DNA of 64,000 nt from Quercus robur (lineage: Eukaryota > Streptophyta > Magnoliopsida > Fagales > Fagaceae), in NCBI RefSeq assembly GCF_932294415.1, contig NC_065542.1, positions 53,440,406-53,504,405 of the forward strand, given 5' to 3'. Positions 1-64,000 of the stretch are shown in pieces; position 1 is the stretch's first letter, and every line of letters starts with the position of its first letter. A program made the position numbers and the translations under genes. The notes beneath the pieces are model-generated. The model was not told where the DNA came from and made no database searches. It was given only the letters and a program-made list of their open reading frames with translations.

Positions 1-729
1 AGACTATATCTATCGAGAATTACGAAATCAGAATTTCTAGATTTGATTTTTGGCCCATGCTAACATGTATGTGTAGGGTTTCTTTTCTCACAACCCTAGA
101 CATATATAAGACTTATTTTAAAGGCCGTCACATAAGAGAATACAAGAAAAACACATGCAAAAAGTGATCGAGTGCCTTATTCTCTCTGAAAAAAGCTACT
201 GTGTCTTTGCATCTTAGGGTTTTATAACCAAGTGCTTCTTGATCTTCATTATTGATGAAGTGAAGAACTTTACAGCCAACAACATCTTCCTCAAGTTGGT
301 GTGTTAGTCACGTACTGGAAGTCATGCATCATTGGTTAGTCAAGTATTGGAATCCATACAAAAGGGTAGCATTCATATATTGAAAAGTTTAGAGGTTCTG
401 AAGCGGTAGAAGGTTTCTACTGTAAGTTCATCTATGGGGATTGTAGAGTCTAGGGACAAAAGTTTTGTACTAGATCTAAATTTCTCTTTATTATAATGAA
501 TTGCTTTTTGGGAAGGTTTCCCCTCATGTTTTTTTTACTGTGAAACTAGTTTGTTTCATTGGCTTTCCTGGGTCATCATTTCTTGTCTTATTTACTATTC
601 TGCTGTGCATGATATTGACATAATATTGATGTTAGTTTGTTTTATCAAGGTTTATTTATAATAAATCTAATTAACAACTTAGGTTTAAAACTTGTTAATT
701 CTATCAACCGGGGTCTAAATTTCCCAACA
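1..729 (+). mobile_element. LTR of an LTR retrotransposon, partial (3' LTR or solo LTR)
   Basis: The stretch looks like a Copia-type long terminal repeat whose left part lies outside the window. It has a TATA box (CATATATAAG, 101-110) and an untranslated-leader-like region. It closes with TTTCCCAACA at 720-729, the CA-terminated end typical of plant Copia LTRs. No primer-binding site follows position 729, so this is a 3' LTR or a solo LTR rather than a 5' LTR. The sequence right after the boundary is Helitron body (homologous to 2608 onward), so the LTR appears to have inserted into a Helitron. The family assignment rests on the terminus and layout only. Confidence 0.6.
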
Positions 730-950
730 GTTCACATTTACTGTTACACTTTCCCCAACCTTTTCACTTCCTCCAACCATTCCCTTCCCTTTTTGCCTTT
801 TCATCTTCCCACTACTCTCTACTTTACTATTACACTTCATCATTTTTTTTCTTATATTTTGACTCTTCTTCTCCCCCATTTTATTTTTGTATAAATTCGA
901 TATCATTTCTCTCATTCAATCCATATTTTTCCTACGAAAAAACTGTGAAT

Positions 951-1015
<65 letters not shown>

Positions 1016-1070
1016 GGATTTTTGTTCTTTCTTACAACTCTAATTAAGGTGGATGGTTTTTTATTTTATT

Positions 1071-1102
<32 letters not shown>

Positions 1103-1498
1103 TTGATATTGTATTTTTTAAATTTTATGTCACTAAGTCTTCTCTCTCTCTTTTGTAGCTTTGGTTGAATTTTGGTTTGGGTTAATACTTAGTTTTCTTG
1201 GAAATAGGAATTTGCATTTATATAAAAGCAATATACATGGCTATGGGTTTGAATATAACTACTAATTTTTTGAGTAATAAATTATTATAAAGTCTATTTT
1301 TTATTTCTTTGGTTTCATTTTAATTTTGGTTAAAATAACATTGTAATTTTGTGATGAGTTTTTATTATATTGATAATTTCCTTATTCCTTAAGAGATGAG
1401 AAATTTGAATAATAAATTTGAAACTTATAAAGTTTAGTTGCATATTAGGCAAATATAACACTACAATAGAAATTAGAAGAAGATGGTTCACCTTAAAA
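730..1498 (+). mobile_element. Helitron fragment (same family as 2434-3505)
   Basis: This segment aligns with the interior of the complete Helitron at 2608-3330, including the pyrimidine-rich block, the TTCGATATCATTT segment, the CTCTCT tract and the AGTAATAAATTATTATAAAGTC segment. Homology starts exactly at the LTR end (730) and stops near ATTAATCA at about 1498. The 5' terminus lies left of the LTR and no 3' terminal hairpin or CTRR end was seen. It contains a long (CT)n tract at 952-1013 and an (AT)n tract near 1072-1094. Confidence 0.7.
952..1013. repeat. (CT)n microsatellite
   Basis: About 31 uninterrupted CT units inside a Helitron fragment. The homologous position in the neighbouring copy (about 2820) has only four units, so the tract expanded in this copy. 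Confidence 0.95.
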
Positions 1499-1563
1499 AA
1501 AATATATTAATCAGTGACCTTTATGACTGTTTAGGCTTGCTAAATTCCACAATAAGTGACCAT

Positions 1564-2159
1564 TATGATACAAATTTGAATGAGCTTTTACCTTATCTTT
1601 CCTACGAAATCCCTTCCTCTAGTTTTGCAATAGGCACAAAGGGTTAAGGCGCAGACACAGTTTATGGGCTTGCCATTTGTTGTGGTGATATCTTAGAGAA
1701 AGATTGCAGGAGTGTATTGTTAATGCAACCAACAAAATTCGGTCACATTGTCCTAATAATAAAGGTGCAATAATATGGTATTATTACTGCACATTGAAGT
1801 ATCATAATTTGGATTTCTTTGGCCAAATTGACCGTGACATATTGTTCTTCGCAAATACCCCAGAAAACATGAATACTAACCAATTGATTAGACAAAAGAA
1901 AGGAGAGTGGTTGGCCCAACTCGCAGGGCAAGCTTCTGTGAATGCATAAATGTTTTTAACTAGAGACTTCGATGTTGGAGACAATTACAAACTCCACAGG
2001 TCAGTTCAATGCCCTAGAGACCTTTCAAGCTTAGACTGTATGAAGTGCCTCAATGATTCAATTAGGTTTATTCTAAAATGTTGTGACTTGAGTAAAGGAG
2101 TGCAGATCTTTAGTTCAACTTGTGACCTAAGATTTGAGACTGTCTACCACAAAGTATAA
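1564..2159 (+). pseudogene. Broken DUF26 (Gnk2) ectodomain of a cysteine-rich receptor-like kinase
   Basis: Two DUF26 domains typical of plant cysteine-rich receptor-like kinases (CRKs) or secreted CRK-related proteins are visible. In the first, NLNELLPYLSYE leads to VYGLAICCGDI and an EKDC..C motif (C-x8-C-x2-C). In the second, VQCPRDLSSLDCMKCL repeats the same cysteine pattern, followed by CDLRFETVY. The copy is dead. A TAA at 1645-1647 replaces the glutamine of the usual GQG turn. One base is missing near 1709, shifting the frame inside the CRSC motif, and another TAA occurs at 1947-1949. No transmembrane or kinase part follows. It lies directly after the Helitron fragment ending at 1498, so it may be a captured gene piece; that link is inference. 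Confidence 0.85.
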
Positions 2160-2433
2160 ATGTGGGAGTTGAAGTATCTTGACATCAATTCTACTATCAA
2201 AATGTAACGTGTAATTAGAATATAATTTAAGTTTGTGGGTGATGAACTTTTCTACTTGGGTGATGAACTTTTGTCCTTTACAAGTTTTATCCAAACTGGT
2301 ACACAACTGAATAAGATTTGTTGTAGTTCTTTAATTTTATTTTTCACTAAGCATAGCTTGTGCCATTTATGGGGAAAAAAATCAACATAATATAATACTC
2401 TTTAGGTTGCGTCAATTAGCTCAAATAGTAAAA

Positions 2434-3505
2434 TCTCCTATATATATATAAAAATTGAAGTGTAGCATTTATTATTGCTACGCTTCTGTTGAGCCATATT
2501 AGCGGTCACATCAACTTATTTTATACCTCTTTTTTTTTTAAAACTTTTTTTATTCTCCCTATTCTTAAAAAAAAAAAAAAAAAAAAAAAAAACCTCCTAT
2601 TCTCTCTATTAGTTTACATTTACTGTTACACTTCCTCCAACATTTCCTCTCCTTTTTTGCTTCTTTATCTCTCCACTACTCTTTACTTTACTGTTACATT
2701 TCCTTCATCATTTTTTCTTTCTTAAATTTTTACTCTTTTTATCCCCATTTTATTTTTATATAAATTCGATATCATTTTTCTCATTTAATCCATATTTCCC
2801 CCACAAAAAAACGGTGAGTACTCTCTCTCTATATATTTTTGTTCTTTCTTATAACTTTGATTAAGGTTGATGGTTTTTTTTTTATTTAATATGTGTTATG
2901 GTATTGTGTTTTTTAAATTTCCCATCTCAAAGTCCTCTCTTTCTTTTGTAGGTTTGGTTGAATTTGTCCTCTCTTTCTTTTGTAGGTTTGGTTGAATTTT
3001 GGTTTGGGTTGATACTTAATTTTTTTGGAAATAGGAATGTGAGTTTATATAAAAACACAATCTAAATGGCTATAAATTTGAATATGCCTACCATTTTTTT
3101 GAGTAATAAATTATTATAAAGTCTATCTTTTATTCCTTTGATTTCATTTTAATTTTGGTTAACATAAATTGTAATTTTGTGATGAGTTTTTATTATATTT
3201 ATAATCTCCTTATTCTTTAAGAGATGAGAAATCTGAATAATAAATTTAGAACTTATATAGTTTAGTTATATATTAGGCAAATATAACACACTACAACAGA
3301 AGTTAGAAGAATATGATTCACCTTAAAAAAATATTAATCAAACATACAAAAAATAATATTATGATATATTTGTAGAGATAAAAAATACTTGTAGAAATAT
3401 TTTTTTTTAAATAGATAATACTTGAAGTAATTGTTACTTTTTATAAATTACACTCCATTACATAATAGTTATTTATTCTCACGTATCACGTGGGTCTGCG
3501 ACTAG
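2434..3505 (+). mobile_element. Helitron A, complete non-autonomous
   Basis: The 5' end is TCTCCTATATATATAT after a host A (2433). A subterminal inverted repeat follows: GAAGTGTAGCA (2457-2467) pairs with TGCTACGCTTC (2476-2486) across an 8-base loop. The 3' end is a short hairpin (CACGT at 3480-3484, ACGTG at 3488-3492) followed by CTAG at 3502-3505. These match the Helitron rules 5'-TC, 3'-CTRR, hairpin near the 3' end, insertion between A and T. There is no coding capacity. A poly(A) run fills 2567-2592. The next base begins another Helitron. Family relatives in this window are 730-1498 and the minus-strand elements at 24984-31577 and 33164-34631. Confidence 0.85.
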
Positions 3506-3759
3506 TCAATATATATAAAAGCAGAGACCTCATGCGGGAATGCATGAGATCTTGCCATGTGGTACTCTAAACTTCCATTTAGTTTTTTTTACCTTTTTTC
3601 CCATTAAAATTTTTCACTGTAACCTAATAATTTATAGTAACTTATTTTTATTGTCACATATATGGGGTGAGGTTGACAATGACCAAACAATTGTAATCTT
3701 CTAAAAAAATAACTACGTTCTCAAAGTAGATGAAAAGCCCAACCCCAGAAATATTGGCC

Positions 3760-4110
3760 CAAATATGAATTCCCCACCAACATGTAGCTAAAAGGCTACA
3801 AACTTTGACCCACCCCAAAAAATAACTACGTTCTCAAAGTAGATGCAAAGCCCAACCCCATAAACATTGACCCAAATATGAATTCCCCACCAACATTTTG
3901 CTGAAAGGCTACAACCTTTGACCCACCCGAACTTTGAACCCCCACCAACGTGTATCCCAAAGGATAACCCACGTTGAACACCCCACCAATGTGTACCTCA
4001 AAGGCTAACCCACGCCAAGTCTGAACACCTAACCAATGTGTAGCTCAAAGGCTACCATTTGAATTCCCCACCAACGTGTAGCTCAAAGGCTAACCCACGC
4101 CAAGGCTGAC
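3760..4110 (+). repeat. Degenerate tandem repeat near the Helitron 5' end
   Basis: A unit of roughly 35-65 bases built around CCCCACCAACGTGTAGCTCA and AAGGCTAACCCACGCCAAG occurs about seven times with variable spacing. A longer sub-block beginning ATAACTACGTTCTCAAAGTA appears twice (3708 and 3822). It lies between the Helitron 5' terminus and the first exon of the Rep-helicase gene, where promoter and leader sequence would be expected. No function can be read from it. Confidence 0.8.
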
Positions 4111-4850
4111 ATACCCCACAGTTCAGTAGGTGAAAGCCTAAATTTTTACACACAAACCCTCTTCTTCCTTCCCACCTATAGATGAAACCCAGCCAAGAAT
4201 TTCGGTCACTTCCAACCTCTGTTTTTCTATACAAAAACTCTTCAACTTCTAAGAAAACAACGGTTTCCATTCCAACTCAGTGATTATCTATACAAACACT
4301 TTTCAACTTCTAAAAAAAACAACGGTTTTCACTCCGACTCGATGATTATTTGAAGACATAAATGCAGGAGCTTAAAACATTTCAACGTTTAGTATTTTGG
4401 GCTTCAATGCAGCCCTTTCCAACCAATTATACAATGCAGTTAACACCAGGTAAATGCCACCTAATTTGTGAAATTGAAGAGTTAGTTTCATTTAATTTTT
4501 GCTTTGCATGTTGTAAAATCTGTTCTTTTATATATCTCTGTCTCCTTATGCCTCAAAACTTATGCCACTATAATTTCTCACAATTCATTTAAGAAAGGTA
4601 TGTTTACTTTCTTAATTTTATGTTCCTCTTAAATAGTTCGTTTATTAATTTATTTTTGAATCCCAAAATACTATGTTCGTTGTTATGCCACTATAATCTT
4701 ACATCTCATTTCACATTCGTTGTTAATTTCATGTTTCTCTTCAATAGTTTGTTTATTGATTTGTTATTTATTTAGTTTAGCCATCTTTAAAACTATTTAT
4801 AATTCAATAGTTGTTAACCCACAGAAACAATATTGATTTCTTTATTGAAC

Positions 4851-4851
<1 letters not shown>

Positions 4852-4886
<35 letters not shown>
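4852..4886. repeat. Poly(A) tract of 35 bases
   Basis: An uninterrupted A run just upstream of the first Rep-helicase exon. No LINE or SINE body was recognised next to it. Confidence 0.95.
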
Positions 4887-4888
<2 letters not shown>

Positions 4889-4972
4889 AAGCATTTACAA
4901 TTAATTTCAAATTCCTTTTCAAAAACCACAAGGTTCCTTAACAGTTTTGAGTAGAGGAATTTATTGGGGGAA

Positions 4973-7900
4973 ATGGAGGTTGCAAGACTTGTGTGCCAAA
5001 GAAGGCGTATGATCATGTACAAGAAAAGGATGGCCAAGATGTATTCCACAAACATAGTGTCATCAAAGAAATTTGGAGGTGGAAGCCATAGGAGTAAAAA
5101 GCATAAAGACATAGCAATGATCTATGATACAGGTAGTTGTAAGCGAGCAAGACTTAACAGGCGAATGGTACTCAACCTTAACCATACTCAGGAAAGTAGT
5201 TCAAATGCTCAATGTTTGCGGCGATCAACCCCTTCACTTACAAATGTTTTTTCTCACTCGGTTGTTGGGCTTAATGGTGATGTTGCTACTACAACTACTG
5301 TGCAAGAATTTGGGATACATCTGCCTACAAATGCTAGTGCCTTGGATAAGCATCTGCCTACAACTGAGATTATAGGTACTAATTCCATAATTTGGAATAA
5401 TTGTACTGATATAGTAATTAGCTTGGTTGGAGTATTTCTTTGGTTGTCACTTGCCTAAAAGTCTATTGAATATTCGCTTAGGCTTTTCATTGCATGAGTA
5501 ATTGTCTTATGGGTAGTGTAAATGGCCTAAATTATTTTGTGATTTAGCAAGGATCTATTAAAATGAAAGCTACCATGTTATAGGTTTCACCCTAAAGCCC
5601 TGTTGCCTTTTATAAAACCAACTCACGTTGTGATCTATTATTCATGCCATGGATTGATTTCCCTTGATAATGTTCATTGCTATTGCTTGCTATTTTTATT
5701 TAAATGATAAAGGACTAAAACACATTTTATATATGTATATATTTTATTTTTTTGATTTGAATCACGTTTTAGATTAAATAGTGATGGAGTTATCCCAACC
5801 ATAGTAAAATGTAATTTAAACAGCTTTTACAGCCATCAAATATTTTGGTCTATTATTCATGCATTGGATTGTCCGTAATACTATTAATAGTAAGTGATGG
5901 GGAATTTGAAGTTTTGGATATTGAGAAAATTCAAAATCAAACTTTGCTTTACTCTGTCTCATCCATATTTTTACTTACTTTGAATAGTTTCATGTCTTAA
6001 AATTTAAAAACAATGATAATTAAATAGGAAGATTGATTAATAGTTGTACTATGATTGCTGAAATTTGCATTTGAATACACTACTTTACCTCACCTACAGC
6101 AGCCATATATAATAGAAGCTTCACACTTAACTTTGTACTGATATGGTAATTAGCTTGGTTGGAGTATTTCTTTGGTTGTCACTTGCCTAAAAGTCTATTG
6201 AATCTTCACTTAGCCTTTTTATTGCATGATTAATTGTCTTCTGGGTAGTGTAAATAGCCTAAATTATTGTGTGATTTAGCAGGGATCTATTAAAATGAAA
6301 GCTACCATGTTATAGGTTTCACCCTAAAGGCCTGCTGCCTTTTATAAAACCAGCTCACATTGTGATCTATTATTCATGCCATGGATTGATTTCCCTTGAT
6401 AATGTTCATTGTTACTGCTTGCTATTTTTATTTAAATGATAAAGGACTAAAACACATTTTATATATGTATATATTTTATTTTTTTTATTCGAAACACGTT
6501 TTAGATTAAATAGTGATGGAGTTATCCCAACTATAATAAAATGTAATTTAAACAACTTTTACGGCCATCAAATATTTTGTTCTATTATTCATGCCTTGGA
6601 TTGTCCATAATACTATTAATAGTAAGTGATGGAGAATTTGAAGTTTTGGATATTGAGAAAATTCAAAATAAAACTTTGCTTTACTTTGTCTCATCCATAT
6701 CTTTACTTACTTTGAATAGTTTCATGTCTTAAAGTTTATATTTATAATCAATGATATTTAAATAGGAATATTGACTGCTGAAATTCGCATTTGAATACAC
6801 TACTTAACCTCACCTACAACAGCCATACATAATAGAAGCATCACACTTAACTTGGTTTATTTATTTATTTTTAGGCAGTTATGGGGTGTAGTTATATATG
6901 ACTGTGTAGTATTAACTCTGGGAATTGGTTGTTCTTGCTCTGCATATTACTAACTATGAATATTAGGCCCATAAAGGTTATAGGTTTCACCGCAAAGGCT
7001 TGCTACCTTTTATAGAACCAGCTCATGTTGTGGTCTATTATTCATGCCATGATTTCCCTTGACAATGTTGATTGTTGTTGCTTGCTATTTTTATTTAAAT
7101 GATAAAGGACTGAAACACATTTTATATATGTATATTTTTTTTTGAGCCTCGAAACTCATTTTATATTAAATAGTGACGGAGTTATCCCAATCGTAGAAAA
7201 GTGTAATTTTTAAACAGCTTCTACAGCCGTCAATTTTTTTCGTCTATTGTTCATGCCTTGGATTGTCCTTAACATTGTTAACTATAAGTGATGAAGAATT
7301 TGGAATTTTGGATATTTAGAAAATTCAAAATCAAACCTTGCTTTACTTTGTATGAAAATTAGATCCATCAAGGTATTGTAACATGGAAATCCACCTTCAG
7401 AAGCTCTAAAGTATTACCTGTTCATTTGATTTGTGGAATTTGTCTGAGCCACCAATTATAGACTGAGTGTACTTAACTTCCATCTGCAGTTAGACAGAAG
7501 TTTTTATAGCTGTCAATCCTCATGTTTCCTTAATTCTCTTGAAGTGTTAGGATTAGTATTGTATATTAATAAGTTGAATATATCATTATTTATATTTTAG
7601 GTTTGGGAATGTGCTATAGAAATCCCATTGACATAGACCTGAGTAAAAGGTCAAACAGCACACAAAGTAAGTGCAAAAACTACTATTTTGGAATTTTATA
7701 TTCATCGTTATTTTTCATTTTTCTCATTTTCATGCATGCAAAATCACATTAAAGTACTGTTATTTGTAATTTTAAATATTAAAAATAACAATTAAATACT
7801 TTTAAATAGTTAAAATACTATTTCAAGATAGCATCAATGACAATATACCAACAATAGGTTCAAAATTGCGTCTCCATGTATATTAAATACTTTATTAATT

Positions 7901-10900
7901 GTGTATACATTTTCTAAAAGTTACTTTGATAAAAGTCCTTCGTATATTTTCAACCTACCTTATTTCTATTTCTATTAAAAATTTGCTTTAAAATCCATTT
8001 TTTACAACATTACTTGGGACTATTTTTCCCTTTGGTTGGCTTCAGCACCTATGTTTCAAATAAAACTATTGCTAAATTGGGTTTTCAATGAATTGAAAAT
8101 AATATTAATTTTTTACATATGCTTTTGTACTTTCCATATTTCCATTACATAATTTCATCTAATTATGCTTCATTTTTCCCTATCATCTAGGAAAATTTAC
8201 AGAACTGTAGAACTTTGGCCCACCAAACTGTGTGTGTGAATATTGTAATGCAATATTATGGTACGAAGAGAGGAATCGTAAATCCAAAAACACAAAGAAT
8301 CCTAAATTCTCAATATGTTGTCGAAAGGGTAGGGTGAAGCTACCTTCGTTGAAATCACCACCTCCTGAGCTTCAAGATCTCCTACAACATTCAGAACATT
8401 ACAAGGCTAATATAAGGAGGTTCAACTCCATGTTTGCAATGACTTCTGTGGGAGGAAATGTTGATGTCCATGCCAATGAAGGGTGAGGCCCTTACATCTT
8501 TCGATTGAATCGGCAAAACCACCACAGAATTGGGTCGTTACTTCCAGTTGTTGGAAAAGACCCATCTTTTGCACAACTGTATATACACGACACAAAAAAA
8601 GAGATTCATTACAGAATAAGTGCTTTGCCTGGACAGGAATCACAATATGATCCTGACATTGCTATAGTTCAAATATTATTGAAGATGCTTGATGAAAACA
8701 ACGTCTTGGTTAATACATTCCGTATGGCAAGGGATAGGTTCAAGGACTCTGATATGCATAATGTACGCTTGTGATTAATTGGATCGCGATCAAGTGATGG
8801 TAGGGAACAAAACATGCCTACTTGCTCTGAAGTTGCTGCTATAATTGTAGGTGATTTGAGTGATGAAAATATCCATCGTGATATTATTGTTGAGAAAAGA
8901 AGTGGATTGTTACAACGAATAAATAAACTACATCCAAAATTCATGGCCATGCAATATCCACTGTTATTTTCGTATGGTGAGGATGGATAATGAAATACTT
9001 AAAAAAGGTCTTGGTGGTGCTGTGCCTTTGATAGAAGAATATGTCACTATGCAAGAATATTATGCATATCAATTACAACAGCGTGAGAATGAAGGTGAAA
9101 CATTGATTCTTGGTCGTAGGTTGCGACAACAATTTTTAGTAGATGCTTACACATGTGTTGAGGAGTATCGACTAATTTGGGTCAGGAACCATCAACTTCA
9201 ACTGAGATCAGAGGTGTACTTTGGAATAAAGGATGCTGTATTTAGAGGAGACACTACTCCTTCATCTATTGGGAAAAGAGTTGTTCTTCCTTCAAGCTTT
9301 ACTAGAAGCCCTAGATATATGATTCAAAATTACCAAGATGCTATGTCAATTTGTAGATGGGCTAGGTACCCGAATTTGTTTATAACTTTCACGTGCAACC
9401 CTAAATGGCCAGAAATTGAAAGTTTCCTTTCCTTAATTCCAGCTCAACGACCTGAAGATAGACGGGATATCATTGCAAGAGTTTTTAAGATCAAATTGGA
9501 TCAACTACTACGTGATCTAAAACATGGCAAGCATTTTGGAAAAGTAATTGCAGGTATAAAATACAACCCATTACTGTTTGATTGTTGTTCTTAATGGTTT
9601 AATCTATTTAATTATTGTAACATTTTTTTTTTGTTTCAATACAGTTAACTACACAGTTGAATGGCAAAAAAGAGGCCTCCCCCATGCTCACATTCTTTTG
9701 TACCTATACCTAGATGACAAACACCCCACGCCTGTGGATATAGACAAGATAATTTATGCTAAAATACCAGATAAGATTACTAATCCAGGGGATTATGAAG
9801 TCATTTCACAGTTCATGATTCATGGACCTTGTGGTTTTGCCAACCCAAAATCTCCATGAATGGTTGACAATAAATGTAGTAAGCATTTTCCAAAAAAGTA
9901 TAATGACATTGTGATAGATGAAGATGGTTACGCAATTTATAGGAGAAGAGATGATGGGAAGACAGTTGAGAAGAATGGTGTTATGCTCGATAACAGATTT
10001 GTGGTGCCATACAACATTGACGTGTTAGTTAAATACTAGGCTCACATTAATGTTGAGTGGTGCAACCATTCCAATTCCATCAAATACTTATTCAAGTATG
10101 TTAACAAGGGTTCTGATCGAGCAACATTTGTTTTGTATGAAAACTTACACACAGGTGCCACAAGTGAAGCACAACATATAACAAACATTGATGAGATCAA
10201 AACATATCTAGATTGTAGATATATATCAGCTTCTGAAGCATGCTGGAGACTTTTTGAGTTTGATAACCAATATAGAGAGCCTGATGTACAGAGATTAAGC
10301 TTCCATATTGAGAATGAGCAGAATGTTACATTCAAAGATTCAGACTACTTGGATAATGTTTTGGAAAGACCAGATATAACAAAAACAATGTTCACTGAAT
10401 GGATGAAGGCAAACGAAATGTATGATACAACAAGAAATTTGACATATTGTGATTTCCCTACGAAATGGGTTTGGCATAGAAAACAAAAAGAATGGCGCCC
10501 AAGGAAACCTGGCCAATATATAGGGAGGATATTTCATGCTCATCCTGCAAGTGGTGACTGCTTCTATCTTCGAATTCTCCTTAATGTGGTCAAAGGTGCA
10601 AGGTCTTTTGAGGAAATTAGGACTATTGATCATGTTGTGTATCCAACATATAAAGCAGCATGCTATGCTCATGGCCTTTTAGATGATGACAAGGAATGGG
10701 ATGATGCTATCAAAGAAGCCTCTAATTGGGCTTCAAGAAGGCAGCTACGAGAATTGTTCGCAACGTTATTGTTATTTTGTGAAGTGATAGACCCACATGC
10801 ATTATGGATGGCTAATTGGGAGTTGTTTTCTGATGATATACTGTATAGGCAAAAGCATCTCCTAATGTATGACAACTTACATTTGATAGAAGAACAAATA

Positions 10901-12511
10901 CAGAACTATGCTCTTTTTGAAATTGAACAAATATTAGTAAAAAATGGAAGATCTCTAAAAGAATTTGATGGCATCAAATATCCAAATGTGTTGACAATTA
11001 GAGAAAACAACAACCGATTGTTACTAGAAGAGTTGGATTTTGATAGGCTTGAATTGGCTGCAGAACATAAAAAACTTTTAAATGAGTTAAATGTTGAGCA
11101 AAGAAAAATATATGATGCTGTAATTTAAGATGTGGCATGCAATAGCGGTGGTTTATACTTTGTCTATGGTCATGGAGGAACTGGTAAAACATATCTTTGG
11201 AAAACATTAATTGCTTGCCTCCATTCACAAGGGAAAATTGTGCTTGCTATAGCTTCTTCTGGCATAGCAGCTTTGCTACTCCCTGGTGGTAGGACTGCTC
11301 ACTCCAAATTTCAAATCCCTATCATTGTGACAGAGGAATCAACTTGTGGTATAAAGCAAGGAACACATGCTGCTGAGTTAATGACAAAGGTGAGTCTTAT
11401 TATATGGGATGAAGCACCTATGGCACATTGTAATTGATTTGAGACTGTAGACCGTTCATTGAGAGATCTACTTCGATTTACCGACATAAATAGTGTCGAT
11501 AAAACTTCTGTATTAGGTGGTGATTTTCGACAAATACTGCCAGTTATTGCTAAATGCCATAGAGAAGATATTGTTGATGCATCAGTGAATAGATCTTATT
11601 TATGGAGCTTTTGCAAGGTATTTGTACTAACACAGAATATGCGTCTCCAACATCCTAATGCTGATTCCAACAACTTTGCAGAATGGATACTCAAATTAGG
11701 TAACGGAGAGCTTGGTGAAGTTGACAGCCAATCAAATATAGTCATACCCTCTGGCCTATTAATTGATGTTGGAGATGATCCAATACAAAGCATTGTGACT
11801 GCAACATATCCAAATCTTCACAGCAACTATGCAGATGGAAAATACTTGGAAGAGCGATCTATTCTAGCTCCAACAAATGATGTAGTCAATGAAATAAATG
11901 ACAATATCATAGACTTGCTGCTTCAAATGAGGAGACATATCTCAGTGCAGATTCAATTTGCAAGGCTTTGAGACACATTCAGAATGAAGATGTACTTTAC
12001 CCAGTTGAATTCTTAAACTCCTTGAAATTTCCTGGCATACCAAATCACAGACTGTCTTAAAGTTGGTCTTCCAGTAATGTTGCTCCAAAATATTAATCAA
12101 TCAGCTGGCCTATGCAATGGGACTTGATTAGTAGTTACTCAATTATCCAAATGGGTGATCGAAGCTAAAATTATAACCGGATCACATGTGGGAAACAAAG
12201 TCTTCATCCCAAGAATAGTACTTTCTCCATCAGACACAAAATGGCCGTTTGTTTTAAAGAGAAGACAATTCCTAATTTCTGTTTGCTTTGCCATGACTAT
12301 AAACAAGAGCCAAGGGCAATCACTAAAACATGTTGGACTTTTCCTGCCTAAACCAGTTTTCAGTCATGGGCAATTATACGTTGCTGTTTCTAGAGTTACT
12401 ACTAGGAATGGTCTTAAAGTCTTGATAATTGGTGATGATGGCAAAACCTCTTCAATGACTAAAAATATAGTCTATAAAGAGGTCTTTAGAAATATACATA
12501 TAAATATGTAA
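4973..12511 (+). pseudogene. Helitron Rep-helicase (RepHel), decayed
   Basis: The gene encoded the Helitron transposase: an HUH-type Rep nuclease fused to a PIF1-type helicase. Exon 1 (about 4973-5375) is a basic, Ser/Thr-rich N-terminus. A small exon may lie at 7602-7668. The main part opens at about 8195 with GPPNCVCEYCNAILWYEER, the Helitron N-terminal domain. The Rep domain shows GLPHAHILLYL (HxH at 9683-9691, after an intron at about 9556-9640) and the two-tyrosine motif KYLFKYVNKG (tyrosine codons 10085 and 10097). The helicase has Walker A GHGGTGKT (11168-11191), Walker B IIWDEAP and [10 protein letters not shown]. It ends with INKSQGQSL and YVAVSRVT. Breaks include stops at 8484, 8772, 9857, 10037, 11126, 11435 and 12125, a frameshift near 8980 and another near 11950-12060. 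Most stops replace a conserved Arg or Gln codon. The catalytic motifs remain readable, so decay is moderate. Confidence 0.92.
5398..7350 (+). repeat. Three tandem copies of a ~730 bp segment within a RepHel intron
   Basis: Copy 1 (from about 5401) and copy 2 (from about 6133) start at the shared string TTGTACTGATAT, an offset of 732 bases, and remain highly similar through the TTGAAGTTTTGGATATTGAG segment. A shorter and more diverged third copy runs from about 6970 (TTATAGGTTTCACC) to about 7350. All are non-coding and enlarge the intron after the first RepHel exon. Confidence 0.9.
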
Positions 12512-12789
12512 AAGTTCATTGAAGAAAGTTCATCATTCATTGCTAAGTTTCTAACTGCATTTAATTATTAATTTATACTTTTTGTAAAACAAAAATATCA
12601 TGTTCCAAGCTTCTTTAAAAAAAAATTAATAAATTTGATAATGCAAAACGTAGTCAATTTTGCATTCTACCAAAATAAATTATTTCATTGATGATTATTA
12701 TAATTTTACTTACTTTTGTATATATTTTTTATGACAACTTCTCTATTCAACTCTAGAAATAGCTGCAGAAGTACTAATACTAAGTCAAA

Positions 12790-15587
12790 ATGGCAATGTG
12801 TTGGACTCCTTTGAGCAAGATTTCAACGGATAGAGACAATTGGACAATCAAGGTCAGAGTACTTCGTATGTGGGATGCAATCAACACAAAGAACAATGAG
12901 TTCATAAGCCTTGATATGATATTTATTGATGAAGAGGTAAGTATAGAACTCAATTTATATTGTGTACATTCAATTTATTATGCAGATTCAATTCTCTTAA
13001 AAATAATTATTTTACCAACTTATCTTATAAGCTTCTACAATAATTAGTTATTAATCTATTTTTGCAAAACCTATATACTAAATCTTTAATAAATAGATGT
13101 ATATTAAGAAAATCCAACATCCATGGCTATTATATATATTCACAAGAAGAATTATGGAAGACACTGACATTTCTCATTGTTCTAGGGCTCAACAATACAT
13201 GCAATTGTTCGGAAAAATCAAGCACGAACTTTTAGACCACAATTGCTTGAAGGCCGTGTTTATACCGTCAAGAATTTCAGGGTGGAGAGTACTAAAGGCG
13301 AGTTTCGACCCATGCACAATGATATCAGAATTTGGTTCATGACCATTACTACAAACATGGAGTCCAATGAAGATATGAACTCAATCCAAAAATACTGCTT
13401 TGAGTTTGCTGACTATGACCAAATACAGAACCAATGTTACAACTACACATATTTAATAGGTAAATACAAATCTGCAACTATTTCACAACTCCTCTAATAT
13501 AGCTGTATCCTAATTTAATGATTCAAAATAACCTAACTACAAAATTGCATATAAATAGATGTTGTTGGAAAGTTGGTAGCAGTTGGAAATGTTGAAGAGC
13601 CTCAAGTTAATGGCGCACCAAGAAAATTGCGCAACCTACAATTGCTTTTGAAAGAGTAAGACACAATTTTTTATGTGATATTGATGTCATTATATGTTTA
13701 TATAGAAAAATCAATTATAAATAAAAAAAATTACTAATAACAAAAAAAATCATCAATGATTTAAACTATACCAGGGGAAAAGAAATTAGGCTTTCACTAT
13801 GGGGAACAAGTGTTTGGCAAATCGATGAAGACGTATATAAGAACAATCCAGGACCTTTTGTCTTAATTGCAACTTCGACTATTGTCAAATCATTTGGAGG
13901 TAAGTCTAACTAAATAATGTTTCCAACTATCAATTTTAATGTACTTAGTACTGCTATCAAGTTAATAACTATATTGGTTACTAATCTTAGGCCATAAATT
14001 TTACACTGAGAAATGTAATCACTAATTATAAATTTTTTATACTCAAACTTATTCATTTTCAAATCAATCTAATGATACTTTTAGAGAATCTCATTCTCAT
14101 TAAAACATGTCTTCCTTTTTCTCAATTTCAATTCAATACGATTTTGTTTATTATAATGTATTCTACAATTTTTCCAGGAAAATTCTCTTGATTTTGTTTA
14201 TTATAATGTATTCTACAATTTTTGCAGGCAAATTCTCTTTGTCATCAACCAGTGCAACAAAAGTACATCTAAATCTTGAGATTCCCGAGGTTGCTAAAAT
14301 AATTGACAGGTGCATATTTTTAAAATTATTAATAACAAAAAAAAAATGATAAATAGCATTTTTTATCTCACAAAATACCATTTACATTCTTTTTTCCTTT
14401 TTAAAAATTCAATGATAGGAATGGTAAAAAACATGATCCTATACAAGAAATACCAAAAATCCATGCAAAACAATTTTTAGACGAGGATTTATCTTCAAAC
14501 AATATGAAGACAATACTAGAGCTCAAATGAATTGAATGGGATCCTACGAAACAGGTTTGTTAATCATTTCAAAGTAGACTCATCATTTACATGACAATAT
14601 AATAATGCATCATTTACTTAAAAAAAACATATTAACTTCAAAGTTCATTGTAGGATGTTAATTGCTATTGTGTTGCAACAATAAGCAACATTGATACAAC
14701 AATGAGTTGGTATTATATTTCATGCGTGTTATGTGGAAAGAAGGTCAAACCACAATTAGGATCATTTTGGTGCGCAAAATGTCAAACAAAAACAAATCTG
14801 CCTATCCCAAGGTTAGAGGCACACACATTAACTACAAAGTTTGCAATTTTTTTTTTAATAAATATATTCATCTTACTATAATTGCTATACAATTGCAAAA
14901 TACTTCAGATATAGGATTCAAATTGAAGTTTTTGATTCAATTGACAAAAAAACTTTTGTCATATTTGATCGAGATGCTGAGAAAATCATAAATAAATCTG
15001 CAAGAGATCTTGCTGAAAAACAAACTGAGGTACAACTTATTTAAATTATTAAAATTATTGTAAAACTATTGATTATAATATAAATTAAATTTCCTAACAT
15101 GCAGATTGATATTGAAGAAGGAATCCCACGTGATCTTAAGAAAATTTTAGGAAGAAAAATACATTTTTCTACTTCGCTTGAATGAATTCAATCTAAAGGA
15201 TGGTTTTGAAAATTACACAGTTGCTAAGATTTTTGATGCACCTTCAAATGAGAAAAAGGTATGAAAGAAAAAAAAACACAAGCCAGTATGCTATATTATT
15301 TCTTTTGCTAAACTATACTGATGTAAATAACATGCTCAAATTTAATATGAATGCAGATACCTATGCAAAGTCTTAGCGATAACAAATCTGCCACCGTAAA
15401 CTTTGTAAGATCCAGCCAAGAATCTTCCAGTGCCATTTCATCAATGATCAACACAAATGATGCAACAAAAGGAGAAAATGATAAAAGCTCACAAATTGAA
15501 CAAATAAGGATAGACCAAACTTCAAACGTTGAAGATGAAGAAACAGATGATGATAACATACCCATCAACATGCTTTACAAGCGTTGA
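12790..15587 (+). pseudogene. RPA1-like single-stranded DNA-binding protein of the Helitron
   Basis: This is a multi-exon gene of the RPA 70 kDa (DUF223/OB-fold) type often carried by plant autonomous Helitrons; it probably binds single-stranded DNA during transposition. Exons with clean GT..AG borders are about 12790-12936 (start MAMCWTPLSKIS), 13186-13459 (TIHAIVRKNQ, LLEGRVYTVKNF), 13559-13655, 13775-13899 (LSLWGTSVWQID) and 14228-14309. Further exons run to 15587. A zinc ribbon near 14710-14810 shows CVLCGKKV then WCAKC. The C-terminus is acidic (EDEETDDDN). Two in-frame TGA codons lie near 14530 and 15184, so the gene is probably inactive. It is less damaged than the RepHel gene upstream and lies on the same strand about 280 bases after it. 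Confidence 0.85.
14141..14240 (+). repeat. 50-bp tandem duplication spanning a 3' splice site
   Basis: Two adjacent 50-base units (14141-14190 and 14191-14240) differ at only a few positions. Each carries the polypyrimidine tract, the AG acceptor (14176-14177 TTCCAG, 14226-14227 TTGCAG) and the first exon bases. The second acceptor matches the RPA-like reading frame; use of the first would shift the frame because 50 is not a multiple of three. Confidence 0.95.
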
Positions 15588-15938
15588 CATACTTCAAAAA
15601 ACAAAGCATTCAAGAAACAAAAAAACAATATTTCGCAATAAAGCTCTTTATTACATCACAAAATAAATATCAATAATATGGAATGAATAACCATGCTTTT
15701 ATCAACTTTTATTATACAATATTACTCTAAAGTTGATTCTTTTTTCTTTATTACTTCAACAAAATAATTATAATGAATATGTGTCTACAATTTATAATTG
15801 TTATTTCTTATTATAAACTCAGTACTAACACAGTTTTATAACAAATATGTTATAATATATGTACAATATTCTTCATAAAAAACTAACCATTACAACATTA
15901 TCCGTGCTTCGCACGGGCAACTTACTAATTTTATATAA

Positions 15939-18173
15939 TTACCCACAATGCTTAGGTGACATACAATTGCTTCTCACATGGCCCCTTTTTTTTTTAAACG
16001 CTACACTTTCTCTTCTTCATCAATTGTTTTACTCTTGGATGCTTTTGTCTCAAAGCTTTAGGCCTTCCCCATGAAGGAACATGTGGAGGGTCTCGCAAAG
16101 TAATTGGAAGATTTGATAATACTTGATTGTTTAATGTAGTATTATCAGGACTTCCTGAATCATCAACATCACAAACATCTTGCATGGCTAGAAGCTCCTC
16201 ATGAACCTTTTGTAAATTTTGTCCAAGATACTTGTATTTCTTCTCTAATTGTGACCCTGCCTCTGTAGCTTCCAAAAATTGAAGTATGAAACTATTTCTC
16301 ATCAAGGTAGAAGAAATTTGTGGCTCAACCTGTACGTCATCACCAGATATTTCATGTACAATGTCCATCTCTCTAAAATATAATGTGATGGAAAAAAGTG
16401 CATAAGAGATTTCTTCACAAAAACAACAAGAATATGCCTAAAAATAATTCCAACAAACTCAAACATATGGCATGCACAAATAGCTTTTGTCTCAACAATA
16501 TCCAGTGACACTTCATAAAATGGACTTTCTTTCCTATGAACTACCACCTTATATATCTTTTTCACTCATTCTTCACAATATTTGGATGCCTTGTAATTTT
16601 TTATTACAAAATAACTCTTCTTGAAATTTCATAAACATCTTTCTTGTATAAACTTTTGCTGCCTCTACTTCCATCTTGTAACATGTTTTCAAAATTGGCA
16701 CTAAATTTTTTCTCTTTATATCTTGTTCTTTCTCTTTAAGATAACGTGTATTCAAAACTTTCTCATATTGATACACAAAGTCACTTATCGTTGTACTTGA
16801 ACGAACATAATCTTTAAAAAATTTACTCATGCTTTCACTCCTTTGAGTTGTAGATATCCCAACACAAAATTTCCTTCGTAAGTAAGCGGGAACCCATTTT
16901 TCACACCGTATATAGAGATTTTCCAACCAATCGATATCCCCCAATCCATAGTTCTCCATAATCTCACTCCATTCTAACTCAAACTCTTCAATGGTGAGTG
17001 TATCATGGATGCAATGGTGAAATTCTCCTTGAAAATATGGATATTTATTATATATATGGGACAATTGATCTGGAACTTTTTGTAAAATATGCCACACACA
17101 CAATCTATGAGTTGCATTAGGCAATACATTTGCAATTGTCTTAGCCATAGCCTTGTCATCATCTGTGATAATTGTAGGAGGATTTCCAAGTATTGCATTA
17201 AGCCAAGTCTTCAACAACCATGTATAAGATTCAACTGTTCATTCATAAGCAAAGCACATCCAATCATCACAGATTGATGATGGTGGTTAACCCCTGTGAA
17301 AGGAACAAAAGACATCTTATAAGTGTTTATTTGGTATGTAGCATCAAAACTAATGACATTTCCAAAATATTGGTATGCAATTCTTGACCTAGCATCTGCC
17401 CAAAAGCAATTACCTATGCACCCATTTTCATCAATTTCAACTGCATAAACAAAACCTGGATTTTTATATTATTGCTCAATAAAATATTTGTACATTCCCT
17501 GGGCATTTCCATCTTGAAGCGACTTTCTTCTTTTATTACCCAAATAATTTTGAATATTGACCGGAATACATCCAACATTATAATCACCACCAGATTTTTT
17601 ACTTAACACAGACATTATCTTGCTTGGAGGTATACCTGTCTCATTGAGTGTATCTATAAGATTCCTTTGGGCATTTGTTATCACTCTATGCCCATGAAGC
17701 ATGGTTGTACTTTTAGGAGTAAGACGCTCATAATTATGATCCTCCACAAACTTACACATGATTCATGTATCTTCAATTTTCTTTAAACCTATCATTGCTT
17801 TGCATCCCACTCTTGTTTCTACACGCTTTGGACCTATTCTTTTTGTGTCTTCATCACGTTTACGACGAAACTCTTCATTTGAACAAACATATTCAATACC
17901 AACCAATATTCTATCTTTTTTAGTCTTTCGAGTATGATTTACTCATATGCCAAATCCCTTTCGCCTTGCATATGCATTATAACATGCTTTAGCATCCTTA
18001 AGCTTATCAAGTACCATATTGAGACATGGTTCCAAATGCCTATTGCATGCAAAAGGTTGATTTGAATCATTCAATGACAAGTCTACATCATTTTGATCTT
18101 CATTTATTTCTGAATCATATTCCAACATATCATAAAGTGAGATTGTTTCAAGTTTTTCATTGCTCGAACTCAT
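15939..18173 (-). pseudogene. FAR1-related / MULE-type transposase, decayed
   Basis: Read on the minus strand, this is a FAR1-RELATED SEQUENCE-like protein derived from Mutator transposases. In order: an acidic N-terminus from ATG 18173; FAR1 DNA-binding domain (AYARRKGFGI, then VCSNEEFRRKRDEDTKR); MULE transposase domain (FWADARSRIAYQYFGNVISF, IITDDDKAMAKTI, THRLCVWHILQK); SWIM zinc finger; and a C-terminus with LRDPPHVPSWGRPKALRQKH and a final CCHC knuckle ending at stop 15939-15941. Breaks are TGA at 17943, TGA at 17763, TAA at 17469, a one-base frameshift near 17240, and TAA at 15994. In the SWIM finger (CAC..GIIFRHI) a conserved Cys is Phe. It may be a dead MULE or a dead copy of a domesticated FRS gene; no terminal repeats were identified. 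Confidence 0.88.
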
Positions 18174-19095
18174 ATTTTCAATTCAAGTAATTTTAAATTT
18201 CAAAATAACCTTTAAAAAAAAAAGAGAAGAAAAATTCATAAGAAACGATTGGGAATAAATTCATGTATTGTGCTATTACAATATCAAACTTGCCCAATTT
18301 GGCAAACTTTTTTAATTACAAACTTGTTTTAGAATACAAGTAAAGAGTAAATCCAACCACTTAATACAAAACCAAACAACCAATTTGAATTTTTAGAAAT
18401 ACAAATTAATTCCACATAAGCACAAAAAAGGCAAGATACATTTGAACACCTTGCTCAACAGCTCCAACTACATCTTTAATTGCACTCTGGTACATATCGA
18501 GAGCAAATTGACATTACAAGTAGGAGAAAATTGAAATTACAACTAGTATTTAATAATATTGGAAGCCAAAAAATATGATAATATCTATCAAATAAATGAT
18601 ACCAACTGTGTCCTAGAGGCCTAGGTTCACAGTGGAGAATTCAACAACCACGGTAAAAAAAAAACTTGTCGAAAAGACACTTGTAACACAAAACAAGATT
18701 CTCATTCAATTAATTCATTTTAGTGTTAGATTCCTAATTGAACAAGCTCCCAAGAAAAGCAAATCAAAAAAATTTAAGTCAAGGTTTATTAAAAAAAAAA
18801 AAAACACAAACTGAAAATTAAATAAATATGACAGTATAATCACAACAGGGCAACCTAGAAATAGTTATTTTTGCTTGCACTTAATACCTGTTTTACATAA
18901 AGATGGAATGCAATGACTTTCAGAATATAACATAATTCAAAATTTTAAAATTAGACCAGCAAAGAAGGCAGTTTAGGTTGTCCACAAGGTTGCCACTCAT
19001 CTCTTAAAAGATTAGAAAAGAAAGTTCTTAAATAATATAAAAAGCCTAAATGTGCTCACTTCAGACTCAAAGGTGAGTGTTCCTTGCCTTAAAGC

Positions 19096-19098
<3 letters not shown>
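18174..19098. other. Non-coding stretch, nothing recognised
   Basis: AT-rich sequence upstream of the FAR1-like pseudogene. I found no coding, RNA or transposon signal here; the short open frame near 18632-18814 is low-complexity lysine-rich and not credible. Confidence 0.5.
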
Positions 19099-19138
<40 letters not shown>

Positions 19139-19335
19139 TTTGGCATAGATTATTTTTGCCAATTTATTTTACTATTCAACTTATTTTTGCTACTATTCAT
19201 GGGTCCTACTGCACTTTTTGGTACTATTCATAAGTTTCACTATACTATTTCAGCTAACTTTTACCTTTATCTACAATACTTTCAGTAAAAAGTTTTCAAT
19301 TTCAGCAAAATAAGCGGATCCCAAATGGATGCATA
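19099..19335. mobile_element. (GA)n tract followed by a degenerate MITE
   Basis: A 19-unit GA repeat (19099-19136) is followed by a roughly 200-base segment. It starts GCGTTTGGCATAGATTATTT and ends AAAATAAGCGGATCCCAAAT, which are imperfect inverted ends. The interior carries TTTATTTTACTATTCA-type motifs common in plant MITEs. The target-site duplication is not resolved. Confidence 0.5.
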
Positions 19336-19799
19336 ATCTAGATCTCCTTTTTGTTGTGATAGATGCCCCAATTTGCTAATTTTGTAGAGGCCTGAACTTG
19401 TTTTAAAAAGCTTTGTTTGAATGATTTATTAGAGTACCAACTACCAAGCAAGCACTCAGTCCATCAAATGCATGAGCTATTTTTTCAACTTCTACTAAAG
19501 ATTATAATAATGTAGCAATTAATTAATGTACAAAACAATGAAAGAAATAGCTAAATAGCTTCCACATCTCCTTCCATATATATAGATCATGCAATGAGTC
19601 ACGTGATATAGATGATGATAACTATAAAATTGGGTCATAGTAAAGATCAAGTTAGCATATAGGTGGAAGGAAGTGTTGCATATTTTCACAAAAGGAGGGA
19701 GGGGTGGATCCCAAAGAACTACTTCTTAATAGCAGTAACAAAATAATAAGATGACAATTTCTCTAACCAACATATATAAATTATGCAATCATTGTATTC

Positions 19800-20406
19800 A
19801 AAAAGTGCATGTTCAAAAATTTAACAAATGACAGACTAAAAAAAACGATCCAAGAAACTGTCTTTCTTGATGGAGCAACTTTAGATAATGGGAGGAACTC
19901 TTGCATGGGTGTAATCATCAAAGACCGCTCAGGCAGCCCCATCAGAGCTCAAAACAAACCCCTCCCATCAGACTTTTCTGCCGAGGTGACTGAAGCATTT
20001 GCCCTTCTCTAGGGAATCCTTTTCGCTTCAGAGATGCAGATTTCTAGTGCCATCTTTGAGTCAACACTCTATCAGAGATTCAAGCTCTAACCTCAGGAGA
20101 CTTAGGTGGTGAGGTTGGTTATATCCTTTATGATATCAAGTCTTCTTCGCACTCCTTCTCTTGTTATTCCTTCAAGCACTTTAAAAGGGACAGCAACAGA
20201 GTAGCTCATGCGTTAGCTAGGGAAGCTAAACTCTCAGGCCAAACTCAGATATGGAAGGGACGCCCCCTCCCATTCAGCAGATTCTTAGGGATGACTTGCT
20301 GTAATTTCTCTTGTTGTTTTCTGCCTGTTTCCTTGCTCTGTTGTAATTCAATTTCAAGTTGGAATGATACTCTTCCAAGTTTACCAATTAAAAAAAAAAA
20401 AAAAAA
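19800..20406 (+). mobile_element. 5'-truncated L1-type LINE, RNase H domain and poly(A) tail
   Basis: Only the 3' end of a LINE ORF2 remains. The frame shows the plant LINE RNase H domain: LDGATLDNGRNSCMGVIIKD, then SAEVTEAFALL before a stop, then in other frames FKHFKRDSNRVAHALAREA. It ends in non-coding sequence and an 18-base A run at about 20389-20406. Frame changes and stops show it is dead. The 5' truncation point is about 19800; I could not find a convincing target-site duplication. Confidence 0.8.
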
Positions 20407-20784
20407 GTTTTCTGAAAGTGAGACAAATTAAGGACAGACAAAAAAACAGAGTAAGACAGAAATGTGCGAAGGAGAAGAAGAAGAAATTTGGTAAATAGAA
20501 CAGAAATCAAGATTCGGAAAAAGAGGATGACAATGAACAGCGGCAATGAATAAAAGCAGGGAACGAAAGGAGGGAGAGGGATGAATCAACCGGACGAAGA
20601 ATGGGCTTTGTTTGTACCTGTTGAAGACGACGTAAAACGGGACCACTGACTCTTGAAGACGAAGACATTTAGTAACAGCGTGAAGAGATAGTAAAATGGA
20701 CTTGAAAGGGGCTTTTTATTATTTTATTTTTTTGAGTTGGACTTGAAAGTTGAGAGGGACTTGCATGGGAAAGTGAGATATTTA

Positions 20785-21862
20785 GGGCCCGTTTGGTCAT
20801 AGTTTTCAAAAATTGTTGTTTAAAAAGATATGAAAATTGTGATTTAAAAAGTGTTGTTGAACAACGTGTTTTTAGTGTTAATAAAACAAAAAAATGTATT
20901 TGGTATTATAGTTTAAACAATATTTTTCAGTGTTCAAAAAATGTAAAATATGTGTTTGGTATGCATGTTTTTAATGATAAAAAAAGCTGACAACGTATTA
21001 AATAATAATTTTTTAATCCCTTTTTTATCCCTTCTTTATCCCTTTTCTTCTGTCTTTATCCCTTTCTCTTCAGTCTTCCCTCAAAGCAGAAAACCAAAAA
21101 GCCAAATCCACGCACGTCCTCATCTCCATCAACGCCAAAGAAGATCCACGGCTGGGCTTTACGTTCGTTGGAGCTCATCTCCACTGTCAGCACTCCAAGA
21201 CCCAGCAAGTAATCAAGCTTTTGTCGCCGCCGAGTCGTCGAGCCGTATTTTGTCGCCGCCGAGTCGTCGTTCTGAATCACTCACACAGATTTCTTAGTTT
21301 TTTGGGTTTTTTTTTTCCTGTATTCCTCACCAATCGGGTGGAGAGGCGTGATCTTTGTAGCTGTGTGATCTTTGTAGCTGCGTGTCCACTATCCCTTCTA
21401 TTCCAAATGTGTGTGTGGGATTTTGATGCGTTTATGAAGCTACTGTTAGGAGTAATGGCGCCGAATCCGTGAGGGGTGAGGTGGAATGCTGCTGGGTCAG
21501 AGCAGTAATGGAGGTGGGTGAGAGGAGTAATGGAGTTCGGACTGTGATATTCTTTGTAGAGATGAGAGTAGAGAGGAGAGGAGACAAACATTAGAAAAAA
21601 GCTGATCAGTGGGTCCGGGCACAGTCAAAACTGAGTTTAATTTTTATTACCGTTGTGCCATCCGAATCATCTGTTCAGTGTTTAAAATCACATCCAAGCA
21701 TGTTTCAAAAAATATATTTCAAACATAGGTTTTTGAGCAACCATTTCCAAACAGTCCTATTTTAAACTCTGTCACAAAACATATTGTTTCAAATTTTGGA
21801 CACTAGTGTTCAGTGTTTAAACACTGAACACTGTGTTTTCAAATGACAAACCAAACGGGCTC
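20785..21862. mobile_element. PIF/Harbinger-like non-autonomous element, TSD TTA
   Basis: The ends are inverted: GGGCCCGTTTGGT on the left and, reversed, GAGCCCGTTTGGT on the right (12 of 13 match). Both are flanked by TTA (20782-20784 and 21863-21865), the three-base duplication of PIF/Harbinger elements. The interior is AT-rich at the edges and GC-richer at 21050-21590, where GTCGCCGCCGAGTCGTCG is repeated twice. No transposase is encoded. A perfect 28-base palindrome lies at 21805-21832. Confidence 0.75.
21805..21832. repeat. Perfect 28-base palindrome
   Basis: AGTGTTCAGTGTTT is followed directly by its reverse complement, near the right end of the PIF-like element. It could form a cruciform or hairpin. 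Confidence 0.95.
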
Positions 21863-22869
21863 TTAAGTGGTGGGTAGTAGCATCTTGCTTTGTCATTTAA
21901 CTATTAAAGTTGCCTCTTAAATTTTAAGGGTGAGTTTGGTTCAGCTTTTTGTAAAAGTGCATAATGAAAAAGTGGAGTTTTTAAAAAGTGCATAATTAAA
22001 AAGTGCAATTTCAAAAAGCTGAGTATTTGATAAAAACTGTTAAAAAGTGCTTTTTAAAAAAGCTGAGTATTTGACTAGCACTTATAAAAGTGACAGTTCG
22101 AGGGATAAATTACCAAAAAGGATAATGCATATATAAGAGCATCTCCAGCAGGTTAGGTAAATTTTTGTACTATTTGGACAATCAACAGTGACATTTACCT
22201 TTTGCGTACCCACTTTTTTAATCTTTATTTTTTAATCAAATTTATTCTTTTTTAATATTTATTTTTTCTTTTTCTATTCATTCTCAACAATTATATTTTT
22301 CAACAAAAACTGTTACATTCACAATATTTTTTGCAATACTTTCACAAGAATCATAACAAAATCTTATATGGAAAGTTGTTACTAGTTCTAATTTGAACCC
22401 ACTACTGAAATTATATTTTTACTCACCAATATTAGCTAATTACTTAAAATTTATTGTGAAAATATTGTGATAGTATTTTTAAATACTAATTTCTAATTCT
22501 TTTCCTTTCTTTCATCCATAAGTTTCCTCATTTTTTTTCCCCCTATTGCATTTTGTCCACCACACACGTATACCCATAGGATTCCATCATCTCTTTTTTT
22601 CCTTTACATTCCACTTGATTCCAGAGCCTTCCTTTCTCCTTATTTCTCCAGCTCTCTCATTCTCTGCTCTTTTTTTTTTTTTTTCTACTTGATTCCATAA
22701 AATTCTCTAGCTCTCTCTGTGATACTTAATTCCATAATCTTGCTTGCCTTTTGGTGTCATTATCTTCAAACACACACAGACACACATGGAGAGAAAGGAG
22801 AAATCGTCTTTGCTACACCACACCGCCACCGCTGCTCCTCCTCCTCACTGCGGAATGCATGCAACTAGG

Positions 22870-24437
22870 CAGGGACGGACCCAGGTACAAGGCTAAGGGG
22901 GCCCGAGCCCCCCCTGGGCCCAAAAAAAAAAATTTTTAGCAAGTAAAATTTTTCCAAAAAAAAAAAAAAAGGGGCTTGGGCCCCCCTGAAATTTTTGCTC
23001 CGGCCCCCCTTCCCCTAGCCCATCATCCGGCATGAACCCCCCTTCCCCTAGCCCATCATCCGGCCAGCTCAGAAGTCAGAGCAGAGCCCATAAGGCCATA
23101 ACCCATGTCAATCCACAACCAAAAAAAAAAAAAAAAAAAAAAAATCTCAGCCCTCAGCAGTCCAAAACCAAACGGAGAAAGCACAAACCAAAGGAAAAAA
23201 AAGAAAAAAAAAGAAAGAAAGGAAAGTGAGAGATCCAGAGCGAGACTGCGAGACTGCGATTGCGATTGCGAACCCAGCTTCGAGCATCGAGAGCGAGCGA
23301 TTGCGATTGCGATTGTGTCGCCGTGACGCCGTGACGGAGAGAGACAGAGAGCGAGACGAGAGCGAGACTGCGAGAGAGTGCGAAGTGCGATTGTGAACCC
23401 AGCTTCGAGCATCGAGCGAGACCCACGCCTGACGCCGGCGAGAGCGAGACCCACGCCGCCGGTTGCCGTTTCCCGATCTGCCCAGCCCAGCTTCGAGCCT
23501 TCACAGAATCACAGTCCACAGAATCACAGGTATTTACTCTTTAACTCTTATCTTTTCCTTCAAATTTCAAAACCTTGTGAATCTGTGATTTGAGATTCTG
23601 AGAATCAAAGAAACTGTGCTTGTGCCTTGTGGTGTTTTGAGTGTTTCTTGTTTGTGTTTTTACTGATGAACTGAAGTCTGAAGTTACTGAACTGATTTGG
23701 TGATTTCACTGATTTGGTGCTTTGTGCTGCGGCTGAACTGTTTGTGTTTGTGTTTTTTTTTTTTTTTTTTTTTTTTTTGTGGGGGTTTTGGCTTTGTGAC
23801 TCTGTGTTTGTGTTTGTGGCTCTTGCATTATATAGATAAAAGAGATAGATAGAGAGAGTAGAGATTGTAGTGATAGTCAGTAAGTCAGATGGTTTTTTCT
23901 TTGTTGACTGGTGGTTGGACATTAGTTGGACATAGTAATAGGGAATAGGGAAAAGTGGAGTTGCTGTTGGGCAAAGGCAAGTGACAGGGGAGAAGAAAAA
24001 AAACAAAAAAAAAAGGTAAAGTTAAGAAAAGTTTTTGTTAGTAGTGCGGATTCATTGGATATTTGGGTTAGTGGGTCAGAATTAGGAAGATGAAGACAAG
24101 AGACAACACAATTACACAAAGATACAAAAAACATAAAAGATATAAATAAAGAAAGAGACAACACAGAGACATAAATAAAGGCAATTTAAACACAAAGACA
24201 TTAAAGGCAGACCAAAGACAAAAAGAAAAAAATAAATCATATAATATAAGAAATTATCACACAAATTTAAAAAAATAACGGTAATTTTTATTTTATTTTA
24301 AGAAATTATCACACAATGATTTTTGGGTATTTGTCTTAGTTGATAGTTTATTAATACTATATGGATGCGTATTTGAAAATTTTTTTTTTTTGCTTATCTC
24401 TGGCCCCCCCCGGCTTAAAATCCTGCGTTCGTCCCTG
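22870..24437. mobile_element. Non-autonomous hAT element with perfect 8-bp TSD
   Basis: The ends are CAGGGACGGACCCAGG (left) and, reversed, CAGGGACGAACGCAGG (right). The flanks are an identical 8-base duplication CAACTAGG at 22862-22869 and 24438-24445. Behind both ends lie C- or G-rich stretches. The interior (23220-23530) is GC-rich with repeats of GCGAACCCAGCTTCGAGCATC and ends in CAGGTATTTACTC, which looks like a leader exon followed by a GT intron donor. This is probably the 5' part of the parent transposase gene after internal deletion. No transposase coding remains. A poly(T) run lies at about 23752-23778. Confidence 0.9.
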
Positions 24438-25107
24438 CAACTAGGGGTCATATCGGCTTCTATTTTTTTTCCTTGTTCTTGATTAGTTGTTGTTTCTGAT
24501 TTTAGATTTATCAAATCGGCTTCTATTTTTTTTTTTCTTGATCATTTATTGTTCTAATTTTTTTTTTCTGTTCTTGATCTGCTGCTGTTGTTGTTGTTTT
24601 GATTTAAGATTTGTTGTTTAAATTATATCAATTTTATGAGAGCAAGAATTTTTTTGCTTTTATTGTTGTGGTTTGATTAATTTTAAGATTATGTTTTTGA
24701 GTTTGTATTTTGATTATGCTTGAGATGAGAGGCGTGAGAGTGAGCTTCAAGGCAAAGGGAGAGAAGAGAGATGAGATGAGAGGCGTGAGAACTGATGACT
24801 TTTTATCAGGGTATTTTCGTAATTGACTATCCAGCCCAACGGATAGTTAAAATTTCCATGCGCGTTTTGGTTTATGGACCTCTTGCTGTCCATAATATTT
24901 GCGCATTTTCAGCGCATTTTTTGCCTTGGCCCAAAATGCAACTTTTTCCAAAATGCACATTTGTCTCCAACTTTTATAAAAAACTAGTCGCGGACCCACG
25001 CGTTGCGCGTGATAAATTTTTTATGATAATGATATATATATATATATATATATATTGCAGGATTCATGGTGATTGGAGGTTTTGGCCTTTGAATTAATTT
25101 TGTATTA

Positions 25108-25654
25108 TTAAAGATTAGTATTTGGAATAGAATGAGGAAATTTTATTGTAGATTTCATTTTTGAAACATAATTTCTACCATTGGCTAATTTGTACATTTC
25201 CAAGTCAATTGAGCACATTTTGCATGTTACATGTAATTCTTCATTTCCATAAGGGTAAGGGCATTCACGATCCCAATGACCCACTCCATTTTTCTTGCAT
25301 GCTTGGTTATTTGGGATGCAAAATGTGTTTGTTCCAAAAGTTGTATGTTGAAGGATTTGTTGATAGTTTTGCAGCAATAGTTTTCCATCTGGTTGGTTTA
25401 GAATTGATAACAGTAATTGTATTCCCTCATCATTTGATTCGCATAACAGCGCAATTGCCAATCTGTATTTTGCATTTTTGTCTCCTTCTATGTTGGCTTG
25501 AAAAAGATTTCTTTTCCCGCTTTAGTTTGTTCTTGTACAAAATATTTGTGAGCTTCGACCCAAAATAGTGCTTGCTTGTTTCCAGCCCTAAAGCATTGAT
25601 GAATGAGTTTTCCTTCCTCCTTTCGAAGGAATAGAGAATTTTGGAGCAATCCAA
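25108..25654 (-). pseudogene. Unidentified gene fragment with a zinc-knuckle-like motif
   Basis: Two overlapping frames on the minus strand look coding. The upstream one has ALGLETSKHYFGSKL and a basic KLKREKKSFSSQHRRR stretch. The downstream one has LLLSILNQPDGKLLLQNYQQ followed by CKKNGVGHWDREC, close to a CCHC knuckle but with Asn where the second Cys should be, and then a possible Cys pair (VTCKMC). I do not recognise the parent gene. Its place at the 3' end of a Helitron fits a captured exon. Stops between the frames suggest it is not functional. Confidence 0.45.
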
Positions 25655-26769
25655 TTAGATTGATGTCATGAAGAACTTTTTTTTTTTGGTTAGCCGATTG
25701 AATAGCTTGCAGCTATTTTTTGTAAACATAAACACATTAAGAAACTGATGTGCTTAAAAAAAAAAATCAACTGGTGACAAAACATTTCATTTATCATATA
25801 CTAAGGATGACACATGAACATTGTTATCATCACAATTGCAATATTGGATCTATGAAGTCAAAAATTTTTTTTTTTCAAAAATATATCAATGACTCTAAAA
25901 TTGTACATGACTTCATTGTATAAAGTTAATAAAAAGGGAAAATATAAGACTACAATATTTTGTGCCACAATTTTGGACGTTGTAGATTGTGATTAGTAGA
26001 GAAAAATGGAAAGTTGACGTTGCTTTAAAATTTTGGCTATTGTCTTCCCACACTGGATAATATTTTGACCAATAATTCTGTAGGTAATTCATGTTACATG
26101 CGCATTTTTGTGATTGTGTAAAGAGTATTTTTTATATTTTTGGTTTGTATTTTTGAAGTTGTTTAGGATTGTAATTTATAGTATTTTTCTAACTTTATGA
26201 TGAGTGAACTGTTTTAATTATTTTATTCATAATTTTCATCGTTTAGTTATAAATATGTAAATTAAAGCATAAGAATACGTAAATGCAAAGTTAAACATAA
26301 ATTTATAACCATCCATGATAAATATATATAGACAATTTTTGCTTTTTTTGATTGTTGCATAAATTATTATTTAATTGTCTAGTTATAAATATCTAAATTA
26401 AGTAGATGAACTTTTTCCAAAAAAAAAAAAAAATTTAAATAGATGAATATGTAAAATCCTCTCACACGTTATTCTTACAACCAAAGAAGGTGCCATTTCA
26501 CTCATTTGTTTACTACATGACTAATGATCAATATTCTGATCAAAGAATCATAGATCAACCATTTCAACCAACTAACATATAAATGAGAGATCCAAATCCA
26601 CATCTCAGTCTTTCTGATTAATATATACATATAAAAGGCAAAAAAAAAAAAAAAAAAAAAAACCATCATAGCAAAGTCTGATACATACTAGAAGCAAAGC
26701 CTCTCTGGAACACAGGGATCCTGAGGTATGAGGCAGCCCTTGAAGCTATGTTTGAATGAATAATAAATT

Positions 26770-27690
26770 GGTAGAAACCAAAAGATAATATAAAAATATA
26801 AAAATACTTTAACATGGCCTTTTCATTTTATTTATAATTGGGAGTTTGACATACTTGAAGAAACAATCCAGCTTTTGAACTTGTAATTTAATAGATAGTT
26901 CGTAATCAATTTGTAAAAATTATGAACAACCTACACAACCAAAAGATAATATAAAAAATATTATAGTAAGTTCACACAAGTAACATGAAGAGCATTTTTC
27001 TAAAACTATTTGGAGATTCTTGCCTTTATGCAGTTCCATTAATAATGAAAACATCACAGGGTAAGACCCAACCCAAATGCTTAATCCAACCTCGTTTTTT
27101 AGACCAACCTCGTTTTTTTTTTTATTTTTTATCTCCCTCTATTTTTACTCTTTCACTTTGTGTTAAAAGCTTCCACTGCCTATTTAGCACTACCCTGAAT
27201 TCTCACCGACATGCTATATATGCCTTTTTTTTTCTTTTTTTTTTACCGTTCATAATTTATGAACCCAATGAAGACAACTGGAGAACCCTTATTCCCCTTA
27301 ACTTTTATTCTCTCCTAACCTATCCATTTCACTGATCAATGACATATATTCAACCTCATAGAAATTCAAGCTCTGATTGGTGCCTTTGAAACAATTCCAA
27401 AAGTAGCAACATCTCTTCATCGAATGTTTTGGCTTAATTATCATTTTTCAGTCAAATTATAGAAAGCCATTTGATTACACCCACTTAAAAATCAATTTCT
27501 AACTAATATTTAGAGATACTTGACTATATATTCCAGCTTTTGAACTTGCAATTTAATAGATAATCCATATTAAATTGGTAGCAAATATGAACAACCTATA
27601 CTACCAAAAGATAATATAAAAAAATTTTAGCATAGCATGTTCATTTTATTTATAATTGAGAGTTGGACACATTTGAAGAAACAATCCAGC
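26770..27690. repeat. Pair of diverged direct repeats inside Helitron B
   Basis: Segments at about 26770-26960 and 27530-27690 share several blocks. Examples are CAGCTTTTGAACTTG followed by AATTTAATAGATA, ACCAAAAGATAATATAAAA, and the TTCATTTTATTTATAATTG stretch with GAAGAAACAATCCAGC. They are non-coding and the block order differs, so rearrangement followed duplication. Confidence 0.7.
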
Positions 27691-27699
27691 TCTATTTAC

Positions 27700-30640
27700 A
27701 ATGGGATTTCCCAGCAAAGCAGCTCATTCAACAATGTCCTATTTCTTTTGGTTACATAAATTGTTCGGGCAACAATGGAATTTCCCAAAAGGCATATGAT
27801 GCATGGCTGATGCACTTCGGTTATTTATTGTGAGCTACAAAAGAGAATTTGTAAAATCACATCCCAAAAGGCATATGAGATACTCTGGAAGGACTCTGAT
27901 GTTGCTCCTACATCACAGTTTGTGGCAAGATACACCGGTTCGAATGAAAGTTTACAGGTATAAATGCAGTATTGGGAAACTTTCTTCAGACAATCTTGAA
28001 AATGTTGAGCAATTGTGCTATGTATTTCATTTAACTTTACATCAATCTGGGGTAATCTTATAGATCTACTAACAATCTCAAATTTGATGGCCTACGATAT
28101 TATTTTTCTGAGTTTCACATATATGGAAAATGATGCAAACGTTTTGACTCCAAATATTCATGGCCATTTAAGCGTATATTTTCGTGAATACATCTCTGAA
28201 GTGGACTCAATTAAAGTCAAGTTTAAGGTAAGTACTTGATTTCCTTCAAAGACAATATACTGATATAGGGAAAGTAACCTATCATAGAAACCACACTCAC
28301 ATAGTTCTCCAAAATGCAAATATGATTAGAAACTTGATGTATTAAACCATGCTTTGTAACAAAACCTATATTTAGCAAGTTGTTCAATGCAGATAATAAA
28401 AAAAAAACATCCAATAGGAAAAAAAGAAACCTGAACATTTCAAGCAAAGAGTAACATGGCAATCAGTACATATTTCATCAAAATACATGCTTAAATATAG
28501 CTCGATTGGCACTTCTTTCTCCTATAATAATTAGTTGAAAGGTGAGGTCAAGAGTTTAAAACCTGCTATGTACGTCTGTAACTTACCAATAAAACAAAAT
28601 GGAACAGGTGAAATGTATTGGTTGTAAATTGTAATATGTGATTCCCATATTTATTGGGATGCCTTGTGAGGATATTTTGTGTTCTTAATGTTTCTTAGAT
28701 TTGTTTCAATGAATTACCTGCCTGAAAAAGAAAAATGAATAAGTAAAAAAATATGCAGATAGTAGAAGTGTTTAGGATGGGGCCATGAAGGTATCAATTC
28801 TGCATATAGTAGGATCACTACATATCAAGAGGCATATTTTCTACTTACCAAATTCTATAGTCATATTGATTGTCCATGATTTAAAGTTGTCCACTGGGTG
28901 GAGGAGATTTAATCCAAGACATTGGAATACCTTTCAGAAGATCCAGCAATTAACAATTATGCAAATCTCTAATATCTATGGAGTGGCTTATATGAGAATT
29001 CTTTGTATTTTTTGCATTACGAATATGAAATTTGCTCCCACACCTACACAATAACATGTTCCATATGACTATGGCTTTACAATTACATAACCTATACATT
29101 AGGCTGAACAATAACATCCATATTAGATTAAGTTCCTTAGCTGGAGAGCAAAATATATTTCCCACTCACATAGATATTTTGTAACATATTGTAAATGTGA
29201 AGAATCTTACATTTTTTTCTTTATTGAAATTTCAACATAGATAGAAAAAGGAAAATATATGAGCAGATGGTGGCCAAAAAGAAGAAGAGCTAAGAGGATT
29301 TCAGAAATATCTTCAGTAACATCATAGCCTATGATTCATAGGAAAGAGAAATAGGATTCAGATTCTTTTCTTTTAAATTAATTATTATAGTGGAGTACAA
29401 AAGGACGAATTTGAAGGGCTTAAACAGTCAGTTGTTTAAGGCGGCACATAAATATTGGAGAACCATCCAAATTAGTGGAAAAAATTCACAATGGATCTCA
29501 TAAAAAAGAAAACACAAACTCTATGAAATTAAAATTTTCTCCTTGGCCCCAATTAAATTTGTAATCAATTTCTTAATCCAATTTATTTAATTTGGGTATC
29601 AAAAGATAAGGCATTGTTTGAAAGTTTATCCGGTGCATTGGTGTAAAATTCATTTTCAATGAAGTCCTCACTCTTTTCTTAAGCCACCACTTGGTTAGTC
29701 AGAAACTTTTTCTGGAACCTTTTTAGTGGAGAAAAAGTAAGTACTTCACCATTCTTGAAATAAGATGTCAAGGGAGTTCTATAATATATATTGAAAAGAA
29801 ATCCTACAAAGTAAAGGTGGAGGAAACGGGATTAGTCTTTATGATGAGGATTATTGAAAGAAGTGTTGATTTTCTACAATCAGTTTGTTCTGGGAAAAGG
29901 TGCAAGAGGGTTATTAGCATCTGTGGAGGATTTAGCCAAAGTAGAACCATCACAATTTTTTTCTTAAGGAAGATTGATGTGCAGTAAGATAGCAAGTGAG
30001 ACATGAAATGGATAATATGTGAGATGCAATATTGTCAGGCTATGAAATTGCAGTACTGTCAGGCTATGAAACAATCTTTCTTTCATGGGACAACTATCAA
30101 AGATGATTAGATGATGGTGATTTGAAACTCCAAATTTTGATTACCAAGTGTGAACAACTTTTTGACATGATACTTGAACTAAATGCCAAAAGTTTCAACA
30201 AAAATAATAAAACACAACAATTAAGATAATGCAATCCTCTCATCCAGGTTCATCTCACCATGTAGAAGAAAGTTGAGTTGAATTGACATTCATAATAGGG
30301 GGAACCATGTTTTATTTTGTTGGAGGAATCATTCAGAGAGTGGTAAAGAAAAAGAGAGAGACAGAGAAGAATCCACAAAAATGTATTTCTGAAATTAGCG
30401 TATGCAGGTTTCTACTCTATCTGTACTGAAGAATCCACAAAAAAAGTATCTCAAGTACTGAAGAATATTAAAATAGATATATACAGAATGATTCTTTTAG
30501 GGGTCACAACTCACACAAGGGAAAGCTACTAAAATCATGACATTCCAAGTCACTTGGTACTATAATATAACTACACATTCTCTCGCATGATTAAAAATCC
30601 TGGATGTGACTCAAGAGGTTTCAAAAAAACCCACGCCAAT
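27700..30640. other. Helitron B interior, no recognised gene
   Basis: AT-rich sequence with only short, unconvincing open frames on both strands (for example near 27803-28063 and 28785-29054). I see no known domain, RNA gene or transposon terminus in it. Confidence 0.5.
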
Positions 30641-30654
30641 TGTTTGACCAATTC

Positions 30655-31015
30655 TAGTAAAAGATGACAGAGTTAATATATAGATTCAATGTAGTTAGAA
30701 AATCAGAATGAACATACCCAAAAGAAGCAGTGCTCCAATTAAATAACCCAGCAGTAACAAATTCAACACCTTAGGCAGAAACAAACGTAGAAAGGAAAAA
30801 AAAACCATCAAGCAAAAGAATAGAGCACAACACGAAATAGTAAAAGGTGACAGATTTAATATATAGATTCAATAGAAAATCATAATGAACATACCCAAGA
30901 GAAGAAGTGCTCCAATTAAATAACCCAGCAGAAACAAATTCAACACCCTAGCCAGAAACAAACGTAGAAAGGGAAAAAAAACCATCAAGCAAAGAATAGT
31001 GCACAAAAGAAATTG
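30655..31015. repeat. Two tandem copies of a ~180-bp unit near the 5' end of Helitron B
   Basis: The unit begins AAAAGATGACAGAGTTAATA in copy 1 (about 30658) and AAAAGGTGACAGATTTAATA in copy 2 (about 30842). It continues through TGCTCCAATTAAATAACCCA and ends AACCATCAAGCAAA. A handful of substitutions and small indels separate the copies. Confidence 0.9.
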
Positions 31016-31577
31016 GGATGTAGGGATACCTCAACTGAACCACCCGCTTACATCAGTATTTATATAGATGTGAGGAGAGGAAGGAAGGAAGGAAGAAAGA
31101 GGGGCTGCCGTTAGAAGCCAAAACAGAAGTTGAAACCGTAGAACAGGAAGATGAAACCGTGAGTGAAACAGTAGAACAGAAGCTGAAACCATGAGAATCA
31201 AAAGGTGGGGAAGGGGAAGGGACTAAGCCTGAAACAATGAATCAAAACGTGGGGGACAGGAATTTCAATTGTGTAACAGAAGGAAAGGGAATAGTAACCA
31301 TGAAAAAACATCAGGTTTGACAAAGGGATGTAGTTGAAAAGATTTTGGGTGTGGGCTTGGGCTCTATCGTGGGATTAAATGTATAAAAATTGGACTTTAA
31401 AGTAGAGATAAGGCTGGAAATAAATTTAGTTTTGTTAGTATTTTAAAATTAGTAAAATCTATTTTAAAATTAAATTGAAAATTCAAAAAAAAAGATGGGA
31501 ATGACATGGCTGCTGATGTGACTCAATGTGAGCGTAGCAACATTAAATGCTACGCTTTTTGTTTGAACGTGCAATGA

Positions 31578-33125
31578 CTTACAAAAAATATTAAAGAATA
31601 GTTCATGACTATAAACTTATAACTATTGAAAAGAATCAAAAGATTAAGAGCTTAAAAATTATAAAAATATATGTGTGTGTGACTACACAACAGAGAAATA
31701 TAAGAGAAAAATTTGTTACACTCAAAATAATAATTCATGGTTATAATTATTGAAATTTTCCAGATAGTTTTGGATATTACAAAAATATAACTCAAAAAGT
31801 CAGATGTTAAAACTTCCAAAAGGTCAAAAAATATTAAGGAATCATAAGATTTACATCCTATAAATTATTGAAACAAAACTATATATATATATATATATAT
31901 ATGATTTTATAATAGAGAAATATAAAAGAAAAATTGATTACCTTCAAAAGAATAATACATGGTATAGTTGTTGAAATCTGCTAAACATGTTCAAATATTG
32001 CAAAAACTAACACAAAATATATGACTATTCAAAAGAGAAAAATAAGAAGAAGAAAAAAGTACATGAACCTATAAAGTAATTAGTTTTAAATTTTAATGGG
32101 TCTAAACTTTAAACAATGAAAAAAAATCACATGCTAGGTTGTGTTCCTAGCAACCTTGAAAGTAAAAGTAAAGGGAAAAAAAAAACCATGAAATACCATC
32201 AGCCAATAAGTTTTAATGGGTTTAAACTACAAACAATGAACAAAAATAATCATAAACAATCATAAGTGCAGGGTTTGGTTACCAAGATCAGATGGTTGTA
32301 AAACACAACATTTCAACATTGATTTAGGGTTATGCAGAAGGCAACATAAATGACAGAAAATTGTTTTTACGTTGTCTGCTATGCCAACCATCTAAATATA
32401 TTAAATAAAATTAAATAAAATAATTCCTAGAATTATATGAGATAATTAAGAAGAACATCAAGCCCTTGCGTGGATGTTATTTGTGGACGGCTGTCCATCA
32501 CTGCAATTCATGACTTTGTTGTTAATAAGACAATCGAGTTCAAAACTAAAAGCAATTAGGTGGCCTTTGTACTACAGGATTTGTTCTCGTTGAAGAATCA
32601 ACTTGCTTCCTGCTATGGCTTCAATTTGATATGTGTGTTTTCTTTGTGAAAATTTGAGTGAGTATGAAGGGTTTCGACCTTGGTAGAAGTTTATATTTGT
32701 GAAAATTTTTGTTATAGAATTTTAGTTGAAATAGAATTTTCAAGCTTTTGAAACATATATCTAATAGAATTTTATTTAAACTAAACTATTGTAATACTTG
32801 ATAAGATATAAAACCAAAAATAAAAAGAATCTAAAATAAAAAGAAAAAGAAAAAGAAAATAGTGATGACGTGGAAAATTGTGGGAGCTCCAAAGGCTATT
32901 TTCAAGCTTTTGAAACATATATCTAATAGAATTTTATTTAAACTAAACTATTGTAATACTTGATAAGATATAAAACCAAAAATAAAAAGAATCCAAAAGA
33001 AAAAGAAAAAGAAAAAGAAAATAGTGATGACATGGAAAATTGAACCAAAAATAAAAAGAATCTAAAATAAAAAGAAAAAGAAAATAGTGATAACGTGGAA
33101 AATTGTGGGAGCTCCAAAGGTTTCG

Positions 33126-33163
<38 letters not shown>
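31578..33163 (-). mobile_element. Helitron C, minus strand, 5' part
   Basis: The 5' end is TC at 33163-33162, followed on the minus strand by a long TATATA run and AAAACCGAAACCTTTGGAGC. It directly abuts the CTAA end of Helitron D. No 3' hairpin plus CTRR end was found before Helitron B begins, so C appears truncated or its 3' end is lost. The interior is AT-rich with no coding signal. Confidence 0.6.
32741..33120. repeat. Tandem duplication of the Helitron C 5' region
   Basis: CAAGCTTTTGAAACATATAT begins a 162-base unit at 32741 that repeats at 32903. A third partial unit follows from about 33043. GGGAGCTCCAAAGG, part of the subterminal Helitron sequence, appears at about 32882 and again at 33108. 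Confidence 0.9.
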
Positions 33164-34058
33164 TTAGCCACAAACCTGCGCGTTGCGCATGATAATTATT
33201 TTTATGGTAGTTTTATTAAAATTTTTTTATACAATTTAAACTAATTTAATAAAGAGTAATGTATTTTGTAATTATATTTTTATTCATTATAAGAATAATC
33301 ATAAATGTAATATAGAAACAATCATAAATCATAAATTTAATAATTTTTGTTGTACTAAAATGAAAAAAAATACAATTTTTCTCAAAAATTCAAAAGGCAA
33401 TTTAACGAAAATATTTATTTTTTTAATAAAAGTTATTTATAACATTTTGTGAATCATTAAAAAGAAAATAAAATTTAGAAATTATTCTTTTAGTTTTAAA
33501 CAAACTTTCTCAAACTTATTTTTTCTACCTACAATCCAAAACACTAAAAAAAGTAACTAAAAAAATTAATAAAACTTAACTATGATTAATTGAACCAATT
33601 AGGAAAAAAAATTGTTATTTATAATCTACTAAGGTTATTTTTCTTTGCGGAAATTGTAATTTCGTCCACCCAAAACATATTATCAAATAATCAATTATTA
33701 GCAAAATCTAAGATTTAAATTTTTATATATGCATTGTTATAAAATAATAATAATAATAATTAAAGTAAAATTGCGAAAGATAAAATTTGTCTCTCATCCA
33801 ATAACTTTTGTTTAGCCAACCTTTGCTTTTCTCTAAATAAATTGCATTATAGAGTACTTTGTCTACCACAAAGGATTAAAAAATAAACAAAAATGATTAA
33901 AGTTTCATAGTTTAACATCTAAATTGAGCACTATAAAAATCATGCTATCAAATTACAGTAGCTACCAAATTAAATTATCCAAATCATGCTATGTATTAGA
34001 ATAATATTATATTTTTATATTTAATCCTTTATAATGCAACATGATAACATTTAACAAT

Positions 34059-34092
<34 letters not shown>

Positions 34093-34190
34093 TGAATCGC
34101 ATTAACCTAAAGTAGATTAAAGAATATAAAAAATTATCAACCTAAAGCGAAGATGCAAGAAAAATAAAAAATAAAAATCCACTCAAAAAT

Positions 34191-34241
<51 letters not shown>

Positions 34242-34631
34242 ACCTTTTTTTTGTAAGGAAAAACTATGCATGGAATGAATGAGATAGTGACAAATTTATA
34301 GTAAGAAAGTGTGAATAAGAAGAGACAAAAATAGAGGAAGACGAAGGGAAAGATGAAGAATGATATTAATGTAGAGAGTAGTGGGGAGATGAGAAGGTGA
34401 GAGAATGAGAGAAGGAGAAAGGTTAGAGAAGTAGTGGGAAGATGAAAAGGTAAGGGAGGAAGAAAGGTTAGAGAAGTGTAAATATGAAATAAAAAAAAAT
34501 TTATAAATAATTATAAGAAAATGAAAAAAAAAGAAAAAGAAAAAAAAAAGATGATGACGTGGACGTTGACGTGGCTCAACGTGAGCGTAGCAGTATTAAA
34601 CGCTACGTTTCAGCTTTTAGTAATATATTGA
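33164..34631 (-). mobile_element. Helitron D, minus strand, complete non-autonomous
   Basis: On the minus strand the 5' end is TCAATATATTACTAAAAGC (TC at 34631-34630). The family palindrome CGTAGCG/TGCTACG follows at 34607-34586. The 3' end is TGCGCAACGCGCA (hairpin), GGTTTGTGG and CTAA at 33167-33164. The interior matches Helitron A: pyrimidine-rich leader, then a CT/CACACA tract. Microsatellites lie at about 34063-34090 and 34192-34237. There is no coding capacity. Its 3' end is joined to the 5' TC of Helitron C. Confidence 0.82.
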
Positions 34632-34720
34632 TTGATGATTGATGTGCGTTTCAGTTCCTAAAAGCTTAAACAAACGCACACTAAGTCAAGTTGACCTCCT
34701 CAGAAAAAAGAAAATGACGT

Positions 34721-36337
34721 TTAAGTTGACCTCCTCATTTTTTTCCGCTCAGCAAGACTCGACAAAGCCCCTTTTTGCGGGATAATTAATGAAGAGTATT
34801 GACCAGGAGCATCGTTCTGACGACAGGGTGGAATGGTACTGGTAGGTGATTCCACATATAGAATTTTCCAAATGGTTTCGACAATTTCTTCTACAAACTC
34901 TGGCTCTGGCCTGCAATTGCAAGAGCACCCACAATTATTTTTTATTTTTTATTTATAAAAGGAATAGAAGTTAGTGATCATAAAATAAACATAAATGAGC
35001 TACGAAAAATGGAATGAAATGCCAAAATACATTTTCTTTTTACCTAAGGTAACAAATTAGTAAATTATTTATTGTCTCATTTATTATACTTTAATTATTT
35101 TTTCCTTTTTTTATTGAATATACATACACACATATATTATATATGATTTTAAAATTTGATTCATCAAATTATAGAAATATCTTAATAAATCAAAGGCTAA
35201 AATATTCAAGATTATAATAACAATAGGGAAAAATGAACAAACAAGAGAGAGAGCGAGAGGAGTCAGCTATAAAATGAACAAAAGCACCAACCAATAATAA
35301 AAATCTACTAATTGAAAGACCAAAACTAAATTTTATTGATTTATGGTCACATATTAACTAAATAGGGTACAATGATCAATAGAGGGCCTAGTAGGTACTT
35401 AACAATACAAGGTAACACATTTCATAATCAATAGTAACTCCACCATCTGTTGAAGTACTTCATTTCAATCTCTGAATAAAAGGCACCAAAAGACTCAATA
35501 TTTTAAGAATTACACCTATGACAACAACTAAGTCACCATGTGATTGAAAACAAAAAATCATCATGCGATTGAATACTTCTATTGGCTATTTAGAATATGA
35601 AATATCTTTAGTTAATTTCTGTATTAATTACAATGGAATCAGCTTTTATAATTAACAAACAAACACCTGAATATATGAGAAATCTTAGTTGACAATAACA
35701 TTCAAATTCTTTTTCGAAGAACTCAAATATATGCCATTTAAAATTTTAAACACATTTCTAAAGATTAATCCATACACACAAAGATCCTGATAACACATTT
35801 CATAATCAATAGAATCAGCTTTTATAATTAACAAACAAACACCTGAATATATGAGAAATCTTATCGATATGGTTTCAAATGCAAGCCTGCTAAGTTTGCA
35901 ACGTCCTTCAAAGTAGCCTTCCAAATGTTTACCTTGTCTTCAGGGCCATTCAGGATTGCTTCCGCAAGATTCCCCTTATGTTTTCGCACCTGGGATGGAA
36001 ACACATCATAAAAAATAGGCAGCACCGTTTGATTTAACACCCTTTTGCATTCCATGCTCTTCACCAGCTCATCCAGGCACCTATTGGAAGTAGCATAGTT
36101 TTTTGAGAACACCACAACTACAATCCTTGATGTATCGATTGCCTTCATCAGTTCGGCCTGAATAAATTCCCCTCTATACACACGAATCCTTTTACGTTCT
36201 AAAGCAGCAAAGAGATGGCCGGTAAATCTTGTGCGGGTATCTTCTGCATGAAAACTAATGAAGACCTCATTTTCATATGTCAATATTGGGGTTGATAAGG
36301 ATGGAGCAAAGTTTTCTTGGCCCACAGAATGAGCCAT
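34721..36337 (-). pseudogene. TIR-domain resistance gene fragment (TIR plus linker, no NB-ARC)
   Basis: Exon 1 (36337 to about 35861) encodes a TIR domain of the TIR-NB-LRR family: NEVFISFHAEDTRTRFTGHL, IDTSRIVVVVFSKNYA, CLDELVKSMECK and VLPIFYDVFPSQVRKHKG. The Glu of CLDEL, the position of the NADase catalytic residue in plant TIRs, is present. The usual stretch between the second strand and the FIQAELMKAI helix is about nine residues short. A second exon (34910-34721) begins PEPEFVEEIVETIWKIL, the linker after TIR in such genes, and runs 62 codons to a stop. The expected donor after HLKPYR reads CGATAAGA, so the GT is not evident and exon 1 runs into TAA. No NB-ARC or LRR follows. The frame extends upstream to 36442 with a hydrophobic stretch; I chose 36337 because it fits the family. 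Confidence 0.75.
35636..35863. repeat. Two identical 52-base direct repeats in the TIR gene
   Basis: The string GAATCAGCTTTTATAATTAA plus the following 32 bases occurs at 35636-35687 and 35812-35863, offset by 176. The second copy ends at the exon 1 / intron border. A shorter shared string AACACATTTCATAATCAATA occurs at about 35405 and 35791. Confidence 0.93.
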
Positions 36338-36660
36338 GGTTGCAACACAGAGACCTAACTGAGGTAAGAGCAGTGCGCTGCCTAAACTCAAGAAGAGAAA
36401 AGGAGCAAGGACCAATACGGGTGGAGCAAAGTAACAAGCCATGGTTGCAACACAGAGTGGAGTAAAGGAGCAAGAACCAGATGTTTCTTTGGGATTTCTC
36501 TCTCTTCTTCTTCTTCTTCTTCTTTCCCTTTTTTGTTTTTTAGCTTTCCCTGTTCTCTCTCCTCCTCTGTTTTCTGTTTCTGCAAGAAATTAGTGTGAAT
36601 TTAACTTTGTGCACACGGTAGCAAATCATATAGCAATGTGATTTTTATGATGAAGGAAGA

Positions 36661-36832
36661 TGTTAAGATTATAAACTGAATAGTCTGTATATTGATGTGT
36701 ATAGAACAATGTACAATAGAGAGCCTTATATAGGCTAGATATGTGTGCAGTACAAGTAAAAAGAGTAAACTACAAGTACAGTATACTGGGCTAAGCCCAA
36801 TGGGCTAAACTAGTCTAAGCTATACACTAACG
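36661..36832 (-). repeat. 3' LTR of the Copia element
   Basis: It is identical to the 5' LTR except that position 36832 is G instead of A, which changes the terminal TG to CG on the minus strand. A TATA box (CCTATATAAGG on the minus strand, 36734-36724) gives it a complete promoter pointing toward the TIR gene, about 390 bases away. Confidence 0.95.
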
Positions 36833-36842
36833 TCCCCCCTCA
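36833..36842 (-). other. Polypurine tract
   Basis: TGAGGGGGGA on the minus strand directly before the 3' LTR, the usual plus-strand primer of LTR retrotransposons. It overlaps the end of the polyprotein frame. Confidence 0.85.
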
Positions 36843-39800
36843 AACTCGAGGTGGCAAGGAGGAAGCCAACTGGAGTTTGGATATAAGATCTCGAAGACGA
36901 CCAGGCGGGTGAGTCTTGGTAAAGATATCAGCAGGCTGGTCAGCAGAAGAGATGGAGAATAACTTGAGATTTCCTTTCTTAAGATGCTGGCGAGTGATGT
37001 GGCAGTCGATCTCAATATGCTTAGTGCGTTCATGAAAGACATCATTATGAGCAATGTAGATAGCACTACGATTGTCACAATAAAGAGGAGTGGCAATGGG
37101 CTGTGGAGCATCCATGTCAGCCAAGAGCCAGCGAAGCCAAACAAGCTCACAAGTGGTGTCGGCAAGGGCACGATACTCAGCCTCAGTACTGGAACGGGAA
37201 ACCACATCCTGCTTCTTGCTGCGCCACGAGACCAGAGAAGTACCTAACAGGAAACAGAAACCTGTGATAGAGCATCGATCAGTCGGATCACCTGCCCAGT
37301 CAGCATCTGAATAAGCATGAAGCTCGAGAGAAGATCGAGAGGAGTAATGCAGACCATGATAAAGTGTGCCTTTGACATATCGAAGAATCCGAAGAACAGC
37401 AGCATAGTGGACAGAACGAGATGCATCCATGAACTTACTAACCATACCCACGGCATGTGAAATATCCGGACGAGTAACAGTGAGATAGATCAAACTGCCA
37501 ACCAACTGACGATAGCGAGTAGCATCGGATATAGGTTCACCGTCCAAGGGTGTGAGCTTTGCATTGTATTCCAAAGGAGTGGAAACAGTCTTGTTATCAG
37601 TGACACCGGCTTTGGAGAGAAGATCAGAAGCATATTTAGCCTGGGAAAGATAGTATCCATCAGAGGATGAGGTAACCTCAAGCCCAAGAAAATAGCTGAG
37701 AGTGCCCAGATCTTTCATCTCAAAATGCTGACTAAGGAAGTTCTGAAGAGAGCGGATACCTGCAGAATCATCTCCAGTAATAATCATATCATCAACATAA
37801 AGAAGAATAAGAGTGATACCAGCAGAGGATCGTCGAACAAAGAGAGCAGTGTCATGAGGACTCGAAGTGAAACCCTGCTGAGCAACAACTGAGCTAAACT
37901 TCTCAAACCAAGCTCGAGGAGCCTGCTTGAGGCCATAAAGAGCATGGCGAAGGCGGCAAACTTGATTGCCTGATTGTGGATAGCCAGGGGGTGGTTGCAT
38001 GTACACTTCTTCATGGAGGTCTCCATTGAGGAAAGAATTCTTCACATCCATTTGATAAAGAGGCCAACGGCGAACAGCAGCCACAGCAATGAGACATCTA
38101 ACAGATGTAAGACGAGCAACAGGAGCAAATGTTTCCTCATAGTCAATACCATACTCCTGAGTAAAGCCTTTGGCAACTAGGCGAGCTTTGTATCGTTCAA
38201 CAGATCCATCAGCCTTGGTCTTGATCTTGTAAACCCACCTACAACCTACTACAGACTGACCAGGAGGCAAATCAATCATATCCCAAGTGTGATTCTTATG
38301 AAGGGCATCTAGTTCTTCATTCATAGCTTGCTGCCAAAGAGGGTCAGTATGAGCCTCACGATAGGTGTGAGGTTCATAGAGAGTGGCAAGAGCAAAAGAG
38401 CAATGATAATCAGTGAGATAAGGGGGAGGAATGCTTACCCGAGTGGAACGACGAAGTTCAGGACCAATAGGAGACTCAGGAGAGGGTGGTGCCACAGGAT
38501 CCAATACAGGCGGGTCATATGCCGGAGACAGAATCGGAGATGAGTCGTCTAGAGAGGCAGTCGATGCTGAAGAATCCTCCACAAGTTCAGGATAGAGAGG
38601 GAGGAAAAGATCAGTAAAAATGGGAGACTCTGAGGAAGAAGATGTAGGAAACTGCTGAAGACTCGTGAAAGGACGATGTTCCCAAAACTCAACATGACGG
38701 GAGACACGAAGGCGATGAGAAATGGGATCATAGCAGCGAAACCCTTTTTGAGACACACCATAACCAAGGAAACAACAGAGACGAGTACGAGGTTGGAGCT
38801 TTGTTCGTTCATGAGCAGGAAGAGAGACAAAACAAGCACAACCAAAAACCCGAAGAGAGGAGTAGTCAGGAGTTTGACCATAGAGAAGCTCAAATGGTGA
38901 TTTGTTGTGTGTAGTTGGTGAAGGAATATGATTAATGGTGTGCACAGCAGTGAGTGCAGCCTCACCCCAAAAGCGCTCAGGAAGAGAGGTAGAAATGAGA
39001 AGGGTGCGGACAACATCAAGAATGTGACGATGTTTTCGTTCTGCACGACCATTTTGTTGAGAGGTGTAAGGACAAGACCGCTGAGGAAGAGTACCATGTC
39101 TGTCTAAAAAGGATATGAAAGATTTATCATTATATTCTTGAGCATTATCTGATCGAAAGACTTTAATGGTGCGATTGAACTGTGTTTCAATCATTTTATG
39201 AAATGTTTGGTAAATAGACACAAGTTCAGACCTATGGTGAAGCAGATAAATCCAAGTATACCGAGAAAAATCATCCACAAATATGACAAAATATTTAGAT
39301 CCCCCCTCAGTGGGAACAGGTGCAGGACCCCAAATATCAGAATGTATAAGATCAAAAGGGGCAGAAGAAAAGGAATCACTTTTATTAAAGGGCAATTTTG
39401 TTTGTTTGCCAAAATGACAGGAAGTACAATCAAATTTTTGAAACTGAACTGAACCTAAATGACCTTGAGAAGCTAATAATTGAAGACGAGATAAGGATGG
39501 ATGACCAAGACGAGCATGCCATAGATCAGGTGAGGAGGTGGCAGTGGTAGCAGCTGCAGAAACAACTTGTGAAGGAATCTTCAAGTCATGAACCTCAAAC
39601 ATGCGACCAACCTTACGGCCTGTCCCAAGCACTTGACCCGTCCGGGGATCCTGCACATCCACACCATGATTAGTAAATAGAAGATCTACGCCTAATTCGC
39701 AAAGTTGACCAACAGAAAGCAAATTGAGGGATAACTTTGGAATATGAAAAGTGTCACTAAGGGATAAACAAGGAGAAGAGATTGTTCCTTTATGACTAAC

Positions 39801-40973
39801 AGGCATAGGAGTTCCATCAGCAGTGTAAATGGTGATTGGATGTTCTAAGGGTGCCTTATCAGAAAATTGGGATTCATCAGGAGTCATATGGTTACAACAT
39901 GCAGTATCAAAAAACCAAGGTTGTTTACCTGAGGTGACAGAGAGGGCAGTGGAAGTGCGGGATAAAACCTGTTGAACAACTGCCTCAATATCAGCCGTAG
40001 TAAGTGAGGAAGCCAAAGATGGACCTGTAGGAACCGATGGATCTGAAGGACATACAGCAGCTGCCTGAGGAAGAGAAGCTTTATTCTGCTCTTGCACAAA
40101 TTTCTGTAGCTTACGACAAACAGAGATGTCATGGCCTTTAGCACGGCAAAACTTGCAGTGAATACCTTTGGAAGACTGAGAGGTGGGACGCCCGGAGTTT
40201 ATTCGCGGAGGAGCAGTGAATGCAACAATGGGAGGCTGTGGTGAGGGTGTAGCCAATACATGATCAGATGATGTCATGTGATAAGTAGGCCGACGATTCT
40301 CCTCAGAAATGAGCTCCTTTACTGCAGCATCAAGAGAAGGAGTAGGAGACCGGCTAAGTAGAGAAGCCCTAGTAGGCTCAAAATCCTCACGTAAACCCAT
40401 CATGAAGTGCATAAATCTACGGCGATCCCGGTATTTGACAAAGAGCTCAATGTCCTTAGAACACACCAGTGGAGGATCTGCAGCAGAGAGTTGTTCTCAC
40501 ATAGTAGAAGTCTGAGAATAAAAATCAGAAATAGACTGACCTGTCTCTTGGCGCATTTGATAAAGCTTTGATTCAATGTGAAACTCCAAGCTTGAATCAT
40601 TAGTGCAGTTATAACGATCGGCCAAAAATTTCCAAGCAGCCTCAGCAGTTTCAAGACGAGGAAGAAGATTATGAATGGAGGGAATAGAGGTATTGATAAA
40701 CCAAGATAAGATCTTACTCTGAATACTCTCCCATTCCTCTAGACGTTCTTCATAATCATCTGTTGTAACAGCAGTCTTGGAAGACTCTTCAGCAGCTGTG
40801 GCTTTGGACTTAGGGTCTGGTACTGGCTTAGGAATTGAACCAGTCACATATCTCCACAGTTTACGACCCTTGAGAAAGACGGTCATATTCTGAGACCATG
40901 CATGATAGCTAGTAGGACCATCCAACATGATGGTGATAGGACGTATGATATCTCGTTCACTTTGTTGAGCCAT
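36840..40973 (-). pseudogene. Copia gag-pol polyprotein with one internal stop
   Basis: The frame from MAQQSERDII (ATG 40973) to the stop at 36840 holds 1377 codons including one premature TGA at 40497-40499, where a Trp codon (TGG) would fit. In order: gag (SYHAWSQNMTVFLKGRKLW); CCHC knuckle CKFCRAKGHDISVC; protease DTACCNHMT; pre-integrase LWHARLGHPSLSRL; integrase zinc CTSCHFGK and core (HSDIWGP, SDNAQEY, QQNGRAERKHR); reverse transcriptase (YKARLVAKGFTQ, LLYVDDMIITG); RNase H (YSDADWAGD, SSTEAEYRALADT). All domains after the stop are open. Codon use is unlike the AT-rich surroundings. It probably yields no full polyprotein unless the stop is read through. The lineage within Copia was not determined. 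Confidence 0.95.
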
Positions 40974-41090
40974 AATGAAGAAAATGACCAAAAAGTGAGA
41001 TTTAGATACCTCAAATGCAGAAACGGAGCCCAAAATCAGAATCTACGCGAAAAACTGAGCAAGACAGGTCCTGTTGAAAAATTTTGACTT

Positions 41091-41350
41091 GGTCAACGGT
41101 CAAAGTCAACGGTCAAAGTCAAAGGTCAAAGTCAACGGGCGGCCTGGTCAAGTCAACTGATGACGTGTGCTGACGTGGGCGGTGTGACGTCACGCTAGGG
41201 CTGACGTGGCAGTTCCAGAAACGAAGCTGGCGCGTGGGGCGCGTGTCAGCGCGTGGAGCGCGTGGGAGGGCGTCTGTTCCGGCGCGTGGGGCGCGTGAGT
41301 GAGAGTGGCAGCGCGTGGCGGCGCGTGGCGGCGCGTGTTCGTGAGGCAGA
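41091..41350 (-). promoter_or_regulatory. Copia leader with clustered TTGAC, TGACG and GCGCGTGG motifs
   Basis: Between the primer-binding site and gag, nine copies of the W-box core (GTCAA on plus, TTGAC on minus) lie within about 70 bases (41091-41158). Four TGACG motifs follow within 50 bases (41160-41206), then about ten GCGCGTG repeats (41229-41339). WRKY factors bind TTGAC and TGA-type bZIP factors bind TGACG in plant promoters. Whether these sites act here is inference. The region is far more GC-rich than the rest of the window. Confidence 0.55.
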
Positions 41351-41594
41351 AACTTCAGGCGGCGCGTGTGAGGTTGTTTCTGGCCGTTCTTTGTTGGGTT
41401 TTGCTCGGGATTGTCTGTTCTGTCACTCAATGCCTTTGCTTTGACAGTTGGATGAGCAGAACAATAAGATCCGAGAGTTGTTGGGACTGTGGGCGTGACG
41501 GCGGTGACTCGCTTCTGACAGTGGCTACTGGATGAAGGCGAGGGCAGCGGAAGAACGCTGGAGATGTCCACAGGAACCAGAAAGTCAGAGGAAT

Positions 41595-41607
41595 GGCTCT
41601 GATACCA
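41595..41607 (-). other. Primer-binding site for initiator tRNA-Met
   Basis: TGGTATCAGAGCC on the minus strand follows the 5' LTR directly and is the standard complement of the plant initiator tRNA-Met 3' end. Confidence 0.95.
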
Positions 41608-41779
41608 TGTTAAGATTATAAACTGAATAGTCTGTATATTGATGTGTATAGAACAATGTACAATAGAGAGCCTTATATAGGCTAGATATGTGTGCAGTAC
41701 AAGTAAAAAGAGTAAACTACAAGTACAGTATACTGGGCTAAGCCCAATGGGCTAAACTAGTCTAAGCTATACACTAACA
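41608..41779 (-). repeat. 5' LTR of the Copia element
   Basis: 172 bases, TGTTAG...TTAACA on the minus strand, with a TATA box (CTATATAAGG, 41680-41671). Transcription from here would produce the genomic RNA toward lower coordinates. Confidence 0.95.
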
Positions 41780-41784
41780 GAAGA

Positions 41785-42172
41785 TACAAAGAAATTAGCA
41801 TGAAACACAAAGGAGTCTAGTTTTCAATTTTTTGCACAGCCTTCTGTTTTGTTGTTCTGTACTTTTACAAAAAGCAACAAAAAGTATTCTAATCGTTTAT
41901 TTTGGAATGTTAAATTGAAGGATGTTGGATCTTATTTGACATAACAAACCATGCAAATTTAAATATTACCAAATGTTGGTTCGCCACTTGAGAGGAATGA
42001 TAGAGAGAAGAGGATTGAGGTATTAATAGAAACTTGTGAAGGAAATTCCTCTTTTAACTGCAGTGCACAAGCGGAAGTCAGCCTTGTAAAGAAATGTTTG
42101 CATAATATAAACTTCAGTAAATGTGCATCGAAGTTAGGGGACCCACTTGGTTGATTCACCAATTTTTTCAGC

Positions 42173-42226
<54 letters not shown>

Positions 42227-43072
42227 TGGTAAAATGGTTAATGGTTTTCTCTATGTATACATTTGATAAAGAAATTTATTAGAGTGAGCCTTATTGATTT
42301 GTTTTACCTAAGGACCAAGAATTAGTCCTGACTTAGAGTAATTTGGAATTTTCTAATACAAAATAGAAGTATAGAAAATGCGTGGGTTGGAATCATTTTG
42401 TACCTCCCAAAGAAATGCTTTACTAGGTTCTGACAGTAATGAAATTTAAGATTTATGTTTGTAAAATTACATCACGCAGGGTTATGTTACACTTGAATCT
42501 GTATTACTATGAAAAATATCATAGTAGCTTAAGTTATGGTTGACTCACTCTTGGTCAATTTGAAGTGCTTTCTATAACATCCTTAACAGAATGCCTTTAT
42601 AGCTTACAAATTGAGCAATCTGAGTTTTCACCTTTCTGAAATCGCAATTGACAATTTGACATGTGAGTTAAAAGTGAAGCTCTTTTCTCGGTCATCTATT
42701 ATGTGTTAAGAAATTTTAGTTAGATTTACTAGCTAAGAAAATTTGGTTCTGAATATTATTGCATTGTCTATGTCCTCCAAAATTAAATCTGAGGTATTAG
42801 ATACTGTAGCTGAAAATACTTAGAAGTAAATCAACTAGATTATTAATTATAGCTTTTTTGTTCAGATTACAGTTAATGAGTTAATCCCACAATTGAACAG
42901 ATCACTGTCCTAGCTTTATCGTCCATGTCCTGATTTATGACTATTGGGAGACCATGTGCATTCTGTATATATGATGCCTGAATACAAAACCTACAATCTT
43001 GTTATGTTGAATTCATGTAATATCTCTGATATGCACTATTTGGAAAGCTGGCATTAACCTTCTCTAGATTAG
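41785..43072. other. Non-coding stretch with a (TA)n(GA)n microsatellite
   Basis: AT-rich sequence. A TA run followed by a GA run spans about 42176-42226. No gene, terminus or RNA signal was recognised. Confidence 0.5.
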
Positions 43073-43570
43073 GAATGCCAAGTGCAGCAGCGGGAAAAAG
43101 ACAAAGGAGCTGCATGGAAGACATCAACAGGAAGAAGAAAAAAAGTAAAGAAAGGTTGAAGAGTATCATGAGATTAACGCATGCTTGAAAGGGTATCCAG
43201 ATGAAGATGTCAGAAAAGCACGGAGACTGGTTTCAACTTTCAAGCTTTCATCAGAGCAGCTGAAGAAGTGGTAGAGGTAATCAGAATGTACAATATCAAA
43301 GCCATTACCTCATAAATGGTTTAATCTGTCAAGAGGTTAAGGCTTTAAATTTATGAGAATGTGTTTATTTCTAAAGAGTGTTTCCTGCATACACAGGTTA
43401 ATAGATATCCTTCTGAAATTTCTTTTTTGGATGCTTTTCTTTTCATTACTAAGAAAAAAGTGTTGATTAACTTTCTTATACGCAGGAAATTTAGGAAGCT
43501 GCTGAGAAAGGAGAACTCAATGAACTTGTTCTAATGGACATAATCGCCTTGATCTAGCTAGACAGGATGC
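43073..43570 (+). pseudogene. PAC: PALE CRESS (PAC) gene fragment, broken
   Basis: PALE CRESS is a plastid protein needed for chloroplast RNA handling and development. Two exons of its central part are recognisable with their intron kept. Exon 43073-43276 reads, across small frame changes, QQREKDKG, YHEINACLKGYPDEDVRKAR, RLVSTF and FIRAAEEVVE. It ends at a GT donor (GAG|GTAATC). After the intron (acceptor AG at 43484-43485), exon 43486-43570 reads EEAAEKGELNELVLM and then a damaged LDLARQD. Breaks are frameshifts near 43125 and 43242, a TAG near 43491, and a small deletion near 43535. Because the intron is retained this is a segmental copy, not a retrocopy. Recognition is from remembered family sequence. 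Confidence 0.8.
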
Positions 43571-44297
43571 AAGTTGGTCTTTTGTTGTCTCAAAGTTTTG
43601 TGCTTTTCTTCTTATGCAATGTTGTTAGTGTAATGTTTTGCAAAAAAAATTTTAGAATGTAAATGCTTGTAATCACTGATAACTGTGATGTTTAAATTTA
43701 ATGGCTGCCGCTATAAATTTCTCTGTAGGTGTAGGAGTATTTATTGCTTTTCAGCATCAGTTTCTCTAAGTCTCAAATATTTGTACTAAAGGCCTATACT
43801 ACCACTTATTTTCAAAAACAAAACAAAACATAAAAACTTTTTTATACAAGAGTTTGAAGAAAACATTATTTATGAATCTGGAATTTATAAGCATAAAACT
43901 CTCAACTAAATATTTCTCATGAAGCAAAAGCAAATAAGGGAAGAAGTGCTACACAAGACAGGATGGTAATTGAGTCTTTCAAACTATAGAAGCAGGTAGG
44001 AGTAGCAATTCTGATGAGCAAGGCATCCTTATTGATTAGGGACTGTGATGACCAAACTTACTCTCAATTGCATAATACTTTCGAATATTTTTAGAGAAAA
44101 AGAGAGTTAAAGGTTGTCTTCTAGGAGCTTTCTCTCCTTTAGAAAAGAATAAGGTATCAAACAAAAAGAGATATAAAACACTGTTGAACCTTCACTCTCA
44201 ATCTGATATCCAACACAATACCGGTAACTCCAGGAACTTCAAGTTCTTATGGGTTAAGAATGGAAATTAAAATCTATGATATCTAGTCTCTCATTGT

Positions 44298-44341
44298 TCC
44301 TTAGTAGCTCAGTGGTAGAGCAGTTGGCCGCTGGTCATAGG
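44298..44341 (+). pseudogene. Remnant of plastid-type tRNA-Asn (GUU)
   Basis: The segment TCCTTAGTAGCTCAGTGGTA followed by GAGCAGTTGGC matches the acceptor and D-arm side of plastid trnN-GUU. The anticodon loop is missing: the sequence jumps to GCTGGTCATAGGT, resembling the variable region and T-arm start. The 3' acceptor strand is lost. It is probably plastid DNA transferred to the nucleus, and it is not functional. Confidence 0.65.
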
Positions 44342-44774
44342 TATGTCTAACAAAATTTACTCAAGACATCTTAGTTTGTAATTTTGTTTTAAAACAGGAA
44401 TTGGGAGCTCCTTTGTCCTTTTCAGCACAAGGCTTTCTCATGTCCTTTTATTTGTTCCTCATAAATCTTACTACTATAGCATGAGTTCAATAAAATTTGA
44501 TGTAATGCATTCTCTTTATCTCTCTCTAGTGTTGATTCAGATTTTTATATCATTTTTCCGGGATGAAAAGGATGCTTAGGAAGTCTTGATCTGTTACACA
44601 GAAGAGTTGGGGTATACACTATTGTCCATAACTTCATATATTAGTTCCTGGCTTAAAGTTGTTACTTGTTGGTTTCAATATGCATAGGGTTTGAACTTTC
44701 AAAACCAAATGGTGAGCTTTATTGAATCTTGTCTGAAATCAATCTGAAATCGTGCTGATATATCGTGGATTTCC

Positions 44775-44865
44775 AAATATAATTGTTCCAGCCTAGCACA
44801 TCTTGCACCATAATTCCTTATATAATCATTCCAGCCTAGCAGATCTTGCACCATAACTGCCAAGT
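44775..44865. repeat. Tandem duplication of a ~45-bp unit
   Basis: ATTCCAGCCTAGCAGATCTT and its near twin TTGTTCCAGCCTAGCACATC, each continuing GCACCATAA, sit about 45 bases apart (44785 and 44830). Function unknown. Confidence 0.85.
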
Positions 44866-46687
44866 GGGATACCAATTTTAACTGTTGAAATGCATCACTC
44901 AGTTCTATTTCCACAAATCACAGCATTTAATACATTTGGAAGGTAGAATTAGAGACTAGAATGCAGTTGGATCTCAGGAAGAATCATTCTAAAGATTCCC
45001 GTGTGGTTCTATATAACTTCTGTTTCTAGATATTTACATTGATTGGCCTTCATCTTACTTCTTTTTAGGAAGGTCCTGTGCTTGTTCATGTTATTGTGTA
45101 TTTTGACACTTGTGGTTGCTAATATTGTTGTGGAAGAAGAATGTGAACTTATCGAAGAAAGTGAAAGCAGCCTTACCAATCAAAGGATATAAAAACAGGT
45201 TCTAGGAAAGCATGGCAAGGAATCAATTACCAGCTTGCAAGTATTGGGCAATTGTAATGGCTTGTTGACACCACCTCAGTTTGTTATTTCAGTAGGCTTT
45301 ACTTGTTTCATGGACTGTGTATCTGACTTGGCGCTGGTTCTGTCTATCTTTATTATTTTAGTTTGTTAAAATTATAATTGTTTGCAGGATCACACCATTC
45401 TTTTTATCACCAGACTGCCGTTGCCTCCAATTCCTGCAGATTACTCTCAGAGTGATAGCCATTTGATCATCTATGCTCCATTTTGAATGTCCTCGTTGGA
45501 ATATTGAATGTGAATTGTGTTTAGATTTCTCCCTACAAGGCTTGGTGAGTTGCACTTTAAATCTGTCTACTGAGATATGTATGTGGAGTCAACATTAAAT
45601 TAGTTATTGGAGTTGTGTTCTATAAGAGGACCATATTCTCCATGGACTTATGTGGTTAAAGGGGTGGGATGGGACTAGGAACGGAACCAATATTCAAACC
45701 TAGGGGAGGGGGGCAAGCTTAATGTAAGCTCGTTGACTTTTATCTGTGGTATTTTTTTCAAAATTTTTTTTGAGGATTTTTAGAAATTAGGACTTCAACT
45801 CTAGAGAATGGCAACATTAAATCATCACCATTACCTTCTAAATTATTTGTATTTTTTTCTTTCGAAAAAATCAAACATTGCCGGTGACAGGTGACTTCCC
45901 CATTATCTACAATTTTTTTTTTTAAAATGTTTTTATTACTTATAAAGATTTATCTTTCATCTACGTAACAATTCAAATAATTTCTTGACTTGTAAAGTCA
46001 TGATACTTTATCCTACATAAAATTAATGTTTTAATTTTTCATTCCATTTTTTTGTTGAGTTTTCATTCCATTAATTATTTATTTAATTTTAAGGTGCTTC
46101 ATTATTTCCCTATCTTATAAATCTATTGTACCAAAAATTAGTTCCATACTTCCATATAATATATTTTTTTATTAAACATTAAAACTAATGCTAATAATTC
46201 ATTGCACGATAAGAAAGTTATAATTTTTCTACTGATCGGTCAAGTGAAACATTTATTATTCAGCATGAAAGCATTTATCAAAATTCAATTCAAGAGAAAG
46301 AAGCGAAAGATCAGGGAGAAATCAGAGAAAGAGAAAAGAGAGAGGTTTCATGAAAATTTAAAAAAACGCCGACCCTCTGTCACAAAACATATGGCAGAGA
46401 GAGATATCAGATTAGAGATGGGGGATCTATGAACGTACCTCAGTGTGATTATGAACAGTGATCGGATCTAGACGTGGAGAAGCCAAAGTGTTGGTGTGTA
46501 ATTTGTGAAGCGGTCGGCAGCTGTGATCGAAGTCAGTGAAGCGGAGCGATGGTCCGAAGAAGCAGAGTTGGAGGTCTTGAGTTGACTGACTGAGAAATTT
46601 TGGGAAAAAATGGTTGGTGTTTTATGATTTGAGATTGTTTTGTTGGAATTAGGGTATTGCACCCGGTTGTAATTCACCCACCCTTCA
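44866..46687. other. Non-coding stretch, possible decayed hAT end
   Basis: No gene recognised. At about 45672-45715, GGGACTAGGAACGGAACCAA and the following CCTAGGGGAGGGGGG loosely resemble the terminus of the hAT family seen at 22870, but no partner end was found. Confidence 0.35.
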
Positions 46688-46735
46688 CTCACAATATATT
46701 TTTTTTTTTGGTAAAAAGGAAGACTTCATTCACAA

Positions 46736-49700
46736 CTAAAAAGAGAGCCCAGGATCAAAACAGAGCCTGCTGCTGTACACGCCTTGGCTATCAGCTTCCA
46801 GGCAAGAAAATAAGTCCACAGGAGGACTGGAATACAAGATGAAATCAACATCTAAAATAAGGCCTAATTTTGCTAAACTGTCAGCACTCCGATTGGCTTC
46901 CCTGAAAACGTGCCTTACTGTTGTTTGGGGAATCATAGCAATCAAATGTCTACAATCCTCCAAAATAGAAGACACCACAGAGTTCGACTTACCTTGGAGG
47001 TTAATGGCATCAACTATAGATTTTGCATCCAGCTCTATGTTGACCGCCTGCACATTCAGCTGATTACACAACATAAGGCCATCATGGAGAGCCCATAATT
47101 CAGCGGTAAAACTATTAGCACTGCCTATTCTTCTAGCAAATCCCCCAAGCCAATCACCTTCCTCATCTCTTAACAAACCACCACCTCCAGCCTTACCTGG
47201 GTTCCCCATGGAAGCTCCATCTACATTAAGTTTTCTCCAACCATTAATAGGTTTTTCCCACTTGATTTGTTTCATGATCTTGTGCTTTGACATTAACGGC
47301 TTACCAGCACAGTGAATGTACTCTACTGCCTTGTAGACAATATCACCATCAATTTTCGGATTCAACCTTTTGTTTTCAAAAACTAATTTATTTCTACCTT
47401 GCCAAATCAGCCAAACAGCAAACATGAAGACCTGGTTCCATGGTGCTTGACCTGCCACACGGATGCTCTTTGAGGAGCAATTACTCACTAACCACTCCTG
47501 AAGGTTGGAAGAGAAAAAGATGTTGTCCAAAAGGTGCACACCCAATTGATGCCATATTTTCTTAACCACATGGCAGTCCCGCAGAGCATGCAAAATGGAT
47601 TCAGATTTGTTGAGACAGTGAGGACAAGCCGTGTCTATTAACATCCCCCTTGCTTGCAAGCACTCCTTTACACCTATGCTCTGATGCATGCATTTCCATA
47701 AAAACATTTGAATCCTAGGTAAGGTGTCTAGCTTCCATATCCACTTACCTTGGAAACCTGGGTCAGGCAAAGGATCAATGGCAAGTAAGTAAGCACTTTT
47801 TAGCTTGAAGGAGCCTCTCGGAGAGTGCTTCCAAGCCAATCTATCTTCATTCCTCCTCATAAACGGAATAGGGGTAGCTTGAATATCTCTTTTAACTTCC
47901 TCAGGGAGTTCTATATGGAGCCAGTCCCAATTCCATCCTCCCAGCTCAGCAACATCTTTAACTCTAAGATTAGAGGATTCAATAGTGAGAGGGCCTTGGA
48001 TGATGTTTCTAAGTATACCCATGTTAGACCAACTATCATTCCAAAAGCTAAGGTTACTTTCATACCCAGGAATCCATTTGATGGCTTTTCTAAAAATTTC
48101 TTCTCCTTTCTTCATGCTCTTCCAAGTACGAGAACCAGGAAGTTTAGCTTCATTTCTAGAATTTAACCTCTGGTGTGTGCAGTATTTAAATCGAAGAACC
48201 TTAGCCCATTGAGACTCACCCTCCATATGGAACCTCCAATTGAGCTTAGCAAGAAGTGCTGTGTTCCTTCCCTTGGCAGTTTGCAAGCCCAAGCCTCCTA
48301 CCTCCTTAGGGGTAGTGACCTTTCTCCACCCTACCCAATGCATACTCTGCTTAGTACTAGAGGAATTCCAAAGGAAATTTCTATTCACCCGATCAATGCC
48401 ATCCAAAATCTTCCCAGGCAGTAAGTTATTTTGCATCACATACGCTAGTATAGCCGAAGTAGAGGCTTGAATTAATACAGCTCGGCCAGCCATAGATAGA
48501 AGGTTTGCTTTCCACCCAGCCAGCTTCTTCTTTACCTTTTCAAGCACAAAATTAAAATCTTGGCTGGAAGCTCCGCGATGTTTCAAAGGAAACCCAAGGT
48601 ATCTACCCAAGTTGGGGGTAGACTGAAAACCGAGAATGTCACCTAAGGCATCCCTTTGGTCTTTATCCAAATTGGGGGAGAAAAAGACCTTAGATTTGGC
48701 CTTACTGATGGTTTGCCCTGATTGACTACAAAAATCATCCAGAACTCCTCTAATCGATGCACAATTTTCAGGATTAGCTCTTGCAAACAAAACCAGGTCG
48801 TCTGCAAAGAAAAGGTGCGAAAAGGCCGGCCCACTTCTAGAGGCCTTAACAGGATTCCAAGAGTTTGCAGCGCACTTTTCTTGAATTAATTGCCCCAAAT
48901 AATCCATGCACATAATGAATATATAAGGAGATAAAGGGTCTCCTTGTCTTATACCTCTAGTGGGCTTGAAAGAGTCTAAAGTCCCTCCATTGAAGAGAAT
49001 AGAAGTCGAAACAGATGAGACACAGCTCATGATTAGCTCAACTAAGTTCTTCGGCAAATTGAATCTAATCAAGGTGTCTCTAATGAAACTCCACTCAAGC
49101 TTATCATAAGCTTTTTCCAAGTCAATCTTCAAAGCCATGTAGCCTCCTCTCCCTTTGGTCTTCTCCATAGAGTGGATAATCTCTTGGACAATTATAGCAT
49201 TGTCTACTCCTCTTCTACCAGGAACAAAAGCCACTTGACAAGGAGCTATAAGCTTATCTAAATAAGGCCGTAGCCTACCAACTATAATTTTGGTGATGAC
49301 TTTGTAGACCGAGTTACAAAGACTTATAGGTTGGTAATTACCAATAGATTCCGGACTTTGGATTTTTGGAATGAGAACAATACTTGTGCTGTTTAAGTAA
49401 TCCGGAATTCTCCTTTGCAGGAAAATTTGTTTAACCTCTTCCTTAACAGAATTCCCCACCGTAAGCCAGAATCTCTGGAAGAAACCAGCGTGTAACCCAT
49501 CGGGGCCTGGGGCTTTGAAAGCCTTTAAAGACCATAAAGCAGTGGTAATCTCTTCATCAGACACCGGCATATTAAGACTACTTTTCTCTTCTTCTGTGAG
49601 CCTAACCTGCCAACTGGTCCACTTAACAGTGTTCCAATTAGTCATCACTTGGGAAGTAGCATATAACTTCATAAACCCCTCTTTGAAATGGTTCATAACC

Positions 49701-50866
49701 TCCGTTTCCTCTGTGATCCAGTCCCCAACCTCATTCTTTACTGCATTGATCATATTCCTCTTTCTTCTAGCAAGAGTGGATACATGGAAAAAAGAGGTGT
49801 TTCGGTCTCCCAACACCATCCAGTTAACTCTAGATTTTAAGGCCCACAACTCCGCTTCTTGATCTAGAACAATCTCGAGATCCTTGTGCAGTTGGTTCTC
49901 CAAATCGATGAGAGGGGAGGTTGGGTTAGATGATATGGCTCTCTGAATTCCATTCAACCGAGCCATTAACCTCCTCTTCTTCACAAAAATGTTGCTAAAC
50001 TGATGCTTGTTCCACTGAGTCGCTTCACTAGTAAACTTCTCTATAGAGGCCGGGAGGTTTCTAGACTGATTCCAAGCCCTCATCACAACCCTAGGGAAAG
50101 AAGGATCAGATAACCAGAAACTCTGAAACTTGAAAGGTCTACTAAGGTGAGTCACTCTCCTAGGGGCTGTCTCCATGAGAACCGGACAATGATCGGAATG
50201 GCAACGAGTTAAATAAGTTACTCTAGCCTCTGGATACAAAAGGCACCAACTCGGGTTTGTGAAAAACCGATCAATTCTCTCTTGAATTAGGCTGTTCAGG
50301 TCTCTCCTATTTGTCCACGTATACCTGGGACCGGAAAATCCCAAGTCAACCATATTACATTTATCCAGACAGTCTTTGAAATGGAGGGATCTCGAGATAC
50401 TAACAGGTCTTCCTCCAAATTTATCCTCACCCAACAGGGGTTCATTAAAATCACCGACTATCACCCACGGCTTATTATGTAAACCAGCTACCTTAATTAA
50501 ATTTTCCCACAAAATATACCTTTCTGCACTCCTAGGACTAGCATATACAGCAGACAAAATCCAAGAAAGGTTAGAAGCAATTACCTTCACTTCCACGTGA
50601 ATTTCCTGCTCCGTATCAGCCAGCTGCACCACCTCCACGAGGTCTGAGTTCCAAAGAAGCCATAAACCTCCAGCATACCCGATTGTTTCAATGTGAATGG
50701 CGCCATCAAATGGTAGCCTATCCGTGATTCCCTTGGCTCTATCTCCACCCAATCTAGTCTCCATAATTACTAAAATGGCCGGATTGTGAATTCTGACCAA
50801 CTCTCTAACATACTCCTGAAAATTAGGCTTCAGGACGCCCCTGCTATTCCAAACTAAAATATTCAT
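46736..50866 (-). CDS. LINE ORF2: endonuclease, reverse transcriptase, RNase H
   Basis: The likely start is the Met of MNILVWNSRGVLK (50866), the standard opening of plant L1 endonucleases, 31 bases after ORF1 ends. The frame itself stays open upstream to 50968. About 1376 residues follow without interruption. Domains: apurinic-type endonuclease (METRLGG, WVIVGDFNEPL, SDHCPVLME); reverse transcriptase (KIDLEKAYDKLEW, GIRQGDPLSPYIF, FFADDLVLFA); zf-RVT (FLWKCMHQSIGVKE, CPHC); plant-type RNase H (VDGASMGNPGKAGGGG, FTAELWALHDGL, REANRSADSLAKLG). All catalytic motifs look complete, so this protein could be active. It nicks target DNA and copies LINE RNA in place. Confidence 0.95.
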   Translation of the reverse strand: MNILVWNSRGVLKPNFQEYVRELVRIHNPAILVIMETRLGGDRAKGITDRLPFDGAIHIETIGYAGGLWLLWNSDLVEVVQLADTEQEIHVEVKVIASNLSWILSAVYASPRSAERYILWENLIKVAGLHNKPWVIVGDFNEPLLGEDKFGGRPVSISRSLHFKDCLDKCNMVDLGFSGPRYTWTNRRDLNSLIQERIDRFFTNPSWCLLYPEARVTYLTRCHSDHCPVLMETAPRRVTHLSRPFKFQSFWLSDPSFPRVVMRAWNQSRNLPASIEKFTSEATQWNKHQFSNIFVKKRRLMARLNGIQRAISSNPTSPLIDLENQLHKDLEIVLDQEAELWALKSRVNWMVLGDRNTSFFHVSTLARRKRNMINAVKNEVGDWITEETEVMNHFKEGFMKLYATSQVMTNWNTVKWTSWQVRLTEEEKSSLNMPVSDEEITTALWSLKAFKAPGPDGLHAGFFQRFWLTVGNSVKEEVKQIFLQRRIPDYLNSTSIVLIPKIQSPESIGNYQPISLCNSVYKVITKIIVGRLRPYLDKLIAPCQVAFVPGRRGVDNAIIVQEIIHSMEKTKGRGGYMALKIDLEKAYDKLEWSFIRDTLIRFNLPKNLVELIMSCVSSVSTSILFNGGTLDSFKPTRGIRQGDPLSPYIFIMCMDYLGQLIQEKCAANSWNPVKASRSGPAFSHLFFADDLVLFARANPENCASIRGVLDDFCSQSGQTISKAKSKVFFSPNLDKDQRDALGDILGFQSTPNLGRYLGFPLKHRGASSQDFNFVLEKVKKKLAGWKANLLSMAGRAVLIQASTSAILAYVMQNNLLPGKILDGIDRVNRNFLWNSSSTKQSMHWVGWRKVTTPKEVGGLGLQTAKGRNTALLAKLNWRFHMEGESQWAKVLRFKYCTHQRLNSRNEAKLPGSRTWKSMKKGEEIFRKAIKWIPGYESNLSFWNDSWSNMGILRNIIQGPLTIESSNLRVKDVAELGGWNWDWLHIELPEEVKRDIQATPIPFMRRNEDRLAWKHSPRGSFKLKSAYLLAIDPLPDPGFQGKWIWKLDTLPRIQMFLWKCMHQSIGVKECLQARGMLIDTACPHCLNKSESILHALRDCHVVKKIWHQLGVHLLDNIFFSSNLQEWLVSNCSSKSIRVAGQAPWNQVFMFAVWLIWQGRNKLVFENKRLNPKIDGDIVYKAVEYIHCAGKPLMSKHKIMKQIKWEKPINGWRKLNVDGASMGNPGKAGGGGLLRDEEGDWLGGFARRIGSANSFTAELWALHDGLMLCNQLNVQAVNIELDAKSIVDAINLQGKSNSVVSSILEDCRHLIAMIPQTTVRHVFREANRSADSLAKLGLILDVDFILYSSPPVDLFSCLEADSQGVYSSRLCFDPGLSF

Positions 50867-50897
50867 TAATAAGGAAAGATTAGGAGAAAGGCACACA

Positions 50898-52868
50898 TCA
50901 CAGGAAAGCATTCGTTCCGCCTTCCTCTTCGAACTCCATTCTTTCTTCTTCGGGCTCACCGCCATCAAAGACTGCCACTACCCCTTCATCGTGGTGCACC
51001 TGGGTTGAAGCTACTGCAACTTCAGTCCCCCTGTCGGGTCCGAATCTAGCAGACAGCCCCTCCATCTTCCCGGCATCTCCGCCATCATCCCGGCTTCCTT
51101 CAAACGGCGATCGGACCACCCCATCACCAGCGCCGTCCTCTCTCTCATTACCACACTCGCCTTTATTAATAATCCCACAAGTCTTATGGCAGTGAAGCTT
51201 GTCCATCTCGGCATTAGTGGTAGTAGAAAAGGAGAAAGGAGTGCTTGGATCGTTATCAGCTCCATCTCTACTGAGAATTTTAGGAGTTAGATAAGTTAAG
51301 TTGAAATGGGTCTTGCTGCTTCCAGTAGCTTCGTTGAAATTCTTATTCCTGGCTTTGTTCCTTGCAATTACTTTCTTGCCCTTGACTGAAGGACTGCTTT
51401 GGGCTTCTGATTTAAAACCCTTCTCATCTAACTCATCACCACGACTAACATTTGGGCCCATCTTGGCAACCCCTGGTCCAATATCATTCAAAGGATTAGC
51501 ACTCACAGCCTGTTGAGATATTGTCGTAGCTGACCCAGCGGATTTGTGAGGTAAGGATATATGGTTCGAATTGGAGCCTCTTGGCCTTAAGTCGTTTAAC
51601 GGGCTTGCTGTTTGGGCTTGAGCCAAATCTTTTGGTGGGTCTAACTTCCTTTTAGATTCTCTCCTTAGCCCATCGTTCAAATTTTTTCTTCCCGCTGAGA
51701 GGTTAAACTTTGCTTCATCCTCTGCCTTTCTTTGCTCTTGTTTTAGCCGTCCGTTATCCAGCACAGCCTGGGCCCCTCCACTCCTTTGATTTTTTGGCAC
51801 GTTCCTCCTTCGCGCAACTACAGTCCAAGGCCAGTACGTACTTTCCTGAACTGCCTCAGCCACATTCCCATGCACGACCCTACTATTCTCCATTCCCTCT
51901 GCAGGACCGTGCGGTACATGCATATCGCATGTCCGTCCTTCACCGTCCCTGTCATTTGCTGTCATCCCTTCTTTCGCCGGCGAAGCTGGACGGATCGTGT
52001 ACGGGCAGATTTCCTTCCTATGACCCAATCTACCACAGGAGAAACATAATTTCTGAATGCCTTCATAACAAACCGATTGTTCAAACCTCCCTATTAACAC
52101 CGCTGTCACCAACGATTTATCCACATCGATCTATACACAAAGTCTAGCAAACCTGCCTCTAGCTTCGTTCGCAGTGTGTGTGTCAACCCTTAATACATTG
52201 CCAATGGACTTCCCAATTTGCAGTAGAGCTTCCGAGTTGTAGTACTCGATTGGCAGTCCGTTAAGTCTAATCCAGACAGCCACCGAGGTGACATTTGCCG
52301 ATTCCGGTCGAAAGTTTGGCTCCCATGGTCTAATGGAGAGAAAATGCTCTCCAATGAACCAAGGTCCCCTCTGAAGGGTAGCTTCATAATCCTCTTTCAA
52401 GTAAAATCTAGTTAGAAAAAACCCCTACTCCAAGTCCACACAATCTAGTCTTCCAGCGGGCTTCCACATGGATAACAATCTACTATGAAGGAAACTTAAA
52501 CCCACCCCCCTGCCATAAACCTTGACAATGAGGGCCCTTGTCCATGGAGTACGGATCTTCTTCTTGAAGTCCTTGGATAGTTTGATGGCAACTAACCCTT
52601 CACGGAGGTTTTCGACCTCCTCATCAGATTCCTCATCATCCTCCATGATGTCGCTAAAGTTGAAAGCTTGGGTGTAAGCCCCTGGTATATCCCCAATAAG
52701 CTTTTCCTTGAAAGAGTTTGCCTCACTCCACCCTCCCTGCTCACGGTATGGAGGCTTCAAGACAAAATCTTGTCTTCCTCGATAGCCCTCATGGCTAACG
52801 TCCTTCACTTTTTTCTTGCTACGTACCAGCTCCTCTTGTTCTTCCCTTGAGAGTGCGGTGGAATCCAT
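50898..52868 (-). pseudogene. LINE ORF1 (DUF4283 and zinc knuckle), two stops
   Basis: One frame from ATG 52868 to the stop at 50898 encodes an RNA-binding LINE ORF1. After an acidic N-terminus come WTRALIVKVYGR and LQRGPWFIGEHFLSIRPW (DUF4283 domain), VWIRLNGLPIEYY, and the knuckle CFSCGRLGHRKEIC. A long, low-complexity C-terminus follows. Premature TAG codons occur at 52425-52427 and 52131-52133 (the latter probably replacing CAG). The rest is intact, so this copy was competent recently. Confidence 0.9.
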
Positions 52869-53332
52869 TTTTTCCCTCACAATATATTTTCACTTTCCAC
52901 TTTTTTTTTCTTAACATTTTTTAATCAATTGTTGAAATTGAAAGTTGTTTTTTTTGCAAATATCAATCTTAGCCATTCATAGGCTATTGCACCTGATGCA
53001 ATCCCCTGATCTAAATTCGTTTTGTTGGTAGACTTTGGTAACTGGTATTTGCGTCATATACTATTAACTATATAATAAAAGTTGAGATTTTATCCAAAAA
53101 AAAAATGTTGGATTTAAACGATATGGTTGCGCCAAATGGCTTAACCATATTTAAGAATAAATAAATAAGGCCACGTGAGTTGAAGTAAAACTCTCTAAGT
53201 CTACTATATTCTACTATTTAAGAATGCTAAAATCAATCAATAAAAAACCAAAATTAAGTGAAGAACTTCAGAAGGAAAGATTTGGCTTTTTTGGTGAGAA
53301 TAGCTATCTTCTTCTTCTTCTTCTTCTTCTTT

Positions 53333-54580
53333 TTTCCTATTAACGTAGTTCAATTATTACTTAAATTCTATGATTTATTTTTAACATTTTACATAATGAA
53401 ATTCATCTCAATTATTGATGTATTTTTTGATTTGGTGTTCTTAATTAATTGTGCAGATTATTTCCTCACTTATGGCAATATCAAAATGACTAGACAAGTA
53501 ATTTATATGTAAACTTTTACATTTACATTGCAATACAGTTTTTAATTCGCTTTATGCACTTTTTTAATCTATTTTTGAAATTAATTTAATTGTGGTACCC
53601 TAGAAGGTTTAGATATATATATATGTATATATATATATATAATTAATTTATGGACTTTTTATTTCAGCCAAAATTTTATCACTAAATCTATTTGGGATGA
53701 AACTTGTAGGCGCACGATTTGCGTTGAACCACAGTTGAGTTGGGTTCGCACGTAAATGGGCCCATACAATATCATTTGTAGAGAGTGGGATCGAAAGGCT
53801 TAATCCTGTTTACCCGGCTGTGGGTTTGTTAAGATGTTTATGCATGGTTCCAGTGTCGTTGCCTCTGAAGCCCTTTCTCCTTTTCTGTGGGACTGGAGGA
53901 CCCCCTCTTTAGGTTACATATTTTTTCTTTTATACTCGCACGCGTTCAATTTCCTTCGTCCACGTGTAGGGTCGACCCTTTCAAGACTGATACTTGTCCC
54001 ATCAGTCTCAGACCTAAGTCGTCGAGAGTTGTTGATAAAATTCATGGATAAGGCTCTGTTAGGCGCAGAGATATGCACGGGAAATGTGGCCAAGGAAGCC
54101 TCTCTTAGATATTTTAGATTTCCCCTTCGGGCACTCCCCTTCGGGCACTCCCCTTTACCTTTCTGCCCTCTTTCTTGGGTCGGCCGAGGACTGCACTGTC
54201 CTCGGCCGCCTCTCCGGGCCAGTTGGGCCACCTTATTCTTGAATTCTGACCATGACCCTTTTAGGTGTGGGCCTTTGGACCCTTCATCAGCAAATGGGCC
54301 TGGTCCGTCTATTACTGGACCCCACAAAACTCATCTACCATATGATATTAGGAGATTTATGTGAGAAGAACTATCTTCATTTTTTTATGAGTATCTATTT
54401 TTCTATTAACGTAGTTTAATTATTGCTTAAATTATATGATTTTTTAAAAAAATTTTAGATAATGAAATTCATCTTGATTATTGATATTATTTTTTGATTT
54501 GGTCTTCTTAATTGATTATGCAGATTATTTCCTCACTTATGGTAACATTAAATGGCTATGACTGGTAATTTATAGGTAAA
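53333..54580 (+). repeat. Duplicated ~240-bp segment flanking the solo LTR
   Basis: The segment from CTATTAACGTAGTT through GCAGATTATTTCCTCACTTA is present at about 53337-53512 and again at about 54403-54580, with moderate divergence. The LTR at 53705-54326 lies between the copies but has its own short target duplication, so it inserted after this duplication. Confidence 0.85.
53705..54326. mobile_element. Solo LTR, 622 bp, TSD AAACT
   Basis: Starts TGTAGGCGCACGATTTG and ends CTATTACTGGACCCCACA, flanked by AAACT at 53700-53704 and 54327-54331. Retrotransposon coding, primer site and polypurine tract are absent, as expected after recombination between the two LTRs. It is GC-richer than its host Helitron and includes a short tandem repeat CCCCTTCGGGCACT. 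A Gypsy-type parent is likely but not proven. Confidence 0.85.
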
Positions 54581-56554
54581 TATTTACATTACAGTCTAAA
54601 TACTTACATTTTTGTAATTTATGGAATTTGTTTTTGGTCATATATATAAGAAATTTATATATCATTAGCACTTCTACTACTATACATGTTAGCAAGTATA
54701 ATGGAAAGATTTCTAATTGCTTTTAGAAATTTAAACCTTGCCATAATTTTAAAAAATATTTTATAATATCTTTTTTTTCAAAAAAAAAAAAAAACTTACA
54801 TAATATACATTTTCCATGTAACTTAATTTTTAAAAATATTTTTACTATTTTATTTGTTATTAGATTTGATTATATTATCAAAAAATTTATATTTAAAATT
54901 TTATATATAATTTTTTTATTAAACCGTGCATGGCATAATACTAGTGATTTGATAAACTCCCACAAATAAATAAGATAAATGTTATATTTACAATAACAAA
55001 TCTTAAGTGACAAATTATTTCTAATTATTATTATTGAAGGAAAAAATTAACCTTAGAAATAAATTTAAATTTAAACAAATAACAACTAACTACCTATGTT
55101 TTATTATGAAAATATATGATAGTCCCCCCGATAAATAAAATACAGGATTTCCTCCTAACAAGCTCGCAGTAACTGTTGCAAACAGGGACAGGTGTCAAAC
55201 AAAATAAGGGAACACGTATGTAATGGTCTTGTGCAATGCACATGACCCTAAGAGCTGTTAACAGGTTAGCCTGGCGCCCTCTCTCCTCTCTCTCATCCTC
55301 CTCCACCTCTGTTTTTCTCAGCAACCTCAGACCGGCAAGAACATCACGGACTCGTACTGACGGGAAGAAAATACTCTCTCTCTCTCTCTCTTTAAAACCC
55401 CATCAACGCCTCTCTCATCCTCATTCTTTGTTCTTCTCAGAAACTCCAACCACTGCCACATGCTCCGCCATTCCCATCTCCACCCACCTCTTCGCCGCCA
55501 AGGACCACCGATTCTACTACCCATCTTTTCAAGGCTCCGATTTTTTTCAGCTTTCTTACCAAATCCCTCTGTATTTGATATTCTTTTGGTTTCTTTTGTG
55601 TGAGATATTTGGATGATTTAATTCTAGTTTTTTCTTCTGTGATAATTAGATTTCTTGTTTTTAATTTTCGTAAAATTACCATTTTGGCTAGCTTGAGTTC
55701 TTGCTGTGATATATTTGTAATTTTTTTTTTTGGGGGAGTGGGTTTTGAGCAATCCAAGCTCCTCTGAAATTAACGACTGTGGCTTGGGAAAGATCTCTGA
55801 GGAGATGTTTGAAAGGACAATGGACATGTTTGAGAAGGCTGTTTGAAATTAACAGTGTGATTAGTTCTCATTTGAAGAAATAGAAGACCCATGGATCTAA
55901 TCAAAACCATTTATGAGCATTGGTGGCAAAAAAGGGAGAGGAAGGGAATGCCTTTAATCTGACATCTTCAGGTATCTTTTGAATCACTTTAATATTGTTC
56001 TTGATATTATGTTCAGCAATATGATGTAAGTTACCTTAGTGGATGTAATCCTCTATGTAGAGAGTGCACTTGAGTTATTGAAGGATTCAGCTTCTGCTGA
56101 AGCGATCTTAATTTTATTTAATTTTTACAAAGACGCTAATACGAATTTTAGATTAGTTGTAAACAAAGCCACTATTACAAGTTTGGGAAAAAAAAAATCG
56201 TAAAAGCTGAATTACCACTAAGATCAGCGGTAAACAAAGAAGGGAAATATTTGGAATTAAAATGATATGAAGAAATATTGTTCGGAGTTTTTAAACACTC
56301 TTGGAAACTGAGGGGCACATGTTATGTAAGATGAGAGTGAAGTTTTCTGGAAGAATAAGAGAGGAATTTGATTTGGACATCTACTGATGGAAGGAATATA
56401 TTTTTTGGATTTGAATTGATGTGCAATATGAAAAAGAAATAATTTAACTTACTTTTTGTTTCTTATCATTATGTTGCCTTGTGGTCTAGTTTTCACATAT
56501 ATAAATTGAGATTGGTTTAAGTTACATCTAGTGTAACTTCACAAGAGTTATACC

Positions 56555-57116
56555 CTATGAAGCACGGGTGCGTTTCGGGACTCGTGTGCGGGTGCGGGAC
56601 TCGGCAATTTTTGAAAAAATAGGGTGCGGGTGCGGCGGGACTCGGCGAATAAAAAATGATTAAAAATATTTTTATTTATATTTTCTATATATTTTTACTA
56701 TTAAAATATTCTTAAAAAACACATTAATATACTTGATTCACAAAACAAAGAAAGAATAAGGCAAGAAACGCATCTAAGGTCAGAAATTCGGCCTCTCCAG
56801 TGAGTTTCAAGACCGATTTCGGCCTGTTTCGGCCGTATCAGCCGTATCGGTCGCCGGTCGATATGTACCGATATGGCCGAAACAGGCCGAAATCGGCAGA
56901 AACAGGCCGGTTTGGCGCGAATCAAAGCCGATTCGGCGTGAATCGAGCCGCATCGGCACGAATCGAGCCGAGTCGGCGTGAATTTGAGAAAAAAAAAAAA
57001 AAAAAAAAAGCAGACGCGGCACCGACGCGCGGTCTACCGCGTCGGACACCGCGTCCCGCGTCGCGCCGCGTCGGACTCTGATGCGGCGCCCTCCCAGCCG
57101 CGTCCGTGCATTCTAG
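56555..57116. mobile_element. Small hAT-like element, 8-bp TSD
   Basis: The ends are CTATGAAGCACGGGTGCG and, reversed, CTAGAATGCACGGACGCG. The flanks are GTTATACC (56547-56554) and GTTACACC (57117-57124), seven of eight identical. The interior has a GC-rich CGCGTCGG-type block at 57010-57080 and an 84-base palindrome at 56813-56896. No coding capacity. Confidence 0.7.
56813..56896. repeat. 84-base imperfect palindrome (27-bp stem)
   Basis: The arms 56813-56839 and 56870-56896 are inverted copies matching at 26 of 27 bases, built of CGGCC/GGCCG units. The 30-base spacer holds a further short inverted repeat. Transcribed, it would form a stable hairpin. Confidence 0.92.
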
Positions 57117-58833
57117 GTTACACCTTTCTTGGGCCATTGATTTGTGTCAGATCCAAGGGTGAAAAAAACACTCATAATCATGTTATTATTGTTCCGTAGA
57201 AATTAGTAACTAAGTCATTAATTCTTCTTATCAAAAATAGAAAAATAAAAAACAGCATTAACTCTTTGCTCTCCATCATCATCTTCATCTTCTCTCCCTC
57301 TCTCACATGGTCTCGTGTTTTATGTGCTTTCACCCTCAACAATGGAAATTAAGGGCAAGTTCAAGAAACAAGTGAAATTTTTATTATAATTTTATGTTTG
57401 GGAGTGTTTGATTGCTTCGTTCATTTGCTACCACCTGTGAAGCTGTTCTTTCATGGGGCCATGCTTTCAGTGTTGCACCACCAGTGACAGTGTTTGATTG
57501 CTTCGTTCATTTATTATTATATTATATCCATTCTTCCCTTCCTCCCACTCTTATAGATATAAGCGTCTTGTTCGATTTCAGTTCTTATAAAATAATTAGT
57601 ATAACAAATCCTTTTTTTTAACCTTTATTTCTTATATAATTATAGCTTGTATACAAAATTTGTGAAATCCCTTTGATTTTAATTAGAAATAAGTTCTTAA
57701 AGGTAGCATATATACTCTAGCTCTATGGTTGACATGGTGATTGATCTATTGAATAGAACAAATTCATTGAACCTGATACCTTTTTAGAGTGCTTCTCCTA
57801 CTTTATATGCAGTTTATGTAAAGATATTTGGGGTTAGATCTTAGTTGGGTATACAATTTAACAATTGTATAATTAAAGGTTGCCTGAAAGTACATAGAAT
57901 ACAAGGACCGTGTGAGAGAGGGAGAGAAGATGATGCTAATGATGGAGAGCAGAGAGTTAATGCTGTTTTTTATTTTTCTATTTTTAATAAGAAGAGTTAA
58001 TGACTTAATTACTAATTTTTAGGGAATAATAATGACATGACCATGAGTTTTTTTTTTTTTTTTTCACCCTTAGGTCTAGTACAAATCAATAGTTTAAAAA
58101 ATGTGTAACTCTTATAAAGTTACACCAGGTGTAACTTAAACCCATTTCATATAAATTATGTTTAGATTTTACAAAATTTAATGCTGATATATATTGTCAA
58201 TTTGGGGGGAGTCATTTGCTTTTGTTAGTTCCTTTTTTTGGGACATGAAATTCATGCAACTCCTGTTTATTTTGCTTGTGCATGTGTATTTATATATATT
58301 TTGATAGATATTTTGCTTGTGTATATTTAATCTGCTTGTTTGTTTGTATTTATATTTAAATGTATCTCAAGGCTCATTCTATTGTGCTTTATTCAGCCAC
58401 CGCTGTGGGAAAGTATCAACAACAAGTGAAGGAGTGGGAGCTAGCTTTGACCAAAAACAATACCAACATCCTAATGGATGCCTGGAGCAGGCTGCACCAA
58501 TTGAAAAGCTACCCATATTTGCTTTCTGTTTGAAGCCATGAGGTTTGGAAGTTCCCAACAAGGGGTCAAAACAAAGGTCACGTAGGAAGTTTTCAGTTTC
58601 TGGGCAAAGCAATGCCATCTCGGGAGATCAGGATGGTTTCCATGCTTTTGGTATTTTTTTTTACACTTCTACATATATACTATATTATTTAGACTCATTT
58701 TTCCTTGTAACCTTTTCCTTAATTTAGTTGTATCTGTTATTTCAGGAAGAAGATTGAATGATTTTGCCTCTGTGGATGACAAGTTTGCATATCCGGGTCA
58801 TAGTTGTGAATCCCATGAGTTCAGCCCCTGAAA

Positions 58834-59010
58834 ATATGTTCATGGCAACAAGGTTAGAGACCCAGAACTGCTGCCTGAAATGTATGCAAAGAAGCTAGTT
58901 GTTGCAGCATTTCATATTGCACTAAATTGCATTGAACTTGATCCAAAGATGCAGCCCAGGATGTAAACAGTGTTAGAGAGTCTTGATTGCATAAAATCAC
59001 AAAGAAGAAA
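58834..59010 (+). pseudogene. Possible protein-kinase C-lobe fragment
   Basis: After the EPL piece, one frame reads KVRDPELLPEMYAKKL, then AAFHIALNCIELDPKMQPRM before a stop and TVLESLD. The pattern ALxC-x3-DPxxxPxM-xxVxxxLe resembles the end of plant receptor-like or cytoplasmic kinases. It is short, with a stop, and no catalytic motif is present. It could be a second gene fragment joined to EPL in the same element. Confidence 0.4.
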
Positions 59011-60985
59011 GTAAAGAACTTAGTAGAATTTTGGTTCTTGATGCTGATTTTTTATGTTGAAGGTGTTTGGCTTGTTAGCAGTCCATGGTTGGAGGGGAAT
59101 TTGGATGTATATTTTCTTGGAAATATTTTTGTGAGCCAATGTATATTTCAACAAATCTATTGCTAAATTTTTATATTTTTGTGTCTATGTATTTGCATAT
59201 TTGAACAAGGCAGCTTTAGATGAATTCAATAGAGTGATGTGGATGGAAATTTAAATTCAAGAAGTTTAAATTTTGCAATAGGTTTGTTGAGCTTTTCCTT
59301 TTATTTGGCTCTCATTCAAGATTCGGGAAGTTTAATCTTAGATATGGATTTGGTTGGCTTTCCTTCTCTTTGGCTTTCCTTGTCAAATATGTAATTAGAC
59401 CACCAAATTCACCTTCTTGTAGAAAGGATTGCAGTCCCTATCATATAATTTTTCCTTCATGATCACACTTTATCATGAGATTTTGAAAATGCTCTATAAA
59501 ATTCAAGTTGCAAAGCTTCTAGGTTCTTCAATTCTGACTTTACGTTGAAAGCACTTGGCAAAATGTTAACATAGATGATTGGAACTTGTGTACTATAGGT
59601 CTTGTGTCTGTGGTCTTAAAAAATTTCTTTTACATAAATTTTATGGTAATTTTTTAGGCTAATTTGTGTCCATCTTTTCTGTGCGACAAGAAGTCTATCT
59701 TTTTAATAAAATACCATAACTCATCACTAAAAAATAAAAAGTTCTACTGCAATTTTCAATATTCTGTGGCTCTTTGTTTGAAAAGGCTCATTTGCCTCAC
59801 AATAATAACACAACATAGCTTGAAAAATACACAATCAGTAACACTTTCCATTCATTACATTACCCAAGATAATCTGCTGAAAAACATCAATGCCGAAATG
59901 GTACCAAGCACTTGTACACAAATCACCAACTAAGTGCCACTGGCCCACTGGTTACACAAAAATGGGGAAAAAAGCCACTTTGTAGCACTTTTTACTGAAA
60001 AGGATAGTTATACAAACCTACAAAAAAAAATAATAATAATAATAAAAAAAATAAGGGAAGCCAAGGCTACAATTTCCACTCAAAATGAGGTGTACTTTAC
60101 AAATTTTTCTTCCTATTGAGGCAACTGCTCAAAGTGCTAGTAGCACAAACTCAATTTGACCACAAGTATGGTGAAATACCAGAGAATTCCTTTCCTCTCT
60201 GATTTCCAGTGAAGCAAACAAACACTGAGACCAACCAACAAACAAATAGCTCATACCCATTTGGGCAAAAGCTAAAATGGTCAAACCAAGCTCTTCCAGC
60301 TACAATGGCAGTAAGAGAAAAACAAGCTCTTCCGACTAAATACTATCAATTTTATGTCAGCTAGAAACTCAGGTGTCATCAACTTGCGAGTGGAAAACAA
60401 AACTTGGGAATGAAGTGGTGATATCTCTGTCCAAGAAGAAACGGATGGATGTTAGCATCAAGAGCTTGAATTTAGAAATTATTCACGATGGAGAGGCTAT
60501 CCTGCTCTAAACATGACATGAGCAGTGAAATACCAGAGTCTATAATAACGAATAACACATTCGTCCCATCAGTGTGAGTTCAACAAACTAACTATTTTAA
60601 AATCTAGTAAGAGGGACAAATGCCACATAGCAACAGGACACACCATGTATCAAATTTCAATTCTATCTTTGATCACATATTAAGTGATTCTCATTTGTAC
60701 ATGATTAATCAAGAATAGATAGCCAAAATGGTAATTTTTTAAAAATTAAAAACAATAAATCTAATTATCAGAGCAAGAAAAAGCCAGAATTAAATCATCT
60801 AGAAATATCACACAAAGCGAACCAAAATAATCTCAAATACAAAGAGAAGGCTGTTAGGGGCAGCATCAGCGGAGTGAGAGAGGGGATGGGGCAGAATCGG
60901 CGGAGAGGGAAGGGAGTGAAGAGGAGGAACAGCGTGTGCAGTGGGTGGCCGGATTCTCTTGCCGGTCTGGGGAAGGGGGATGAGA
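59011..60985. other. Interior of the Pack-MULE, nothing recognised
   Basis: AT-rich sequence with short frames only (for example 59664-59933). The last part (60850-60985) becomes GC-richer and leads into the right inverted end. Confidence 0.5.
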
Positions 60986-61245
60986 GAGAAAGAGGGAATG
61001 TAGATGAGAGAGGAGATTGGCCGGTCTGGGGTTGCTGTGGCTGCCGTCTGGTTTAGAATGTAGATTGAAAGAGAGAAGCTGTTAATGTCAGGTTAACAGA
61101 TTTCTCTTAAAATATGGGTCATGTGCGTTGTTGCACATGACCTATGTATCTGTGTCTTTTTATTTTCTTGACACCTGTTTCTGTTTGTAGGAATTGTTGT
61201 AGGTTTGTGTGCAGGAAATTCTTGTCCTTTTTTTATTTGTTTTAT

Positions 61246-63070
61246 TAGATTTTCTTTTTCTTCCAAATCTGTAATATTATTATTATTTTTTTTGAAGATA
61301 AATTTTTGCATTTCCTTTTTCTTTGAAGCCATATATTTTTCAGTCTAAATTTTGCTACAAATTACAGTATCCATATATGTCCCTCAGATTCCTTGTGATT
61401 AAAGCCTTAACAATCAAATGTCACATGCTTCTAGCTGAAAGAAAAAGAAAAAGGAAAAACAAACAAACTGAAAGATAAGAAACCTAACAAGAATATCACA
61501 TAGACAAATATCAAGACCCATTAGGAATATAAGGGAGGAGCTCTAACCAGATAACCAAATTTGCATGGAAGATAGACAGTAAAAAGCAATAATGAAAATT
61601 ACATATAAGCCCTTTAAGCTGATCTAAAAGAGAAAACAAAAAATTACTGACCAAAAAAAAAAAAAAAAAAATCTAAGATTAACACAAAATTAGAGAGAGA
61701 CATCATTTTTTTAGGTCCAACTGAAGTGACCCAACTCAGCATAATAAACCTGATCTTTTTGTTTAAAAAGACTTCCCTCTACAAGAAACTCCAAGAAGGA
61801 ATGCGGAAATCAATAATTAGGTGGATTTGCAATTAAACAAATGCAAATGTGGACCATCTAGAAAGATTTTTTATAAATTAAAATTAGGCTTATCAAGGAA
61901 TATGGATCAACTTTACATCTATTACTTCTTTCTAAACAAAAAGCCTCTACAATATACAAATTTTGATGTTGAAAAGTGATAAGTACTTACAACAGTTAGC
62001 TCACACATTCGTAGTATCCATTACTGACTTGAAGATTTGAAACAAACATTATTGCTTTGGAAGCAGCCTGATTGGCTACAGAAATATGTTAACGATAAGA
62101 GCCAAAGTTTGCCAGTTTACAAAAGCTCCAATTAAATATGTTAACGATACCCCACAACAAATCATCAACTGTATGAGTGGCAATTAGTAGGTGAACAGGG
62201 CAATGACTTACACGGTTTCCACATTCATGAGACTTTTGCCTTACCTGATGAACAATTGTAAACCCTTCCCAAAGATTCTTAGGTGTTATTTCTGCTATAT
62301 ATATAGGTACCTAATTGCTATCGGGAACACAATTAATTTTACTGTTTACATGAAAGATAAATCATTGAAACTGCAATCTAACAACTTACCACATAAGAAA
62401 GGAGTCCCATCCCACAACCTACCAACAGTCTCCCAAGGTGAAGCCACCAAGCACCAAGCATTCAACATTATGAAGTGAAGCTAAGATAACATATCTACTT
62501 ACGACAAATTAATTCCTGAAACAATTTTGTGACATAGTTGTTCCTGATCATGGATGATCATCTAAACTTTAGTTTTATGTAAGAGCAACTACAAAATTGT
62601 GATGCTGCCTCAACGATTTCCATTATCCTTATGTAAACATCTTTTCAGATAAAATGTAGGGGTTTTCATGCATGTAACATTAACATTGATGTTTGGAACT
62701 GCATAAAACAGGGAGATGGGATTCAAAACCTTTGAGAATGCTATGGCTAGCCACCCTGCCAGGCAGAATATCTCTGAAAAGCCCATTGTCTGCCTTGCAA
62801 AACAACCAACAAATTGAAAAACTGATGAGATGTGGAGCTTGAACCTTAATAATACCACCGGTGATGATTCCATGGTGAAGTACCTATACCTCTTCTACCT
62901 ATGTAATCTGCTATTTGGCCACTCACTATTGCACCCATCATTGTTCCAATTGTCAATATTGAACCAAAAAGTGAGTACTACAGTATAACCAAAAGATGTA
63001 GAGAAAATCATATACAAAAATGTATTAGGCAAGCAAAAGATAGTTTACGAAACAATGCAACAAAATGGAT
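61246..63070. other. Non-coding stretch, nothing recognised
   Basis: AT-rich sequence between the Pack-MULE-like element and the Gypsy gag. Short frames near 62191-62478 and 62610-62873 carry no known motif. Confidence 0.5.
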
Positions 63071-63119
63071 TTTGCACAAAGCAACACGATACAACATTTC
63101 ACTTCATTTTGAAAGCTCA

Positions 63120-64000
63120 AACAGTGACTTCTCTATGAAGGTCACATCATCTGTCCATCATGCGCAATCTATGGCAGCCGCTATGGCGGAATTGACTCGC
63201 CAAAACCAAAAGTTAAGAATGGAGATTAATATGAGGAGGCAGACACGTGAAGAACGTGAAGAAGGAGGACAAACACAGAGTCATGGTGATAGAGAGAATA
63301 CTGAAATTGGAAGTCAGTTCAGAGGCACCACTTCACAAACGGTACCACACTTGAAAGAAGAAATGGACCAAATGAAGAAAGTCATGGAGGAAATGAAAGA
63401 GAATATGAGGAGGGCGAATCCGATAGAAGATTTGGTTCACAGAACTGATTCCCCCTTCACGGCTTCCATCAACGGTCACCCTCTACCATCAAAGTTCAAG
63501 TTGCCTTCTCTGGATTCGTATGATGGAACATGCGACCCGTTTGATCACATCGCCACCTTTAAGACCACCATGCATCTTCAAGGGGTGCCTGACGAAATAA
63601 TGTGTAGAGCCTTTCCTACCACCCTCAAGGGCCCAGCACGAGTTTGGTTCAGCAAAATACTCCCGAATTCAGTAAGTTCTTTTGAAGAGTTGAGCAAGTT
63701 GTTCGTTAACAATTGCATTGGGGGACAGAGGCACAAGCGTTCCTCGTCCAGCTTGTTGACCATAGAGCAGGGGGAGAACGAGAGCCTGCGGTCATTCATC
63801 ACCCGTTTCAACAGAGAAGCCCTGAGTGTGGACGAAGCAGATGATAAGCTCCTATTGGCAGCCTTCCATAATGGGGTGAATTCAGATTTGTTTATACATA
63901 AACTCTATGAAAAAGAGCCCTAGTCCATGGCCGAACTTGTCCATTCGGCTCAAAATTTTATGAATGTAGAAGACGCGATCATTGCTAAGAAGAGGAAGAG
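63120..64000 (+). pseudogene. Gypsy (Ty3-type) gag, 5' part, runs off the window
   Basis: The frame (open from 63072) shows QSMAAAMAELTRQNQKLRME, a charged coiled-coil-like region (EEMDQMKKVMEEMKENMRR) and the retrotransposon gag domain. The latter includes KFKLPSLDSYDGTCDPFDHI, MCRAFPTTLKGPARVWFSKI and LRSFITRFNREALSVDEAD. A TAG at 63921-63923 probably replaces CAG; the frame then continues SMAELVHSAQNFMNVEDAII to the window end. The sequence before about 63130 does not look like gag, and neither LTR nor primer site is visible, so the 5' part may be truncated. Confidence 0.88.

Follow-up and report, generated by a model that had tools for sequence, protein, structure and literature searches.

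A zero-base joint between two oak Helitrons, most likely formed by insertion of one at the 5′ end of the other

Introduction

Helitrons that stand head to tail have been described before. At the maize r1 locus, Du et al. (2008) reported two unrelated elements with the same G/T joint, in which the CTAG of one is followed directly by the TC of the other, and they described both possible orders of insertion (PMC2267711). Insertion at an AT made up of the host A and the 5′ T of the resident element was already proposed there, and presence or absence was followed by PCR in inbred lines. Abutting Helitrons of bats, and read-through beyond a 3′ end as far as a terminator downstream of it, were reported by Grabundzija et al. 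(2016). In the same work Helraiser inserted at AT and preferred AT-rich DNA, most strongly on the 3′ side; 46 of 1751 insertions were into other dinucleotides, and removal of the hairpin raised transfer of a neo cassette from ∼11.7% to at least 36% (PMC4778049). Several ends within one mobile unit are known from maize multi-termini Helitrons derived from nested elements (PMC3288121) and from the composite FoHelis of Fusarium, with several 5′ or 3′ ends (PMC5148889). Abutting Helitrons, tandem arrays, 3′ bypass and multiple termini are all in print (PMC4778049, PMC5876387, PMC3288121, PMC5148889, PMC4067079), and a review restates that Helitrons insert near other Helitrons (PMC12477314).

Head-to-tail Helitrons have been interpreted as rolling-circle concatemers or as separate insertions. 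Such pairs are already known, and the added value of the locus described here is a contrast between CTAG and CTAA at the inner end. Neither a fused pair together with its two free parents and a CTAG-to-CTAA change at the inner end, nor a count of the polarity of such joints, was found in the open-licence literature searched.

In the present study we describe a stretch of 64,000 nucleotides of Quercus robur (C38:53440406-53504405; the window), with relatives sought in its own 786-Mb genome in one assembly. As at maize r1, CTAG is followed directly by TC between two unrelated elements; presence and absence were scored among inbred lines there, while here there is one genome and no polymorphism, and the oak locus adds an empty site, the borders of both families, further joints and the contrast in the inner CTAG (PMC2267711). 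The joint most likely arose through insertion of a second Helitron precisely at the leading edge of the first. The empty site, the borders of the two families and the termini that have been split favour stepwise insertion with a polarity. The window further provides a natural contrast between a CTAG joint, whose upstream member moves alone, and a CTAA joint, whose pair has spread, and it makes testable whether the hairpin or the CTAG terminates transfer, and how composite, gene-carrying Helitrons originate.

Results and Discussion

The joint and its borders

On the plus strand the letters at the joint read ...CTCACGTATCACGTGGGTCTGCGACTAG, ending at 3505, followed by TCAATATATATAAAAGCAGAGACC..., with no host base between. 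A sequence-only reading of the window had proposed that a Helitron ending CTAG at 3505 adjoins a second one (E) starting TC at 3506, and both the letters and the alignment of family copies agree with these ends. A strict scan for a hairpin followed by CTRR and T found 3′ ends at 3505 and 15928 on the plus strand and at 24984 on the minus strand, where the mean in 60 first-order Markov simulations was 0.067 per strand. Position 3506 is among the 9 of 7480 TC sites, both strands counted, that have an AT-rich start and a subterminal palindrome of at least 7. Scores against shuffles for the hairpins of the 5′ stretches at 2434 and 3506 and of the 3′ ends at 3505 and 15928 are given in Table 1. The hairpins at 24984 (z −1.5) and 33164 (z −1.4) were not distinct from shuffles, and these two 3′ ends therefore rest on relatives.

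A query of 200 bases round the joint yielded 824 candidate matches, of which 40 were scored and the 39 at other places read. At the point matching 3505, A-type copies finish with CTAG or a variant of it before a T, and E-family copies open at the equivalent of 3506 behind other DNA (e.g. L005, L008, L015, L016 and L018). The joint is thus genuine, a zero-base CTAG/TC joint of the Du et al. type between two different elements. That it is an assembly chimera, or that the termini are alike by chance, is scarcely credible: a single assembly was available, but the outer edges on both sides and the joint itself are consistent with the family borders and 12 empty-site matches. The exact 24-base joint pattern had no match in viral contigs, as expected for plant DNA.

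Table 1. Features of the window, with position, strand and basis of assignment (z, hairpin score against shuffles).
Feature	Position	Strand	Basis
Solo LTR (TG...CA), right-hand part, inside A+	1..729	.	left end off-window, C38:53440155
Helitron A+ (3′ part)	730..3505	+	collinear with three other copies; 5′ end read in L137
Cysteine-rich DUF26/Stress-antifung (PF01657) gene fragment in A+	1602..2192	+	E-value 6.6e-13
Inner A-type 5′ end (TC, AT tract, subterminal hairpin) in A+	2434..2533	+	z −4.0
A+ 3′ hairpin CTCACGTATCACGTGGG	3478..3494	+	z −2.5
CTAG, A+ 3′ terminus	3502..3505	+	letters and relatives' ends
Helitron E, 12,423 bp	3506..15928	+	5′ and 3′ ends from relatives; empty sites
E 5′ subterminal palindrome CTCATGC..GCATGAG	3529..3548	+	z −3.3
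E Rep-helicase	8923..12511	+	Helitron_like_N (PF14214) and PIF1 helicase (PF05970) profile matches
RPA-like piece of E (DUF223, PF02721)	13186..13497	+	profile match
E 3′ hairpin and terminus TCCGTGCTTCGCACGGG...CTAA	15901..15928	+	z −3.9; two relatives
Right host flank: repeat with MULE transposase domain (PF10551, 16573-17238)	15929..17238	−	profile and flank matches
Helitron C, downstream member, cut short at 31559	31559..33163	−	copies of C
Helitron D, upstream member	33164..34631	−	inner 3′ end GGCTAA

The upstream Helitron

The upstream element had been taken to run from 2434 to 3505; its end stood and its start did not. The 200 bases before 2434 have six other matches in the genome (7 candidates, all scored), and three of these loci are collinear with window positions 729-3505 (one from 821 on), with 83-86% identity by BLAST, gaps counted. 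Since the stretch before 2434 recurs in other copies, travelling along inside an upstream Helitron, 2434 is an inner 5′ end of a larger element, A+, which begins at C38:53439977, 429 bp to the left of the window. The window's left flank at 2434 was shared, by eye, by 2 of 39 other A-type 5′ ends (L075 and L078), and both lie within A+ copies (X116 and X012). The complete A+ spans C38:53439977 to 53443910 and measures 2954 bp without a solo LTR of 980 bp, which is flanked by the 5 bases GTCCA and GTTCA, with one mismatch. It has two 5′ ends and one 3′ end, and is similar in this respect to the maize and Fusarium elements with several ends in one unit (PMC3288121, PMC5148889).

The outer A-type 5′ end is clear in X004 (L115 and L004), behind A in ...TCTAA/TCTATATATATC, and in X116 (reverse complement of L116), behind A in ...CAAAA/TCTATATATATC, and it is eroded in X012 (L114 and L012). 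All three copies end CTAG/T in other DNA, without E. On ungapped columns only, the A+ copies are 92.6, 91.1 and 87.7% identical to that of the window. A+ has the features of a canonical Helitron: TC and CTRR ends, a 3′ hairpin, flanking A and T, and several copies with different flanks. The DUF26 gene fragment that it carries, detected with stops read as X, is broken in the window copy. A further relative of A+, 82% identical, lies at C39:12551126.

The downstream Helitron

E has a 5′ TC, a 3′ CTRR and a hairpin shortly before the 3′ end, as canonical Helitrons do. Two copies of E with internal deletions and different flanks support the 3′ end at 15928, both ending ACTTACTAG before a T; the terminus reads CTAA in the window and CTAG in the two relatives. 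The Rep-helicase of E contains LPHAHIL at 9677 and YLFKYV at 10085, which we take to be the HUH motif and the two-tyrosine Rep, and with the PIF1 helicase E has all three protein features of a Helitron. A split profile match indicates a probable intron at about 9553-9641. The reading frame is interrupted by in-frame stops at 9857, 10037, 11126 and 11435, and E does not have intact coding capacity, which concerns autonomy and is not required for membership. DUF223 is a domain linked to RPA. A Rep-helicase together with an RPA-like piece likens E to the RPA-encoding plant Helitrons Mothra and its sister family, from which it differs in that its Rep-helicase is broken by the four stops (PMC4683698). 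Ahead of the Rep-helicase domains, at 5401-7351, E holds three copies of a repeat, ∼380-730 bp long and 85-92% alike.

The empty site

A query in which the 100 bases left of A+ were joined to the 100 bases right of E gave 14 rows. Two are the halves of the window itself and the remaining 12 are other places, each of which runs through the A/T site without an insertion, at 81-89% identity. L157 and L158 were read at base level, and align over ∼870 bp with no gap at the site: the empty site reads ...AATAA/TTTTATAT, and the window reads ...AAAAA, then A+ and E, then TTTTATAT. Because these alignments are ungapped at the site, the insertion consists of A+ (with its solo LTR) and E at one A/T, with no host base lost, gained or left between. 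The empty site first proposed, 2424-2433 joined to 15929-15940, was wrong, as 2434 lies inside A+; with the left flank corrected to its off-window position, the proposed check found every non-self match empty. For E alone, insertion between A and T without target-site duplication would follow only indirectly, since A+ shares the site. On the right, the MULE-transposase-bearing repeat forms the host flank across 15929-18500.

The order of insertion

Very probably E inserted first between an A and a T, A+ followed, the solo LTR was added later and the Rep-helicase is now broken, with Helitron 5′ ends acting as polar targets. In detail, E, an RPA-carrying Rep-helicase Helitron, would have entered an A/T site in the MULE-like repeat, A+ would then have inserted between the host A and the 5′ T of E, and the solo LTR would later have split A+, the Rep-helicase of E now being broken. 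The order rests on the rule of insertion between A and T together with the sister joints, described below, at which the downstream 5′ terminus is split, and both point to E as the older element. A+ is placed second because its insertion between the host A and the T of E is canonical, whereas E arriving behind CTAG would need a G/T target. The earlier proposal that a newcomer uses the A of the host and the 5′ T of a resident element as its target is supported in this respect.

The letters at the joint alone fit either order, as insertion of E at G/T gives an identical product. The reverse order, with A+ first and E second in a non-canonical insertion at G/T behind the CTAG of A+, is one of the two options given for the maize pair (PMC2267711), but we consider it unlikely: GT is not named, in the relevant excerpt of the Helraiser study, among the most prominent alternative targets TT, AC and AA (PMC4778049), and the absence of the downstream TC at seven of eight sister joints would be left unexplained. 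Identity to relatives does not make A+ evidently the younger. With gaps counted by BLAST, the nearest relative read is 92% identical for E (over 1.1 kb, L002) and ∼85% for A+, and A+ reaches 92.6% on ungapped columns only.

A zero-base head-to-tail joint is also the expected trace of rolling-circle replication (Pritham and Feschotte, cited in PMC2267711), and the pair could in principle be a concatemer of the kind argued for bat tandem Helitrons. We give this next to no credence. The part of A+ compared with E (2434-3505) shares only weak matches of at most 41 bp with it (best E-value 0.001), and the pair is therefore not a tandem repeat; the two belong to different families with different 3′ ends, and repeated copies of the same element were not found.

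Other joints at Helitron 5′ ends

The first 100 bases of E were used as a query, and of 534 candidates 40 places were scored and all were read; these are the best-scored relatives and not a random draw, and some are duplicated segments (L003/L009, L054/L055). Eight of the 40 E-family 5′ ends are abutted head to tail by a Helitron 3′ end (the window, L017, L020, L028, L033, L059, L069 and L073). Six of the 40 pass a strict hairpin-and-CTRR rule, and L020 and L069 were added by similarity to D- or E-type 3′ ends. Left uncounted as unclear were L037, L003/L009 (a duplicated segment) and L072, and L002 (ACTAA/TCAATA) was rejected as a joint, having no hairpin.

Seven of the eight joints lie inside the AT tract and read CTAG (once GTAG)/TATATA...AAAAGC, with the downstream element's own TC missing, as expected if the newcomer inserted into TCAA/TATATA. 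At L017 and L033, TCAA is found on the far side of the upstream D element, which is suggestive only, given that TCAA repeats are common at 5′ ends. The upstream element at L033 is a copy of D, 94% identical to that of the window, and those at L017 and L020 are other members of the D family (∼65-82%); because upstream elements differ between loci, the sister joints look like separate events. The L020 locus holds one more joint without an intervening base, ...ATACTAG/TCTATATATTACTAAAAGC (position 1867 in the reverse complement of L042), and is a train of at least three Helitrons. TCAA is repeated several times before the 5′ AT tract in E-family and D-type ends, e.g. at L050, L052, L060 and L033.

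Of the A-type 5′ ends (40 of 499 candidates), two adjoin a Helitron 3′ end, at L100 under the strict rule and at L095 through similarity to D- or E-type 3′ ends. In neither set of 40 did an AT tract contain an A-, D- or E-type 5′ end in reverse, bare TA-repeat matches aside; at L101, part of an E-type 3′ end lies reversed ∼35 bases ahead of the terminus, outside the AT tract. With eight forward cases and no detected reversed case among the 40 E-family ends, Helitron 5′ ends (TC with an AT tract on its 3′ side) appear to be polar targets, and trains would grow at the 5′ side. A preference for AT-rich DNA on the 3′ side, of the Helraiser type, may alone be enough to explain the polarity. Such 5′ ends are one target among many, as 13 A-type matches to the joint query that end at query positions 99-102 run, as judged by eye, into DNA in which no Helitron 5′ end is evident.

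Mobility of the A+ and E pair

The sequence-only reading had also suggested that the two elements could move together, the upstream 5′ end pairing with the downstream 3′ end, and carry the Rep-helicase gene with them. Movement of A+ and E as a unit is not supported. A second copy of the whole joint was found at none of the 39 other scored matches to the 200-bp query (40 scored of 824 candidates), so that the same joint at several loci was not observed among them, and in each of the three further A+ copies read, CTAG is the end and no E follows. Nor does the pair carry a working gene as it stands, and because of the four stops it could move only with outside help. The suggested mechanism, unsupported for A+ and E, fits a second pair in the window, D and C.

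Arrival of A+ and E as a single unit, with the 5′ end of A+ and the 3′ end of E as its termini, would leave an identical empty site, and the D and C pair spread in that way. Four loci (L006, L007, L024 and L030) match at least 25 bases on both sides of a like joint, at 77-84%, and L007 and L024 have 170 bp in common across it, at 79.5%, which an old composite of relatives could explain. We nevertheless regard a single arrival as very unlikely. The inner CTAG and hairpin of A+ are intact, the whole joint is at none of the 39 other scored matches, E is missing beside the three other A+ copies read, and the A-type parts of L006 and L007 are only 67% and ∼72% identical to A; for this reason these joints are taken to be those of other family members. 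Sequential insertion, E before A+, is the reading retained.

A second joint, between D and C

The minus strand carries D (34631-33164), whose final bases are GGCTAA; TCTATATATA...AAAACCGAAACC, the start of C, comes next with no base between. Of 533 candidate D 3′ ends, 40 were scored, and 38 were fetched beside the window. The joint with C is present at 35 of the 40 (the window and 34 of the 38 fetched), and of these fused copies 34 have CTAA as the inner end and one, L128, has CTAC. Free D ends number four (L033, L150, L154 and L155), and all read CTAG; L154 and L155 have identical flanks, with A in place of T behind CTAG. Another D stands in the joint of the fused copy L156, and in some fused copies the TC of C is missing at the joint. 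An exact search of the genome with the last 25 bases of D gave 30 matches, 25 with CTAA and 5 with CTAG. C adjoins every one of the 25 CTAA matches (23 by reading, one by position, and the window itself) and neither of the two CTAG matches that were read; the other three CTAG matches lie at C3:2851646, C4:85952745 and C37:67492916. The fused copies probably share one founder, and the 25-to-0 split therefore counts as one event and not as 25.

From the side of C, 36 of the best 41 of 97 rows, the window included, lie directly behind D; the remaining five are a second match in a joined copy, a free C (L161) and three unread rows. The start of the free C reads ...TTTAA/TCTATATA, and its end GCACGAGTTGGCGACTAG/T. 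Fused copies L160 and L162 also stop at this CTAG, in surroundings that differ, and the same joint is thus present at several loci with different outer flanks, the downstream ones being those of L160 and L162. As free D, free C and many fused copies exist, D, C and the fused pair are all mobile units, and the fused form has spread. D and C differ from the maize and Fusarium composites in standing end to end, with both free parents and many fused copies in the same genome (PMC3288121, PMC5148889). They also differ from the bypass described for Helraiser (PMC4778049), in that the hairpin letters of the fused copies are unchanged from those of L033, a free D, the difference being in the final base of CTAG.

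The final base of the inner CTAG may play a causal part here; the window's E also ends CTAA. With the inner CTAG intact, the upstream element would leave alone, and with the CTAG lost the pair could move as one, as D and C do. Tentatively, and with somewhat more doubt than confidence, we suggest that transposases may prefer resident 5′ ends as oriented sites, with trains extending upstream, and that a change of the last base of CTAG, the hairpin being unchanged, may then create a new composite able to spread as a single element.

In the window, a fragment of a different A-type element truncates the copy of this pair at 31559. An element on the minus strand at 24984-31558 has an A-type 3′ end, GCGACTAG/TTTT, and a 5′-truncated A-type start at 31558; that these two ends belong to one element is assumed. 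The end at 24984 was rejected as the 3′ end of the D and C pair, as none of its scored matches (40 of 82 candidates) lies at a listed copy of the pair, the window aside. Elsewhere in the window, identical 172-bp direct repeats at 36660-36831 and 41607-41778, 4.9 kb apart, look like the LTRs of a recent retrotransposon.
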